Source: Isoetes taiwanensis (lineage: Eukaryota; Streptophyta; Lycopodiopsida; Isoetales; Isoetaceae). Taken from it: a stretch of 64,000 nucleotides of DNA. Below are positions 1-64,000 of the stretch, one piece after another; within the stretch, counting starts at the first letter, position 1, and the number at the start of each line of letters is the position of its first letter. Below the pieces are notes generated by a model. It saw nothing but the letters and a program-made list of their open reading frames with translations. It searched no databases and was not told the DNA's origin. The position numbers were made by a program, and so were the translations under genes. The stretch spans positions 10,236,546 to 10,300,545 of the forward strand of contig JAJEKV010000009.1 in assembly GCA_021234155.1 (NCBI GenBank), written 5' to 3'.

Positions 1-386
1 GCATGTGGGATAATTGGTAATGGGCCCACTTGCCTTTAAGGGCTAGGTGGCCAAATGTGCCCACATGGAAATGTGTGCACCCAAATGTGCTCACATGGAA
101 ATGTGTGCACATTAATGAATGTGTACATTGGAAAATGTGCACATTACTTGCACCTATGGGTATGGCCCACTTGGCATCAAGTGGCCACATGGAAATGTGT
201 GCCCACATTAATGTGTACATTGGAAAATGTGCACATTAATACTAATGCACATTCTTAGCAAGTTGCCCCCTAGGGCTACCCACTTGGCTATACGTTGGCG
301 ACACCGTCAATCGGGTGGCGGTATGCAGCGTGGCGTGGCGATTACAATATACGCCCGGGAGCGTATCGCGTCTTTGGAACGTCACA
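1..386 (-). repeat. 3' LTR, partial (U3 end only)
   Basis: This stretch repeats 11819-12205 with few differences and ends in GTCACA on the plus strand, so the LTR begins TGTGAC on the minus strand directly after a polypurine tract. Only the U3 part is present; the remainder would lie before position 1. It contains short repeats built on ACATGGAAATGTGTGC. Confidence 0.9.
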
Positions 387-399
387 TTCTCCCCACCTT
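387..399 (-). other. polypurine tract (PPT)
   Basis: The minus strand reads AAGGTGGGGAGAA immediately before the TGTGAC start of the 3' LTR. This is the position of the plus-strand primer of LTR retrotransposons. A second copy of the same purine run is at 428-440. Confidence 0.85.
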
Positions 400-427
400 G
401 AAATGATGCTTTCCCGCGACATGGGGT

Positions 428-440
428 TCTCCCCACCTTG
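428..440 (-). other. second polypurine tract-like copy
   Basis: The minus strand reads AAGGTGGGGAGAA again, about 40 nt upstream of the PPT that abuts the LTR. It may be an extra priming site or a local duplication. Confidence 0.5.
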
Positions 441-1270
441 GAATCTTCCCTAACACGCAATCAACCCGATGCATACGATATACTCCTATAATACTTACAC
501 ATTTATTACAATTACCTCAAGGTAATATTTTTATGACATTACTACATCATTATATTATGAAATAACTTATCAATTCCGACATTACTAGACAAATTACTCC
601 AAACTTCAAACTAACATTACGATTAAGTTTATCAAAATTTAAAATTAACGTTCGAGGCACTCTTCATTCCCTTGCAACACATTCCAACAAAATTTGTGTT
701 GCAAGTCTTAGTCTTCGACCTCCTTGCCCTCCCGAGCTTCTCTTGGCTTTTGCGGGTCGACACTACGTTAGTACCATTTAATTATTAATTAAAATTTTTG
801 GTTATATGGTGACCACCCACCTATCTACATGGATGCATGGCTAATCTCCCGGCATAGGAAGGCGGTGAATCTTCCATTATGGCCTTGAGACAAATACTAC
901 ATGCCTATATGCGCTCATGCCTACACCTCTAGTTGCCCGGTGGGAGGATATCCTTCTCGGCGTGGGGGCGCGAAGGATAGATTCCTCCTATCAAAGCATA
1001 TATGGGGCTAAAGGTGCTTTTTCCTATCAATGCATTCCTCAATGACCTCCTTTCTCGAGGGTCGTCTACTTAGATGGAGCAGTAGACTTTCTAATCTACC
1101 TTCCACTTTCGCCCAAAGCGAGGAAGCGGTCATGCCTACATTGACATTACACCGCCCTAGAGATCACCGTAGTGGTCCCATCATCGGTGACAACGCATGC
1201 GACCCATACTAAGCGTGGGTGGCATGCGTAGATTAATCTTAACTATACAAGCATTAACCTACACAAATCG
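441..1270 (-). other. retrotransposon 3' untranslated region
   Basis: This 0.8 kb between the chromodomain end and the PPT is AT-rich at 480-660 and GC-richer at 840-1200. I see no continuous frame with recognisable domains. The short plus-strand frame at 1030-1212 has no family features. Confidence 0.6.
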
Positions 1271-1576
1271 ACATGCACGAGCCGATTTCTTCTGAGATGA
1301 CCTTGCCGTCCCATTGCTCCATAAAGCGTGGGTCTTGCTTTACTAAATCTTTCTTAAGTACCCACGTGGCGTCTTCCAGCGGTAAGTGTTTCCACTTGAC
1401 CAAATCTTGGAGGAATTACGATCTCCTCGTTTTCTTGAAAGCTTTATCAAGAATCAATGCGGGACTATTTCCAATTTGTTCCTCCGTCATTTCCAACAGC
1501 GTTGGCGAATCCAAGACTTCGTCTGGATTTGGGGTATGCCTCTTCAACAAACTCACGTGGAAGACCTTATGAATCT
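1271..1576 (-). pseudogene. integrase C-terminus and chromodomain of the retrotransposon
   Basis: Read on the minus strand, the stretch from about 1575 to 1425 gives HKVFHVSLLKRHTPNPDE and then LEMTEEQIG, the usual Ty3/gypsy text after the integrase core. A stop and frame change follow. About 1410-1330 then reads DLVKWKHLPLEDATWVLKKD, which carries the chromodomain signature (VKWK, then DATW). In chromoviruses this domain is thought to direct integration to modified chromatin. It is the 3' end of pol, broken by at least one frameshift near 1425. I am confident of the family but not that the protein is intact. Confidence 0.8.
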
Positions 1577-2620
1577 TTAGGTGTCTTTGGCAAGTCTAGC
1601 TTGTAGGCTTGATTGCCTAGTTTCTCGACTATTACGAAGGTCCAGCCCCCACCTTGGAGCAAGCTTCTTGCAATTGCCGATCCTGAGCTTCGCCTGCTTC
1701 ACCTTAATCTTGAGCCAAACATCATCTCCAACTTCGAACTCTCTTACTGTTCGATGCTTGTCGGCGATGCTCTTTTGACGACTTCTTGCTGCTAACAGAT
1801 AGCCACGAACTTCCTCTACAAGCTGCTGCATATCGGCCAACATCTGCTGCGAAACTTCCACTTTTGACACGGGGTTGTGCCAAGTGTCTGGAGTTAGGCA
1901 CTGATAGCCGTAATTGATCATAAATGGCGACATTTGGGATGATTCCTGCTTGGTGCTATTGTATGCAAACTCCACCAAGTGAATAAATTCTTCCCACATA
2001 CCTTGCTTATTCCAGACATAGTTTCGTAGCATGTCCTCTAAAATCCTGTTGGTCCGCTCCGTCTGGCCATCCGTCTGAGGATGATATGCCGTGCTCATGG
2101 ATAGCCGTGCGGATCGCCGCAAAGAGGTCTTGCCAAAGGCGCTCATGAACTTCGGATCCCTCAGCCTGAGATGATCTCCTTGGCATGCCATGAAGCACGA
2201 AGATCTCTTTGGTGAAGAGCTTTCTTGTATCCATGGTCAGATCGTGGTTACGCAAGGCACAAAATGTGCCATCTTCGACAACTTGTCGACCACTACCATT
2301 AAGGCATCCTTGCCTCTCACTGTCCTTGGGAGTCCTGTGATGAAATCCATGCTGATTACCTCCCACTTAGCGTTTGGCACCGCTAATGGCTCTAATGCCC
2401 CTGGGATTCGAAGCTGCTCCGCCGTCTGGCGGCATAGGCGACATTCCTTGATGTAGCGAGCTATTTGCTTCTTCATTCTGGCCAATAATAGGCTGCTGCG
2501 CGACTTTGAAATATGTTTTCATGAATCCCGCATGGCCAGCTATTGGGCTGTTGTGCGTGTCGTGGAGGATCAACTTCCTTACACCTGATGATTCGGTTAC
2601 GCACAACTTGTTCTTATGGT
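1577..2620 (-). pseudogene. retrotransposon integrase (pol)
   Basis: This is a retroviral-type integrase that would insert the cDNA copy into the host genome. The N-terminal zinc-binding region starts near 2590 with LILHDTHNSPIAGHAGF (the HH half of HHCC). The catalytic core shows WEVISMDFITGLPRT near 2350 (first Asp), RDPKFMSAFGK near 2160 (second Asp) and YHPQTDGQTERTNRILEDML near 2080 (catalytic Glu region). The C-terminal part has VREFEVGDDVWLK and LAPRW. The domains lie in three frames, so at least two frameshifts separate them. It sits directly after RNase H, as expected for Ty3/gypsy. Confidence 0.92.
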
Positions 2621-3480
2621 ATAACAGGTTGCCTTCCTTCTTATAATGCTTGAAGGCCTCCCGCTCTTTATCTGTTCTAGCCTCCTTAGAAAGGCTTGCC
2701 CATACCTCCCTTGAAATCCACGTCCGTTGGCAAGGACTCTTCAATCCTCTTACCAAAGTTCTTTGGAGGCGTCGAAATTGCATTGCAATGCACTCTAGTT
2801 GTCGGGGGATGCCTTGAAAGCGCATCTGCTACCACATTGAGCTTCCCGGCTTGTAGACTATATCAAAGTCATATTCTTGAGGAACTCCATCCATCTCGCT
2901 TGCCTCAGTTAAAGGTGTGGTTTCGCGTGAATACATATTGGAGGCTCTGATGGTGGGTATCCAAGCTGGAACTTCCTTCCCAAGAGATAATGCCTCCATA
3001 TTCTTAATGCCCCGACAACCGCAAGCAACTCCGATGATCGTTGGGTAAGCGTCTCGGCGTCGTTCATCTTCACGGAATCATCACGCTACCACCGCTCTTC
3101 TTGCATAAGCCTTTTGTAGCTATCTTACTGCATCTGTTGCTACAAGCTTATCTTTCTCCGGTCCGGCGGTTAAAGGCTGGGGCTGTTGTTAGAGCTTCCT
3201 TCAACAATTCAAACCCCTTTTGGGCTTTCTTGTGCCAATGCTCTACCCAATCTTTCACCTTCTACGCCCTCGTCGGTGCGTTAACGGGGCTGCTATCTTA
3301 GCAAAGTTCTTCCGAACTTCTGTAGTACCACTACTAGGCCGAGGAAACTTCGACTTCATGCACATTCTTGGTAGCCCGACCCTTTGAATGGCGGCCTCAA
3401 TCTTGGCGGGGTGTTGTTGAGATGCCTTCTGGCTGAGATCACATGGCCTAGATACTCCACCTTTTACGTTTGCGGTGGCG
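2621..3480 (-). pseudogene. retrotransposon RNase H and connection region (pol)
   Basis: This lies between RT and integrase, where Ty3/gypsy elements encode the RT thumb/connection and RNase H. Near 3330-3260 the minus strand gives FLGL-type and KIAAPLT-like pieces that normally follow the RT palm. Near 2800-2690 there is text typical of the end of RNase H and the linker to integrase. The frame is interrupted several times, and I cannot point to a full set of the four RNase H acidic residues. The call rests mainly on position and short matches. Confidence 0.65.
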
Positions 3481-3990
3481 CCGACAACTTGGCGTACAAC
3501 TGGTGCCTCTTCAACTTCTCTAGCACTCTTCTCAAGTGTTGTACGTGCTCTTCAAGGGATCTGCTATACACCAAAATGTCGTCAAAGAAAACAATCACAA
3601 AGGTGTCGGGAACTCCCACGAAGATATCGTTCATGAGCCTCATGAGCGTTGCGGGGCATTTGATAAGCCGAAAGGCATTACTGTGAACTCATAATGCCCA
3701 TACCGCGTTCTGAAGGCGGTCTTATGGATATCTTCTTCCTTTATCCTGATCTGGTGATATCCCGACCTTAAGTCGATTTTGGAGAAGATCTTTGCACCTT
3801 GGAGCTGATCCATCAAGTCGTCTGATCTTGGGAGCGCGTACTTGTTCTTAATGGTGTGCTTATTCAACTGTCTATAGTCTATGCACATTCTCAAAGATCC
3901 ATCCTTCTTCTTGACAAAAAGAATGGGCGCTCCAAACGGCGAGACGCTAGGTCTAATGAACCCTAGGTCGAAAGCGGCTCCTGCCTAGCG
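3481..3990 (-). pseudogene. retrotransposon reverse transcriptase (pol)
   Basis: The clearest RT block is 3894-3640, with [20 protein letters not shown], the first catalytic Asp in [15 protein letters not shown], then [20 protein letters not shown]. In a second frame at about 3640-3540 the minus strand gives MNDIFVGV and then FFDDILVYS, the Ty3/gypsy form of the YxDD active site. All key palm motifs are therefore present, but they are split by a frameshift near 3640, at the FGLSNAP motif. Confidence 0.95.
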
Positions 3991-4816
3991 CTTCTTCAGC
4001 TCCGACAACTCCTGTGTTGTCATTCTATATGGAGCCTTACTTGTTGGCTTTGTTCCGGTTCGAGTGCTATCTGCTTTTCGACTCCCCCTATAAGGAGGGA
4101 GCTGCTTGATCTCATCTGGAAAGAGATCATGGAACTCCGTGATTAGCTGAGATACTTGCTTCGGCAACTTGCTGAGCGCGTTGTCTTCCTTGCTTCCTTC
4201 TGATTCCGGCTCACTAATCTCAAGCTTGAAGATGTATGCCACTTGCTGACTCTTGATGCACTTGAACAGCCGTTTAGAAGACATGCACTGCATAATGGGA
4301 ACAACTTCGTTACCTGTTATCTCAATGATCTTGCCGTCGGGCGTTGGGAAGGTCACCTTCCGCTTTCCACAGTCGATAATGGCCCCTGCTGGCCCAAGGT
4401 ACTCCATTCCTATGATCAAGTCATACTTTCCAATGCCCATTACTTCTGCTCCCATCACGGATATTAATCCACGGCAAGTCGATGTCGAAGTTAATTCTCT
4501 TGCCCGCCGATGCGCGCCTTCTTGCACCACTTGCTAAAATAACGGGTCTTGGCTTTGACTTTAGCGGCTTCAACTTCAACATCTGAACCATTCTGGGGGA
4601 TGCGAAGTTATGGCTACTTCCTGAGTCTATCAAGACTATGAATGACTTAGCTTTAGCCTTCCCTACTGTGGAAATTACCTTATACTGGCTCTCTGCTTGC
4701 TCTGTATCTATTGCGGCAAAGATATGACACTCACCCTGAATATAGTCGCGGGCCTCTTCGGCGTCGTCGTCCGACAGGGCTTCCCAATCTCCCAACTCCG
4801 CTAGAGCTGCACTCAT
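3985..4816 (-). pseudogene. retrotransposon aspartic protease and RT N-terminal linker
   Basis: FIVLIDSGSSHNFASPRMV at about 4660-4600 contains the DSG catalytic triplet of the retropepsin. It is followed by DLIIGMEYLGPAGAIIDCGK near 4420, the usual downstream flap/DLILGMDWL-type block of plant Ty3 elements. The frame continues to SKAPYRMTTQELSELKK, the standard entry to RT. Two overlapping frames share the region, so a shift occurs near 4430-4530. The protease would cut the Gag-Pol polyprotein. Confidence 0.9.
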
Positions 4817-6058
4817 GACGTAGGGGCAGTTTGCTGTCCTATGGCCCGGCTGGAAGCACCCGAAACTGTTGCTTTTCTATGCACTCCTGCCTCTTTTCCT
4901 TGGGCATTGCTTGCAAAAAGGATTACCTTTGCTTTGGAGTAGTTTGACCTTTCTGCTTGTCCTTGAAGGACACACGCTTCTTCTCCTCTTTGCTTCCCCC
5001 GGTTCCCACCATATTGTGTTCTAGCCGGACTGGGTTGGCTGCCACTGGGGCTATAGCTTCCTGTCGCCTTGCCTTTCTCCCGGAAGTACTTTTGCTTGTG
5101 CCCGCTATTAGGAGGTCCTCGACCCTTGCAAGCTTATAGCCTTGGATTACGCCCGATCTTGTCCTAGGGTTTATTGCTCTCACAAGCTTATGGATCTCCT
5201 CATTCACCCCTCGATATAGCTTTCTCTTGCATGCTTCTCTCCCAACCCGGCACATCTGACCTTAGCCTCATGAATTCCTCTGTATATTTCTGGCCGATTT
5301 GTTGCCTTCTTTGCAACCTGTAAAGCTTCTTTGCATCATCTTTGGACTTATGTTCCCTTGGAACGTAATGGCGCTTGAAGGCTTTAGCAAACTTTCTGAA
5401 CTTACAAGCATCCCTGCTTAAGCCGTGTGCCTTTGCATACCCCTTCCACCAAATCCGAGCGGCTCCTTTCAAGTTGGCTGTTGCAACTCTGCCTTTGTCC
5501 TTATCCTTCATGCCATAAGCATTTCCGTACTCGCTCATTTCGTCCAGCCATGCCTCTGCTTCTAAGCGACTGTTCTCTCCGAGAATTTCGATTCAGGGCC
5601 TTCCATACATTGCCCAGTGCGGAATCTACCTTCTTCTGGTAGTCGGAGGCCCTGGTATCTCTTTGTCGTCCCTCTGGGGTGTTCCTCTGCCTTCCCTCTG
5701 TTGGTTCCTGAGCCTGCTCTTCCTCTTCCTCAGAGTCGGAGTCTGAGTCTGAACTTGAGTCGGAAGATTCCGGACTGGGGGATCTCCTTCTCTTGCTCCT
5801 CTTCTTGTCCCTTCCTTCCCTCCGAGCTGATGCTTGCGGCAACTGAGCATTGCCCACCGAACCTACTCCTGCTTGCACGGACAGTAATGCCTTTATCTGC
5901 TCCAGATCCGTCCTTATCTGGGCTATCTCCTGCTCTGGGGTCATGGGTTCCCTATCTTCAAATAGGTTCCTTGCCGGGGGTGGTCTGGGCGGGGTTTGCT
6001 CTTCTATAAGGTCTCGTAGTTGTCGTTCCCCTGCGCTTAGCCCTCTAGCTGCATCCAC
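4817..6058 (-). pseudogene. retrotransposon gag with nucleocapsid zinc knuckle
   Basis: Gag forms the particle that packages element RNA. The N-terminal part (6058-5626) is rich in Pro, Arg, Ser and acidic runs, including a Ser/Asp/Glu stretch around 5780-5700. The capsid-like core (5538-5200) has AARIWWKGYAKAH and FAKAFKRHYVPREHKSKD, the W-W and F-x-x-x-F-x-x-x-Y pattern of plant Ty3 gag. Near 4860-4830 a knuckle reads CFQPGHRTANC, but its first Cys is not evident. The apparent first codon at 6058 is GTG with a stop just upstream, so the true start is uncertain. Three frames are involved. Confidence 0.85.
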
Positions 6059-6229
6059 AAGTGATTAATGGCTATATGGTTAGTTCCATTTGTTCTCTTG
6101 CATTGTTTATGTTTGTTGGTATAATTGTGGGGCAACATACATCAATAAAACATTTAAAGTGCAACAGAATTGTATTTATATATCATATAATATTTTAGGT
6201 ACAAAAGGTCTCCGGGATCAAGAGTCTAA
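6059..6229 (-). other. gag leader
   Basis: Short AT-rich stretch between the upstream auxiliary ORF and gag. No motif recognised. Confidence 0.4.
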
Positions 6230-7480
6230 CTAGTCTTGAAATCGCCGGTAAGACGGGTTGTCTTCAAGAAACTTCTTAACTTGGGCCGTCCCTACTGTGT
6301 GACCCAAGTTCCTGATGATGCTTGCCGGCGAGCGTCCCTGGATGGCTCTCACCAGGTCTTCTACCCTGCGGTCGGATGTAAGGGCCGCGATCCATCTGCT
6401 AATCTCCCCGACGCGTCGGTGGGGGATGGCAAAGTCGAAGAGGTCAAGTGCCATTGCCCTCTTGACTAAAACGGCATAGTCGACATTTGCTGCTATTCGA
6501 GCATGCACTGCTTAGAAGCACGAGAGTGCAATCAGCATAAACACTCCTTCTTAGCCTCACGGGGGTGAACTTGCGGTGGATTACCGCTATTCTCCCATCC
6601 ATCGCCAGTGGGTAAGTAGTACACGGCGACGCGACGTTATTGTGTGTCGCCGAAGTTTCTCCGCTTGTTTGGCCTCCGGTTACGTGGCCAGCGTACTCGT
6701 CGACCTCTACTTGGTGAGCTCTCGTAGTCTTCAATTGTCGCGGTCGAGCCTCACGAGGTCGATTCCTTCTCCTTTTGGCAAGGGTGATATTGGAGGACCC
6801 GGCATTAGGATACTCGTGGTCTTCCCACGGATCCCCATCTGCTCTTGGAGGCGAGGAACTCCTCCTCCTGTTGGCGACTCCGGCTTCGTCCATCAATTGC
6901 ACGATCTTTGCTATAAGCACGGATGTCAGAGGTCTCCCACCTGTAGGTGTCGGACTCCCTCACTTGGGCGGGAAGTCGATGCTCCCGGACGATGAAGTCG
7001 TCCGAGGTCGGTCTGCCGCCCGGTGGTGGAGTAGTTAGTCCAATCGAGCTCCCTCTCCCTACATTCGGGGAGGTTACGGATGTCGGCCGGGAGTAGATAC
7101 TCCTCTCGTCGATGATGATAGGGGCTAGGCTTGTGATGCCTAGCCCAAGTGAAGAGCAACTCGATGCCTGGCATCTCTTTCGAAGTTGATCAGCTCCTGC
7201 TCTCCTTGGCGCCGTTCTTAGTCCGAGTCGAGCTCCGTGTATCCTTCGTCGTCCGACTCTTCTTCGTCTTCTCTTGCTTCTGTTCTTGTTGATCTTTGCG
7301 GCGACATTTGCCCTTCCTTCGCTTTCGGCTATGGGATCTACCTCCATCGGAGGGGGATAGAGGTTGCCCCCATCGGGTTCTCGGCGGTGGGATAAGAAGA
7401 TGGCTAGAGGCGGCGGTGTCTGAGAAGTACTTGGTCTGTTGGTATCGGGGGACCATGTAGTCGGGTAACCTTTGCGCCTT
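6230..7480 (-). pseudogene. downstream part of the auxiliary H2A-like gene: basic linker and unknown C-terminal ORF
   Basis: Downstream of the H2A-like docking segment, the frame runs into a strongly basic tail at about 7350-7190 (for example SRKRRKGKCRRKDQQEQKQ). It then runs through several short overlapping frames, ending in a 92-residue ORF at 6508-6230. That ORF includes HARIAANVDYAVLVKRAM and FLEDNPSYRRFQD. The HAR, VD and VKR spacing loosely recalls the third helix of histone H4, but not enough for a call. No other family was recognised. It may be the C-terminal half of one long protein or the remains of a second gene. Confidence 0.4.
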
Positions 7481-7805
7481 GTTGATCAAGTACTTGGCGA
7501 TGTTGGGGACATCGCCCAAAGTACTGAAGGGGCCGGTGAGGGAGCGAAGTATCCTATGCAAGGGGGACTTGGACAAGGAGGGTCCTACCTAGCCTGAAAT
7601 TCCGCTAGCACACTATATCTTTGGGGTTGCGTTCAGTAACTTGGATGTCAATTTCTTTCACAAAGACTTGGAAGATGTCATTGACATCTGCCTCGATGGC
7701 ATGGGCAGCTTTGTACCATCGTCCAGAAATCAGCGGTGGCCATTGATCTAGCAAGGAAGGGAGTATCAAACGGATGCGAGCGCCTCGGGGAGCTGAAAGA
7801 TCGCC
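7481..7805 (-). pseudogene. histone H2A-like fold and docking segment in the retrotransposon
   Basis: On the minus strand from about 7800 an open frame includes GARIRLILPSLL, then WYKAAHAIEADVNDIFQVF and ERNPKDI. Placed on H2A, the spacing matches without gaps from the GRIARFL region to the VPRHI region. Shared residues include R-I in helix 1, Y-x-A-A in helix 2 and P-x-x-I before helix 3. After a frame change, TLGDVPNIAKYLINK (about 7525-7480) resembles the H2A docking segment (GGVMPNIHNLLLPK). Overall identity is low, so this is a divergent H2A-like protein, not a recent copy. Known H2A pairs with H2B in nucleosomes; any such role here is inference. Confidence 0.55.
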
Positions 7806-7854
7806 CTAAGCGGTGGGGGAGCAATTTTGCGGGGTGCCAATTGAGAAATGGGGA

Positions 7855-7864
7855 ACTTATTTAT
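7855..7864 (-). promoter_or_regulatory. TATA box of the H2A-like gene
   Basis: The minus strand reads CTATAAATAA about 55 nt before the open H2A-like frame. It parallels the TATA box of the H3-like gene in sequence and position. Confidence 0.6.
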
Positions 7865-8045
7865 AGAAAGGGGAAAACCCTAATTTTGGGATGACCTAGA
7901 TTTTTCTTGATATTAGGTAATTACGATCTATTAAGGGATGCAATTGCAAGTTTGAAGACTATTTCTAGAGTTTGAGCATGCTAAGGAGAGCAACCCGAAC
8001 CTATTGTGCAATTTGGGGATCATTTGGTGATGACATGAGTGCGGG

Positions 8046-8110
8046 GTCTCATCACGTTATACCCCGATTTCTAAAATGTAGAAATCTGTCCTCGCCGCGA
8101 CGTGTGAGAC
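8046..8110. repeat. double inverted-repeat element, copy 1
   Basis: The outer arms are GTCTCA (8046-8051) and TGAGAC (8105-8110). The inner arms are GATTTCTA and TAGAAATC (8066-8086). The right side also has CGACGTG. The element can fold into nested stems and recurs four times in the auxiliary module. Confidence 0.8.
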
Positions 8111-8244
8111 ATGGGGTCCCCTAATTGGGCTAGGATTACTCAATTTAGGTGATCTAAGGCTGTAATTCTACTAATCTCATCGAATTAGGCGTAATTGACC
8201 CCTTACTTGGTCGATTTGGAGTCTGTTTTGGGCATTTTGGGCAT

Positions 8245-8310
8245 GGTCTCACCGTTAAGCCCGGCCCGATTTCTAAAATGTAGAAATCGTCTGGCGGCGA
8301 CGTGTGAGAC
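8245..8310. repeat. double inverted-repeat element, copy 2
   Basis: GGTCTCAC and GTGAGAC form the outer arms. The inner arms GATTTCTA/TAGAAATC are at 8268-8288. Copy 2 starts about 200 nt from copy 1, in the same orientation. Confidence 0.8.
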
Positions 8311-8422
8311 ATCGTCTCAATTTTGCTCCAAACTCCAATTTAATTAAAAGCGAAGGCTAGGGATCGATGTCTTGACCTATCTAAACTGGTTTGGACACTT
8401 TATTTACATAAAAAAATTTTCT

Positions 8423-8731
8423 TTATATTAACAAAATTTTATAGTCATTTACAAGGTTCAAGGCGTTCTCCCTTGATGTGTCTGCGGCAAGATACATATC
8501 ACGCCTCATGAGGGTAACCCTCTTGGCGTGCCTTTGTGCGGGCCGTTGAATCTTCAAAATGTTTCACGGTGGGCTTGGCCGCCTCTTGCAAACACGGCAA
8601 CATCTCGTCATCCGCGCGCATGTCCGTGTTGTATTCTTGAATGACTTCGCGGACCCGGATTTGGAGCGGCGCCGCGGGGAATCGAGGCCGTGAACTTTTC
8701 GGAAGTGGCGGATCTCCTTGAGTGCCCCTGT
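8423..8731 (-). pseudogene. histone H3-like core domain carried by the retrotransposon
   Basis: Three adjacent minus-strand segments match the H3 fold in order. About 8731-8684 reads TGALKEIRHFRKVHGL (compare H3 VALREIRRYQKSTEL). About 8680-8565, in a second frame, has VREVIQEYNTDMR (H3 VREIAQDFKTDLR), then LQEAAK and FEDST (H3 LQEAAEAYLVGLFEDT). Back in the first frame, 8535-8480 reads HAKRVTLMRRDMYLA (H3 HAKRVTIMPKDIQLA). Loop 1 has the canonical H3 length, not the longer loop of many CENH3 proteins. The frame ends at TAA 8425-8423. Two frameshifts interrupt the domain. The spread of conserved residues over all three helices makes chance very unlikely. Confidence 0.85.
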
Positions 8732-9563
8732 CTTCCTCCCTGTTTCTTCTTGCTCCTCTTCTTCCGGGTGCTTTCGTGGGGCCTTGGGTTTTGGTGGAGG
8801 GGCTTTAGTGTCTGGCTCTTAGGTTGGTGCCGCCTTCGATCGTTCTTACCCGGTGCTCACGGTAATAGGTGTTGTAGGCCTCCCACTTCGCCATATATGC
8901 GTTGTGCTCCCTCATTCTCTTCTCATAGACCTTTAAAGGGGTCTATCCGTAGAGCTTCCGCTGCGGCCGTGGGGCCTTGACCCTATCCCACGCCGGAAAT
9001 GGTGGGGGGCTTAAGCCACTGCCCGGCCTCCTCCACGCTCTTGGGCCGTGCGCTTTCGTGCACCTCTTCCTCTACAACCGGGGGGCTTTGAAGAGCTGCG
9101 CCCGTCTGCGCCCGAAGACGTAGTCTTGGTCCGAATGTCGTCGGTGGTGGGCGGGGTCTCCCCTCCCGGCGGCTCGTTGATGGCCGGGACCTTCGGCTCT
9201 CTTCCCAACCTTCACCCGGCTTCCTCTTGCACGCCTTGGCGGCCTTGGCCCTCCTCTTCTTGGGTCCGCCCGGTGTCTTCACGATCCTTTGATCTACGCT
9301 CCGTGGCGGCTCCTTGACTTCGTACTTGTGGGCCCAGGCGTGCTAGGTCGGCCTCCTCCTCCGGGGTGAGTTCCGCGGCTCTTTGCTCCTCTCCATTACC
9401 TGCTCCTCCTGCGGGTGGATCTCATCTGGGGTTGTTCTTGGCCTATGGGTGGGTTACTTTGTTCCCTCTGCTCCTCACGTGGGTTGGCGTCCCCTTGGTG
9501 TTGCTCCCTTCTGCTCGCTTTACGCCTCCTGCCGTTCAATTTCATTGAGGATCTACCGCTCAT
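8732..9563 (-). pseudogene. long N-terminal extension of the H3-like protein
   Basis: The likely start is ATG at 9563-9561 (MSGRSSMKLNGRRRKASRRE), about 290 nt after a TATA box. What follows is charged and low-complexity: basic at first, then acidic/Gln-rich (AELTPEEEADLARLG near 9380), Pro/Arg-rich, and near 8930-8860 an aromatic stretch EHNAYMAKWEAYNTYY. Just before the H3 core is a Lys/Pro-rich tail with PKPKAPRKHPEEEE; KAPRK also occurs in the H3 tail. The whole reading would be several times longer than an H3 tail (usually about 40 residues). At least three frameshifts are needed to read it through. No known domain was recognised in the extension. Confidence 0.5.
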
Positions 9564-9845
9564 GGCGTCGGCGTCGTCCTCCAAGATCTCTATAGTGGTG
9601 GCTCTGTCCGACCACGATTCCTCGCTTCGGCGAAGATCCGTCGGCGGAGGAAAAGCGTTCGAAAGAATCCTATGAACAAAGCGGGAGCGGGGGCTGGAGG
9701 ATCCGCCGGCTAGGCTTCCTTGCGATGCGCTTTGTGCGGGCCATCATTTTTCGGTTTCGTCGATTGGAGCTACGCGCGCCGGAAGATCGCCTTGACAATC
9801 TGGCGAAGTTCTCGGGAAGAACGGGAAAAATGGGAGGGTCCGGTT

Positions 9846-9855
9846 CTATTTATAG
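9846..9855 (-). promoter_or_regulatory. TATA box of the H3-like gene
   Basis: The minus strand reads CTATAAATAG, a strong plant core promoter sequence, 290 nt before the first likely ATG and 73 nt after the nearest inverted-repeat element. Confidence 0.6.
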
Positions 9856-9927
9856 GGCCAATTTTAGGTCAACTTTTAAACTACCTTTTTGGGTTGTCTA
9901 AGGCATCTAAAACACTTAATTAAGCAA

Positions 9928-9992
9928 GGTCTCACCGCGTTGCCCCAGCCCGATTCCTAGAATCTAGAAACCCGTCTGGCGCGTGGTGAGAC
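9928..9992. repeat. double inverted-repeat element, copy 3
   Basis: The outer arms are GGTCTCAC and GTGAGAC. The inner arms are altered (GATTCCTA, then TCTAGAAACC at 9952-9972). This is the most divergent copy. Confidence 0.75.
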
Positions 9993-10114
9993 ATGGTGGG
10001 GCCCACTATCAAATTAACATGTAACATGCTAAATCTACTAATTCTTAGCTTAAATTTAGAATTATCAAGATATTTTCTTGTAGTTTACAACTTTTTTTTT
10101 GGTGTCAAAGTTGA

Positions 10115-10182
10115 ATGTCTGCGACGTTGCGCCCGGCCGATTTCTAAAATGTAGAAATCATTCTCGGCGCCGACGTGTGAGA
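10115..10182. repeat. double inverted-repeat element, copy 4
   Basis: The inner arms GATTTCTA/TAGAAATC (10139-10159) are perfect and the right outer arm GTGTGAGAC is kept. The left arm is degenerate (ATGTCTGCGAC). Confidence 0.75.
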
Positions 10183-10379
10183 CCACCCTACTTTTTGGGA
10201 TGTTGGCTCATCAATTTTAGTCTTTTTTTTTACGTTTCTATTCTTTTTAACTGTTACTAGCTTAGCATAAACTACAAAAATGAGAAAAATTTTCTCATTT
10301 TTCGAGGTTTGAGGATCCTATCAAGTTAGTGCTCTTTGGGAACATGGCCGGTGCTTTGCTCTTGGTCTCCAAGAACATA

Positions 10380-10391
10380 GCTCTGATACCA
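10380..10391 (-). other. primer binding site, initiator methionine tRNA
   Basis: The minus strand reads TGGTATCAGAGC, complementary to the 3' end of plant initiator tRNA-Met. It lies 3 nt inside the 5' LTR, where minus-strand DNA synthesis starts. Confidence 0.95.
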
Positions 10392-11771
10392 CTTTGTGGC
10401 GTCCCCTACTGCGATCACGGTGCCCTCTCACCGTATACAAACAGGAGTTCATCCCCATACCAGCTCCATGCTAATACGGGGCCCTCCACATGACACTGCA
10501 ACCGTGGCGGGTTCCAAAGTGGGAAGAGTGGAAGGGTCATTGCACCCGCCTCCCTCGGGGCCTACCTAGTCATGGAAGCGTAAACATACATGTCGATGCA
10601 CATACATCAACATCATATGACCATCACGAAGGATGGCCCTCCACATATCTGCATAGACAAAGATCAAAGACATCACATAGGGAATCCTACCCAAGGCTCG
10701 GACTCAAAGGGATGACCGGCGGCTTGGGTCTCCGAGTTCATTGCGCATGCCAAATTCATGGCAATGGATTTGGCTGGCATAAGAACATGGCTTAGGGTTG
10801 TCCACTCCATCCGCCCCTCCCGTACACTTTGCGAGATAGGTTGAAGAACTTGGGGTTGGACCGTAGCTGCGGGATCATAGCCAAAGGGGCTATAGCCGGT
10901 TACATCTCCCCTGACCCGATGAGGCGGTAGGGGAGGTCTCTCTCCCACCGGATGATCAATGCCATAGCAAGCGGAGACTAGAGGACACCAACCGTCCGCA
11001 TTTTCGACTTTAACCCACTTGAAGGGAACTACCACCCGCGACCAGGTCCCACCCCCGGCACCACAACCAGCCGCACACGGGGCCTCGGGCTGAAACCCCC
11101 GGTGGCACCGTCGCCGAGCACGGCTTCTTATCCCCAACGGTGTCGAACTCATACTCGAGGGTGCACGCGGTCCACGAGTATTAAGCGCTAGTCCGCGGTG
11201 CTCTCCTGTAGACTTTACATCCCAGAGAGAGCAACCGCTATGGACACACCACCCTTATCAACCGGTCGACCCTAAGAACACAACACACAAAGGCTATTGT
11301 GCGCAGGGCCGCATCTATAGTGTGCTAGAGAGGCTAATCTAGGAGCATCTACTACCAAGCTTTAGGTCTCTACCCCCCTTCCCAATACAAGGAGTTCACA
11401 GAGATACATCATCCATATACATCACAGAAGAACTAAAGAACAAGATCTAATCTATATCATAGAGTTAGGTTCTTTAGTTAGAATCTGCTATCTAGAGTTC
11501 TAGAGGGCTGCTATGGGCAATCTAATAGGCTAAACCTACTGATTCAATGCCTAAAATAGGGTTTAGACTATCTAATTGGCCAAATACCTGATCCTTGAGG
11601 GGCTCCTCCCCGACCTGAGCTCGACCATCCTGCTGAAACGCTCGAATCTCGAGAAACTAAGGATGTAATTCTCCCAAGCAGAGTCTGGGATGCGGTTTTG
11701 GCTGTTGAGGCAGCCAAAACAGAGTTCTGAAACCCTAAAATCGAAAATTAGGTTAGTTAGGGTTTCCTACC

Positions 11772-11779
11772 CTATATAG
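11772..11779 (-). promoter_or_regulatory. LTR TATA-like box
   Basis: Minus strand CTATATAG, placed so that transcription would start near 11740 and include most of the LTR as R/U5. Confidence 0.45.
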
Positions 11780-11847
11780 ACAAGGGGGGTGGCTAGGGTT
11801 TCCAATTATCCCCTTTTGGCATGTGGGATAATTGGTAATGGGCCCAC

Positions 11848-12070
11848 TTGCCTTTAAGGGCTAGGTGGCCAAATGTGCCCACATGGAAATGTGTGCACCC
11901 AAATGTGCTCACATGGAAATGTGTGCACATTAATGAATGTGTACATTGGAAAATGTGCACATTACTTGCACCTATGGGTATGGCCCACTTGGCATCAAGT
12001 GGCCACATGGAAATGTGTGCCCACATTAATGTGTACATTGGAAAATGTGCACATTAATACTAATGCACAT
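11848..12070. repeat. short repeats in the LTR U3 region
   Basis: Repeated and partly inverted copies of ACATGGAAATGTGTGC, TGTACATTGGAAAATGTGCA and similar words. The same array is at 28-250 in the 3' LTR. Confidence 0.75.
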
Positions 12071-12205
12071 TCTTAGCAAGTTGCCCCCTAGGGCTACCCA
12101 CTTGGCTATACGTTGGCGTACACGTCAATCGGGTGGCGGTAATGCGGCGTGGCGTGGCGATTACAATATACGCCCCGAGCGATATCTTTGTCTTTGGACG
12201 TCACA

Positions 12206-12613
12206 CATGTTGTATCCGTAACCTAAAATTTAAGCTCACTCTTCTTACCTATAATTTTAATTTGTTACAATTTTTATAGATGAATCTTCCAAACCACCAG
12301 ACCTTCATGTGTTACGATCATTAGCATCAACTTCAAATGTTAAATTACATATCCTCTTTGCCTACAAAATGTTATGTTATGTCATGTAGTAAGCCATCAT
12401 CATCATAATTTTATTTCTTTTCCAATCGAACGTTTGTATACTAGAAAGCTCATTCTAGAAAGTTCTAAATAAGCCTATGATTTCATGGATTCCTATCATG
12501 TGCTTATGCCCCACAACCGATATTCACAGCCTAACGGCCTCTGCTTTTACTTTACTTTTACTTTTACTTTGCATCGAAGGCTATGCCCGGCAACGCCGGG
12601 CATCCGTCACTAG
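12206..12613. other. unique spacer
   Basis: AT-rich DNA between the LTR and the tandem array. No gene or repeat recognised apart from a short TTTAC run near 12550. Confidence 0.5.
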
Positions 12614-13104
12614 TCTTGTTAATTTGGAATTTTCCGGTTTGGCTAAAAATATTTTTGGAATTTTTCTTATGTCGATTTCCTAAGATTATAAGGGTTCTGG
12701 CCGCCGAAAAAGCTTTCCGATTATCCAAATATCATAGAATTTTTCTATATGATTTTCGCTTCTTGGATTTCTATCCTTAATCCCCGGCAGGCATGCATGC
12801 ATCTCGGTGGCACCTATGAGGATATATTCGAAGGGATTTTGTTAGCGTGGGCAAGGAGCACATGAAGAATTTTTTTTTATACACGGGGAGTTTTTTGTTC
12901 TTTTCTTTTGGCGATCAAGGCTTCCATGTTGACCGGATGCAAGACATTGAGAGCATGTCTAGAAGTGAGGCTATCATATTTTGGCATTACAAGCCATTAC
13001 TCCAGAAGCTTAGATGCTTACTGGGCAAGCCAGTTACAAAGTATGCATCAGACAAAACCTATCTTTAATAGAGGTATGTTTCAGCATTTGTGCTAGCAGA
13101 GCTT

Positions 13105-13475
13105 TAGAGTACTCTTAAGATCCTTTTAAGCTTAGAATGCCAACAAATAACGGTGGGCCATTTTCATGCAAGACCGGAAGTCGAAAGAAATAGCAAAATT
13201 GTTTTTTTTTTAATTTCAAGCTTGAAACCATTTTTATTTGTTCTTTGTCCTTATCCTGCTTTTGTTTCTATTTGAAGGTCCAAAGAGCTCATTAATAAGG
13301 TGGCCATAAAATGTTAAGATCTTTTTAAGCTTAGAATACCAACAAATAACGGTGGGCCATTTTCATGCAAGATTGAAGTGCAGCAAATAGCAAAACTATT
13401 TTTTTTTTTTAATTTCAGGCTTGAAACCATTTTTATTTGTTCTTTGTCCTTATTTATTTTGTTTCTGTTTGATAC
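13105..13475. repeat. internal tandem duplication of about 210 bp
   Basis: The block from CTTTTTAAGCTTAGAAT through CTTGAAACCATTTTTATTTG occurs twice in succession. Its poly-T run varies in length. The same pair is present in copies 2 (about 20845-21200) and 3 (about 29050-29400). Confidence 0.75.
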
Positions 13476-14536
13476 AATAACAATATCTGAAACATACTGC
13501 ATGGACTATATCAGATAAAATAGAATTAATGTCGCATTAGTTCTAAGCATGAAGGCACCAATGTCCAAGGTTCTCTTCAATATCTAAGCTCTTGACTTGG
13601 TTACTTCCTCCACAGATGCATTTGAAGCGCTTGGTTCAATAAAAACAGTCAATTGTCAATGCATGTGTAAAAGCAGAATGGACACTGGAGCTTAGCATTA
13701 TCCCAGCATTATCCAGTACCTAAAATCTGGTGCATATGCTCGGTAGACATTTGGTCGCTTATTTCAGCCAATATCTGATTGCTTTTTAGAATGCTCAAGA
13801 AGTTTTGATTGTATGCTGATAACAGGCTGTAATTTATATTTGAAGATGTGGTCTGATATTTGCATGCTTTCCTCTTTACATACACTTTTGTATATTTTCT
13901 TTATGCATGCTTTTGTATAGGTGTTTGCTAACATCCTATCATTTATTTATGCAAGTTGTGCCTTTGCTTACAAATAATGCATGTCACAAGCCATCTCCAG
14001 CAATACAGTTACTGTCCAAGATTATTTTTTAGAAGTCGAGTGACAGTGGTCTCCTCACCGTAAGAATGGCATCTGCAAACTAGGTGAGTAATGTCATTAT
14101 TTCCTTCAGTCCCTCATAATAGAGATGCAAGAAGGAAAATGCAACGCATGCCAACTCTACTTTTGATTAGCAATGTTCAGGTATATTCTAAGAAGACTAG
14201 ACTTGCTCCAACTAGAATCAGATTTGCACATGAAGTTTCTATGCATTTTATATGATACAAAAGATGCTCAAGCGAGTGCTGGCTTACGAGCAACTGAACC
14301 TATATGATTGAGGATACTCTGGACATTGAATGCAGTGGTTTCATGATCCACACCAGTTTTCCACCAGCTAATATCTACATCTATGTTGGCTTTCCTTTTG
14401 AATAAAGTTGTTTGATTTAGGTCTCATGTCTATAGATATTGAAGCGGCTACTTTCAAACCTTGAATGTCTTATGGTCTCATAGAAGCAAATGGACTCCAT
14501 GACCAGGTTAGATAGTGCAGTGGTCAGAACCATGCC

Positions 14537-14664
14537 AAGCATTATGGGGAAATATAAGTGAGAAGCTTTAGGTGAAGGAAAGAGGGAGGAATCATATACA
14601 AGCATTATGGAGAAATATAAGTGAGAAGCTTTAGGTGAAGGAAAGAGGGAGGAATCATATACAA
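14537..14664. repeat. 62 bp tandem duplication
   Basis: AAGCATTATGG through AGGAATCATATACA is repeated directly. It is conserved in copies 2 (about 23307-23434) and 3 (about 31516-31643). Confidence 0.8.
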
Positions 14665-14878
14665 ACAAATTGACTCCATAACAAGGCTAGGCAGTGCAGT
14701 TGTTAGAACCATGCCAGCATCATCAATAATCAGAGGTGAGAAGCTTTTAGGTAAAGGAAAGAGTGAGGTTTTCTAGATCTATGCTTTTCCAAATTGTCAT
14801 GGATTGTTTGGAGGCTGTTTATTAGAGCAAGGAAGTCAGGCATGTCATCAATAAATGGTTGCTACCAAAGCCAAGCCC

Positions 14879-15433
14879 CATTAGAGGAAATTTGAGATCT
14901 CATTTCATCCCCATAAGAATCCTCCAATGGAATGGCTACCCTCTATAAACTGCAATTAATGCAGCACCAACAACTTCATTGCTGTTGTTTTTCCCCCATA
15001 ACTTTTGATCCACTTGTCAAAATGTTGCGGCGTTTGTTGCATTAGATGCGGAATGAACAGATCTTTCCAATGATATATGGTTATGATGTATTTCAATATG
15101 ATCATATCCGTTAACCTTAAAAAAATATGATTTTTTGCTTATTTCTTATATATTTATATCGTAAAAGATGTATGAATGGGTTATCACTAGATAGATCTTG
15201 TGAAGACGAACCCATTCCTACAAAAAGTTTTTGAATCGGAGTTCTGGATCAAAAGTTATAATGAAAAAATGATACCACAGAAGTTAGTTGCAGCTGCATT
15301 AATTACAGGCTGCCACATAATACTGGAATGAGATATACTGGAGCTCTTCTCTTATTGGACAATTTAAAAAGCTGACATGGCATTTTAAGCATCCCTTAAT
15401 GGGACAAAATGTGATCTCATTTTTCCTCTAATG
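14879..15433. mobile_element. 555 bp MITE, only in unit copy 1
   Basis: The ends form terminal inverted repeats: CATTAGAGGAAA...TGAGATCTCATTT at the left, and ATCTCATTTTTCCTCTAATG at the right. Copies 2 and 3 show the empty site AAGCCC|TTTCAAAG at the matching positions. No target-site duplication is evident beside it, so the superfamily is not assigned. It has no coding capacity. Confidence 0.75.
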
Positions 15434-15904
15434 TTTCAAAGATTTGCCATGTATCGTAATGTTTTTGCATTTTGTCTTTCTCCAGCAGAACTGCACCTTA
15501 TGTTCCTCCTGTTTGTTTATCATGTTGGAATGTAGTAAAGCATAAATTGACAAGTTACATTTTATCTGTTCTCCAGGCTTCCATATTATTTACTCTCCCA
15601 CTCCGTAAAACTAGACAACACATAGGTATGGAAAGATGGCGCGCGTATGGAGACATCAAGGAGCAACATGTTAATTGAGGGCAAGATGAGCAACATGCTA
15701 TCTTGACTGATTAAAAAAAGTCACATTTCATCAGTAGCAGGCCCCCTTTGGATGTCTTTGTTGCTCTTATCTCTAGCTTCCTAGAAGTGCATTTCAACCA
15801 AAGGCATTAATAACTAGAGGTCAAAACAGCAGTGGTCATGGCCACCACATGATTCTGTGCATCTAATTGATTTGGAAGAACAATCTCTTCTTTGATCATG
15901 TATA

Positions 15905-16190
15905 TTACCAAAAAATGCAATCAATTGAATTGGAAAAGCACGTCTTTTGTCCTATATGTTGTAAAAAATGCCATGCTAAAGAGATTGCTATAGCCTGTAA
16001 ATGCGATGGCGCAATTAATTGAATGGGAGAAGCACTTTTTTTGTCCTATATGTTATAAAAAATTTCATGGTGAAGAGATTGCTACAACCTATAAATGCCA
16101 TGGCGCAACTAATTGAATGGGAGAAGCATTTCTTTTGTCCTATATATTATCAAAAATGCCATGGTGAGTAGATTGTTATAGCCTATGTTA
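15905..16190. repeat. about 113 bp repeat, near three copies
   Basis: Units contain GGCGCAAYTAATTGAATGGG, AGAAGCA, TTTTGTCCTATATRTTAT and AATGCCATGGTGA. They are conserved in copies 2 (about 24120-24400) and 3 (about 32330-32610). Confidence 0.75.
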
Positions 16191-16567
16191 AGAGCACCCA
16201 CTTGACATGCTTACTGTTGTGAAATTCAAATCCATGTTGAAGCAAATGCAATGCTCTGCCTAAGATGCAGTTGAGATGGTGCAGCCAATGTGATACACTA
16301 CCCAAAAAGATACAATTAATGTACTCCATTTGCAGGCCTGGCCTGATTCTACATAACTCCTCTGCTGCAATCTAATATATCAAATTGGTTAGATTGGATA
16401 GGATAAGAACTCATCATTTGGGAATGCTCATAAATCAATGCTTTCCGCGAAGAAGAGTCACTTTTAATGGTAGAAGCTGGTGCGCGCATTATTGTTGCAC
16501 ATATACATATGTGCCTTAATATGTAAGCTCTGAATTCTCATTTAGATTCATGGGTCTGTTTTTGCAG

Positions 16568-16692
16568 CACAGATTTGTGTTTATGGTGATAATGATATTC
16601 TAGAATATTATCTGTCTTGCAGCCTTGGTGTCTGTGTGCAAGCAGAAGTTTTCAATTTTGTAGCAAACACTTCAGTTGTGCAAGACGTAGAG
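16568..16692 (+). CDS. candidate internal exon, unknown protein (unit copy 1)
   Basis: A 125 nt open stretch lies between a good acceptor (TTTTTGCAG) and a GTATGA donor. In one frame it reads QICVYGDNDILEYYLSCSLG and then VCVQAEVFNFVANTSVVQDV. It is unchanged in the other two tandem copies (24779-24903 and 32989-33113), although nearby sequence shows differences. I do not recognise the family, and no partner exons could be assembled with confidence. It could be an exon of an old gene or chance, since the units are nearly identical throughout. Confidence 0.3.
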
Positions 16693-17182
16693 GTATGATT
16701 TTTTTAATTAAGATAGTTAAAACAGTTTCACAGGGAATGGCACAATGTTAGAACGCCTTCATTGAAATTTTTCCTGAAGACTGATTTGACCCTAACATTC
16801 TATTTTATAAAATTATTTCCTGATAACATGTAGCAGATTGACACTATTGCAAGAGTGCACATATATTTTTTGGCAGGCACACACCCGAGAAACTAAAGTG
16901 ATCTGGAACTGAGGTATAAATGTATACCATCCGAGTATTCAACATCATATATTCTACGACACCATGGCTGGTATTTCATTATAAGTAGTATATGATAGAG
17001 CATTTAAGCTACTTGATGAGTGATTGGAAGATTGAGCACAATGAATGCAATGTATAGTGACAGTTAATGCCTTTTTAAAAGCGCCAATGGCCGATAGATT
17101 CCAGGGCTTAATATTTTGTGATTTGGCCAAGAGAATCACATCCATTTGGAAAGAAATTTGTCGGGAATATTTTGATTTGTTA

Positions 17183-17365
17183 TACTTGGAGCAAGCCGGA
17201 CTTTGTCTTACTTCCCTTGGTGTTGGATCGTTATACTTGGAGCAAGCCGGACTTTGTCTTACTTCCCTTGGTGTTACTGAATAGCAAGTTGGATCGAGGT
17301 TAAGTCATAAGAGACTTTGTCTTAGTTCCCTTGGTGTTACTGAATAGCAAGTTGGATCAGGTTAA
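17183..17365. repeat. 45-60 bp direct repeats
   Basis: TTATACTTGGAGCAAGCC..GACTTTGTCTTACTTCCCTTGGTGTT is repeated twice and then in shorter form. It is also present in copies 2 (25388-25565) and 3 (33597-33785) with different numbers of pieces. Confidence 0.7.
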
Positions 17366-17729
17366 GTCCAAAACAGAACCATAAGAGAAGTATGGCCACA
17401 TCCAAAAGGACAACGGAAATAGTGAATAACTTCGCCACCGAACCTATGAATCCTCTCTTCACCTTTCCCCAAGACCTTTCACTAAACGTGGCTTGGCATA
17501 TAAGGCTCGCCTTATATGGCTATCTTCCCCTTTCTATCCTCTATGGGCTGCTTCCAAGAAGGCCTCCCCCAAGCATCTCCTACAATTCCAAGTCATATGT
17601 TCCAGTTTAATACCCCATATCTAAGGAGATGTTGGCAATAGCATGGTTTTATCAGGTTTAGGAGAAGATGTTACGCAAATAGCCCGATGATGGAACCTTT
17701 GAAAAATGGAAGCCTACATTTTGTTACCC

Positions 17730-17880
17730 AAAGTAAGTATAAGATGTTGAAGTGTAAATATAAGATGTTGTAAATGTTCGGATCTTTGGAACCTGAAGAG
17801 GAGTCGTAAATGTTCGAATCTTTGGAACTGTTGAAGAGGAGTTGTAAATGTTTTGATGCTGGAACTGTTAATGTTTTAAC
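17730..17880. repeat. about 42 bp tandem repeats (GTTGTAAATGTTC)
   Basis: Units carry GAAGAGGAGTTGTAAATGTT and GATGCTGGAACTGTT. The array is conserved in copies 2 and 3. Confidence 0.7.
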
Positions 17881-18556
17881 AGTTCCATAGCTGCAGCATC
17901 CTACAGGATAAATCATGGAGATTTTCTTGCACTACGAATATGGATACGCCCATGGCTATTATACATACTTTGTGCACTATTCATAAAAGAAACTAAATGA
18001 AGCTCCAGGTGCATGATTCGTGTTTCTCAGGTGGTTTATCTTTATACCATTTCGTGTATTCTCTAGCCTCAGACCTGGTGCTTGATGCTTACGTTTACTC
18101 TAGAATCCAGCTTGCCATTTTGTTCGACTTGCTATTTCTTTAATTTATGCTAGATTGTTTGATGTCTTAGCAGCCTTTCAACATTACCCTTTGCAAATGC
18201 TTAGTTCTTAAAGTCTGCATTTCCTTAGTTATCAATTTGCCTCTTTATTTATTTTATTGGCTGCACATGAAAATGTCTATGGAGATGTGTTGTATAATGA
18301 CCTTATTGGCTAAGATATATATTGTAGGAAGCGGCTCAAATTTACTTTTAACATGAAAGGAAATAGTTTGTGCACCATACTGATATAATTGAATGGAATA
18401 CTACATGGAATATACTGCAGGTATATATTGTAAGGAATTAGCTATATATATGCACCTGGTTCTAATTTGCTTCTAAGTGTTAAAAAGTTATTTGTTTAAC
18501 AAGAACAATTTTTTCAAATTAAGAAATATGAATCGTAAATTACCGCTGGCAAAATC

Positions 18557-18578
18557 ACATAGTATCTATACTATGTGG
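18557..18578. repeat. perfect short hairpin
   Basis: CACATAGTAT-CT-ATACTATGTG, a 10 bp stem. It is present in all three units (near 26759 and 34946). Confidence 0.6.
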
Positions 18579-18922
18579 CAGCTTAAATCTTACCATTAAC
18601 ATTCACTTGGATTAGTTGATTGACAATTTTTTGTTATAAAATGCCCTAGAAATTATTTATACATGAGATTTTGGTAGATGCACTAATGTGGTCCTATAAA
18701 ATGTTAAAAGTTTTACCCCATTCCAAAATATAAACTAATAACAGCAACGGAAATAAGTTCTTAAATATGGAGCATCATGTGGTAATTAGTAGAAATGGCG
18801 TTGACAGTTCTTAATTATGGAGCGTTACGTGGTGAATATTAGAAATGATGTAAATTCTTCCAACACTTGCAAACTTCTAAAGCATTTTCGCAATCTTCAT
18901 ATGTCAATCCATATGGTTAATC

Positions 18923-19204
18923 TTATGACATATCATTTTTAAATAACTTCACATACCACCCACCAACCCTCTGTAGTCGAATTCTTTTCCTGTATACATT
19001 TGTTATCTCAATAATGATGTTTGAAGGACTAGGAGATCTTACACTATTGTCATAATATTGACCATCATAACAAGTATGTTTCAAGACCCAAGGATGACAG
19101 AGAATCGCTCTATTGTCAATCTTCTTTGTGCCTATGTTACTAGATTTGTTTAGTTTTGGCAAAGATTCAATCGATATGTGGCTATGGGTCATCTCTGTCT
19201 CCAC
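18923..19204 (-). pseudogene. ORF downstream of the PPR fragment (possible E+ tail), copy 1
   Basis: A 93-residue minus-strand frame follows the PPR fragment. THSHISIESLPKLNK loosely recalls the E+ segment (H-P/S...I...L.KL) after PPR repeats. The rest, including CHPWVLKHTCYDGQYYDN, is not recognised and lacks a DYW ending. In copy 2 (27126-27323) a change near a CAG site shortens the frame. Probably decayed sequence. Confidence 0.3.
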
Positions 19205-19261
19205 CTTTATGGTACATTCACAATGGGCTTCCTTTCTACAAAGATGTAAAGATGTACCTCT

Positions 19262-19639
19262 TTAATAGTAGAATATAGCATTTTCCATCCTGTACAGATC
19301 CACATAGATATTTGACACAAGAATATACCCAATACCAAAGTGGGAGTCTAGACAAGTAAGTTGGCCAAAGCAATGCCTCCCTAATTGCACATTCCCATGC
19401 ATTTTTGAAGCAACAAATAAAGCCATCCATCCTGATATATTAGTTTGAATTGTGGACTCAAGTAAATATTTTGTCTCTTTGAACAATCCTGCACGAGCAA
19501 GGAGGTCAATATTGCAAGTACAGTGAGATATGCTAGGTATAATTTTATATTCACTCAGTAAATAAAAATACCATCCTTCATCTACTAGGCCAATAGGACT
19601 GCATGCAATAAATATATTGTTGAACGATGCTTCAACAGA
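19262..19639 (-). pseudogene. PLS-class PPR protein fragment (copy 1)
   Basis: The minus strand gives one continuous frame with the standard end of a plant PLS-type pentatricopeptide repeat protein. It reads FIACSPIGLVDEGW, then IIPSISHCTCNIDLLARAG, SGWMALFVASKMHGNVQLG and ILVSNIYVDLYRMENA. These match the last PPR repeats and the E motif of organelle RNA-editing factors. Only about 125 residues remain: there is no start, no upstream repeat array, and the frame ends after the E motif. It is a pseudogene fragment duplicated with the unit; copy 3 has lost it. Confidence 0.85.
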
Positions 19640-19831
19640 ATCGTGTTTGATTCAGAGTCGTGCTTGATTCATTGACTATCAAAGCAACTTTCATGATTAA
19701 CAAAAAAAATTTAATTTTTTTTTTCTCCAATACAGAACGCGGCCACGATAACATCATCTCTTCAATATCTTCATAAAAGCTTACTGCAACATCATCTCTT
19801 CAATACCTTTATAAAAGCTTAATGCACTATA

Positions 19832-20140
19832 ATGATGCAGGATAAAGGATATGTCCAGAATGATCAGCTGGGCAAAGAGTATGATTTGCTGTTGTGCAAA
19901 TCATGTTTTGATCAACTAGTAGGTGTGAAACCCTATCAATGCCGCCCAAAAATTTGCTGTTTTGACCTAGAAAAGTTAACCAAGTATGAGCACATCATAC
20001 ATCATCACAGAGATCCCGGAGAGAGCTTTTTCCAACGCAATAAAAAACACTCAAAACACAGTCCGTATTCAAAACTTATGATAAGAACCATATTATCATC
20101 AAATCTACACGGCATGCACTTTGCGAAAAGGCTAGATTGA
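19832..20140 (+). CDS. Cys/His-rich ORF, unknown (copy 1)
   Basis: The 102-residue frame follows a poly-T tract and ATACAG acceptor-like site. It has Cys22, Cys25 (CKSC), Cys37, Cys42-Cys43 and a His cluster (His54, His57-59), a spacing that could bind zinc. Copy 2 (28034-28342) is the same except near its C-terminus, where a small change replaces the last residues. It matches no classical zinc-finger spacing I know. It may be an exon or a chance ORF preserved by recent duplication. Confidence 0.35.
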   Translation: MMQDKGYVQNDQLGKEYDLLLCKSCFDQLVGVKPYQCRPKICCFDLEKLTKYEHIIHHHRDPGESFFQRNKKHSKHSPYSKLMIRTILSSNLHGMHFAKRLD

Positions 20141-21538
20141 AAAGTACAAAAGTAGATATCTATCTTGATAGATCTGGGTCAAATTATTTGTCAATCAAAA
20201 GATCTCTACATAAGTTTCCAATGAGCCCAAGATCATCAGAATCTAACCTCTGTAGCTTAAGCTATGAGCGCAGAAACAATTGACATTTTCTCTCTCTAGT
20301 GCTTCTTTTCTTTATCTATTTTTAGTGACTTAGATATTATCAATCTTGTTAATTTGGAATTTTTCGGTTTGGCTAAAAATATTTTTGGAATTTTTCTTAT
20401 GTCGATTTCCTAAGATTATAAGGGTTCTGGCTGCCGAAAAAGCTTTCCGATTATCCAAATATCATAGAATTTTTCTATATGATTTTCGCTTCTTGGATTT
20501 CTATCCTTAATCCTGTCGACAGGGCATGCATGCATCTCGGTGGCACCTATGAGGATATATTCGAAGGGATTTTGTTAGCGTGGGCAAGGAGCACATGAAG
20601 AATTTTTTTTTATACACGGGGAGTTTTTTGTTCTTTTCTTTTGGCGATCAAGGCTTCCATGTTGACCGGATGCAAGACATTGAGAGCATGTCTAGAAGTG
20701 AGGCTATCATATTTTGGCATTACAAGCCATTACTCCAGAAGCTTAGATGCTTACTGGGCAAGCCAGTTACAAAGTATGCATCAGACAAAACCTATCTTTA
20801 ATAGAGGTATGTTTCAGCATTTGTGCTAGCAGAGCTTTAGAGTACTCTTAAGATCCTTTTAAGCTTAGAATGCCAACAAATAACGGTGGGCCATTTTCAT
20901 GCAAGACTGAAGTGCAGCAAATAGCAAAATTGCTTTTTTAATTTCAAGCTTGAAACCATTTTTATTTGTTCTTTGTCCTTATCTGTTTTGTTTCTATTTG
21001 AAGGTCCAGTAGCTCATTAATAAGGTGGCCATAAAATGTTAAGATCTTTTTAAGCTTAGAATACCAACAAATAACGGTTGGGCCATTTTCATGCAAGATT
21101 GAAGTCAAACAAATAGCAAAACTTTTTTTTTTTTTAATTTCAGGCTTGAAACCATTTTTATTTGTTCTTTGTCCTTATTTATTTTGTTTCTGTTTGATAC
21201 AATAACAACATCTGAAACATACTGCATGGACTATATCAGATAAAATAGAATTAATGTCGCATTAGTTCTAAGCATGAAGGCACCAATGTCCAAGGTTCTC
21301 TTCAATATCTAAGCACTTGACTTGGTTACTTCCTCCACAGATGCATTTGAAGCGCTTGGTTCAATAAAAACAGTCAATTGTCAATGCATGTGTAAAAGCA
21401 GAATGGACACTGGAGCTTAGCATTATCCCAGCATTATCCAGTACCTAAAATCTGGTGCATATGCTCGGTAGACATTTGGTCGCTTATTTCAGCCAATATC
21501 TGATTGCTTTTTAGAATGCTCAAGAAGTTTTGATTGTA

Positions 21539-22583
21539 GAATGGGACTCGCAAGAAACCAACAAAGCGCCCGATAGATAGGCTTCTCATTCATCTCAGCA
21601 GATTTTCTACAATGGTGGACAGTGGGTAGCCGCACACATGCGAACTACCCACGAAAAATAAAGGGAAAATCCAATTATATCATTTGGACCCCAAAACAAA
21701 TACAATGCTAATAGATGAGTGGTCGATGTACTGCCGAAAGCTTATCACCGGATTAAAAAACCCGCCCTTTTCGGGTTTTCGAGGAAAAACCCTAGTGATA
21801 AGCCTTCGAGGGGGGCTTAGACAAACGTAAAGGCATAGAATCGCTCCCAAAAACCCCCGCATGGAGAAGTCGAAACGGATGCCGCTCGCCAACCTGTACC
21901 TGCACATCACCAACACAACAAACGAGAAACATACCAGAGAATAGCAACACCCAAATGGTGGAAAAAAAGCATCACCCAAATGGGTGGAAAAACATGATAA
22001 AATGAACTTGTACAATAAACAAAGAAGGGGGAGGGTGGGTTCAAAGAGAATAAGGTATGCTGGCGAGAGAGAAGAGGAAGCGCCGATGAGACGCGGGATC
22101 TGGCTTGCTACGCTGAAATAGCGAACTCCCAACCCAAAACGGGCATCGCGCCGCCGCATGCATGCATGACATGCATGCTCGTCCCATTCTAGAATGGCGA
22201 TCCGATGTCTCGGATCGATGCGATTCTAGAATGGGACTCGCAAGAAACCAACAAAGCGCCCACTACCGAGAAACTTCCTTACAAACTAGGATCAAGGGCG
22301 AGGTCACGGGGCGAGGCCAAAGGCCGATAAAGGATAGCAAGAAAGATCGCCAAATTGGCTAAACCAGTGGGGAAGAAGCCCCTCCCCGCCGGAAACAATT
22401 CAAAGAGAATAAGGTACTGCTGAGAGAAGAGGAAGCGCCGATGAGACGTGGATGCAGAAACGCGCCTGAAATAGCGAACTCCCAACCCAAAACGGGCATG
22501 CGCCGCCCGCATGCATGCATGACATGCATGCTCGTCCCATTCTAGAATGGCGATCCGATGTCTCTTGGATCGATGCGATTGTA
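21539..22583. mobile_element. 1.05 kb insertion with internal duplication (copy 2)
   Basis: It is absent from copy 1, where GATTGTA is single. Here it is flanked by GATTGTA at 21532-21538 and 22577-22583, a 7 bp target-site-like duplication. The left end GAATGGGACTCGC recurs near 22232. A block of about 190 nt (AATTCAAAGAGAATAAGGT through the ATGCATGCATGACATGCATG stretch and a CATTCTAGAATGG palindrome) occurs twice, at about 22039-22231 and 22388-22576. The long antisense frames inside it show no known domain. Type of element not assigned. Confidence 0.75.
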
Positions 22584-24778
22584 TCTTTGATAACAGTCAA
22601 ATTTATATTTGAAGATGTGGTCCGATATTTGCATGCTTTCCTCTTTACATACGCTTTTGTATATTTTCTTTATGCATGCTTTTGTATAGGTGTTTGCTAA
22701 CATCCTATCATTTATTTATGCAAGTTGTGCCTTTGCTTACAAATAATGCATGTCACAAGCCATCTCCAGCAATACAGTTACTGTTCAAGATTATTTTTTA
22801 GAAGTCGAGTGACAGTGGTCTCCTTACCGTAAGAATGGCATCTGCAAACTAGGTGAGTAATGTCATTATTTCCTTCAGTCCCTCATAATAGAGATGCAAG
22901 AAGGAAAATGCAACGCATGCCAACTCTACTTTTGATTAGCAATGTTCAGGTATATTCTAAGAAGACTAGACTTGCTCCAACTAGAACCAGATTTGCACAT
23001 GAAGTTTCTATGCATTTTATATGATACAAAAGATGCTCAAGCGAGTGCTGGCTTACGAGCAACTGAACCTATATGATTGAGGATACTCTGGACATTGAAT
23101 GCAGTGGTTTCATGATCCACACCAGTTTTCCACCAGCTAATATCTACATCTATGTTGGCTTTCCTTTTGAATAAAGTTGTTTGATTTAGGTCTCATGTCT
23201 ATAGATATTGAAGCGGCTACTTTCAAACCTTGAATGTCTTATGGTATCATAGAAGCAAATGGACTCCATGACCAGGTTAGATAGTGCAGTGGTCAGAACC
23301 ATGCCAAGCATTATGGAGAAATATAAGTGAGAAGCTTTAGGTGAAGGAAAGAGGGAGGAATCATATACAAGCATTATGGAGAAATATAAGTGAGAAGCTT
23401 TAGGTGAAGGAAAGAGGGAGGAATCATATACAAACAAATTGACTCCATAACAAGGCTAGGCAGTGCAGTTGTTAGAACCATGCCAGCATCATCAATAATC
23501 AGAGGTGAGAAGCTTTTAGGTAAAGGAAAGAGTGAGGTTTTCTAGATCTATGCTTTTCCAAATTGTCATGGATTGTTTGGAGGCTGTTTATTAGAGCAAG
23601 GAAGTCAGGCATGTCATCAATAAATGGTTGCTACCAAAGCCAAGCCCTTTCAAAGATTTGCCATGTATCGTAATGTTTTTGCATTTTGTCTTTCTCCAGC
23701 AGAACTGCACCTTATGTTCCTCCTGTTTGTTTATCATGTTGGAATGTAGTAAAGCATAAATTGACAAGTTACATTTTATCTGTTCTCCAGGCTTCCATAT
23801 TATTTACTCTCCCACTCCGTAAAACTAGACAACACATAGGTATGGAAAGATGGCGCGCGTATGGAGACATCAAGGAGCAACATGTTAATTGAGGGCAAGA
23901 TGAGCAACATGCTATCTTGACTGATTAAAAAAAGTCACATTTCATCAAGAGCAGGCCCCTTTGGATGTCTTTGTTGCTCTTATCTCTAGCTTCCTAGAAG
24001 TGCATTTCAACCAAAGGCATTAATAACTAGAGGTCAAAACAGCAGTGGTCATGGCCACCACATGATTCTGTGCATCTAATTGATTTGGAAGAACAATCTC
24101 TTCTTTGATCATGTATATTACCAAAAAATGCAATCAATTGAATTGGAAAAGCACGTCTTTTGTCCTATATGTTGTAAAAAATGCCATGCTAAAGAGATTG
24201 CTATAGCCTGTAAATGCGATGGCGCAATTAATTGAATGGGAGAAGCACTTTTTTTGTCCTATATGTTATAAAAAATTTCATGGTGAAGAGATTGCTACAA
24301 CCTATAAATGCCATGGCGCAACTAATTGAATGGGAGAAGCATTTCTTTTGTCCTATATATTATCAAAAATGCCATGGTGAGTAGATTGTTATAGCCTATG
24401 TTAAGAGCACCCACTTGACATGCTTATTGTTGTGAAATTCAAATCCATGTTGAAGCAAATGCAATGCTCTCGCCTAAGATGCGATTGAGATGGTGCGACC
24501 AATGTGATACACTACCCAAAAAGATACAATTAATGTACTCCATTTGCAGGCCTGGCCCGATTCTACATAACTCCTCTCACAAATCTAATATATCAAATTG
24601 GTTAGATTGGATAGGATAAGAACTCATCATTTGGGAATGCTCATAAATCAATGCTTTCACGAAGAAGAGTCAGCTTAATGGTAGAAGCTGGTGCGCGCAT
24701 TATTGTTGCACATATACATATGTGCCTTAATATGTAAGCTCTGAATTCTCATTTAGATTCATGGGTCTGTTTTTGCAG

Positions 24779-24903
24779 CACAGATTTGTGTTTATGGTGA
24801 TAATGATATTCTAGAATATTATCTGTCTTGCAGCCTTGGTGTCTGTGTGCAAGCAGAAGTTTTCAATTTTGTAGCAAACACTTCAGTTGTGCAAGACGTA
24901 GAG
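24779..24903 (+). CDS. candidate internal exon, unknown protein (unit copy 2)
   Basis: Identical in sequence and splice sites to 16568-16692. Confidence 0.3.
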
Positions 24904-27125
24904 GTATGATTTTTTTAATTAAGATAGTTAAAACAGTTTCACAGGGAATGGCACAATGTTAGAACGCCTTCATTGAAATTTTTCCTGAAGACTGATTTGA
25001 CCCTAACATTCTATTTTATAAAATTATTTCCTGATAACATGTAGCAGATTGACACTATTGCAAGAGTGCACATATATTTTTTGGCAGGCACACACCCGAG
25101 AAACTAAAGTGATCTGGAACTGAGGTATAAATGTATACCATCCGAGTATTCAACATCATATATTTACAGACACCATGGCTGGTATTTCATTATAAGTAGT
25201 ATATGATAGAGCATTTCGCTACTTGATGAGTGATTGGAAGATTGAGCACAATGAATGCAATGTATAGTGACAGTTGGTCTGCTTTTAAAACGGCCAATGG
25301 CCAGTAGATTCCAGGGGCGAATATTTTGTGATTTGGCCAGTAGAATCACATCCATTTGGAAAGAAATTTGTCGGGAATATTTTGACTGTTATACTTGGAG
25401 CAAGCCAGACTTTGTCTTACTTCCCTTGGTGTTGACTGTTATACTTGGAGCAAGCCAGACTTTGTCTTACTTCCCTTGGTGTTACGAATAGCAAGTTGGA
25501 TCAGGTTAAGTCATAAGAGACTTTGTCTTAGTTCCCTTGGTGTCACGAATAGCAAGTTGGATCAGGTTAAGTCCAAACAGAACCATAAGAGAAGTATGGC
25601 CACATCCAAAAGGACAACGGAAATAGTGAATAACTCGCCACCGAACCTATGAATCCTCTCTTCACCTTTCCCCAAGACCTTTCACTAAACGTGGCTTGGC
25701 ATATAAGGCTCTGCCTTATATGGCTATCTTCCCCTTTCTATCCTCTATGGGCTGCGCCCAAGAAGGCCTCCCCTAAGCATCTCCTACAATTCCAAGTCAT
25801 ATGTTCCAGTTAATACCCCATATCTAAGGAGATGTTGGCAATAGCATGGTTTTATCAGTTTAGGAGAAGATGTTCTGCAAATAGCCCGATGATGGAACCT
25901 TTGAAAAATGGAAGCCTACATTTTGTTACCCAGTGTAAGTATAAGATGTTGAAGTGTAAATATAAGATGTTGTAAATGTTCAGATGCTGGAACTGTTGAA
26001 GAGGAGTTGTAAATGTTCAGATGCTGGAACTGTTGAAGAGGAGTTGTAAATGTTTTGATGCTGGAACTGTTAATGTTTTAACAGTTCCATAGCTGCAGCA
26101 TCCTACAGGATAAATCATGGAGATTTTCTTGCACTACGAATATGGATACGCCCATGGCTATTATACATACTTTGTGCACTATTCATAAAAGAAACTAAAT
26201 GAAGCTCCAGGTGCATGATTCGTGTTTCTCAGGTGGTTTATCTTTATACCATTTCGTGTATTCTCTAGCCTCAGACCTGGTGCTTGATGCTTACGTTTAC
26301 TCTAGAATCCAGCTTGCCATTTTGTTCGACTTGCTATTTCTTTAATTTATGCTAGATTGTTTGATGTCTTAGCAGCCTTTCAACATTACCCTTTGCAAAT
26401 GCTTAGTTCTTAAAGTCTGCATTTCCTTAGTTATCAATTTGCCTCTTTATTTATTTTATTTGCTGCACATGAAAATGTCTATGGAGATGTGTTGTATAAT
26501 GACCTTATTGGCTAAGATATATATTGTAGGAAGCGGCTCAAATTTACTTTTAACATGAAAGGAAATAGTTTGTGCACCATACTGATATAATTGAATGGAA
26601 TACTACATGGAATATCTTTGCAGTATATATTGTAAGGAATTAGCTATATATATGCACTTTTGGTTCTAATTTGCTTCTAAGTGTTAAAAGTTATTTGTTT
26701 AACAAGAACAATTTTTTCAAATTAAGAAATATGAATCGTAAATTACCGCTGGCAAAATCACATAGTATCTATACTATGTGGCAGCTTAAATCTTACCATT
26801 AACATTCACTTGGATTAGTTGATTGACAATTTTTTGTTATAAAATGCCCTAGAAATTATTTATACATGAGATTTTGGTAGATGCACTAATGTGGTCCTAT
26901 AAAATGTTAAAAGTTTTACCCCATTCCAAAATATAAACTAATAACAGCAACGGAAATAAGTTCTTAAATATGGAGCATCATGTGGTAATTAGTAGAAATG
27001 GCGTTGACAGTTCTTAATTATGGAGCGTTACGTGGTGAATATTAGAAATGATGTAAATTCTTCCAACACTTGCAAACTTCTAAAGCATTTTCGCAATCTT
27101 CATATGTCAATCCATATGGTTAATC

Positions 27126-27323
27126 TTATGACATATCATTTTTAAATAACTTCACATACCACCCACCAACCCTCTGTAGTCGAATTCTTTTCCTGTATAC
27201 ATTTGTTATCTCAATAATGATGTTTGAAGGACTAGGAGATCTTACACTATTGTCATAATATTGACCATCATAACAAGTATGTTTCAAGACCCAAGGATGA
27301 CAGAGAATCTGCTCTATTGTCAA
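27126..27323 (-). pseudogene. ORF downstream of the PPR fragment, copy 2
   Basis: Shortened counterpart of 18923-19204. A small change around 27309 and a larger one near 27365 alter the frame. Confidence 0.25.
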
Positions 27324-27463
27324 TCTTCTTTGTGCCTATGTTACTAGATTTGTTTAGTTTTGGCAGCATTCACTGATATGTGGCTATGGGTCATCTCTGT
27401 CTCCACCTTTATGGTACATTCACAATGGGCTTCCTTCCTACAAAGATGTAAAGATGTACCTCT

Positions 27464-27841
27464 TTAATAGTAGAATATAGCATTTTCCATCCTGTACAGA
27501 TCCACATAGATATTTGACACAAGAATATACCCAATACCAAAGTGGGAGTCTAGACAAGTAAGTTGGCCAAAGCAATGCCTCCCTAATTGCACATTCCCAT
27601 GCATTTTTGAAGCAACAAATAAAGCCATCCATCCTGATATATTAGTTTGAATTGTGGACTCAAGTAAATATTTTGTCTCTTTGAACAATCCTGCACGAGC
27701 AAGGAGGTCAATATTGCAAGTACAGTGAGATATGCTAGGTATAATTTTATATTCACTCAGTAAATAAAAATACCATCCTTCATCTACTAGGCCAATAGGA
27801 CTGCATGCAATAAATATATTGTTGAACGATGCTTCAACAGA
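27464..27841 (-). pseudogene. PLS-class PPR protein fragment (copy 2)
   Basis: Same as 19262-19639, with GLVDEGW, IDLLARAG and HGNVQLG all kept. Confidence 0.85.
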
Positions 27842-28033
27842 ATCGTGTTTGATTCAGAGTCGTGCTTGATTCATTGACTATCAAAGCAACTTTCATGATT
27901 AACAAAAAAAATTTAATTTTTTTTTTCTCCAATACAGAACGCGGCCACGATAACATCATCTCTTCAATATCTTCATAAAAGCTTACTGCAACATCATCTC
28001 TTCAATACCTTTATAAAAGCTTAATGCACTATA

Positions 28034-28342
28034 ATGATGCAGGATAAAGGATATGTCCAGAATGATCAGCTGGGCAAAGAGTATGATTTGCTGTTGTGCA
28101 AATCATGTTTTGATCAACTAGTAGGTGTGAAACCCTATCAATGCCGCCCAAAAATTTGCTGTTTTGACCTAGAAAAGTTAACCAAGTATGAGCACATCAT
28201 ACATCATCACAGAGATCCCGGAGAGAGCTTTTTCCAACGCAATAAAAAACACTCAAAACACAGTCCGTATTCAAAACTTATGATAAGAACCATATTATCA
28301 TCAAATCTACACGCATGCACTTTCTTGAAAAGGCTAGATTGA
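28034..28342 (+). CDS. Cys/His-rich ORF, unknown (copy 2)
   Basis: Counterpart of 19832-20140 with the same Cys/His pattern. The difference is at the C-terminus, where CGGCATGCACTTTGCG is replaced by CGCATGCACTTTCTTG. Confidence 0.35.
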   Translation: MMQDKGYVQNDQLGKEYDLLLCKSCFDQLVGVKPYQCRPKICCFDLEKLTKYEHIIHHHRDPGESFFQRNKKHSKHSPYSKLMIRTILSSNLHACTFLKRLD

Positions 28343-29743
28343 AAAGTACAAAAGTAGATATCTATCTTGATAGATCTGGGTCAAATTATTTGTCAATCAA
28401 AAGATCTCTACATAAGTTTCCAATGAGCCCAAGATCATCAGAATCTAACCTCTGTAGCTTAAGCTATGAGCGCAGAAACAATTGACATTTTCTCTCTCTA
28501 GTGCTTCTTTTCTTTATCTATTTTTAGTGACTTAGATATTATCAATCTTGTTAATTTGGAATTTTTCGGTTTGGCTAAAAATATTTTTGGAATTTTTCTT
28601 ATGTCGATTTCCTAAGATTATAAGGGTTCTGGCTGCCGAAAAAGCTTTCCGATTATCCAAATATCATAGAATTTTTCTATATGATTTTCGCTTCTTGGAT
28701 TTCTATCCTTAATCCTGTCGACAGGGCATGCATGCATCTCGGTGGCACCTATGAGGATATATTCGAAGGGATTTTGTTAGCGTGGGCAAGGAGCACATGA
28801 AGAATTTTTTTTTTATACACGGGGAGTTTTTTGTTCTTTTCTTTTGGCGATCAAGGCTTCCATGTTGACCGGATGCAAGACATTGAGAGCATGTCTAGAA
28901 GTGAGGCTATCATATTTTGGCATTACAAGCCATTACTCCAGAAGCTTAGATGCTTACTGGGCAAGCCAGTTACAAAGTATGCATCAGACAAAACCTATCT
29001 TTAATAGAGGTATGTTTCAGCATTTGTGCTAGCAGAGCTTTAGAGTACTCTTAAGATCCTTTTAAGCTTAGAATGCCAACAAATAACGGTGGGCCATTTT
29101 CATGCAAGACCGAAGTGCAAAGAAATAGCAAAATTGCTTTTTTAATTTCAAGCTTGAAACCATTTTTATTTGTTCTTTGTCCTTATCTGTTTTGTTTCTA
29201 TTTGAAGGTCCAGTAGCTCATTAATAAGGTGGCCATAAAATGTTAAGATCTTTTTAAGCTTAGAATACCAACAAATAACGGTGGGCCATTTTCATGCAAG
29301 ATTGAAGTGCAGCAAATAGCAAAACTGTTTTTTTTTTTTTAATTTCAGGCTTGAAACCATTTTTATTTGTTCTTTGTCCTTATTTATTTTGTTTCTGTTT
29401 GATACAATAACAACATCTGAAACATACTGCATGGACTATATCAGATAAAATAGAATTAATGTCGCATTAGTTCTAAGCATGAAGGCACCAATGTCCAAGG
29501 TTCTCTTCAATATCTAAGCACTTGACTTGGTTACTTCCTCCACAGATGCATTTGAAGCGCTTGGTTCAATAAAAACAGTCAATTGTCAATGCATGTGTAA
29601 AAGCAGAATGGACACTGGAGCTTAGCATTATCCCAGCATTATCCAGTACCTAAAATCTGGTGCATATGCTCGGTAGACATTTGGTCGCTTATTTCAGCCA
29701 ATATCTGATTGCTTTTTAGAATGCTCAAGAAGTTTTGATTGTA

Positions 29744-30791
29744 GAATGGGACTCGCAAGAAACCAACAAAGCGCCCGATAGATAGGCTTCTCATTCATCT
29801 CAGCAGATTTTCTACAATGGTGGACAGTGGGTAGCCGCACACATGCGAACTACCCACGAAAAATAAAGGGAAAATCCAATTATATCATTTGGACCCCAAA
29901 ACAAATACAATGCTAATAGATGAGTGGCTGATGTACCTGCCGAAAGCTTATCACCGGGATTAAAAAACCCCGCCCTTTCGGGTTTTCGAGGAAAAACCCT
30001 AGTGATAAGCCTTCGGCAAGGGGCTTAGACAAACGTAAGGCATAGAATCGCTCCCAAAAACCCCCGCATGGAGAAGTCGAAACGGATGCCGCTCGCCAAC
30101 CTGTACCTGCACATCACCAACACAACAAACGAGAAACATACCAGAGAATAGCAACACCCAGCGGGTGGAAAAAAAAAAAGCATCACCCAGCGGGTGGAAA
30201 AACATGATAAACAGAACTTGTACAATAAACAAAGAAGGGGGGGAGGGTGGGTTCAAAGAGAATAAGGTACTGCTGAGAGAAGAGGAAGCGCCGATGAGAC
30301 GTGGATGCAGAAACGCGCTGAAATAGCGAACTCCCAACCCAAAAACGGGCATGCGCCGCCGCGATGCATGCATGACATGCATGCTCGTCCCATTCTAGAA
30401 TGGCGATCCGATGTCTCGGATCGATGCGATTCTAGAATGGGACTCGCAAGAAACCAACAAAGCGCCCGACTACCAGAGAACTTCCTTACAAACTAGGATC
30501 AAGGACGAGGTCACAGGACGAGGCCAAAGGCCAGTAAAGGATAGCAAGAAAGATACGTCAAATTGGCTAAACCAGGCAGGAAGAAGCCCCTCCCCTGCCT
30601 GGAAACAATTCAAAGAGAATAAGGTACTGCTGAGAGAAGAGGAAGCGCCGATGAGACGTGGATGCAGAAACGCGCCTGAAATAGCGAACTCCCAACCCAA
30701 AACGGGCATGCGCCGCCCGCATGCATGCATGACATGCATGCTCGTCCCATTCTAGAATGGCGATCCGATGTCTCGGATCGATGCGATTGTA
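29744..30791. mobile_element. 1.05 kb insertion with internal duplication (copy 3)
   Basis: Same position and structure as 21539-22583, with GATTGTA at 29737-29743 and 30785-30791. Small differences cluster at CAG/CTG and CG-rich words. Confidence 0.75.
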
Positions 30792-32988
30792 TGCTGATAA
30801 CAGGCTGTAATTTATATTTGAAGATGTGGTCTGATATTTGCATGCTTTCCTCTTTACATACGCTTTTGTATATTTTCTTTATGCATGCTTTTGTATAGGT
30901 GTTTGCTAACATCCTATCATTTATTTATGCAAGTTGTGCCTTTGCTTACAAATAATGCATGTCACAAGCCATCTCCAGCAATACAGTTACTGTTCAAGAT
31001 TATTTTTTAGAAGTCGAGTGACAGTGGTCTCCTTACCGTAAGAATGGCATCTGCAAACTAGGTGAGTATTGTCATTATTTCCTTCAGTCCCTCATAATAG
31101 AGATGCAAGAAGGAAAATGCAACGCATGCCAACTCTACTTTTGATTAGCAATGTTCAGGTATATTCTAAGAAGACTAGACTTGCTCCAACTAGAACCAGA
31201 TTTGCACATGAAGTTTCTATGCATTTTATATGATACAAAAGATGCTCAAGCGAGTGCTGGCTTACGAGCAACTGAACCTATATGATTGAGGATACTCTGG
31301 ACATTGAATGCAGTGGTTTCATGATCCACACCAGTTTTCCACCAGCTAATATCTACATCTATGTTGGCTTTCCTTTTGAATAAAGTTGTTTGATTTAGGT
31401 CTCATGTCTATAGATATTGAAGCGGCTACTTTCAAACCTTGAATGTCTTATGGTCTCATAGAAGCAAATGGACTCCATGACCAGGTTAGATAGTGCAGTG
31501 GTCAGAACCATGCCAAGCATTATGGAGAAATATAAGTGAGAAGCTTTAGGTGAAGGAAAGAGGGAGGAATCATATACAAGCATTATGGAGAAATATAAGT
31601 GAGAAGCTTTAGGTGAAGGAAAGAGGGAGGAATCATATACAAACAAATTGACTCCATAACAAGGCTAGGCAGTGTAGTCGTTAGAACCATGCCAGCATCA
31701 TCAATAATCGAGGGTGAGAAGCTTTTAGGTAAAGGAAAGAGTGAGGTTTTCTAGATCTATGCTTTTCCAAATTGTCATGGATTGTTTGGAGGCTGTTTAT
31801 TAGAGCAAGGAAGTCAGGCATGTCATCAATAAATGGTTGCTACCAAAGCCAAGCCCTTTCAAAGATTTGCCATGTATCGTAATGTTTTTGCATTTTGTCT
31901 TTCTCCAGCAGAACTGCACCTTATGTTCCTCCTGTTTGTTTATCATGTTGGAATGTAGTAAAGCATAAATTGACAAGTTACATTTTATCTGTTCTCCTGG
32001 CTTCCATATTATTTACTCTCCCACTCCGTAAAACTAGACAACACATAGGTATGGAAAGATGGCGCGCGTATGGAGACATCAAGGAGCAACATGTTAATTG
32101 AGGGCAAGATGAGCAACATGCTATCTTGACTGATTAAAAAAAGTTACATTTCATCAGTAGCAGGCCCCCTTTGGATGTCTTTGTTGCTCTTATCTCTAGC
32201 TTCCTAGAAGTGCATTTCAACCAAAGGCATTAATAACTAGAGGTCAAAACAGCAGTGGTCATGGCCACCACATGATTCTGTGCATCTAATTGATTTGGAA
32301 GAACAATCTCTTCTTTGATCATGTATATTACCAAAAAATGCAATCAATTGAATTGGAAAAGCACGTCTTTTGTCCTATATGTTGTAAAAAATGCCATGCT
32401 AAAGAGATTGCTATAGCCTATAAATGCGATGGCGCAATTAATTGAATGGGAGAAGCACTTTTTTTGTCCTATATGTTATAAAAAATTTCATGGTGAAGAG
32501 ATTGCTACAACCTATAAATGCCATGGCGCAACTAATTGAATGGGAGAAGCATTTCTTTTGTCCTATATATTATCAAAAATGCCATGGTGAGTAGATTGTT
32601 GTAGCCTATGTTAAGAGCACCCACTTGACATGCTTACTGTTGTGAAATTCAAATCCATGTTGAAGCAAATGCAATGCTCTGCCTAAGATGCAGTTGAGAT
32701 GGTGCAGCCAATGTGATACACTACCCAAAAAGATACAATTAATGTACTCCATTTGCAGGCCTGGCCTGATTCTACATAACTCCTCTGCTGCAATCTAATA
32801 TATCAAATTGGTTAGATTGGATAGGATAAGAACTCATCATTTGGGAATGCTCATAAATCAATGCTTTCACGAAGAAGAGTCAGCTTAATGGTAGAAGCTG
32901 GTGCGCGCATTATTGTTGCACATATACATATGTGCCTTAATATGTAAGCTCTGAATTCTCATTTAGATTCATGGGTCTGTTTTTGCAG

Positions 32989-33113
32989 CACAGATTTGTG
33001 TTTATGGTGATAATGATATTCTAGAATATTATCTGTCTTGCAGCCTTGGTGTCTGTGTGCAAGCAGAAGTTTTCAATTTTGTAGCAAACACTTCAGTTGT
33101 GCAAGACGTAGAG
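32989..33113 (+). CDS. candidate internal exon, unknown protein (unit copy 3)
   Basis: Identical to 16568-16692, including acceptor and donor. Confidence 0.3.
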
Positions 33114-35339
33114 GTATGATTTTTTTAATTAAGATAGTTAAGACAGTTTCATAGGGAATGGCACAATCTTAGAACGCCTTCATTGAAATTTTTCCTGAAG
33201 ACTAATTTGACCCTAACATTCTATTTTATAAAATTATTTCCTGATAACATGTAGCAGATTGACACTATTGCAAGAGTGCACATATATTTTTTGGCAGGCA
33301 CACACCCGAGAAACTAAAGTGATCTGGAACTGAGGTATAAATGTATACCATCCGAGTATTCAACATCATATATTTACAGACACTATGGCTGGTATTTCAT
33401 TATAAGTAGTATATGATGAGCATTTCGCTACTTGATGAGTGATTGGAAGATTGAGCACAATGAATGCAATGTATAGTGACAGTTGGTCTGCTTTTAAAAC
33501 GGCCAATGGCCAGTAGATTGCAGGGGCGAATATTTTGTGATTTGGCCAGTAGAAGCACATCCATTTGGAAAGAAATTTGTCGGGAATATTTTGACTGTTA
33601 TACTTGGAGCAAGCCAGACTTTGTCTTACTTCCCTTGGTGTTAAAAATAGCAAGTTGACTGTTATACTTGGAGCAAGCCAGACTTTGTCTTACTTCCCTT
33701 GGTGTTACGAATAGCAAGTTGGATAAGTCATAAGAGACTTTGTCTTAGTTCCCTTGGTGTTACGAATAGCAAGTTGGATCAGGTTAAGTCCAAACAGAAC
33801 CATAAGAGAAGTATGGCCACATCCAAAAGAACAACAGAAATAGTGAATAACTCGCCACCGAACCTATGAATCCTCTCTTCACCTTTCCCCAAGACCTTTC
33901 ACTAAACGTGGCTTGACATATAAGGCTCTGCCTTATATGGCTATCTTCCCCTTTCTATCCTCTATGGGCTGCGCCCAAGAAGGCCTCCCCTAAGCGTCTC
34001 CTACAATTCCAAGTCATATGTTCCAGTTAATACCCCATATCTAAGGAGATGTTGGCAATAGCATGGTTTTATCAGTTTAGGAGAAGATGTTCTGCAAATA
34101 GCCCGATGATGGAACCTTTGAAAAATGGAAGCCTACATTTTGTTACCCAGTGTAAGTATAAGATGTTGAAGTGTAAATATAAGATGTTGTAAATGTTCAG
34201 ATGCTGGAACTGTTGAAGAGGAGTTGTAAATGTTCAGATGCTGGAACTGTTGAAGAGGAGTTGTAAATGTTTTGATGCTGGAACTGTTAATGTTTTAACA
34301 GGGACGCAGCTGCAGCATCCTACAGGATAAATCATGGAGATTTTCTTGCACTACGAATATGGATACGCCCATGGCTATTATACATACTTTGTGCACTATT
34401 CATAAAAGAAACTAAATGAAGCTCCAGGTGCATGATTCGTGTTTCTCAGGTGGTTTATCTTTATACCATTTCGTGTATTCTCTAGCCTCAGACCTGGTGC
34501 TTGATGCTTACGTTTACTCCAGAATCCAGCTTGCCATTTTGTTCGACTTGCTATTTCTTTAATTTATGCTAGATTGTTTGATGTCTTAGCAGCCTTTCAA
34601 TATTACCCTTTGCAAATGCTTAGTTCTTAAAGTCTGCATTTCCTTAGTTATCAATTTGCCTCTTTATTTATTTTATTGGCTGCACATGAAAATGTCTATG
34701 GAGATGTGTTGTGTAGGAAGCGGCTCAAATTTACTTTTAACATGAAAGGAAATATTTTGTGCACCATACTGATATAATTGAATGGAATACTACATGGAAT
34801 ATACTGCAGGTATATATTGTAAGGAATTAGCTATATATATGCACCTGGTTCTAATTTGCTTCTAAGTGTTAAAAAGTTATTTGTTTAACAAGAACAATTT
34901 TTTCAAATTAAGAAATATGAATCGTAAATTACCGCTGGCAAAATCACATAGTATCTATACTATGTGGCAGCTTAAATCTTACCATTAACATTCACTTGGA
35001 TTAGTTGATTGACAATTTTTTGTTATAAAATGCCCTAGAAATTATTTATACATGAGATTTTGGTAGATGCACTAATGTGGTCCTATAAAATGTTAAAAGT
35101 TTTACCCCATTCCAAAATATAAACTAATAACAGCAACGGAAATAAGTTCTTAAATATGGAGCATCATGTGGTAATTAGTAGAAATGGCGTTGACAGTTCT
35201 TAATTATGGAGCGTTACGTGGTGAATATTAGAAATGATGTAAATTCTTCCAACACTTGCAAACTTCTAAAGCATTTTCGCAATCTTCATATGTCAATCCA
35301 TATGGTTAATCTTATGACATATCATTTTTAAATAACTTC

Positions 35340-37580
35340 TTCTTTAAGCCCCATGTTTTGCAGTCGCTATTATGAAATTCACCACTCCTAGGACCATTTC
35401 TTATAACATGACAAACCATTGTCATTGGCATCTAGAGGCAAAAAGCATATATAAGCATGAAGTAAGTAAAATTAAGTTGTTTTTTGTAGCACAATTCAGA
35501 AGACATGAACTTTTGTAACTTAAGGACCACCATCTACCAATGTTACACATTGTCATCTAAGACCTAGGGACGAGTTGTTCTAAATACTATCTATCTATCT
35601 AAATGGTCCGAGGTTGCTGTAACATTGTAATCTAAGACCTAGGCAGGTTGTTCTAAATACTATCTAGCTATCTATCTAAATGGTCCAAGGTTGCTTTACA
35701 TATTTGATAGGCAAGTTTAAAGAGAGGATAAGGGTGCTCAAAGGCATAGAATTATACAATGCAACTCGGTCGTTTTTCCCTAAGTGTAGACTATAGTTGT
35801 AGATCTAAAGATTCATCAGACTAAAAAAATATCATAAGTACTGAGTTCTCCTATTTTTTTATCATTATATAATAATATTTGTAGTAAATATTATGTAGAA
35901 TAGAATAGAATAGTTTTATTAACGTCCACGGAGACATGTTCCAATGAATGTAACAAGTTGACATGTCCATTCCAATGAACACATCCTTTAGGTGAGCTAA
36001 TGTAAGTTGGGGACAATAAATAAGTTACCAAAGGCGATATTGCAGGGGAATACAACGATGATTTAGATTAACATAAGATTATTTCAAACAACCACCTTTG
36101 CTCCGCTACTATATGAAGTAGCAAGTTCATTGCAACACAAACTTCTATAGTTTACTAAAGCATATCAACGCCTCACCATAAACTCATTTTGGCAAAAGTA
36201 TCATATAAACAAAGACAACATTAGCTCAAATTCATAATTCCTTCCACAATGAATCCTTCCATAATTTTTATCAATCAATCTCAAAGCATTCTTTAATATC
36301 ACCATTGCCCTCTCCAAGCCACATTGGCTATTCTAAACAACAAGGAAACAACCAACTTTTCAAATTGTTACTAAGCACCATAACTAGTATACAATGGTTT
36401 GTAAAAAAGAACCCTCATAAAAATTATTTTTGATTAAAACGTTTTTCTTACAACCAAAAATTTATAAAAAGCATTTGCAAACGTAATTTGTGGCCTCAAA
36501 GCATGTGGCAGCATTGGATTACTGGAAAAGAACAGAGAAATACACCATGATCTTACAAAAGTGGGACTGGAAAGAAATTTTGCCTCTTCTCATTTTGGTT
36601 GAGCCTTCTTGCGGTTTTACCTTTGTTGCTTCGTTTTACAGGGTTTGGGTGGAATATTGCTCTGGAATCTTTTGCTCCGAGGCAGACTTACGAGATGTAG
36701 TTTTTGTCTGAGGCATTTGTTGAGTTTCTATTTGGACGGATCAAGTGGGTAGATCCAACATCTTCTTGCAATGGATTTTTGTGGTCTGTGCCCTGGTTTT
36801 GGGGCTACATCATCCAATACATGTACGCATATTCGTTCCTCCCACTTCACATGGGAAAGTGTTTCAAGAGTCTATGATTTTACATCTAAGAAACAACATA
36901 TTTCTTAAACTCTGTGATTTGAACTCAATGACCGCATGTATACACCGATGTTCGCGTATAATAATTCACGTTAATGCGGTCGTTCTGAATTTTGTACTAG
37001 ATTTTTGAAATGATATTAGATTTTTTAAATCGAAGTGCTCTCTCTTGTAAAACTTTTGTAATGTTTTTTTGTGAATAGAAGTATGCATGTTTTCTTGCTA
37101 TGGAAATGAAATTTTTACCTCATTTCAGTAAAGAACGAGAATGCAAATACAAACTAGTATTTGAAAGTTGGAGTTAAAGAAACTGCAGAATCTAACATTC
37201 TTTGAACAAGCTCTTCAGAATGAAACATTCTTGGAAAGAATGTGCGACAAGTGTCACACAATGATTGGAGGATAGGGCAGAAAACGCGTCATCTAAACAT
37301 TACGTCTCAAGGTAGACATTAAATGGTGGTCGTGATCAAGATTCATTAGTGATACATTCTCTTCAAAACGTTTGTAAATTTTATTGCAAGGCTTTTTATA
37401 TCACCTAAGTAAAATGCGTGGATCTCGTGGTGCATATAATAATGAATGCTCCATGAAGAGACACATGATAGGACCACTTTTCGGTGCATATGGTAAACGA
37501 GAGATGGAAACACTTGGTACAGTCAGTGTTAAGAAAAATACCAATTTGAATATGTCTTCACTCATAAGTTTGACATAATA
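35340..37580. other. AT-rich intergenic DNA
   Basis: No supported gene. It includes a roughly 75 bp direct duplication at about 35555-35700, built on CTAAGACCTAGG, TTGTTCTAAATACTATCTA and AAATGGTCC. Short frames at 36490-37008 have no recognisable family features. Confidence 0.5.
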
Positions 37581-37680
37581 CCTTTTGAATGGCCAAGGTT
37601 CACTCAGTAGAAAGTCATCGGGAAGAACGTGTGAAGCAAAAGAGATAAAAGAGATAGAAGTTCAAGGGAGGAGAGCAACC

Positions 37681-38828
37681 ATGGCAATATGGGAGAGCAA
37701 AGTGGTAGTTGTTGCTCTACTACTATTAGCAGCATCAATAACAGCATCAAGCTCATGCGACCGATCTTTAAGATGGGGCATTAAGAAGCATGTGTACATA
37801 GGGGGCTACTCGGACAAGATAGTCCTAGCGTATTTGCAAGGGAACAAGTTAGACTACATAGCCTCATTCCAATCAGTGGTCTCGCCAAGCTTTTTAGCTC
37901 TACATCCAGAGGGAAAATTTCTCTACAGTGTGGGGGAGACAGACAATGGGATGCTACAGGCATTTTCCATTAATTCTAGCACGGGCTATCTGACCTCTGT
38001 AAATGAAGTCTCATCAGGGGGCTCAGCTCCGGCCCATATTTCAGTCCATCCAACAGGCAAATGGCTCTTTTTTGCAAATTATAATGGGCACAGTTTTGGG
38101 TCCATAGCCATCCTTCCAAACGGATCCCTGGCATCGTCTCCAATATCGTTAATCAGGGCCCATGGCCATGGCCCAAACTCGGACCACATCCTCACCAAAT
38201 CATTACCGACCCGTCCGGTAAATACGCGTTTGTTTCAGACCTGGGAACCGACAAAATCTACCAGTTGACGGTTTCCGGCGCCGGGAAACTTGCTCCCAAC
38301 CCTGCTGCGAAGGAGATAAGGGTCCATCCGGCCGGATCCGGTCCTCGGCATTTGATTTTCCGGTGCCCTTTTGTCTATGGGATCAACGAGCTGGCAAATT
38401 CCGTTACTCTGTATGATAATTTGGGCACACTGAAACAGATTAGATCTTGGTCTACACTTGACGGATCTGTGAAGAATAGCAGCCTTTGTACTGCTGCAGA
38501 ATTGGGCATTTCTGAAGATGAAAAATTTTTATATGCTTCCAACCGCTGCAGCGCAGAAGCATCTTCCATCGCTGTGTTTAAAATCACGCCTTTTACCGGA
38601 GAATTGGTCCCGCTTGGGCTGCGCAGATTTGCAGATAGCGGACCCAGGGATTTTGGCGTTGATCCGGGCGACAAAGCTGGATTGGTGGTTGCTTTCCAGT
38701 ACAATAATACAGTGACTTTGTATGGCCGGAGATTGGCTGCAAGGCCTCATCTATTGATGAGATCCAAAGCCCCACCTGTGTTGCTTTTTCCTCGTGATTT
38801 TTTAGGGCCGCTTCACACTGGCCGTTAA
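37681..38828 (+). CDS. secreted lactonase-family (YbhE-type, seven-bladed propeller) protein with one frameshift
   Basis: The family includes bacterial 6-phosphogluconolactonase and fungal cycloisomerase-like propellers (Pfam Lactonase). I chose the ATG at 37681 because its context (AGCAACCATGGC) is good and it is followed by a clear signal peptide (VVVVALLLLAASITASSSC). Propeller text follows: HVYIGGYS, FLALHPEGKFLYSVGE, PAHISVHPTGKWLFFANY. After a single shift near 38190 it continues with HQIITDPSGKYAFVSDLGTD, SGPRHLIF, DEKFLYASNR and SGPRDFGVDPG. There is no intron. A MITE replaces the last codon, so the encoded end is GPLHTGR. The substrate is unknown; secretion argues against a cytosolic pentose-phosphate role. 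The frameshift may be decay or a sequence error. Confidence 0.8.
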
Positions 38829-39370
38829 AGTGTCGTTTGATTAAAAAAATTAACTTAACTATGCTTCACATTGGCTTTCGTTAAAAAATTCCGTTAAGAT
38901 TATGAGGTTAAAAAATAACGGCATAATTAAGGTAACGGTGCAAGATAACTGGGGTTCACACTGTATTCCGTTAGGTTAAATTTACCGGAGGACTTAACAG
39001 GCCATAATTTTTCCCCTCAAATTTAAGGGTAGGGGGACCCCATCCCTTAAGCTCCATTTGCAATTCAATTTGTAACTTAACGGCGTGATAGTCAGTGTGA
39101 AGCAATATTTAACTGTTTCCGTTATGTTAACTCTTAACATAACGGCGTGACAATCAGTGTGAAGTAATATTTAACGGTTTTCGTTATGTTAATTTTTAAC
39201 CTAACGGCCTGACCATCAGTGTGAAGCAATATTTAACGTTTTTTGTTATGTTAAATTTTAATCTAACAGCGAATATGAAGTGAAACCTTTATGTTATGTT
39301 ACCCTAACATAAAGGGCATCCCGTTATGTTAGCAATTTAACCTAAAATAACGGCCAGTGTGTAATGACCC
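38805..39370. mobile_element. Tourist-like (PIF/Harbinger) MITE, 566 bp
   Basis: The inverted ends both carry CACACTGGCCGTTA behind a GGG start: GGGCCGCTTCACACTGG at the left, and GGGTCATTACACACTGG as the reverse complement of the right. The flanks are TTA at 38802-38804 and 39371-39373, the 3 bp target duplication typical of PIF/Harbinger. The interior is full of CCGTTA/TAACGG words and three copies of CAGTGTGAAGYAATATTTAAC. No coding capacity. Confidence 0.85.
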
Positions 39371-39373
39371 TTA

Positions 39374-40088
39374 CAATAACTAAAATGCCCTGCCCCATAT
39401 TCTATCTATATTGTAGGATGGCCTCCCTGTCATCTTGAAGTGATGTCGCCGGTTGCTGGCGGTAGCCAGCTGGCCCTGCCACGTCGGGAATGGGCGCCCT
39501 TTTCCCATTCCACGACGTCAAGGAAAGAAGAGAAGGGAGATTTCGGCCGGAGGGAGGATTTTGGCGCAGATATGGCGCCCAGCTAGTGATGATCCGGTCA
39601 TGGCGCAAATGGTGCAGCTATGGCGATTCTTGTTGCTTTCGAGGCAGAGTCATTCTTGTTGATTTGAGGCATTCTTCCCGGGCATTTTCTTCATTCTAAG
39701 CCCTAAGGATCCGAGTTCTTAAGGTTCAAAAGGATTCTAGGCTGCATTATTCAAGTTTAAAGTGCATTTTTCAGGGTAGACTCATTTACCTGTAAGTCTT
39801 TTTCCCCTTAGCTTAAATTTCTTTTTGTAATCTGTTCTTAGGCTGTTGGTTCTTGTAGGTTTCGTGTGAGTTCTTCAAGCTTCTTAAAGCTACTAGGCTG
39901 TAGTAATTTTGGAGTGCATTTTTATTTGTACATTCTCGTACATTCTTTTTTAGTCGTAAGTATTTTTCTCAGAGCTTATAAGTTTCTTATTGGTAAAGGC
40001 AAGTCTTTGTTAGATCTTCTAGTTCTTGTAGGTTTTTTATGAGTTTTTATAAGTGATTTTATTGTTTCCTGCTGTTACAAATTTTCAG
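39374..40088 (+). other. leader region of the Crypton-like gene
   Basis: No protein domain. It has repeated leader-like pieces (TAGGCTGTAGTAATTTTGGAGTGCATTTTT and TTCTTGTAGGTTT). The CAG at 40086-40088 serves as an acceptor for the first coding exon, so introns in the 5' UTR are likely. Confidence 0.4.
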
Positions 40089-42313
40089 GATATGCTTCAA
40101 CAATCTGGAGCTCGTGATAGCCGTACTGGCCGTGGAGATCTTGCATGTCGTGGTAGAGGTCGTGGTAGAGGTAGAGGTAAGTTTTTTCTAAATTTGTAAT
40201 GCTACTTTGTTTTCATTATGTTAATTCTTTGTAGTTTTTAGGTGCATTGTTGCCATTGACAGAGATTCCATGTAATGTTGTTAGTAATATTCCTAATATT
40301 GGACAAATCGCCTCTACCGCGGGCTCGATTATGTGCATAGCCAGCACGAGAATGTTCTTTGTTGGCAGCAATATTGTGAGCAAATCTTGTGTTGCTACTC
40401 CCAGTTTTTCCCTTGATCTTTCACAGTTTCCAAGCCCTGCTAGGGAAGAGGAGATTGTGGTACATTCGGTTGCTAGGGAGGATGAGATAGTAGTGCATTC
40501 GCTGCCTTTGCCTAGTACTTGTCCACTTGCTGCTGCTGCAGTGCCTTTGCCTAGTACTTGTCCACACCTGCTGCCGCTTGCGATGAGTTACAAAGAGCCC
40601 CTGCAACAAGAAAGAAGCGTCCACATGCAAAAACAATCCTAAAATGTGGTCCATTATTGGAAATTGATGATGAAATCCAGAGGCTTATTGCAAAAGGCGG
40701 TGACAATAATTCTGAAGAGAAGGATGGATGGGCACGACGCAGATTTGATGCTTGGAGATCTGCTAAAGGGTTTAGCATAGATATCCCAATTGAAGCTTTA
40801 GATTTGAAGGAGTTTGCAGGCATGCTCGAGACATTTATCTTGCAGATTCAACGTCTTGATGGCACTTTATTCCTTCCAGAAACGTACGTTGTTTGTATAT
40901 TTATTTATTTATTTATTATGTTTTTATTTTTTATATTTCCATTTCTTGTGTGTTGCTAATCTTAGTATTGTGCAGGTTGCGGGCCTTGTTTTTATGCTTC
41001 AATCGTATGATCCGGATGGAGAGAAACCGCAGGTCTGCTCAATCAAGTAATCTAGAGATGCCATTCGACATCATGAGCCATCCTTTCTTTCTACAAGCTG
41101 TAGTCAATTTGGAAGTAGCAATGCAAAGATCCGGTAAAGCTGGAAAGGTAAATCAGCGTAAGAAATCCAAGATTCTTACTGCTGCAGACGAGGCATTTAT
41201 CTTAGCTCATGAAGCGCATCAGGTGAATACGCCATATGGCTTGCAAAGACGGTTTGGATACTATTGCATGTCTAGATTTCTTGTGCGAGGTGGAAAAGAG
41301 TTAGCGAAGCTACGGGATGCTATGTTCTGGTCTGATGAAGATGCTTTTGGCAAGCATCTTGCATTTTCTGAGACTATTAGCAAAAATCACCATGTTGATA
41401 AGAACCATTATAAATCGGAAGATTTTAGGGCTACTGTAAAATGTAGAGAAAGTGATGTTCTTTATACTTGGCAATGTCTTGAGAGCCATTTAGCGCTCTA
41501 TGAGGTGGATGACGAGTTTGGTGGCAGGTACGTGTTTTCAACACCGATTAACAGGCATACCTCTCATGTTATAGTACAAATCACTCTTCTGAAGGAACGA
41601 TGAGGAAATGGCTTAAACAAATGGCTACGAATGTTGGATTATGTGACGATTATGACAGGTGTACCAGAAGATGTTGGCATGGAAATAACAGGACATAAGA
41701 GTATAGATGTATATAAACGATATGACCAAAGTGGGGATGTCAGGGTTGTCGCTGCCATGGCTGTTATAGCTTTTGGAGGTACATTGCGCTATGAAGATGC
41801 CTTAATACAGGTACAAAATCCTGCCATTAATCCTACCAGTTGTGTGACTGCTCGTCCAAGCGCTATAAATGCTATTACCAATGTGAGAACAGGTAAGCTT
41901 TGGTATATTGTATTATTTTGTATGCTACACTTACTAACTTTTCGTTTTCCTTAGTACAAAATCCTGCCCCTGATCGTAGCAGCTGTGTGAGTACTGTTCC
42001 AAGTGTTGGCGTTGGCATAACTGCTCTTCAGAAAATAGGTACAATTTGTTCGTTTAATTTAGTAGTTGAGTTTATGATATGGTATGAGTAGTGATTTTGT
42101 TGTTTAATTTTAGTAGGTAATGTTTGTGAAGGTAAGCGAGTGATGGAAGAGGGAGATAGTCAAATGGGTGATCCTCACGATAAACTAATAAATGAAACGA
42201 CTTGGCCTGATGCTGATGTGTTGGAGAAGATGTGCGTGGAGGCAGAAAAACGTAGTAAAATTGTTTACAACAATTGTTCTTTTACTATCAATATCAATCC
42301 AAGAAATAATTGA
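40089..42313 (+). pseudogene. Crypton-type tyrosine recombinase gene, decayed
   Basis: Cryptons are DNA transposons that move with a tyrosine recombinase. Exon 1 has ATG at 40092 and ends in an RG-rich stretch at a GTAAGT donor (intron 40177-40241). A second intron is 40884-40975 (GTACGT...TGCAG), joining PET to LRALFLC in frame. The recombinase region includes TAADEAFILAHEAHQVNTPY, SRFLVRGGKELAKLRDAMFW (first Arg box, LRGGKEH type) and ETISKN. After frame changes it has MRKWLKQMATNVGL and GVPEDVGMEITGHKSIDVYK, the GH...Y box that carries the nucleophile region. The central H-x-L-R box is missing. YNNCSFTININ near 42270 resembles the usual Crypton C-terminal text. Frameshifts lie near 40560 and 41590-41650. 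Confidence 0.75.
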
Positions 42314-43250
42314 TATGGTAATATCTGATTTAGTATTTACATTCATTTGATCATAATGGTATGTTCTAATTTTCATATTGCAGGTACAGGCAACACAATT
42401 GGGAGACTTTGTTGCTGGCAAATTTTCTTGGTTGCTTGGCTTGGCTGCATTTGTTGTTAGCGAATTTTGTTGGTTGGCTGGGCTGCTAATTCATCAGCCT
42501 GCTTGCAAAGTGTAATCAGCGCAGTTTATGCAATTTATGGCAAATGTCATAAGTGCAAAGTGTAATCAGTGCAGCTTAATAGTTGATGAACACAATTTCA
42601 TAACAGAAGAATACAGTTTTGTAACAGGCTTTAAAGACTGTATAAATTTACTGTGTAAATGTCACTGGATTTTACTGTGTAAATCTGCTTTGTAACAGGT
42701 TTTATGTGTATAAATTTTACTGTGTAAATTTAACAGGTTTTAGAGACTGTATAATTTACTTTGTAACCGGCTGTTAAAGGTCATCTCAGAATGGCAAACC
42801 CATTTGTCATTCTGGGATAGAATGGTTTCCACGTGGCAGCCATTCATTGGTTAAAAAACAAGAATACACACCCACTTTCCTTGACGTATTACGAGGGAAA
42901 ATGTTCCCTCGTGCAGCAATTATGTGGGCTCAAGCACTTGTCCTAATATGCTCATCAAGCCCTTGCGCCCTTTCACTATGATTTTGTGAATAGTTTAGCG
43001 GAAAATAGGGCTTAGGGTTTTGTTGTAATTTTTTGGACCTTTGGGTAATGTTATAAATTCGTGGCGGCAGTCCGAGCATGGTGGGCGGTGGAGCATGGTG
43101 GGCGATGCAGGTGCAAGGGATGAGGCGATGCAGGCGCAGGAGATCCGGCCTTCTTCAGCTTTGTGAGGGAAGATCCAGCCTTGTTCAACTGTGTTTCATC
43201 TAGAGGGCGAAGTCAGGCGGCGTAAAACAGGAGGCTCTGGAGGTCGATTT
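42314..43250. other. 3' region of the Crypton-like gene and intergenic DNA
   Basis: It contains repeated words (GTAACAGGTTTT, ACTGTGTAAAT, AAGTGTAATCAG) at 42510-42780 and no coding frame. It may include the end of the element, but no clear boundary was seen. Confidence 0.45.
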
Positions 43251-43267
43251 CTGCATAAAGCTTGGGT

Positions 43268-43352
43268 TCCAGCTATGGCTACTCCAGCTATAGCTACTCC
43301 AGCTTGGGTTTCTAGCTATGGCTACTCCAGCTATGGCTACTCCAGCTATGCC
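43268..43352 (+). repeat. 15 bp minisatellite (AGCTATGGCTACTCC)
   Basis: About five copies, one interrupted by CAGCTTGGGTTTCT. It is followed by a TTCTT-rich pyrimidine tract at 43480-43620. Confidence 0.8.
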
Positions 43353-43620
43353 AGGATCCTGTTCGGGTGGAGATAAGCCGGGAGTGTCTCCGATGTTGCA
43401 GTTCTTATTGGCCAAATTTGGGGACCTGCTTTGCTGATTTTTTGTTGTTCAAGCATGTAAAATTTCTGCTGAAATTGCAGTGCTGTTCTTATCTGTTCTT
43501 CACTCTTCTTTGTTCTTATTTGTTCAGTTTAAGTTCTTTGTTCACTTCAAGTTCTCATCTGTTCTTTGTTCACTTCAAGTTCTATTCTGTTCTTCACTCT
43601 TCCTGTTCTTATTTGTTCTT

Positions 43621-45105
43621 GTGTGTCTTTTGTGAATGCAATGGTGTTCGTGCATTTTTTATGTGTATAGATTGAAGTATACCATGTATGTATATACGTA
43701 TAATAGCTGTATGGGGTGCGCAAGCTTATACATGGGTCTGATGTGGAAATTGCACAGCCCTTGATTTGGCATATTCATGGAACTATACTTGGATCCAATG
43801 ATAAAAAAAAAACAATAAAGATAGATTATAGAACAATACCTTTAATATAACATAATATAAGTTGCCGGGCATAAGTACGAATGTATTGGAAGGAATGATG
43901 AAGTTATAGATGTAGTTAGAGTAGATGTAGTTATAGATATAGCTAAAATTTAAAATCTTGATGCTAAGTGTATTGAGTTGCCCTAATATTATGACATCTA
44001 ATTGTTTTGATGCAAATGAATTTATGACTTGAAATAAGAATGTGTATTTTTTTGTGAAAATTTTTAAAGTCGTATGGAAGACAAAGCCATGAGTGGTTTC
44101 AAAACAAAAAAAATCCTATAATATCAATTTAATATTTATACCTGTTGACCTTAGGGCCCCTGCCCTTCCCATTTCCCAAAGAAAACTTTATGGCATTATT
44201 TAAGAGAGAATATGTGTTTATCGTTTTAACAAACTGGAGAATGCTATTCTAGGAGTATGTCTGTGACAATGTTGATATATGCTTTTCAAGCACTCGAAGT
44301 GTATTAGACTTTTGATGGCAGTTTGTGCTATGTTCTTAATCGTTGATCCATTTTGGGAATATGTTTGTGACAATGCTGATATAAACTTTTCAAAACCCCA
44401 AAATGCTTTAGACTTTCTGGCACTCATGGCAGTTTGTGTGAAGATGGGTAATTTATGCGAAGTTCCTAACCTTTTGTTTGTTCATTGGATGTACTTTGGT
44501 TCACATTAGTTGAAATTATAGTAAGATTATAATAATGACTTAGAGCATCTGCAACCTTCATCTTAGTTGGCTTTTGTGCTGTCATATGTCCTTTTATTCC
44601 GATGCATGTAATGGCAACATGTTAAATTGGATATCTAAGCCAAAAGGCCTATTTTGACTTGGTGGCTGCAAACATTAAAGCTGAGACTTCCCACAACAGC
44701 AGAACTAGGAATTGTATATACATGCAATTCACATACAGGTTTAGTTTCCCCATGAACTATTATCTCCACCTTAGCTACAAATCCAACTTAAGAAAATAAT
44801 AGAGACATCGGAGAAAACAAGCCCTCCAGCCCATTTCATCTAATTTTCCAGCACATTTATCCAAAAGATCCACATTATAGACAAAAAAAGGACATATCTT
44901 CGAGCACGCTGTGGAGCAACATCAAGCAAATTTGAAACAACAATTACTTCTTGAATTCCTACATCCAACACAAATCAATTGTGTGACGCAGCTTGTCTTT
45001 TTTAGCATGCCCATTAAAGCAACACATTTGTGGAGAAACATCACCAAGAAGTAGACTAAGATGAAGCTTACTTTGACCATAGAAGAAGTTCTTGTTATTC
45101 ATTCT
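43621..45105. other. intergenic DNA
   Basis: AT-rich, without a supported gene. At about 44250-44450 a block of about 100 bp is imperfectly duplicated (GAGTATGTCTGTGACAATG / GAATATGTTTGTGACAATG, both followed by ATTAGACTTTT- or TTTAGACTTTC-type text). Confidence 0.5.
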
Positions 45106-46332
45106 TCAGTCAGTTTTACTGCCTTCTTTCTTAAACGGATGCTCTCTGGGAAGCACCCGTGCAATAACAAGTAGAGGAAAAATTAAATATGGAACATATG
45201 TCATCAGCAGTGTTGATCTTGATGCGACACCACTATCTATAATATCATAAAGAATGGGAACCTGCATACCACCATAACCATGATATCTTGGATCAATCGA
45301 TACAGATGAGCACAATTGTAAGTAGTAAATAAATGAAGACATCTAATTGGTATTTTTGCAGTCTTGGAAGCTGGTGGAGTTCTATTTTGTTGGTGGGAAG
45401 TGTCAATATCAAGCTAGTATGTGCAGGCCTAAATGCCTTAAGAGCTGCAGCTTCCTGCTTAAAATTATCCTCACTCAGAAAAAGTACAATGGGGAGAGTA
45501 GCATATGAACAAATTTTCTGCTTTGCAGATATGGATTTAGGTGCAAAAGAAGGAACTAGTATTTATGATAGGAGAAATTCCGATATGTTCTTTTGTTTTT
45601 TTTACAGGGGTTGGAATACAAGGCAACCCTGTGCTCTTGCATCCTCCCCATGTTCCCTTATTAACATATTATTACCCTGCATGTTCCCTCTGCCATACTG
45701 TAGGATCAGTTGGATAATGCCTAGAAGATTAATTCTGAAGCAGCCATCACAAAAATGTCCCTTATAGTGGAAACCTTTTTTATGAATATAATGAAGAAAA
45801 AAATCATACCATTGTGGTGGCAGTATGCACGCCGTATATAATCCCCGTCATTCGACCCCAGCTTTTGCCTGCTCAAGAAATGAATTAGAAAAAACTTTCC
45901 AGTCTAGTGAACTATGCTAAGGGATCAAAATAGGGACGAAAAGCAAAGCATCAAACTTGAAAAACCTAGGAATACGTAAAGGAAGAAGAAAAAAATAATA
46001 CCATGATAGAAAGCATATGCATTGGCAATCAAAAGAGGCAACTGAAAACATATTTCAGCTAGCACAAGGCCACGAAAATAAGAAGGCTTGTTGATGAGGA
46101 GGAAATCGCCGGATCTGACAGAATACCATTCCACCACATTTCGAAGAAATGCAGGGTAGATCGAAGCAGGCAACAAGACCTGAGACTCTATTAACAAAAC
46201 CACCGGGATGTTCACTACAAAAAATGCAACAAGCAGTGCATCTATCCCCTGCATCTTGCGGCTATGTCTGTTCTGAGAGCTCCGCCATTTTTGTAGCAAG
46301 CTAATCTGGCATAGTATTTTATTAATGTTCAT
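45106..46332 (-). CDS. TMEM97 / sigma-2 receptor-like EXPERA protein, three exons
   Basis: EXPERA-domain membrane proteins of the TMEM97 type have four membrane helices and in animals act in sterol handling at the ER and lysosome; the plant role is not settled. Exon 1 (46332-46002) encodes DALLVAFFVVNIPVVLLIES, then YPAFLRNVVEWYSVRSGDFL and FQLPLLIANAYAFYH. Exon 2 (45868-45810) gives SWGRMTGIIYGVHTATTM. Exon 3 (45261-45106) gives VPILYDI, LLMTYVPYLIFPLLVIARVL and a lysine-containing tail. GT-AG boundaries and phases agree at both introns, with no frameshift. The start may be ATG 46332 or the internal ATG at 46254, which better fits a short N-terminus. This is the best candidate for a working host gene here. 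Confidence 0.85.
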
Positions 46333-48480
46333 TTTATTCTAGCCTACAGGTCAATAAAATCGTGATTCAACGATTTGTAAATTTGTGCAACGTCTTTTTT
46401 AAAGGCCAAGAATAGGTACCTATGAGCATTTCTTACGTCCACTCAACTGGAAATCAACTTGTATTCTAGGCACACACAACACCAACAAAACTCTACAACC
46501 CTGCTCACATTGACATTGGAAGAAACCTGAACTAGTACATAAAGGTGTGAATTCCTAATGATGTTTTCTAAGCAACGTATGTATCTAACTAATGTTCAAG
46601 CTCCTAAAGGCAGTTCGGATTGACAGCAAGAAATAAAAGGCTTAAAAGCAATGAAATAAACTTCCCCGTTTTTTGTTTTGTATTTGGAAGTCAGTGGTGT
46701 GGAGTAAGATTTCACTTGTGTAGAGTATGGGAAACCGTATATTTTAGGGGCTTTGAGCAGCTTGTTGCCATTTAGATGTTCTGTGCGGAACGGCCATTTG
46801 CATGTCTGGAAATGGAATGGGGAGAGTTCACGTGACGGATCTGGGGTGCATGACAGCGAGCTGCTTGTGGCCGATGAGGATGGGAAGACACAGTGGTATA
46901 AGAGAAAAGATGTTTTCTTAATTGAAGGATGTCGAGCTATTTACCAATATATCATGAGTATAATAGCTACATCACATTCTACGTATCACATGGAAGCCAA
47001 TCCATTACCTAGCCGCGATATAAAAATTACCTCATTAGTAAGATAATCCAATACCTAGTCGTGATATAAATATTACCTCATTGATAAGCCAACCTATTAC
47101 CTAGCCGCGATATAAAGATTACCTCATTAGTAGTATAAAGAGAGGAGTTTTTTCTTATTGAAGGACGTCAAGCTACATCACATTCTATCTATCATACGGA
47201 GATGGAAGCCAATCCACTACCTAGCAGCGATACCTTATGCTAAGAGCTGCATCATGAGTACAATAGCGAACCCATGACCTTAAGGTTCTACAACTAGACC
47301 ATGCCCTGAAGGGCACTAGCACTTGTACTAATCCTTCTGTTCCAATTTGCAAGTTCATATGTTTCCATCCCTTCTTGTCCAAGCCCATCTTCCCTAATGG
47401 ACTGGCTTACGTGCTTTGCCCCAATTTTGTAAATATGAATAGCACATGGATTTCAATTCTAGAGCCTAGTGGCAGTCAACAAAAAACAACGCGACCAAAC
47501 AACAATGCTGCATTGGTCTCTTGCTCTCAATCTCTTGTCCATTCTTGATGCCTTTAAGTCGTGGCATTGTACCCTTACATCCTCTTGCAGTCTATATCTA
47601 GATATTGGTAGGGATATTGATTTTCATGACAACCCTTGTGTCGATACGTTAAAGCCTAGACATTGATATTTAAAATTTTGCATGGCCGTAGAATTCGGAG
47701 TTGAGGACATTAGGTCTTTCATTTTTTGAATGGATGAAAGCCATAGGAGCCCTCCTTTTTACTTCTAAATAAAAAATGTACAACATATTTTTAATTCATG
47801 CGCACCAACCTTTTTGGGTGTACAAAAATATTCAAGCACCACAATACAAACACGTAAAAATTGGCTATAAGGTTATAACGAATATTTTTGACCTCCAACT
47901 CTATTGTTCTCAAAAGCCACGACCCCAAGAGACCAAGAGCTCGTCAATGTCAAGAGTGAAACTGATAAATTATCCAATTCTTGTGGAGAATAGATAGATG
48001 AGCTTGTATTGAATAATATATATGAACAGATACAAAACATATATATGCATCTCAATGATGCGACTCTCTACATCTAACTGACACGACTCTTGGACATGTG
48101 GACATATATGACATGGTTGTATGCTGACTAGGATATTATATGTTAACACTCCCCCATCAGCATCAGCCTTCATCTCTAACCAAAATCATCATGTCCAGGA
48201 ATATAAGTGAGCCACCTTTGGCTCATGTTAGTTTGTCTGTTGATCTTCCTTTTGAAGTTGCATGCATATGAATGTGCTTGAACTGCTTGAGCATTCTGTT
48301 GAAGCTGTACACTCTTCAAGTTCCTTTTATGAAATAAGATCTCCAACAATTGAGATCTTGGAGAGTGTTCCACCGCTTCTCTTCCATAACATAATTGTTG
48401 AAGATTATAACTTATCCAATAAGCACAATTTCATTATTTTGTACAATTTATGGACCATTTTTTGGAGACCTACTTCAATA
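46333..48480. other. intergenic DNA
   Basis: No supported gene. At about 47009-47135 a unit of about 58 bp (CCTAGCCGCGATATAAARATTACCTCATTAGTA) is repeated three times. Confidence 0.5.
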
Positions 48481-48495
48481 ACAATTTTTCCCACA

Positions 48496-50878
48496 CTAAC
48501 AAGCATCACCAGCGAGGGCTGCATATGCTTCAGCAACGGGCACTGGAATCTTGATAGTGTTGGGGGGCTTCTTCCTGTTCGATGGAGACCAAGCAAAGTC
48601 GATTGTCTCCAACTCAATGCGATCACTAGCAGTGGTTGGCCTCCATCTTTTCTTCCAACAGTTTACATAATTGGCCGGGTACACCTGGTTCCTTACGGGG
48701 ACAGACTCCCACCAAGTGACCTGTATTGTCTCAAAGTTCTCCTTCTTATCATCCATTTGGGGCTCCTCCGTGGCATACCCTACCCATGTGGGACACAACA
48801 CGTCATCAGGACGTGCCATAATGAACATACCTTTCTTCACGTCCTTGAATGGATTGAATTCTGGTATGGGTTTATCCTTCAATGGTCCCACGTATGGAGG
48901 TGCGATGCTTGCAATTGGCTGCGATGATCGCAACCATTTCTCGAAGCTGAACTCCTTCTTGCCCGTGCATGGCCAAAAGTCCTCATAACTCTCTTCCGGG
49001 CACGAAATCTTCCCTAGCTCCTGTAAAAGACCCATCCAATACTCAATGGTAGCCGTGAATTGTGCGGAATAGTTGGCTGTTTCCGGGGTGCCCTTCTTGC
49101 TTGTGGATATTGCAATCCAATGAAGGATGTGCTTGTGGATGCTATTTCGTAACTGGCCAAGGCCCTTAACTGTTGCCTTTGATTAAGCAACTTGGGTGTT
49201 CCTACAGGCATCATGGGCTTCCCGTCTTCCCCTTCCTTCCACATTTTTATACCGCTTTGTAGGCGCCCAATCCAAGAAGCACCTGGACGGGTTTTGTAAT
49301 ACATGACGTGCCACTCTCCATTCATTGCAAATTTGAAGGTCAGGGGGGTGGTGTGGCCAGTCAATCTATCATCGCCGTCGGGTATGTACCCTTCTATAAA
49401 CCCCTTCCAATCTGGCACTTTATCAATAATGTATGGTACAGGTCCATTTAGATTGCATGTGTGGAACTCATATAACAATTCGGGCATGGTCAGCACCTCG
49501 GCCTTCTTTAGAGTGGAGGAGAAGTTGCCAAACATAGCATCAATGTCTTCATGTGTATGTCCAGGCATCATGAAACCCAACTCTATCTCCTCGAACACAC
49601 CAAGATATACTAGGTATGAAAGATACGAGAAAACATACTTTTTGTTTTGACCAAGCATTGTCCATTTGAAGCAACAATGTTCTGGGAGGGGCTTGAAAGA
49701 AGGTCCTTCGTCGCGCGTGCAAGCTTGCAGGGATGTTGCTATTAGTGAGTGCCAATTTCGATTTGAGTGCCGCATTATTACGCAAGGAAGTCACCCAAGT
49801 TGGAGCTGATGTTTCCGGCATTGAAAGATGGCCTCCAGGATACTCATGAACCATCTCAAGCCTTCTCAAGATACTATTCAAAGAACCGACATGGAAGTTC
49901 GAGTCATCTGGCCATAGATCCAATGCAAAGTTTCCATAGCTTCCCCTCCCATGACCATGAGTGAGAGCACCCGTCAATGATGTTTTAAGTTTATCCAGTC
50001 TCCAAAGTGACTTCACCGATTGCTGCAATTTAGGAATCATTGTCTTTGTCTGGTCCATCTTATCATGAATTATACAAACATAGTCTTTGGGATGCCTATG
50101 GGACAACAATCTCCACGACCAGTACTGGGTACGACAGGAGGCTTGCTCCAATCTATGTGCTCTTCTCTGATCATGCAATATCCGCCTTTCTGCCTCATCC
50201 TTTGTCTTCAACAACTTTGTACGAATGACCTCGCATGTATCACATTTGGAGAACGGAATTTTTTTTGCAATACTGACATCCATAAAGCTCCTTTTCCAAG
50301 TTCTATGAAAGCCCGCTGGCGATACTTTCTTGCCTGTCAGTGCCATGACTTCTACATTCACCTCTTCTAGGATGCTTGTTTTTGTAAACATTGCAGGCAA
50401 CTTCCTAATGTTTTCCCGGATGCCTTCTTCATTCCTCCGACTACGGTGAGGCAAGGATTCGCAATTCTCCCTTACGAACATTGAGAAAACAGCCTCGGAG
50501 GCTAAGGTGGATGCACGACGCTTGAAAGTACCACAGTTCCCGTGCTCTGCTTTGCGCGCACCCTCGATGTATTGTGCTTTCCATTTCAGATACCCTGACT
50601 TTGAGATTCCCAGCCCAAGGTACCAGGCCTTCTCACAGACTAGCCTCCCATGCAAGACCCGGGCGTTCCACTTCGGCGGCCTTTCATGTTGTTCCCAAGC
50701 ATGTCATACACAAATGCCACCACAATAAGCTACACTTCATTGCATAGAACTCCTTGCGCATCTCGATGACCTGATTATGTGAGAACTTTGCACAACACCT
50801 GTGTTTGCAACACAAGGTCGCTCGATATTTTAAAATAGCCTCCTTAGAGCTAAGGCGCTCAATCTTAGGTTGTCTCAA
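48496..50878 (-). pseudogene. DUF7869-type transposase-like gene, copy A
   Basis: I assign this from memory to the DUF7869 family, common in mosses, ferns and some animals, with an RNase H-like (DDE-type) arrangement. N-terminal RLVCEKAWYLGLGISKSGY is followed by SILEEVN, a FSKCDTC knuckle, VCIIHDKMDQTKTMIPKL (first acidic box), LLQMDNAWSK (second) and FMMPGHTHEDIDAMFGNF (third). The C-terminal half has VPDWKGFIEGY, GKPMMPVGTPK and NCWKKRWRPT. Three frames are needed (50878-50684, 50655-49549, then 49775-48496), with shifts near 50680, 49670 and 49020. The acidic boxes are all kept. It is either a transposon remnant or an unprocessed coding region with sequence errors. Confidence 0.7.
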
Positions 50879-50890
50879 GAACTGCCTACG

Positions 50891-51298
50891 CTAACGGGAG
50901 TGGAAAGTGTACTTGCGCCTCTCGAAATTAGGATGCTTCTCAACAATAGAGCTGCCTTGACTTGAGGGAGTATTTGATTGCTCAGTTGGCTTTGCAGTCA
51001 AGATCTCAGACACCTTTACACCATCCACTGTAACATATTCGTTACTCCACCTCACAAGCATACCTGCTTTTGGTACCTGTAAACAAGCCTGACAGCGGAA
51101 ATTCACTTCAGGAGGAGTCGGGTAACCCTCAACAATTGTCACTTCAATGCATTTCAACCCTAAGAACTGATCGCATACTGCATCATCTGGGCCTGTAAAG
51201 GATATGAACCCCTTTCCAGCGGGAATGGAGACGCAAGAGTGCCATATTTCACAGTCCTTCTCCAGTAAAGTGTATCTAGTCTGGGGGATAAGTCCCAT
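50891..51298 (-). CDS. DUF8039-like domain ORF, probably the N-terminal part of gene A
   Basis: The 135-residue frame reads IWHSCVSIPAGKGFISFTG, then CIEVTIVEGYPTPPEV and AGMLVRWSNEYVTVDG. The pattern of V-x-V near the middle and a W-S/W-P near the end resembles the DUF8039-type domain found next to plant transposases. It lies just upstream of gene A in the same orientation and ends 12 nt before the next frame, so the two may be one gene. Family assignment is from memory and tentative. Confidence 0.4.
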   Translation of the reverse strand: MGLIPQTRYTLLEKDCEIWHSCVSIPAGKGFISFTGPDDAVCDQFLGLKCIEVTIVEGYPTPPEVNFRCQACLQVPKAGMLVRWSNEYVTVDGVKVSEILTAKPTEQSNTPSSQGSSIVEKHPNFERRKYTFHSR

Positions 51299-51551
51299 AA
51301 ACCATCATTCAATTAAATTGGGATTATGTCTTAATTTTGGGATAAATTTTATATTGCACTTTTTTAGTAACTTTGTTAAATTCACTTTTTTAGTAACTTT
51401 GTTGCCCTTAGACTAGAATAGACGTTAACATATAATCACACACGGGAATATAAACTCACACCTTAACTTCAAATTATAAAATCATATATCATGGAACTCA
51501 AGTAGTACACAACTTTTATTAACTGTAGAAAAGATACATAGTAATTGTTTT

Positions 51552-53034
51552 TCATTTTTCCACTAGCATCCCCAAGGATATGAGAACCTTATTCCTTACA
51601 TCCTGAGGTATTGTAACTCTCGTTGTTTTACTAGGAATAGTTTTTGGAGTCCACGAGTACAATACGGTTTCAACGTCTAGCCAAAGATCAGGATCACTTG
51701 GATTTCTCCTCCACCTCTTTGTCCAACAATCTGAATATCTTTCTTTATCGGTGACATTACTCAACCGATGTAATCTTGGACACCACCATTCCACGCACAC
51801 CTTATTGAAGTTAACATCACCTTCTTCTTTACAAATATCCGAGATAGTCCATCCCAACCACCTTTGGATAGGTCTCTAGATCTGCTTGGTTTTACTACTA
51901 CAAATTGGTGGCACTCCACGTCGGTTAGAAGGTTCATAACAATCCATGCCTAGATATTTTGGCCTATCCTTCTTAGGACCAACATAGTGTTTATCAGTTG
52001 AGGAGGAGCATATGCCTTCACAATGCTACTAATGGTACCATCATCTTCGTCGAAGCACCCGGCTAATGTTTTCCACTTACTTTTAGGGAACCACCCTTCT
52101 TTTTCGGCTCTTAGAGGATGTGTCTACCTCATCCAACAAGTTGATCACCTTCTTCCAATAATCTATCAATGCACGATAGTCTCATCTGAATTAGTTTGCC
52201 AATGCTTGATGTAGTCATTGATGCCATCCTTAGTCAATCCCAATTGCTTGACTTCTTCAGTTGGTTTTAGAGCTTTTGGTTGACCAGGAGGTATCATAGG
52301 CTTGCCATTTGCATCCCTGTGCCAAATTTCTGCCCCACCTCTCCACTTCTCCTCTGAAGGTCTCATTTTCCATTGCATGATTGGAATCCCTTCTCTCACC
52401 CAAAAAGTGAATTGAAGAGGTCTAGAATGACCTTCCATGTTGAGAGCATAACCATCCACAAAACTCTTCCAATCAGGCACTTCTTCTATGATAGATCCTA
52501 TAGGAGATGGATTTGTACAAGTTCACGAAGCAATGCATTTATTTCCTCTAATATGCTCTTCTGGGTACAATGGGATGGCAATCTCTTTTCAACAATAACT
52601 CTACCCTGTTCATCCTTCTTACTCTTATGTGGCATGTTTTCTGCATTGAAATCCACATATCTTTCAAATATTTCCTTTGCAGCTATAGTTCTTGAGGTAG
52701 GCCTTACCAGGCCAGTGTTTCCATGCAATGCAATTTTACTACCATTTTCATGTCTCTTTTGCCAGTTGTGCCAAGAAGAGGTTGGAATTCCATGTATAGC
52801 CATCCATGCTTTTGAACATATCCACTTTCCATTCAATGGGAATCTTTTCTTCTTTGATCTTTCATCCTGAATTGCATAGCCAAATATGGTGTACATGAAA
52901 TTCCTCCTGCTATCACACTTATGTTCCTGATATGTAGCTCTTGCTCCCACCAACTCCTCTATTGTGAACATTCTAACACAAGAAAAACAACAACATTCAC
53001 CTCCTCTAACCTTCATCATAGCTTCGGAGAACAA
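51552..53034 (-). pseudogene. DUF7869-type transposase-like gene, copy B, catalytic core deleted
   Basis: This is a paralog of copy A in the same orientation. 53034-52498 has GKWICSKAWMAIHGIPTSSW and QKSILEEINALLREL, matching the N-terminal part of copy A. The next recognisable text, after a frame change at about 52500, is IIEEVPDWKSFVDGY and GKPMIPPGQPKAL (52480-52166), which matches the region after GHTHEDID in copy A. All three acidic boxes are therefore missing. 51857-51552 holds the C-terminal block (VEWWCP, DCWTKRWRRNPSDPD, YSWTPKTIP). Upstream, 53300-53060 still reads as coding-like text (LEVPTIVAWPRDKIQ, NYTFPLDVEP). Confidence 0.65.
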
Positions 53035-53310
53035 TCATAATCGACTTGCATCTTTTGGTGGGATAATGTTTGAAAGTTGGAAGTGGCCTCTTGCTACTTT
53101 TGTGTGAACATTGTTGACAATGGTTCTACATCTAAAGGAAACGTGTAGTTCCCCTCAGGTTGAATCTTGTCCCTAGGCCATGCAACAATAGTTGGAACCT
53201 CTAGTTGCTTCACACAAGCTAGGCATTCTTGTTTGCTGAACCCTTTTCCTTCCAATTGTCATATAATTTTTGAGATTGCCACACCTAACCTGTCCTCCCC
53301 TAATCTTTCA

Positions 53311-53662
53311 TCATTCAACTTTGCATTGATAGGATCTGCTAGAACAATAATCCCTTCTCCCTCTTGCCTCTCTGTTTGCATGCATGCGGGATCTTGACCT
53401 TTTGTTTTTCCAATCGACCCAGAGTATAAAGGACAATTTCCTTTCCTTTGCCATCATCCTTTTCATTTGAGGTCTTTTCCTTTCCTTTGCCATCATCAAC
53501 ATCATTTGGAGTCTTTTCCTTTCCTTTGCCATCATCAACATCATTTGAGGTATTTTCCTTTCCTTGGACATCATGTTCATTAGTTGGGAATTTCTCCTTG
53601 CCTTGATTAGCATCATTGGGGGTTTTTTTTAGCATTTTGCATGCCATTGACCTAGAATGCAT
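53311..53662 (-). CDS. low-complexity N-terminal exon of copy B, 39 bp repeats
   Basis: The minus-strand frame MHSRSMACKMLKKTPNDANQ continues into about four copies of a 13-residue unit of the type GKGKEKTPNDVDD, encoded by 39 bp repeats at about 53430-53620. It is highly charged and probably disordered. It is open as far as the DPINAKLNDERLG-type text at about 53330 and so likely belongs to copy B. Confidence 0.45.
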
Positions 53663-54200
53663 AAAAATATATAGTAAGTTAGCATATCCAAATAACCTCT
53701 AACTAACATGTTCATAAATGAAAGCCTCATATGTCTTATTCTATTTGATCATTCTATTTATATAATGGGATTCCCCAAGTTATTTTCCTCAACATTATAT
53801 AAAAATAAAACCCTCTACTTGTAACCTTCAAACTTGTATCCTATAATAACCTTAGAAACAACTCTTAAGGTTATTATAGGTTTGCAGTTTTAAGGTTAAG
53901 AAGTTATTATAGGTTAGAAAATTTAAGGTTGGAAAGTTATTGTAGGTTAAAAGTTTTAAGGTTAGAAGTCTAATTCATGAACTTTTAAACTTATAACTTA
54001 ACTATTAACTTAAAACTATTTTAAAAACTTATAAGTCATAACTTTTAAACTTAATAACCCTTAAAACAATTGTCCTTAAAACAATTAACCCTTGTAATAA
54101 ATTTTCGCGGAAGTTATAATGGCGCTGATGCGAAATTTTAAAAGCGTTTATTATTTCAAGTTAGCCTTCCTTTTCAAACTTTTCTCTCACACTTTTCGAA
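53663..54200. repeat. AT-rich repeats upstream of copy B
   Basis: TTATTATAGGTTAGAA and TTAAGGTTAGAAGTTATT words recur at 53850-53975, followed by AACTTATAACTTAACT-type runs. No gene. Confidence 0.5.
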
Positions 54201-54625
54201 CATTAAGCTTACGCTTCCAATTTGGCATTCCGGTAACTTACGCTTCCAATTTGGCATTCGGGTAGCTTCTCCTTTCTCGGCTTCTATCGCTTCTCGGCAT
54301 CATCAATCTACCTTCAATCTATCTTCTACGCTTTTCGGGCATCAATCTATCTGTTTGCATGACCTAAGGAATCAATCTATCTGTTGCATGACCTAAGGAA
54401 TCGTCAATCTATCTTTCTCGGCTTCAATCGCTTCCAGAGCTTTTATCGTTTTTTCTAGCTTTTCGAGCTTTTATCATTTTTATCGTTTTCGAGCTTTTGG
54501 GTTTTAAACTTCTATCTGCTTCTAGGCTTCTATCTGCATCAATCTCGACTTCTATCTCGCTTCTCGGCTTCTATCGCATCAATCTCGACTTCTATCGCTT
54601 CTCGGCTTCTATCGCTTTAGGGTTT
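54201..54625. repeat. pyrimidine-rich minisatellite (CTTCTATCGCTTCTCGG)
   Basis: Many imperfect copies of CTTCTATC(T)GC and TTCTCGGC. The copies vary mostly at CTGC/CGC positions. Confidence 0.75.
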
Positions 54626-54939
54626 TTCAAAGGTTTTTTTTCTCAAAAGTTTGTAGGCTCTATACAATGTCTCTGGTTTTTTGGTTTTTGGCTCTCTACA
54701 ATCTCTCGACTTTGAATAACTTTGGTTTTGTGTTAAAAGCTTCTCCGGCTTCTCGGTTAGAAGGCTCAATTCTCGGTCTCTTGAACACAAGTAGGTTAGT
54801 ATTTCTGTTATATACATAAAGTAGTTATTTTACATAAAGCGGTTCCTCCGGATTGGTTACGTGATCGGCCTATATGATCTGCTCTTATTCTATTTCAATA
54901 GGTCTTCCTCTATCTGTTCTAAGCCATGATCTAAAATAA

Positions 54940-55115
54940 TGAAGTAAATAATGATCTATGATCTATCTGCTCTATGATCTTGCTCTATGATCTATGAGCT
55001 ATGATCTATGATCTATCGCTCTATGATCTATCTCTATGATCTATGATCTATCGCTCTATGATCTATACGCTCTATGATCTATGATCTATCTGCTCTATGA
55101 TCTATCTCTATGATC
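54940..55115. repeat. 16 bp minisatellite (TCTATGATCTATCTGC)
   Basis: About ten copies. The variable spot is again CTGC, seen as CTGC, CGC, CTC, TGC or ACGC. Confidence 0.8.
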
Positions 55116-55262
55116 ATGCTTATATGATTTTCTTTGTATCTGCTCTTATTCTATTTCACTAGCTCTTCCTCTATCACGTTCTAAATAATGAACTAAAAGA
55201 ATGAACTAAATATTGAACTAAAATAATGTATTCAACGATTATGCATTACGTTAGAATAATAT

Positions 55263-56010
55263 GTTAGAATTGGAGAAATGGCGCTTGGCGCATTTCTATT
55301 TTGGTTTCGATTTTCCATTAGGTTAATCAAAGTCGCCCGGTAGCGTTTTAGTTTCTATACAAATCGGCGCCCGGTGGCGTGTAAAATAGATCGTGAAAAA
55401 ACATAGCAAACGCGGCGCTGGCGTTTTGAATTATGTATGTTGAGAATCGTTTTATGGGGAGAGTAATATATCATTTGCTAATGACTTAATTTCTCTCGTT
55501 CTAGTGCCATGGATTTTCCTTATGCATGGACACTAGCTGATCTACCTTGGATGGTTCTAGTTCAAATACACTTCCCACGGGCGACCATCAACTCGGACCA
55601 CACAAGATATTACTTGAGTGTCTTTGTTCAAAGCGTTCAAAGAGAGTTGGAGAATCAATAGGCGATGCAGTATCGGGGGCCATGGGTACACTTCCATCGC
55701 ATCTATGGACATATCGGACTCCTCATGCTCTTAGTAAGGCTCATGCCAACAAATAAGTCACGAGGATTTGCTTTATAGTATCAAGGATCGATACAACACT
55801 CTGGTTTGGAGACTTCGACATCCATGAGGGAAGATGAGGATCTGTCATATCGAGGGTGGTTCGGTGGGACTTTTTTTGGGATTGGGCGATGAAGTGGGGC
55901 TATGTGACATATTGTAGAGATAGAAAGAATTGGCGCTGGCGCATTTTTGCGAAAAGAAGAAATGTACATACACTTTTTGGAATATGAATACAAACTTCGG
56001 CGCTGGCGCA
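55263..56010. repeat. cluster of GC-rich palindromes, group 1
   Basis: Six copies of an AAAT..GGCGC..GGCGC..ATTT type palindrome at about 55273, 55325, 55363, 55406, 55928 and 55998. The frame between them (55509-55656, starting MDFPYAWTLADLPW) is open but unrecognised. Confidence 0.6.
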
Positions 56011-56254
56011 ATTTTGCACTATATTTTTATGTCATTTAGTTTATTATGTTTTTTTATATGCAATGTCGAAAACATTGAATCCTTTGATGCCCTCCAGCCA
56101 GTATGACCAACCCCAAGAAACTACATATTTTCATTAATGTGTAGTTTCATGGGGTTGATATATTTTAACTAAAGAACATCAAAAGAATCCAAAATTCACA
56201 ACATCACGCAGATGTTATGATATATTCATTTTTTTTTGAATATCCAAATATACA

Positions 56255-56350
56255 TACCTTTTTCAGACGGTCTTTTGGCCATGCTACAAATGTGCCCACG
56301 CTTTCACCAACTGTATCGCCACCGGGATGTCTTCTTGGAAGAGCCTCATC
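56255..56350 (-). pseudogene. DUF8039-type fragment ending in VAWPKD
   Basis: The minus strand reads PGGDTVGESVGTFVAWPKDR and then a GTATGT donor at about 56263. The same W-P-K/R-D text appears at about 53185 (VAWPRDKIQ). It is a short transposon-related exon or remnant. Confidence 0.45.
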
Positions 56351-56977
56351 TTAAGTAATTGCGGTTTATAATGGAAATCTTCTGAAACTGTTTCCAAGAG
56401 GAACACCATGACACATGGAACTTGGATTCAGATCTTGATTTTACATAAGCCTACTCGGCTTCAAGTTTCTTTGTTAAAAGATAGCATTCTTCTCCGACAA
56501 GCGATGAAGAACCAGAATGCATTGGAAAAATAGAGGGCGAAAAATAGAGAACAAGAGAATGCATTGAATGGAATCACACTCACCATAGCTCAGCCGACAT
56601 CGAATGGGATTGAAGGCGGCTCGATCGAATAGGATTGAAGGCGTTGTAGGCCGGATCTTAGGCTCGATAGTAGGAATGATCTTGGGCTCTGAAAGTAGGA
56701 ATGATCTTGGGCTCGATAGTAGGTGGCCGATTAGGTGGTAGTAGATTGCCACATATCGTTTCTTGAAATTAATAATTAATTGTTCTTGAAATTGCACTAA
56801 AAAAAAAACACAATTTAAATTTGTAAATGGCCGGGGCCAGGCGGTTAATTAAAGCGGTATAAATTTAAAAGGGCCTTGAATTTGAATTCTGTTTATAAAT
56901 CGGCGGCCAAGATTATGAGCGCATACATATAAGTTTAAACCAAAATCCCGTCTCATATTATCCGCACTTGCGGTTCT
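56351..56977. other. non-coding, with a short repeat
   Basis: GGCTCGATAGTAGG and AGGAATGATCTTGGGCTC are repeated at about 56660-56725. No gene recognised. Confidence 0.4.
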
Positions 56978-57101
56978 ATGGCGTCTAGAGGATCTGGCCG
57001 CGGCCAGGTATTTAGTAGAGGTGGGCGACACCCAAAGCACAAATCCCATGCACGGAGGCTGGCTGAACAAGCGAAAGCACAAATCCAACAAAGCGCCTCG
57101 G
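56978..57101 (+). CDS. first exon, RG-rich, of the DGQHS gene
   Basis: ATG at 56978 opens MASRGSGRGQVFSRGGRHPK followed by a basic, Ala/Gln-rich stretch, and runs to a GTAATT donor at 57102. The start resembles the RG-rich start of the Crypton-like gene. The likely next coding stretch begins near 57700, where no clean AG acceptor is visible. Confidence 0.45.
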
Positions 57102-57514
57102 GTAATTGATCTGTTTTTGTTACGTAATTGATTTACGTGTCCCTTTTTTTTGTTAGGTTTTTAGGATGTTTTTACGTAATAATATAGTTATTATCCAATA
57201 AGAAGCATGTGTCCTCTAATGTTTGAGTTCATATGTCCCAAAAATGTATGGAAACAAATGCTTAATGTGTACATGTTGGTTTCTCTTTTAATCTTTGTAT
57301 GTCTTTGCTTGAAGCTTGTATACTTAGGCAACGCGATTATTGATAGCTAGTTGTGATTTTTATAGTTAGTTGTGTCCTCGATGAAGATTCAACTCTTTAA
57401 GTTGCATTTTTTATAGTTAGTTGTGTCACGAGCATTTTGATTCGGACGAAACGCCCTAGCCTTGATTTAATTAGGCATTACATTAGTTTCTTTATCTTTC
57501 GGGTCACTTCTAAA

Positions 57515-57640
57515 AGCAGCCAAAGCGGCGTATTTGTTACATTTTGATTTGGGACAAAAGCGGCGCTGCCCCTGACCCCAATAAACTAAATGAACTTGCT
57601 TTGTGTATTCATTTTCAAATCGCGCCAAAGCGTTTTGTTG
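57515..57640. repeat. GC-rich palindromes, group 2
   Basis: Degenerate copies (AAAGCGGCG, AAAGCGGCGCTG, AAATCGCGCCAAAGCG) at about 57523, 57557 and 57619. Confidence 0.45.
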
Positions 57641-57689
57641 CATATGTGTCGGCATTTATTTGAGCATAAAAAGATTAACCCATGTCTTT

Positions 57690-60600
57690 GTAATTTCCAC
57701 GGGATCACAAAAGACAATCAAAAGAGGGAGGAAGCAAGCAAGTGAGACCTCTGACCCGAGAAAAAGCAAAGGGCGAGAAGAAGATGTTCTTTATTCTGGA
57801 CTGCGGCATGTATTGGCGTTAGAAGATACATCCGGAATAATAAAGGCTCGGGTAGAACCTCCATGTCGAGAAGAAGATCTTATAGAGGGGTCGAATGGTA
57901 TGTGGAGATATTCAAAAGCGGTGGGAAGGCGGACCTCATATTCATGTCAAGGTTAAGAGAGCCCGATCAAATGAAGAAGCGGGGAATTCTTATTACATGT
58001 GAAGTACAAGGGCGATTCTTTACGTTTACGTGCTGCTAGTTGAAGTGGACCAAAAACATAAGAAAAAGCCTAAAAGAAGATCAATCGATGCGGTCGCGAG
58101 CTCTTTTAAAAAACGCTTTAAGATCGGGGCGACATGGCCGATAACCTCTTCAAATTTGGTACGGGCGGTTGGCGAGCCATTGACTCCTAGAAGAATATGC
58201 GAGGGGCTTACACGGTGTTCGACGAGCCATTAGCCACGAGGCCCCTCGGCGATGTCTACTTACGACGGTGAAGGACAAGGAAGAAGCTAGCTCTAGAGGC
58301 GGGAAACTACTGAAGTGACAAAGAGGCCTTACAAGTGGCGATGACAAGGCCCGGGCGGTTGGAGGCAATGAGCAAAGCGAAGAAATATGCCGACAAGTAT
58401 CCACTGGGCCTCGGCTTCACACATCCATCCAGCGTGGGCGGGCTTTTCAGGTCCACTAAAGCTATTTATATCGGCCCGAGAAGGTATGACAAGCAAACTC
58501 CTTGGAGATATTGAACAACGGCATGATCGAAAATCCGAGGCGGTGCCAATGCACAGATGTAGTGCCTTACGATACGGAACAAAAAGGTAATCATCCGGAG
58601 CAAGCCGGAGGACTTCATCGAGAACCCAGACATACATTTTATGATAATAGATGGCCAGCATTCAATAGAGGCCCAGAAGATTCTCATCAAGAAGGCACTG
58701 ACATCTTGGGAATCGGTTGTTCTATAAAATGTATTACATCGAGAAGCTGCCCGGTTCTGGCGGGTCAACAACACCGCCGAACTAGCGAAATAAAGCGCCT
58801 CTAAATGACATGGGAAAAACTTTCTTATACAAAAGGTAATTCTCTTCCCACATTTTTATTTTTCAGATATTACCAAATGGCCAAAGCGCAGCGATTTCAT
58901 AGTAGAAAACAATTTCAGCGCCGGTAGCGATTTGCCTTCTCTAAATAACAAAGGGTTCACAGGATGGTAGGCGTTTCCCGTCAAATAAGCAAATCGCGCT
59001 GGCGGTTTTTTTATATTAGAATACAAGTTGAGCCACGCGCGATTTCCCTAGCCTGAGGAGACATGGCTGTCCTTGAAGATAGCCGTTTCTTCTCAAAGTA
59101 GGCAAATCGCGCGTGGCGCAATTTGTATTCTAATATGAAATCAGCGCCGGTTTGCGATACTATCGACTAGAACCATCTACTATTTCAAAACCCTTTGCTA
59201 TTTAGAAAACAAATCGGCGCTGGCCTATTTGCCTTTCTAATATGAAATCGGCTGCGTGGCGCAATTTTGAACTAGAAGGATTGTTTGAATTCACGATTAT
59301 AAAGCTAACGAAGTTATTCCTTGCGATCCCTACATAGAGCAACTTCGCATGCTTTCGGAACCGATGGATTGAATATGGGAAGCCAATGCCTACCGAGAGG
59401 GGCCAGGTCCAAAAGCCCGAATTCAAGTTCTGGAAAGGACACTTAGTCAAACTATAATACAGGACAAGACCAAGAGCACCGGATCAAAGAAAAAAAAAAG
59501 GAGATGAAAAGGGTGATCTTTGCCAAGAACCAAGCGTACCCAAGGATGCACGCAAGATAGTTTTGCTTGAGATCCCGTTTGGGAGAAATGGAATGAATTC
59601 AGGGGCGCCCTCGTGGAGAAGAAGTTGCCGATTCACAAGGAAGATTTCCTCCTGTTGACACATCAATTTTTGATATCCATATAGCGAGAGATGAGGAAGG
59701 CCGAGGGATTGGAAGATCAAGAACTCATCTCGATCTGGATAGGTTAATCAAAAAGGAAATCCTTTACAAAGAAAACCTCAACAACAAAGGCTATGGAATC
59801 CTTTGAAGATGCATCGACGAGCTGAAGAATATTAGAGTGCTCAAGAAGGCGGTTGGTGAGGAATTGCAAAGGCTTACATCGAGTGGTCATTGTCGGAGTT
59901 AGGACTAATGCAAAAGTATAACGCGTCTCCAACGGCGACCTAAAAGAAGTATGTATTTTGGTCCAAGGACTTTGTCAAGCAGCAGAAGTTGAAGAACGTT
60001 GCAAAGATCAGTGGGATTCACACAAAAGTTGCATCCGACTTGAAACGAAAAGTCGCGTTGGTGAAGCAGACCCCGGAGATGGAATCCACATTTTTTTATC
60101 AAGTGTCCACTGGTTTCAAGTGTGCCTTGCCCGGAAGTGGGTGAAGGTCCTCATGATATCACACTCTTAGGTGCTTGATAGCCGAAGCCCGGATGGTCAC
60201 TTTCGAAGACTATAATACATTCTTCAACATATCGGTTGTTGCACGAGAAATGAATTACACAATCGTCACTATATGTCCCTAGGCATGTCTTATGCATATG
60301 CTCTAAGTCTGCAAATGACTTAGAATGCGTGAAAGTCATACGACAGGCGATCCTCATAGATGAAAACAAGGACAGTGACTTCAGCACAGCAAGTAAAATT
60401 TCTCATGTGCTTATTATTATGATAGCCATGATGGATGATAAGGAATATGAAAGGCTTAAGGGAAAAGCAGATGGAGAGAAACTAGCATTGCAGTGCTATC
60501 AGTTAGATGAACGCATCCTGCGAAAGCGTCTTCTATCCGGAGCAAGAAGACAAAGGGAAGGTTTGTCAAGGTCGTGGAAGAGTTAGAGGAGGAAGAGGAG

Positions 60601-61165
60601 GATGAGGAAGAAAAACGAGGGCGACCAGTTCTTGTGGGCCACATTAAGTATGAGCTCCTAACTTCACATAAGGGGAAGCTAAACAAGAACGGGTTCTCTA
60701 TGGACCTTTCCCAGTATCTCATTGAAGCATTTTGTCCATTGGGAACAACTTGATGGGAACTTCCGTTGGAGGTTACATCGGTAGAAAGCTTTGAAGTTAG
60801 CAAGGAAATGCCGAGGCGTCGTCTCCAGATGATCGAGCCGCAAATTTTTGGACCTCTTCTTTGAGAAAGTACTAGAGGAAGCCCCTAGGGGACCAATCGG
60901 CGGTGCAAAAACAAAGCTTCTAGCTCTAAGGCGAAAATACCTTGATTTGCTTAAGGAACGGAGATTCGAGAGGCGGGCATTGCGTGGCTCCAACTTCATG
61001 GATGACATGGACGAAAGGCCCAGATCTCCAAGTACCTATCGACATGCACAGGAACATTCTTGGCCACGAAAAATATAGACCCGGTATGACAATGCCAAGG
61101 ATGATGATAATAACAATATTGATGATGAAGCGGACTCCAAATCGATAACACTAGCGAGGTTAAGC
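57690..61165 (+). pseudogene. broken gene with ParB/sulfiredoxin-like DGQHS motif
   Basis: Short coding pieces in all three frames line up on the plus strand. 57710-57960 has SQKTIKRGRKQASETSDPRK. About 58630-58725 reads PDIHFMIIDGQHSIEAQKIL, where DGQHS recalls the DGxHR box of the ParB/sulfiredoxin fold. 59950-60110 reads FWSKDFVKQQKLKNVAKISG and then KVASDLKRKVALVKQTPEME. 60190-60280 reads VTFEDYNTFFNISVVAR. 60540-60720 has a poly-Glu stretch, then HIKYELLTSHKGKLN. A palindrome cluster at 58.9-59.3 kb splits it. I cannot say whether it is nuclease-like or merely shares the motif. Frameshifts are numerous. Confidence 0.4.
58878..59275. repeat. GC-rich palindromes, group 3 (densest cluster)
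   Basis: About eight copies. The best is AAATCGCGCGTGGCGCAATT at 59104-59124. Several are joined by TTCTAATATGAAATC or its reverse. The cluster interrupts coding-like pieces of the DGQHS gene. Confidence 0.65.
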
Positions 61166-61527
61166 GTAAAGAGTAATGAACTATCAAAGCGTAGTTCACC
61201 TTGTCTGCATCTCAAGCGATGTGGTTGGTGCTTCTAGCGGACCCGGGAGGCAAGTCAGAATAAAGATGCAAGGGATGAAGAGAACACGGGGAATGATGAA
61301 GACGAAAGGTATCGTGACAATGTTCCTTTTTTTGATATCCATGCATTTTTCAAACTAGAAGCTTATAGAAATCGCGCCTGGCGCGATTTGGAGTTTCCTA
61401 GAGCATACTTTTGAATTATGTTGACATGCATCATTCATGAAATCGGCGCTGGCGTTTTTTGTTTTCCATTTCTTTCATCTCATACGTTATTGTTCTCCTT
61501 CTTACGAAATGATTTGGCTTCCCCAAA
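61166..61527. other. spacer with group 4 palindromes
   Basis: It holds a 21 nt palindrome at 61369-61389 (AAATCGCGCC, one centre base, then GGCGCGATTT) and a weaker copy at about 61440-61461. Confidence 0.6.
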
Positions 61528-62178
61528 AGTCTTGGTCTTTGATTTGAATGGTGTGCTATGTAGAACGTTACCTAAAAACAACGTTTGAAAAGTCATGGTA
61601 TCTTGCCAACAACCATTTGAGACACGTACCAAATATGTTTACCCGCGCCCTTATCTGAAGGAGATGTTGGACCAGGCCTTCAGTCTGTTTCGTTGTGCAA
61701 TTTGGTCATCCATGGAGCATAGAAATATACAGGATGTTTTGAAAGTAGTGCCTGAGCTAAATAGAAATTGGGCGTCCATCTGGGATCAAAGCAAATGTGC
61801 TTCATTCACAAACCCTAAAGAACCGACGGTAAAAAATATATTTGTGAAATGCTTGCGCAACATGATGGATGCTTTAGGTGTTGAGGATAAGGAAGGCATA
61901 ATCATTGTGGATGATGACGCTCTAAAGTGTTGCTTCAATCGATCCACAGTCATTGAATCCGCCATCCTATCATCCTCAAGATTTTGACAAAGATGACTTC
62001 TGCCGCTTTGTTAGTGTCCTGCAGAAATAGCTTCAGGAAAAACGGATTAAGAGATACACACACTATACCCACACCTTGATCTACGGGGAAATTGACGAGG
62101 AACTTGAGAAAATCGTCCTAGAAAGGGAACTTTTTATATATATGTATACAGAAATACACTTTCCAAAAAAGTTTTGAA
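61528..62178 (+). pseudogene. FCP1/SCP-like HAD phosphatase domain
   Basis: The FCP1 homology domain belongs to the HAD superfamily and typically removes phosphate from proteins such as the RNA polymerase II tail. 61532-61585 reads VLVFDLNGVLCRTL, motif I with the nucleophile Asp. After a shift, 61595-61985 gives FETRTKYVYPRPYLKEMLDQ, FRCAIWSSMEHRNI (motif II), DQSKCASF and GIIIVDDDALKCCF (the acidic motif). A last shift leads to HPQDFDKDDFCRFVSVLQ near 62000 and then a Glu/Lys-rich tail to about 62178. The second Asp of the usual DxDGT is Asn here, which could reduce activity. Frames are broken at about 61590 and 61980. It could be a separate gene or the end of the gene before it. Confidence 0.7.
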
Positions 62179-62985
62179 TATGAAATATACTTTATCTGAA
62201 AGGTTTTGAATATATATTGTGTTCTTTTATCGGCATTATTGGTTCTACATTATTATTTTTTTTTTATATTATGTATACGGTTTGTTATACTTGCAATAAT
62301 TTGTAGGTATATCTTCAATAATTTTGGTGTGTATAAATAGGTATGCATGAAATAGCCCCCGAATAAACGGGTCTCTCCGCCTTCTCCTTGTTATTATGGC
62401 ACATTCTATTACACGCAAGATGAACCATGCGGACCTCTGCGGGTGCCGCGAAACTAGAAATAGAACTTCGGGACTGGCTTGATGTCGCTAAGTGCTATGA
62501 ATCCTGTCCGCTTCTATCCTGATCCCTTTGATGTTGTAATCCATCTTATACGGAATCGAGCATGGTTTGTTCATGATCGGCGGGATCTCGGGACCGCTGC
62601 GGCCTTTGAGGGCGATGAATCGATTAGTTTTTGTAGTTTATGTTCTATTGTAATCGTTATTTATGCCAAGCAAATCGCGCCACGCGCGATTTGAACCACG
62701 AAAATCTCTGTTTTGTAGCAACTTGCTTGTTGTTATTTACTCGTAAAGCATTACAATTTCATTGTTTAGATTTCTTTGTCGTCCGTGAATGTGCGAATTA
62801 ATAGGCAATTTCTGCTTTTTCAACCGCCTACATTACTCATCATAATATGGGTCATTTGCATCGAATATTTGAATGCCTTTGCATTTTCACATAAAATGCA
62901 TATTCCCAGTCCGAAAATGAACACAGTGCAAAAGTGTGGTTAATTCAATATAATGGTCAATAAAATGCTTATACGGCGCGATTTT
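62179..62985. other. spacer with group 5 palindromes
   Basis: An open stretch from ATG 62397 (MAHSITRKMNHADLCGC) is short and unrecognised. A strong palindrome AAATCGCGCC-A-CGCGCGATTT lies at 62672-62692 and a half copy at about 62974. Confidence 0.5.
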
Positions 62986-63412
62986 GGAATAGACATAATC
63001 CCAATTTAATTGAATGATGGTTCATAGTTGATTCCACTCTCTGTTTTTTAGAGGTGGACCCGACATCCTCTACATTGGATTCACGGACGTCTTCCTCTCT
63101 CCAAAGAATGAAGGATCCTTTGGCTTCTCCTATAGTTTCTGCATCCGGAGTGGGCCATGGTAGGGCGTGACACTCCTCGAAAACCTCTTCAACACCAACA
63201 CTAACAGCTCCATGGGGGATGCTTCTGAAATGGCACTGGTTAGAGTCTCCAGCGAACCCTTTGGCAATGGGACGACCATCCTTGAAGATGTACACTTCCT
63301 GTAGAAAAGAGGGGTCAGAACATGGGGCCAGGTTATTGAGAGCAGAACATACTGCAACGGGCATCCAAACGGGTCTGAAATCGGGCGGTCGCCCAAATTG
63401 ATTTTGAAACAT
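62986..63412 (-). CDS. DUF8039-like domain ORF, partial
   Basis: The frame reads PSFLQEVYIFKDGRPIAKGF, then GAVSVGVEEVFEECHALPWP and GEAKGSFILWREEDVR. This follows the pattern G-x-x-VA-x-G, V-x-V, LP-x-P, A-x-G-x-x-x-W of the DUF8039-type domain seen beside plant En/Spm-like transposases. Its upstream end runs into the palindrome array (GRPPDFRP near 63390), so the N-terminal part is uncertain. The domain name is from memory. Confidence 0.5.
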
Positions 63413-63775
63413 CGCTTATGAGCTTACTGGGAAAACTAAATTGGGCGGCCGCCCAATTTACTTGGTCCAAATGTAAATAGGCAAAAGCACACTGGCCAAA
63501 GCAGACTGGGCAAAGCACACTACCCAATGTAAATTGGGCGCTCGCCCAATTTCTCCTATGTCCTGCAGGTGGGAAGACATGAGCGCCTACAGTTATGGTT
63601 TGGCCATAAGACATGGATGACATGCACGTGGAAATGGCCAGAGTAAACTGGGCGGCCGCCCGAAATGGATCCTGTGCACTTGACAGTGGCCAAAGCAAAC
63701 TGGGCGGGCGCCCAAAATGGATGTTGTACACGTGGCAGTGTGCATAGTAAACTGGGCGCCCGCCCACGTTTATCC
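63378..63775. repeat. array of NotI-like GC palindromes, six copies
   Basis: Copies at about 63378, 63438, 63531, 63646, 63697 and 63750. The best is a perfect 22 nt palindrome at 63438-63459, AAATTGGGCGG/CCGCCCAATTT. The last three sit in tandem units of about 52 bp that also share ATGGAT, CACGTG/CACTTG and GTGGCC words. Confidence 0.8.
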
Positions 63776-64000
63776 CAGGTGTTTTTGGAGGGCTACACAA
63801 TATTGGCTGGTTTTGAAGAGTGTCAGAACTTAACTCCCCGGTGGGACATCCATATGTATCAGAACTTGCACTGAGTTATGAAAATTCAATCTTACAAGCA
63901 TTGAATTGATGGGCCATAGAGAGAGAACGTATGCACGCCAGACTCCCTCTCGTGTACTAGCACACTTAATGTGGCATGAAGTCTAAAACGACAAGTAGAT
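63776..64000. other. window end, nothing recognised
   Basis: No gene or repeat recognised. Confidence 0.4.

What the first reader, a model, noticed from the sequence alone, without database searches (positions are those of the whole stretch)
8423..8731. Histone H3-like domain encoded inside an LTR retrotransposon
Seen: three consecutive minus-strand segments match all parts of the H3 fold, including VREVIQEYNTDMR, LQEAAK, FEDS and HAKRVTLMRRDMYLA, with normal loop 1 length. They lie between the PBS at 10380 and gag at 6058, on the coding strand of the element. Known: Ty3/gypsy elements normally carry only gag-pol, and I know of no described retrotransposon family with an H3-like gene. Inference: a captured, diverged histone that could act in element chromatin, integration or packaging.
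Basis: partly seen in the sequence, partly recalled or inferred. Interest (0 to 1): 0.95.

Follow-up and report, generated by a model that had tools for sequence, protein, structure and literature searches.

The report
Jumping gene carrying histone H3
A large family of virus-like jumping genes in what appears to be a quillwort genome carries its own version of histone H3, a core protein around which cells wrap their DNA, and many copies of it are still intact and well conserved.

Summary
The window copy's H3 match (8725-8463, minus) is frame-broken, but a frameshift-tolerant alignment to H3 scores 150 against 34 +/- 5 for shuffles. Its ORF starts further upstream, at 9747, with an H3-like tail. 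The window holds a complete Ty3/Gypsy insertion with LTRs, PBS, PPT and an ACATG target duplication. The host assembly (1.658 Gb, almost certainly Isoetes taiwanensis) holds open copies. A class C copy 87% identical to the window ORF1 has a 435-codon frame with MMARTKQTARK and a terminal H3 fold. Classes A, B and D have 411-459-aa ORF1s ending in a fold 83-89% identical to host H3 in three copies compared. Usual order: PBS, ORF1(H3), ORF2, gag-pol; pol of class A copy L011 ends in a chromodomain. Median dN/dS of the H3 part is 0.033 (A) and 0.014 (B), biased low because copies were picked by histone score. Of 150 RT hits chosen without regard to H3, at least 46 have a listed H3 or ORF1 hit upstream. 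Ten literature searches found no such element. Entry into nucleosomes is inferred, not shown.

The parts
10395..12205 (-). 5' LTR of the element (TGTGACGTCC...CGCCACA), 1,811 bp
   Evidence: Matches left flank L050 at 92.7% over 1,566 columns (44 mismatches, 51 gap openings) and window 1-386 at 97.2% over 390 columns; ends placed
12206..12210 (-). Target-site duplication ACATG (5' flank); the same 5 bases follow the 3' LTR outside the window
10380..10391 (-). Primer binding site TGGTATCAGAGC (initiator-tRNA-Met type, recalled)
8463..9747 (-). ORF1 of this copy, broken by several frameshifts: H3-tail-like start, long low-complexity middle, H3 fold at the end
   Evidence: copy L043, 87% identical in DNA, is open over 435 codons
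9715..9744 (-). H3 N-tail-like start MARTKRIARK (MARTKQTARK in open copy L043)
8463..8725 (-). H3 fold: ALKEIRHF, VREVIQEYNTDMR, LQEAAK, FEDS, HAKRVTLMRRDMYLA, RRHIKGER
6233..7743 (-). ORF2 of this copy (MATADFW to RRFQD), broken; no Pfam match; open in L049 (507 aa)
1577..6064 (-). gag-pol region: capsid (Retrotrans_gag), protease (RVP_2) and reverse transcriptase (RVT_1) over cut-off; integrase zinc finger below cut-off; broken in this copy
387..399 (-). Polypurine tract AAGGTGGGGAGAA next to the 3' LTR
1..386 (-). 5' part of the 3' LTR; the rest lies left of the window (to G000:C1100:10235110)

Best explanation
SHOWN: a Ty3/Gypsy lineage in this genome carries, as the first ORF after the PBS, a protein that ends in a histone H3 domain. 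It is usually followed by ORF2 (no known domain) and gag-pol; pol of class A copy L011 ends in a chromodomain. SHOWN within limits: the H3 part is the most conserved part of ORF1 and keeps nearly all residues that (as recalled) contact DNA, H4 and the second H3, while the H3 tail is replaced (A, B, D) or parted from the fold by about 325 residues (C). INFERRED: ORF1 protein pairs with host H4 and enters nucleosomes or H3-chaperone complexes, so the element puts its own N-terminal domain on chromatin. The most likely use is twofold: to tether element complexes to chromatin and to give element DNA nucleosomes whose tail the host cannot mark in the usual way. ORF2 may be a partner.
For: Open copies: 20 of 20 loci, chosen for an H3 hit in a frame of at least 444 aa, have ORF1; by my reading 15 of them show gag or pol frames and 17 ORF2 pieces of at least 180 aa downstream in the same sense. 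Pfam Histone 142-147 bits; PDB H3.3 E=4.7e-50 over residues 341-450 of L013; class C 94.5 bits. R69, R72, R83, C110, H113, K115, R116, T118, D123, L126 and R128 are kept in 13/13 A, 6/6 B, 1/1 D and 1/1 C; Y/F41 and T45 in all 20 A/B/D copies. Median dN/dS in the H3 part 0.033 (A, 78 pairs, median dS 0.80) and 0.014 (B, 15 pairs, dS 0.55), below the N-terminal part (0.108, 49 usable of 78 pairs; 0.160) and the linker (0.186, 68 usable of 78; 0.115). ARTK is absent from all 20 A/B/D copies and ARKS from A and B; D has one ARKS, outside the tail position. Both LTRs were found for 7 of the 8 elements whose flank was fetched, with target duplications in 2 of 2 read. Chromodomain in L011: 32.9 bits, cut-off 25.1.
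Against: No transcript, protein, localisation or nucleosome data. The 20 A/B/D loci came from the 150 best Histone scores, so H3 conservation is overestimated to an unknown degree. Class C has P for R63, D for T45, Q for K122 and no HRYRPG segment, so its nucleosome contacts may be altered. 4 of 6 RT hits examined directly had no H3 in the 1-kb slice at the expected place, and 3 of 20 loci (L011, L024, L025) show no ORF2 piece of 180 aa. Anti-silencing rests only on missing tail motifs.
Confidence: 0.55

Rival explanations
1. Chromatin tether only. The H3 fold docks on chromatin by pairing with H4 or chaperones, and the N-terminal domain brings the integration complex; the tail change has no anti-silencing role.
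For: ORF1 carries a conserved N-terminal part fused to H3. Chromodomains, as found in L011, are targeting modules of chromoviruses (PMC12786077 passages), so this kind of element is known to steer integration through chromatin.
Against: The chromodomain already offers targeting. No insertion-site bias was tested.
Confidence: 0.2
2. Packaging protein. The H3-containing protein compacts or protects element RNA or cDNA in virus-like particles rather than acting in host chromatin.
For: Basic stretch before the fold. Viral histone doublets form nucleosomes in vitro (PMC9145170 passages).
Against: Conservation of the H4, H3 and DNA contact residues is more than a nonspecific packer needs. No partner histone was found by Pfam in the ORF2, gag and pol copies scanned or in the window pieces.
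Confidence: 0.12
3. Decoy or mimic. ORF1 occupies H3 chaperones or, in class C, offers the ARTKQTARK tail to histone writers and readers, and so blunts silencing.
For: Class C begins with H3 residues 1-9 exactly in 2 of the 20 fetched copies (L043, L047); L031, L046 and the window read ARTKRIAR. The chaperone-site motif 86-90 is altered in A, B and D (AFAIL, THAIL, TFAIL against host STAVL), near the TAIL/SAIL motifs of DNA-virus H3s (PMC9145170 section 9).
Against: K9 is followed by P, not S. Classes A, B and D lack ARTK. A pure decoy need not keep DNA contacts such as R83 and K115/R116.
Confidence: 0.1
4. Passive hitch-hiker or pseudogene: a chance host H3 transduction without function, or an assembly chimera.
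For: The window copy and 19 of 20 fetched class C copies are frame-broken, and LTR elements do pick up host genes (PMC7264820 passages).
Against: Shared by diverged subfamilies with open ORFs and low dN/dS. Same place in at least 46 of 150 RT-selected places. 101 scored class D ORF1 matches, about 69 without stops by my count of the rows. ORF2 of C and of A/B are homologous (hhalign probability 97.6) and the H3 ORF lies upstream in both.
Confidence: 0.03

Closest known systems
Plant Ty3/Gypsy chromoviruses (chromodomain LTR retrotransposons)
   Same: LTRs, 5-bp target duplication, tRNA-Met-type PBS, PPT, gag-PR-RT-RH-IN order, integrase C-terminal SH3 and Chromo domain
   Different: Two extra ORFs before gag, the first ending in histone H3; the passages seen of two reviews (PMC12786077; PMC7264820, 'histone' 0 occurrences in the main text) name no histone ORF
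Additional ORFs captured by plant LTR elements (e.g. an AlkB-type demethylase in an orchid Ty3 lineage, PMC12786077 passages)
   Same: Host-type regulatory domain kept as an additional ORF by a Ty3 lineage
   Different: Here the captured protein is a core histone
Single H3 genes of DNA viruses (xenomavirus, Dishui Lake phycodnavirus, Sylvanvirus and others; PMC9145170 section 9)
   Same: One H3 without other histones, 73-87% identity to a possible host's H3 in the fold, tails often lengthened or divergent, TAIL/SAIL chaperone motif (here FAIL/HAIL)
   Different: Those are DNA viruses; 'retrotransposon' does not occur in that paper's main text. Here the H3 is fused behind a ~340-residue element-specific part and repeated in a retrotransposon family
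CENH3 / CENP-A
   Same: Class C shares ALKEIRHFQK, LLIP and RVTLMRxD with Arabidopsis CENH3
   Different: Loop 1 lacks the CENH3 insertion; class C scores higher with host H3 (265) than with Arabidopsis CENH3 (205); not joined to CENH3 in the tree

Membership tests
Ty3/Gypsy chromovirus | Two LTRs starting TG and ending CA, with target-site duplication | tested here: met
   Window: 10395-12205 and 1-386 plus L050, duplication ACATG; L021: GTGGC
Ty3/Gypsy chromovirus | gag, protease, RT, RNase H, integrase in Ty3 order | tested here: met
   L011 and L021 Pfam domains in order; window pieces capsid, RVP_2, RVT_1, and H2C2 below cut-off
Ty3/Gypsy chromovirus | Integrase chromodomain | tested here: met
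   Class A copy L011, PF00385 32.9 bits vs cut-off 25.1. Not found in window ORF 1580-2236; class C end of pol not examined
Core histone H3 | Histone fold over the curated Pfam cut-off | tested here: met
   Open A, B, D copies 142-147 bits; C 94.5 bits; cut-off 26.4. Window copy pieces below cut-off
Core histone H3 | Canonical loop 1 length and H4/H3/DNA contact residues | tested here: met
   for A, B, D; class C keeps loop length and most contacts but not R63, T45, K122
Core histone H3 | Canonical N-tail ARTKQTARKSTGGK | tested here: not met
   A, B, D lack ARTK; C has ARTKQTARK then P, parted from the fold by about 325 residues
Core histone H3 | Assembly into nucleosomes | not testable with these tools
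   No biochemical data
CENH3 | Longer loop 1 and grouping with CENH3 sequences | tested here: not met
   Alignments; tree (two CENH3-type rows only; host CENH3 not identified)
CENH3 | Centromere localisation | not testable with these tools
   None

The most novel reading that the evidence does not exclude
A retrotransposon lineage that builds its own nucleosomes: it encodes an H3 variant whose modifiable tail has been replaced by an element-specific domain, as well as an integrase chromodomain, so that it both makes a histone and carries a histone-reading type of module, and it uses this private chromatin to escape silencing or to steer integration.
Probability: 0.35. Interest if true: 0.97.

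Novelty: new variant of a known kind. Interest (0 to 1): 0.9.

Why it matters
Core histones are known from DNA viruses, but I found no report of one in a retrotransposon in the searches made (a library of open-licence papers only). A retroelement that keeps an H3 while replacing its tail is a natural experiment on what the H3 tail does in transposon silencing, and on how a mobile element could use nucleosomes directly. The family is large and, by its LTRs, fairly recently active, so the idea can be tested.

Tried and rejected
Chance similarity: rejected. CENH3 capture: considered because of RVTLMRxD and ALKEIRHFQK; not supported by loop length, scores or tree. Host H3 gene wrongly read as element: rejected, LTRs and fixed position. 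Dead pseudogene: the window copy is broken, but compared with L043 the 19 other fetched class C copies and the window show 20-51 indels in 1.3 kb and only 0-4 stops in the codons comparable to L043's frame, and seven LTR pairs show 0.35-1.16 gap openings per mismatch. Together with the Nanopore plus gap-filling assembly (PMC8566536 passages), I read much of this as assembly noise; raw reads were not available, so decay is not excluded.

The protein database search with alignment A1 gave 5,436 hits at E<=1e-5, of which the 120 listed match 21-48% of the first row, in keeping with the H3 part alone. A weaker full-length ORF1 relative could lie below the list, so spread to other plants is untested. 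Two earlier searches with the broken window protein gave none of 625 candidates and four H3/CENH3-like proteins. IMG/VR scans found no relatives. A scan for host CENH3 returned host H3 and element H3 hits among its 150 rows; no CENH3 was recognised. Rfam and tRNA scans were empty. Single tblastn of six A/B ORF2 proteins against class C gave significant matches for 3 (L021, L026, L028) and none for 3 (L009, L015, L019); the profile comparison supports homology. A class C RT sample did not complete.

Full report
1. Observation. The minus strand from 8725 to 8463 reads as histone H3 in shifting frames. Single frames are weak: Pfam Histone E=0.005 for one of three pieces, below the curated cut-off; PDB H3.3 E=0.0011 for one piece, E>=0.075 for a second and no histone for the third. 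The ORF starts further up than reported: MMARTKRIARKPS at 9747 resembles the H3 tail ARTKQTARKS.

2. The element. The window holds a complete insertion on the minus strand: 5' LTR 10395-12205, PBS TGGTATCAGAGC 10391-10380, PPT AAGGTGGGGAGAA beside position 386, and a 3' LTR that runs out of the window. The LTRs are flanked by the same five bases, ACATG. Capsid, protease and RT pieces (over cut-off) and an integrase zinc finger (below cut-off) lie at 6064-1577. Between the H3 ORF and gag lies a second broken ORF, 7743-6233.

3. Host. The window lies in G000:C1100 of an assembly of 1,658,258,908 bases in 1,110 contigs. The published Isoetes taiwanensis assembly is 1658.30 Mb in 204 scaffolds plus 909 contigs (1,113, not exactly 1,110), made from Nanopore reads with gap filling; LTR elements are 15.72% and Gypsy 10.7% of it, and 'histone' has 0 occurrences in the main text (PMC8566536 passages).

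4. Other copies. A Pfam Histone search of the genome gave 8,704 first-look candidates, of which 150 were scored. The first 15 rows match profile positions 2-122; the eight of them fetched hold 136-aa canonical H3. The other 135 rows score 144-155 bits in frames of 108-494 aa. I fetched 10 kb around 20 hits chosen for frames of at least 444 aa. By choice all 20 have ORF1 with the H3 fold at or near its end. By my reading, 14 of 20 show the PBS motif about 600-760 nt before the ORF1 start, 17 of 20 show ORF2 pieces of at least 180 aa (not L011, L024, L025), and 15 of 20 show gag or pol frames of at least 180 aa (not L013, L017-L020). By N-terminus 13 are class A (MPRFKLT and close variants), 6 class B (MEEVK, METVK and the like) and 1 class D (MANTKSAPD).

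5. ORF1 anatomy. Classes A, B and D (411-459 aa) have a conserved N-terminal part of about 200 aa without a Pfam match, a charged or Q-rich linker, a basic stretch, and H3 from about residue 37 to the end. L013 has 147.2 Pfam bits and its best PDB match is H3.3, E=4.7e-50. Fold identity to host H3 is 86/103 (A, L013), 84/99 (B, L026) and 88/99 (D, L027).

6. The window's own subfamily (class C). DNA search with window 8400-9800 gave 2,050 first-look candidates and 40 scored places: the window itself and 39 at 82-90%. Of 20 copies fetched, one (L043, 87%) has a fully open 435-codon frame, with MMARTKQTARKPS near its start and ending ...ALKEIRHFQKSYGLLIPRAPFQRLVREVIQEYNTDMRVTDEMLLCLQEAAEAHLVKHFEDSTACTVHAKRVTLMRQDMYLARHIKGERP. 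0 of 2,000 shuffles of that stretch stay open. Its surroundings (L049) show PBS, ORF1, ORF2 (507 aa) and a gag-pol frame open to the end of the locus, 91.2% identical to the window over 8.7 kb. Class C fold identity to host H3 is 53/88.

7. Shared ancestry. Class C and class A pol are about 59-60% identical in protein. Their ORF2s are very diverged: single tblastn was significant for 3 of 6 A/B ORF2s (L021 E=7e-16, L026 and L028 E~1e-9, for a 9.4-kb target) and not for L009, L015 and L019; the profile comparison gives probability 97.6, 24% identity over 425 columns. Between A1 (the A, B and D alignment) and C only the H3 part of ORF1 aligns (probability 99.6, profile columns 347-437). In a tree of H3 parts A, B and D form one clade (93/98) beside host H3; C sits apart on a long branch, not with the two CENH3-type rows; the root is a midpoint. 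So the layout ORF1(H3)-ORF2-gag-pol is older than the split of the subfamilies, or H3 was gained twice; the tree cannot decide.

8. Is H3 a regular part of the element? I searched with an RT (28,421 first-look candidates, 150 scored at 97-100%) and asked how many of the 150 have a listed H3 hit upstream in the right orientation. 42 of 150 do, 35 of them at 4.8-5.25 kb; control orientations gave 2. The H3 list was 257 places, after dropping host H3 rows and duplicates. Four more RT hits pair with ORF1 hits (distances), giving 46 of 150, a lower bound because only a few hundred of several thousand candidates were listed. Six unpaired RT hits were examined in a 1-kb slice: 2 contain the H3 fold (frames broken), 4 do not; the rest of those four could not be fetched. 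A search with class D ORF1 gave 101 scored matches of 79-100% identity, each over at least 364 of 411 residues, about 69 without stops by my count.

9. Selection. Nei-Gojobori medians: H3 part 0.033 in A (78 of 78 pairs usable, dS 0.80) and 0.014 in B (15 of 15, dS 0.55); N-terminal part 0.108 (49 of 78) and 0.160 (15 of 15); linker 0.186 (68 of 78) and 0.115 (15 of 15). Between classes dS is saturated: for the H3 part no A-B pair and 1 of 19 pairs with L027 was usable.

10. What changed in the histone. R69, R72, R83, C110, H113, K115, R116, T118, D123, L126 and R128 are kept in all 20 A/B/D copies and in C. R42 is K in B, K64 is R in 12 of 13 A, R63 is C in one A, and E105 is S (A) or G (B, D). 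Residues 86-90 are AFAIL (12 of 13 A; one AFAVL), THAIL (6 of 6 B) and TFAIL (D), against STAVL in the host copy compared. ARTK is absent from A, B and D; C keeps ARTKQTARK but as ARKP and far from the fold. That A, B and D could not carry the usual H3K9/K27 marks is inference from these motifs; the residue roles are recalled.

11. Chromodomain. Pol of class A copy L011 carries SH3_Tf2-1 and Chromo (32.9 bits, cut-off 25.1) at its end, so this is a chromovirus that also encodes H3. Whether the chromodomain has an HP1-type aromatic cage was not tested.

12. Activity and assembly quality. LTR pairs (identity; mismatches/gap openings): window 92.7% (44/51), L049 92.6% (66/45), L021 96.7% (29/21), L016 94.9% (46/16), L009 96.7% (17/15), L022 92.0% (67/52), L028 91.1% (55/48); none for L013 in the stretch fetched. 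Of five loci tested only within their own 10 kb, L011 gave a 359-column match and L010, L017, L019 and L020 none. Mismatch-only divergence is 1.7-4.4%, which suggests fairly recent insertions; the many gaps point to sequence error (inference). The frameshifts of the window copy should therefore not be read simply as decay.

13. Literature. Two of them were on viral histones and on the host, and one search listed only 3 of 215,105 loosely matching papers. None of the listings shows a paper on a histone-encoding LTR retrotransposon; most subscription papers are not held. Seen: passages of PMC8566536, PMC12786077 and PMC7264820; passages of PMC9145170 and its whole section 9 (72).

14. Verdict. 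The mechanism, incorporation into host nucleosomes as a tail-replaced H3 that tethers or shields the element, is the best-supported inference but unproven.

Noticed in passing
window 12614-35339: A unit of about 8.2 kb is repeated in tandem (three starts: 12614, 20344, 28546) at about 97-98% identity. The first two copies carry the same 129-aa ORF (19262-19651, 27464-27853); the first was scanned and gives a weak PPR-type E-motif match, below cut-off.
   Followed up: partly
window 15434-27153 against 23648-35339: The tandem copies differ by 150 mismatches and 84 gap openings, 78 of them 1-2 nt indels and only 17 in homopolymer context; differences cluster, as in patchy assembly error.
   Followed up: partly
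window 37582-38828: Lactonase-like (7-bladed propeller) gene split over two overlapping frames, likely another single frameshift.
   Followed up: no
window 49017-50703 and 52166-53034: Two overlapping ORFs match DUF7869; ORFs at 52.2-53.0 kb look similar by eye, though 52501-53034 gave no Pfam match.
   Followed up: no
window 6233-7743; L049:2827-4347 (-); L015, L021, L026, L028: ORF2, a ~440-510-aa protein between the H3 ORF and gag, has no Pfam match in the three copies scanned and is homologous between deeply split subfamilies.
   Followed up: partly
window 8063-8112, 8253-8312, 10125-10183: A ~50-60-nt direct repeat (88-92% alike) lies before ORF1 and between ORF1 and ORF2; purpose unknown.
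   Followed up: no
L011: An element with H3 ORF1 directly followed by gag-pol, apparently without ORF2.
   Followed up: no
L014:3867-3932: The ORF1 frame of this copy runs 22 codons past the usual end of the H3 fold.
   Followed up: no
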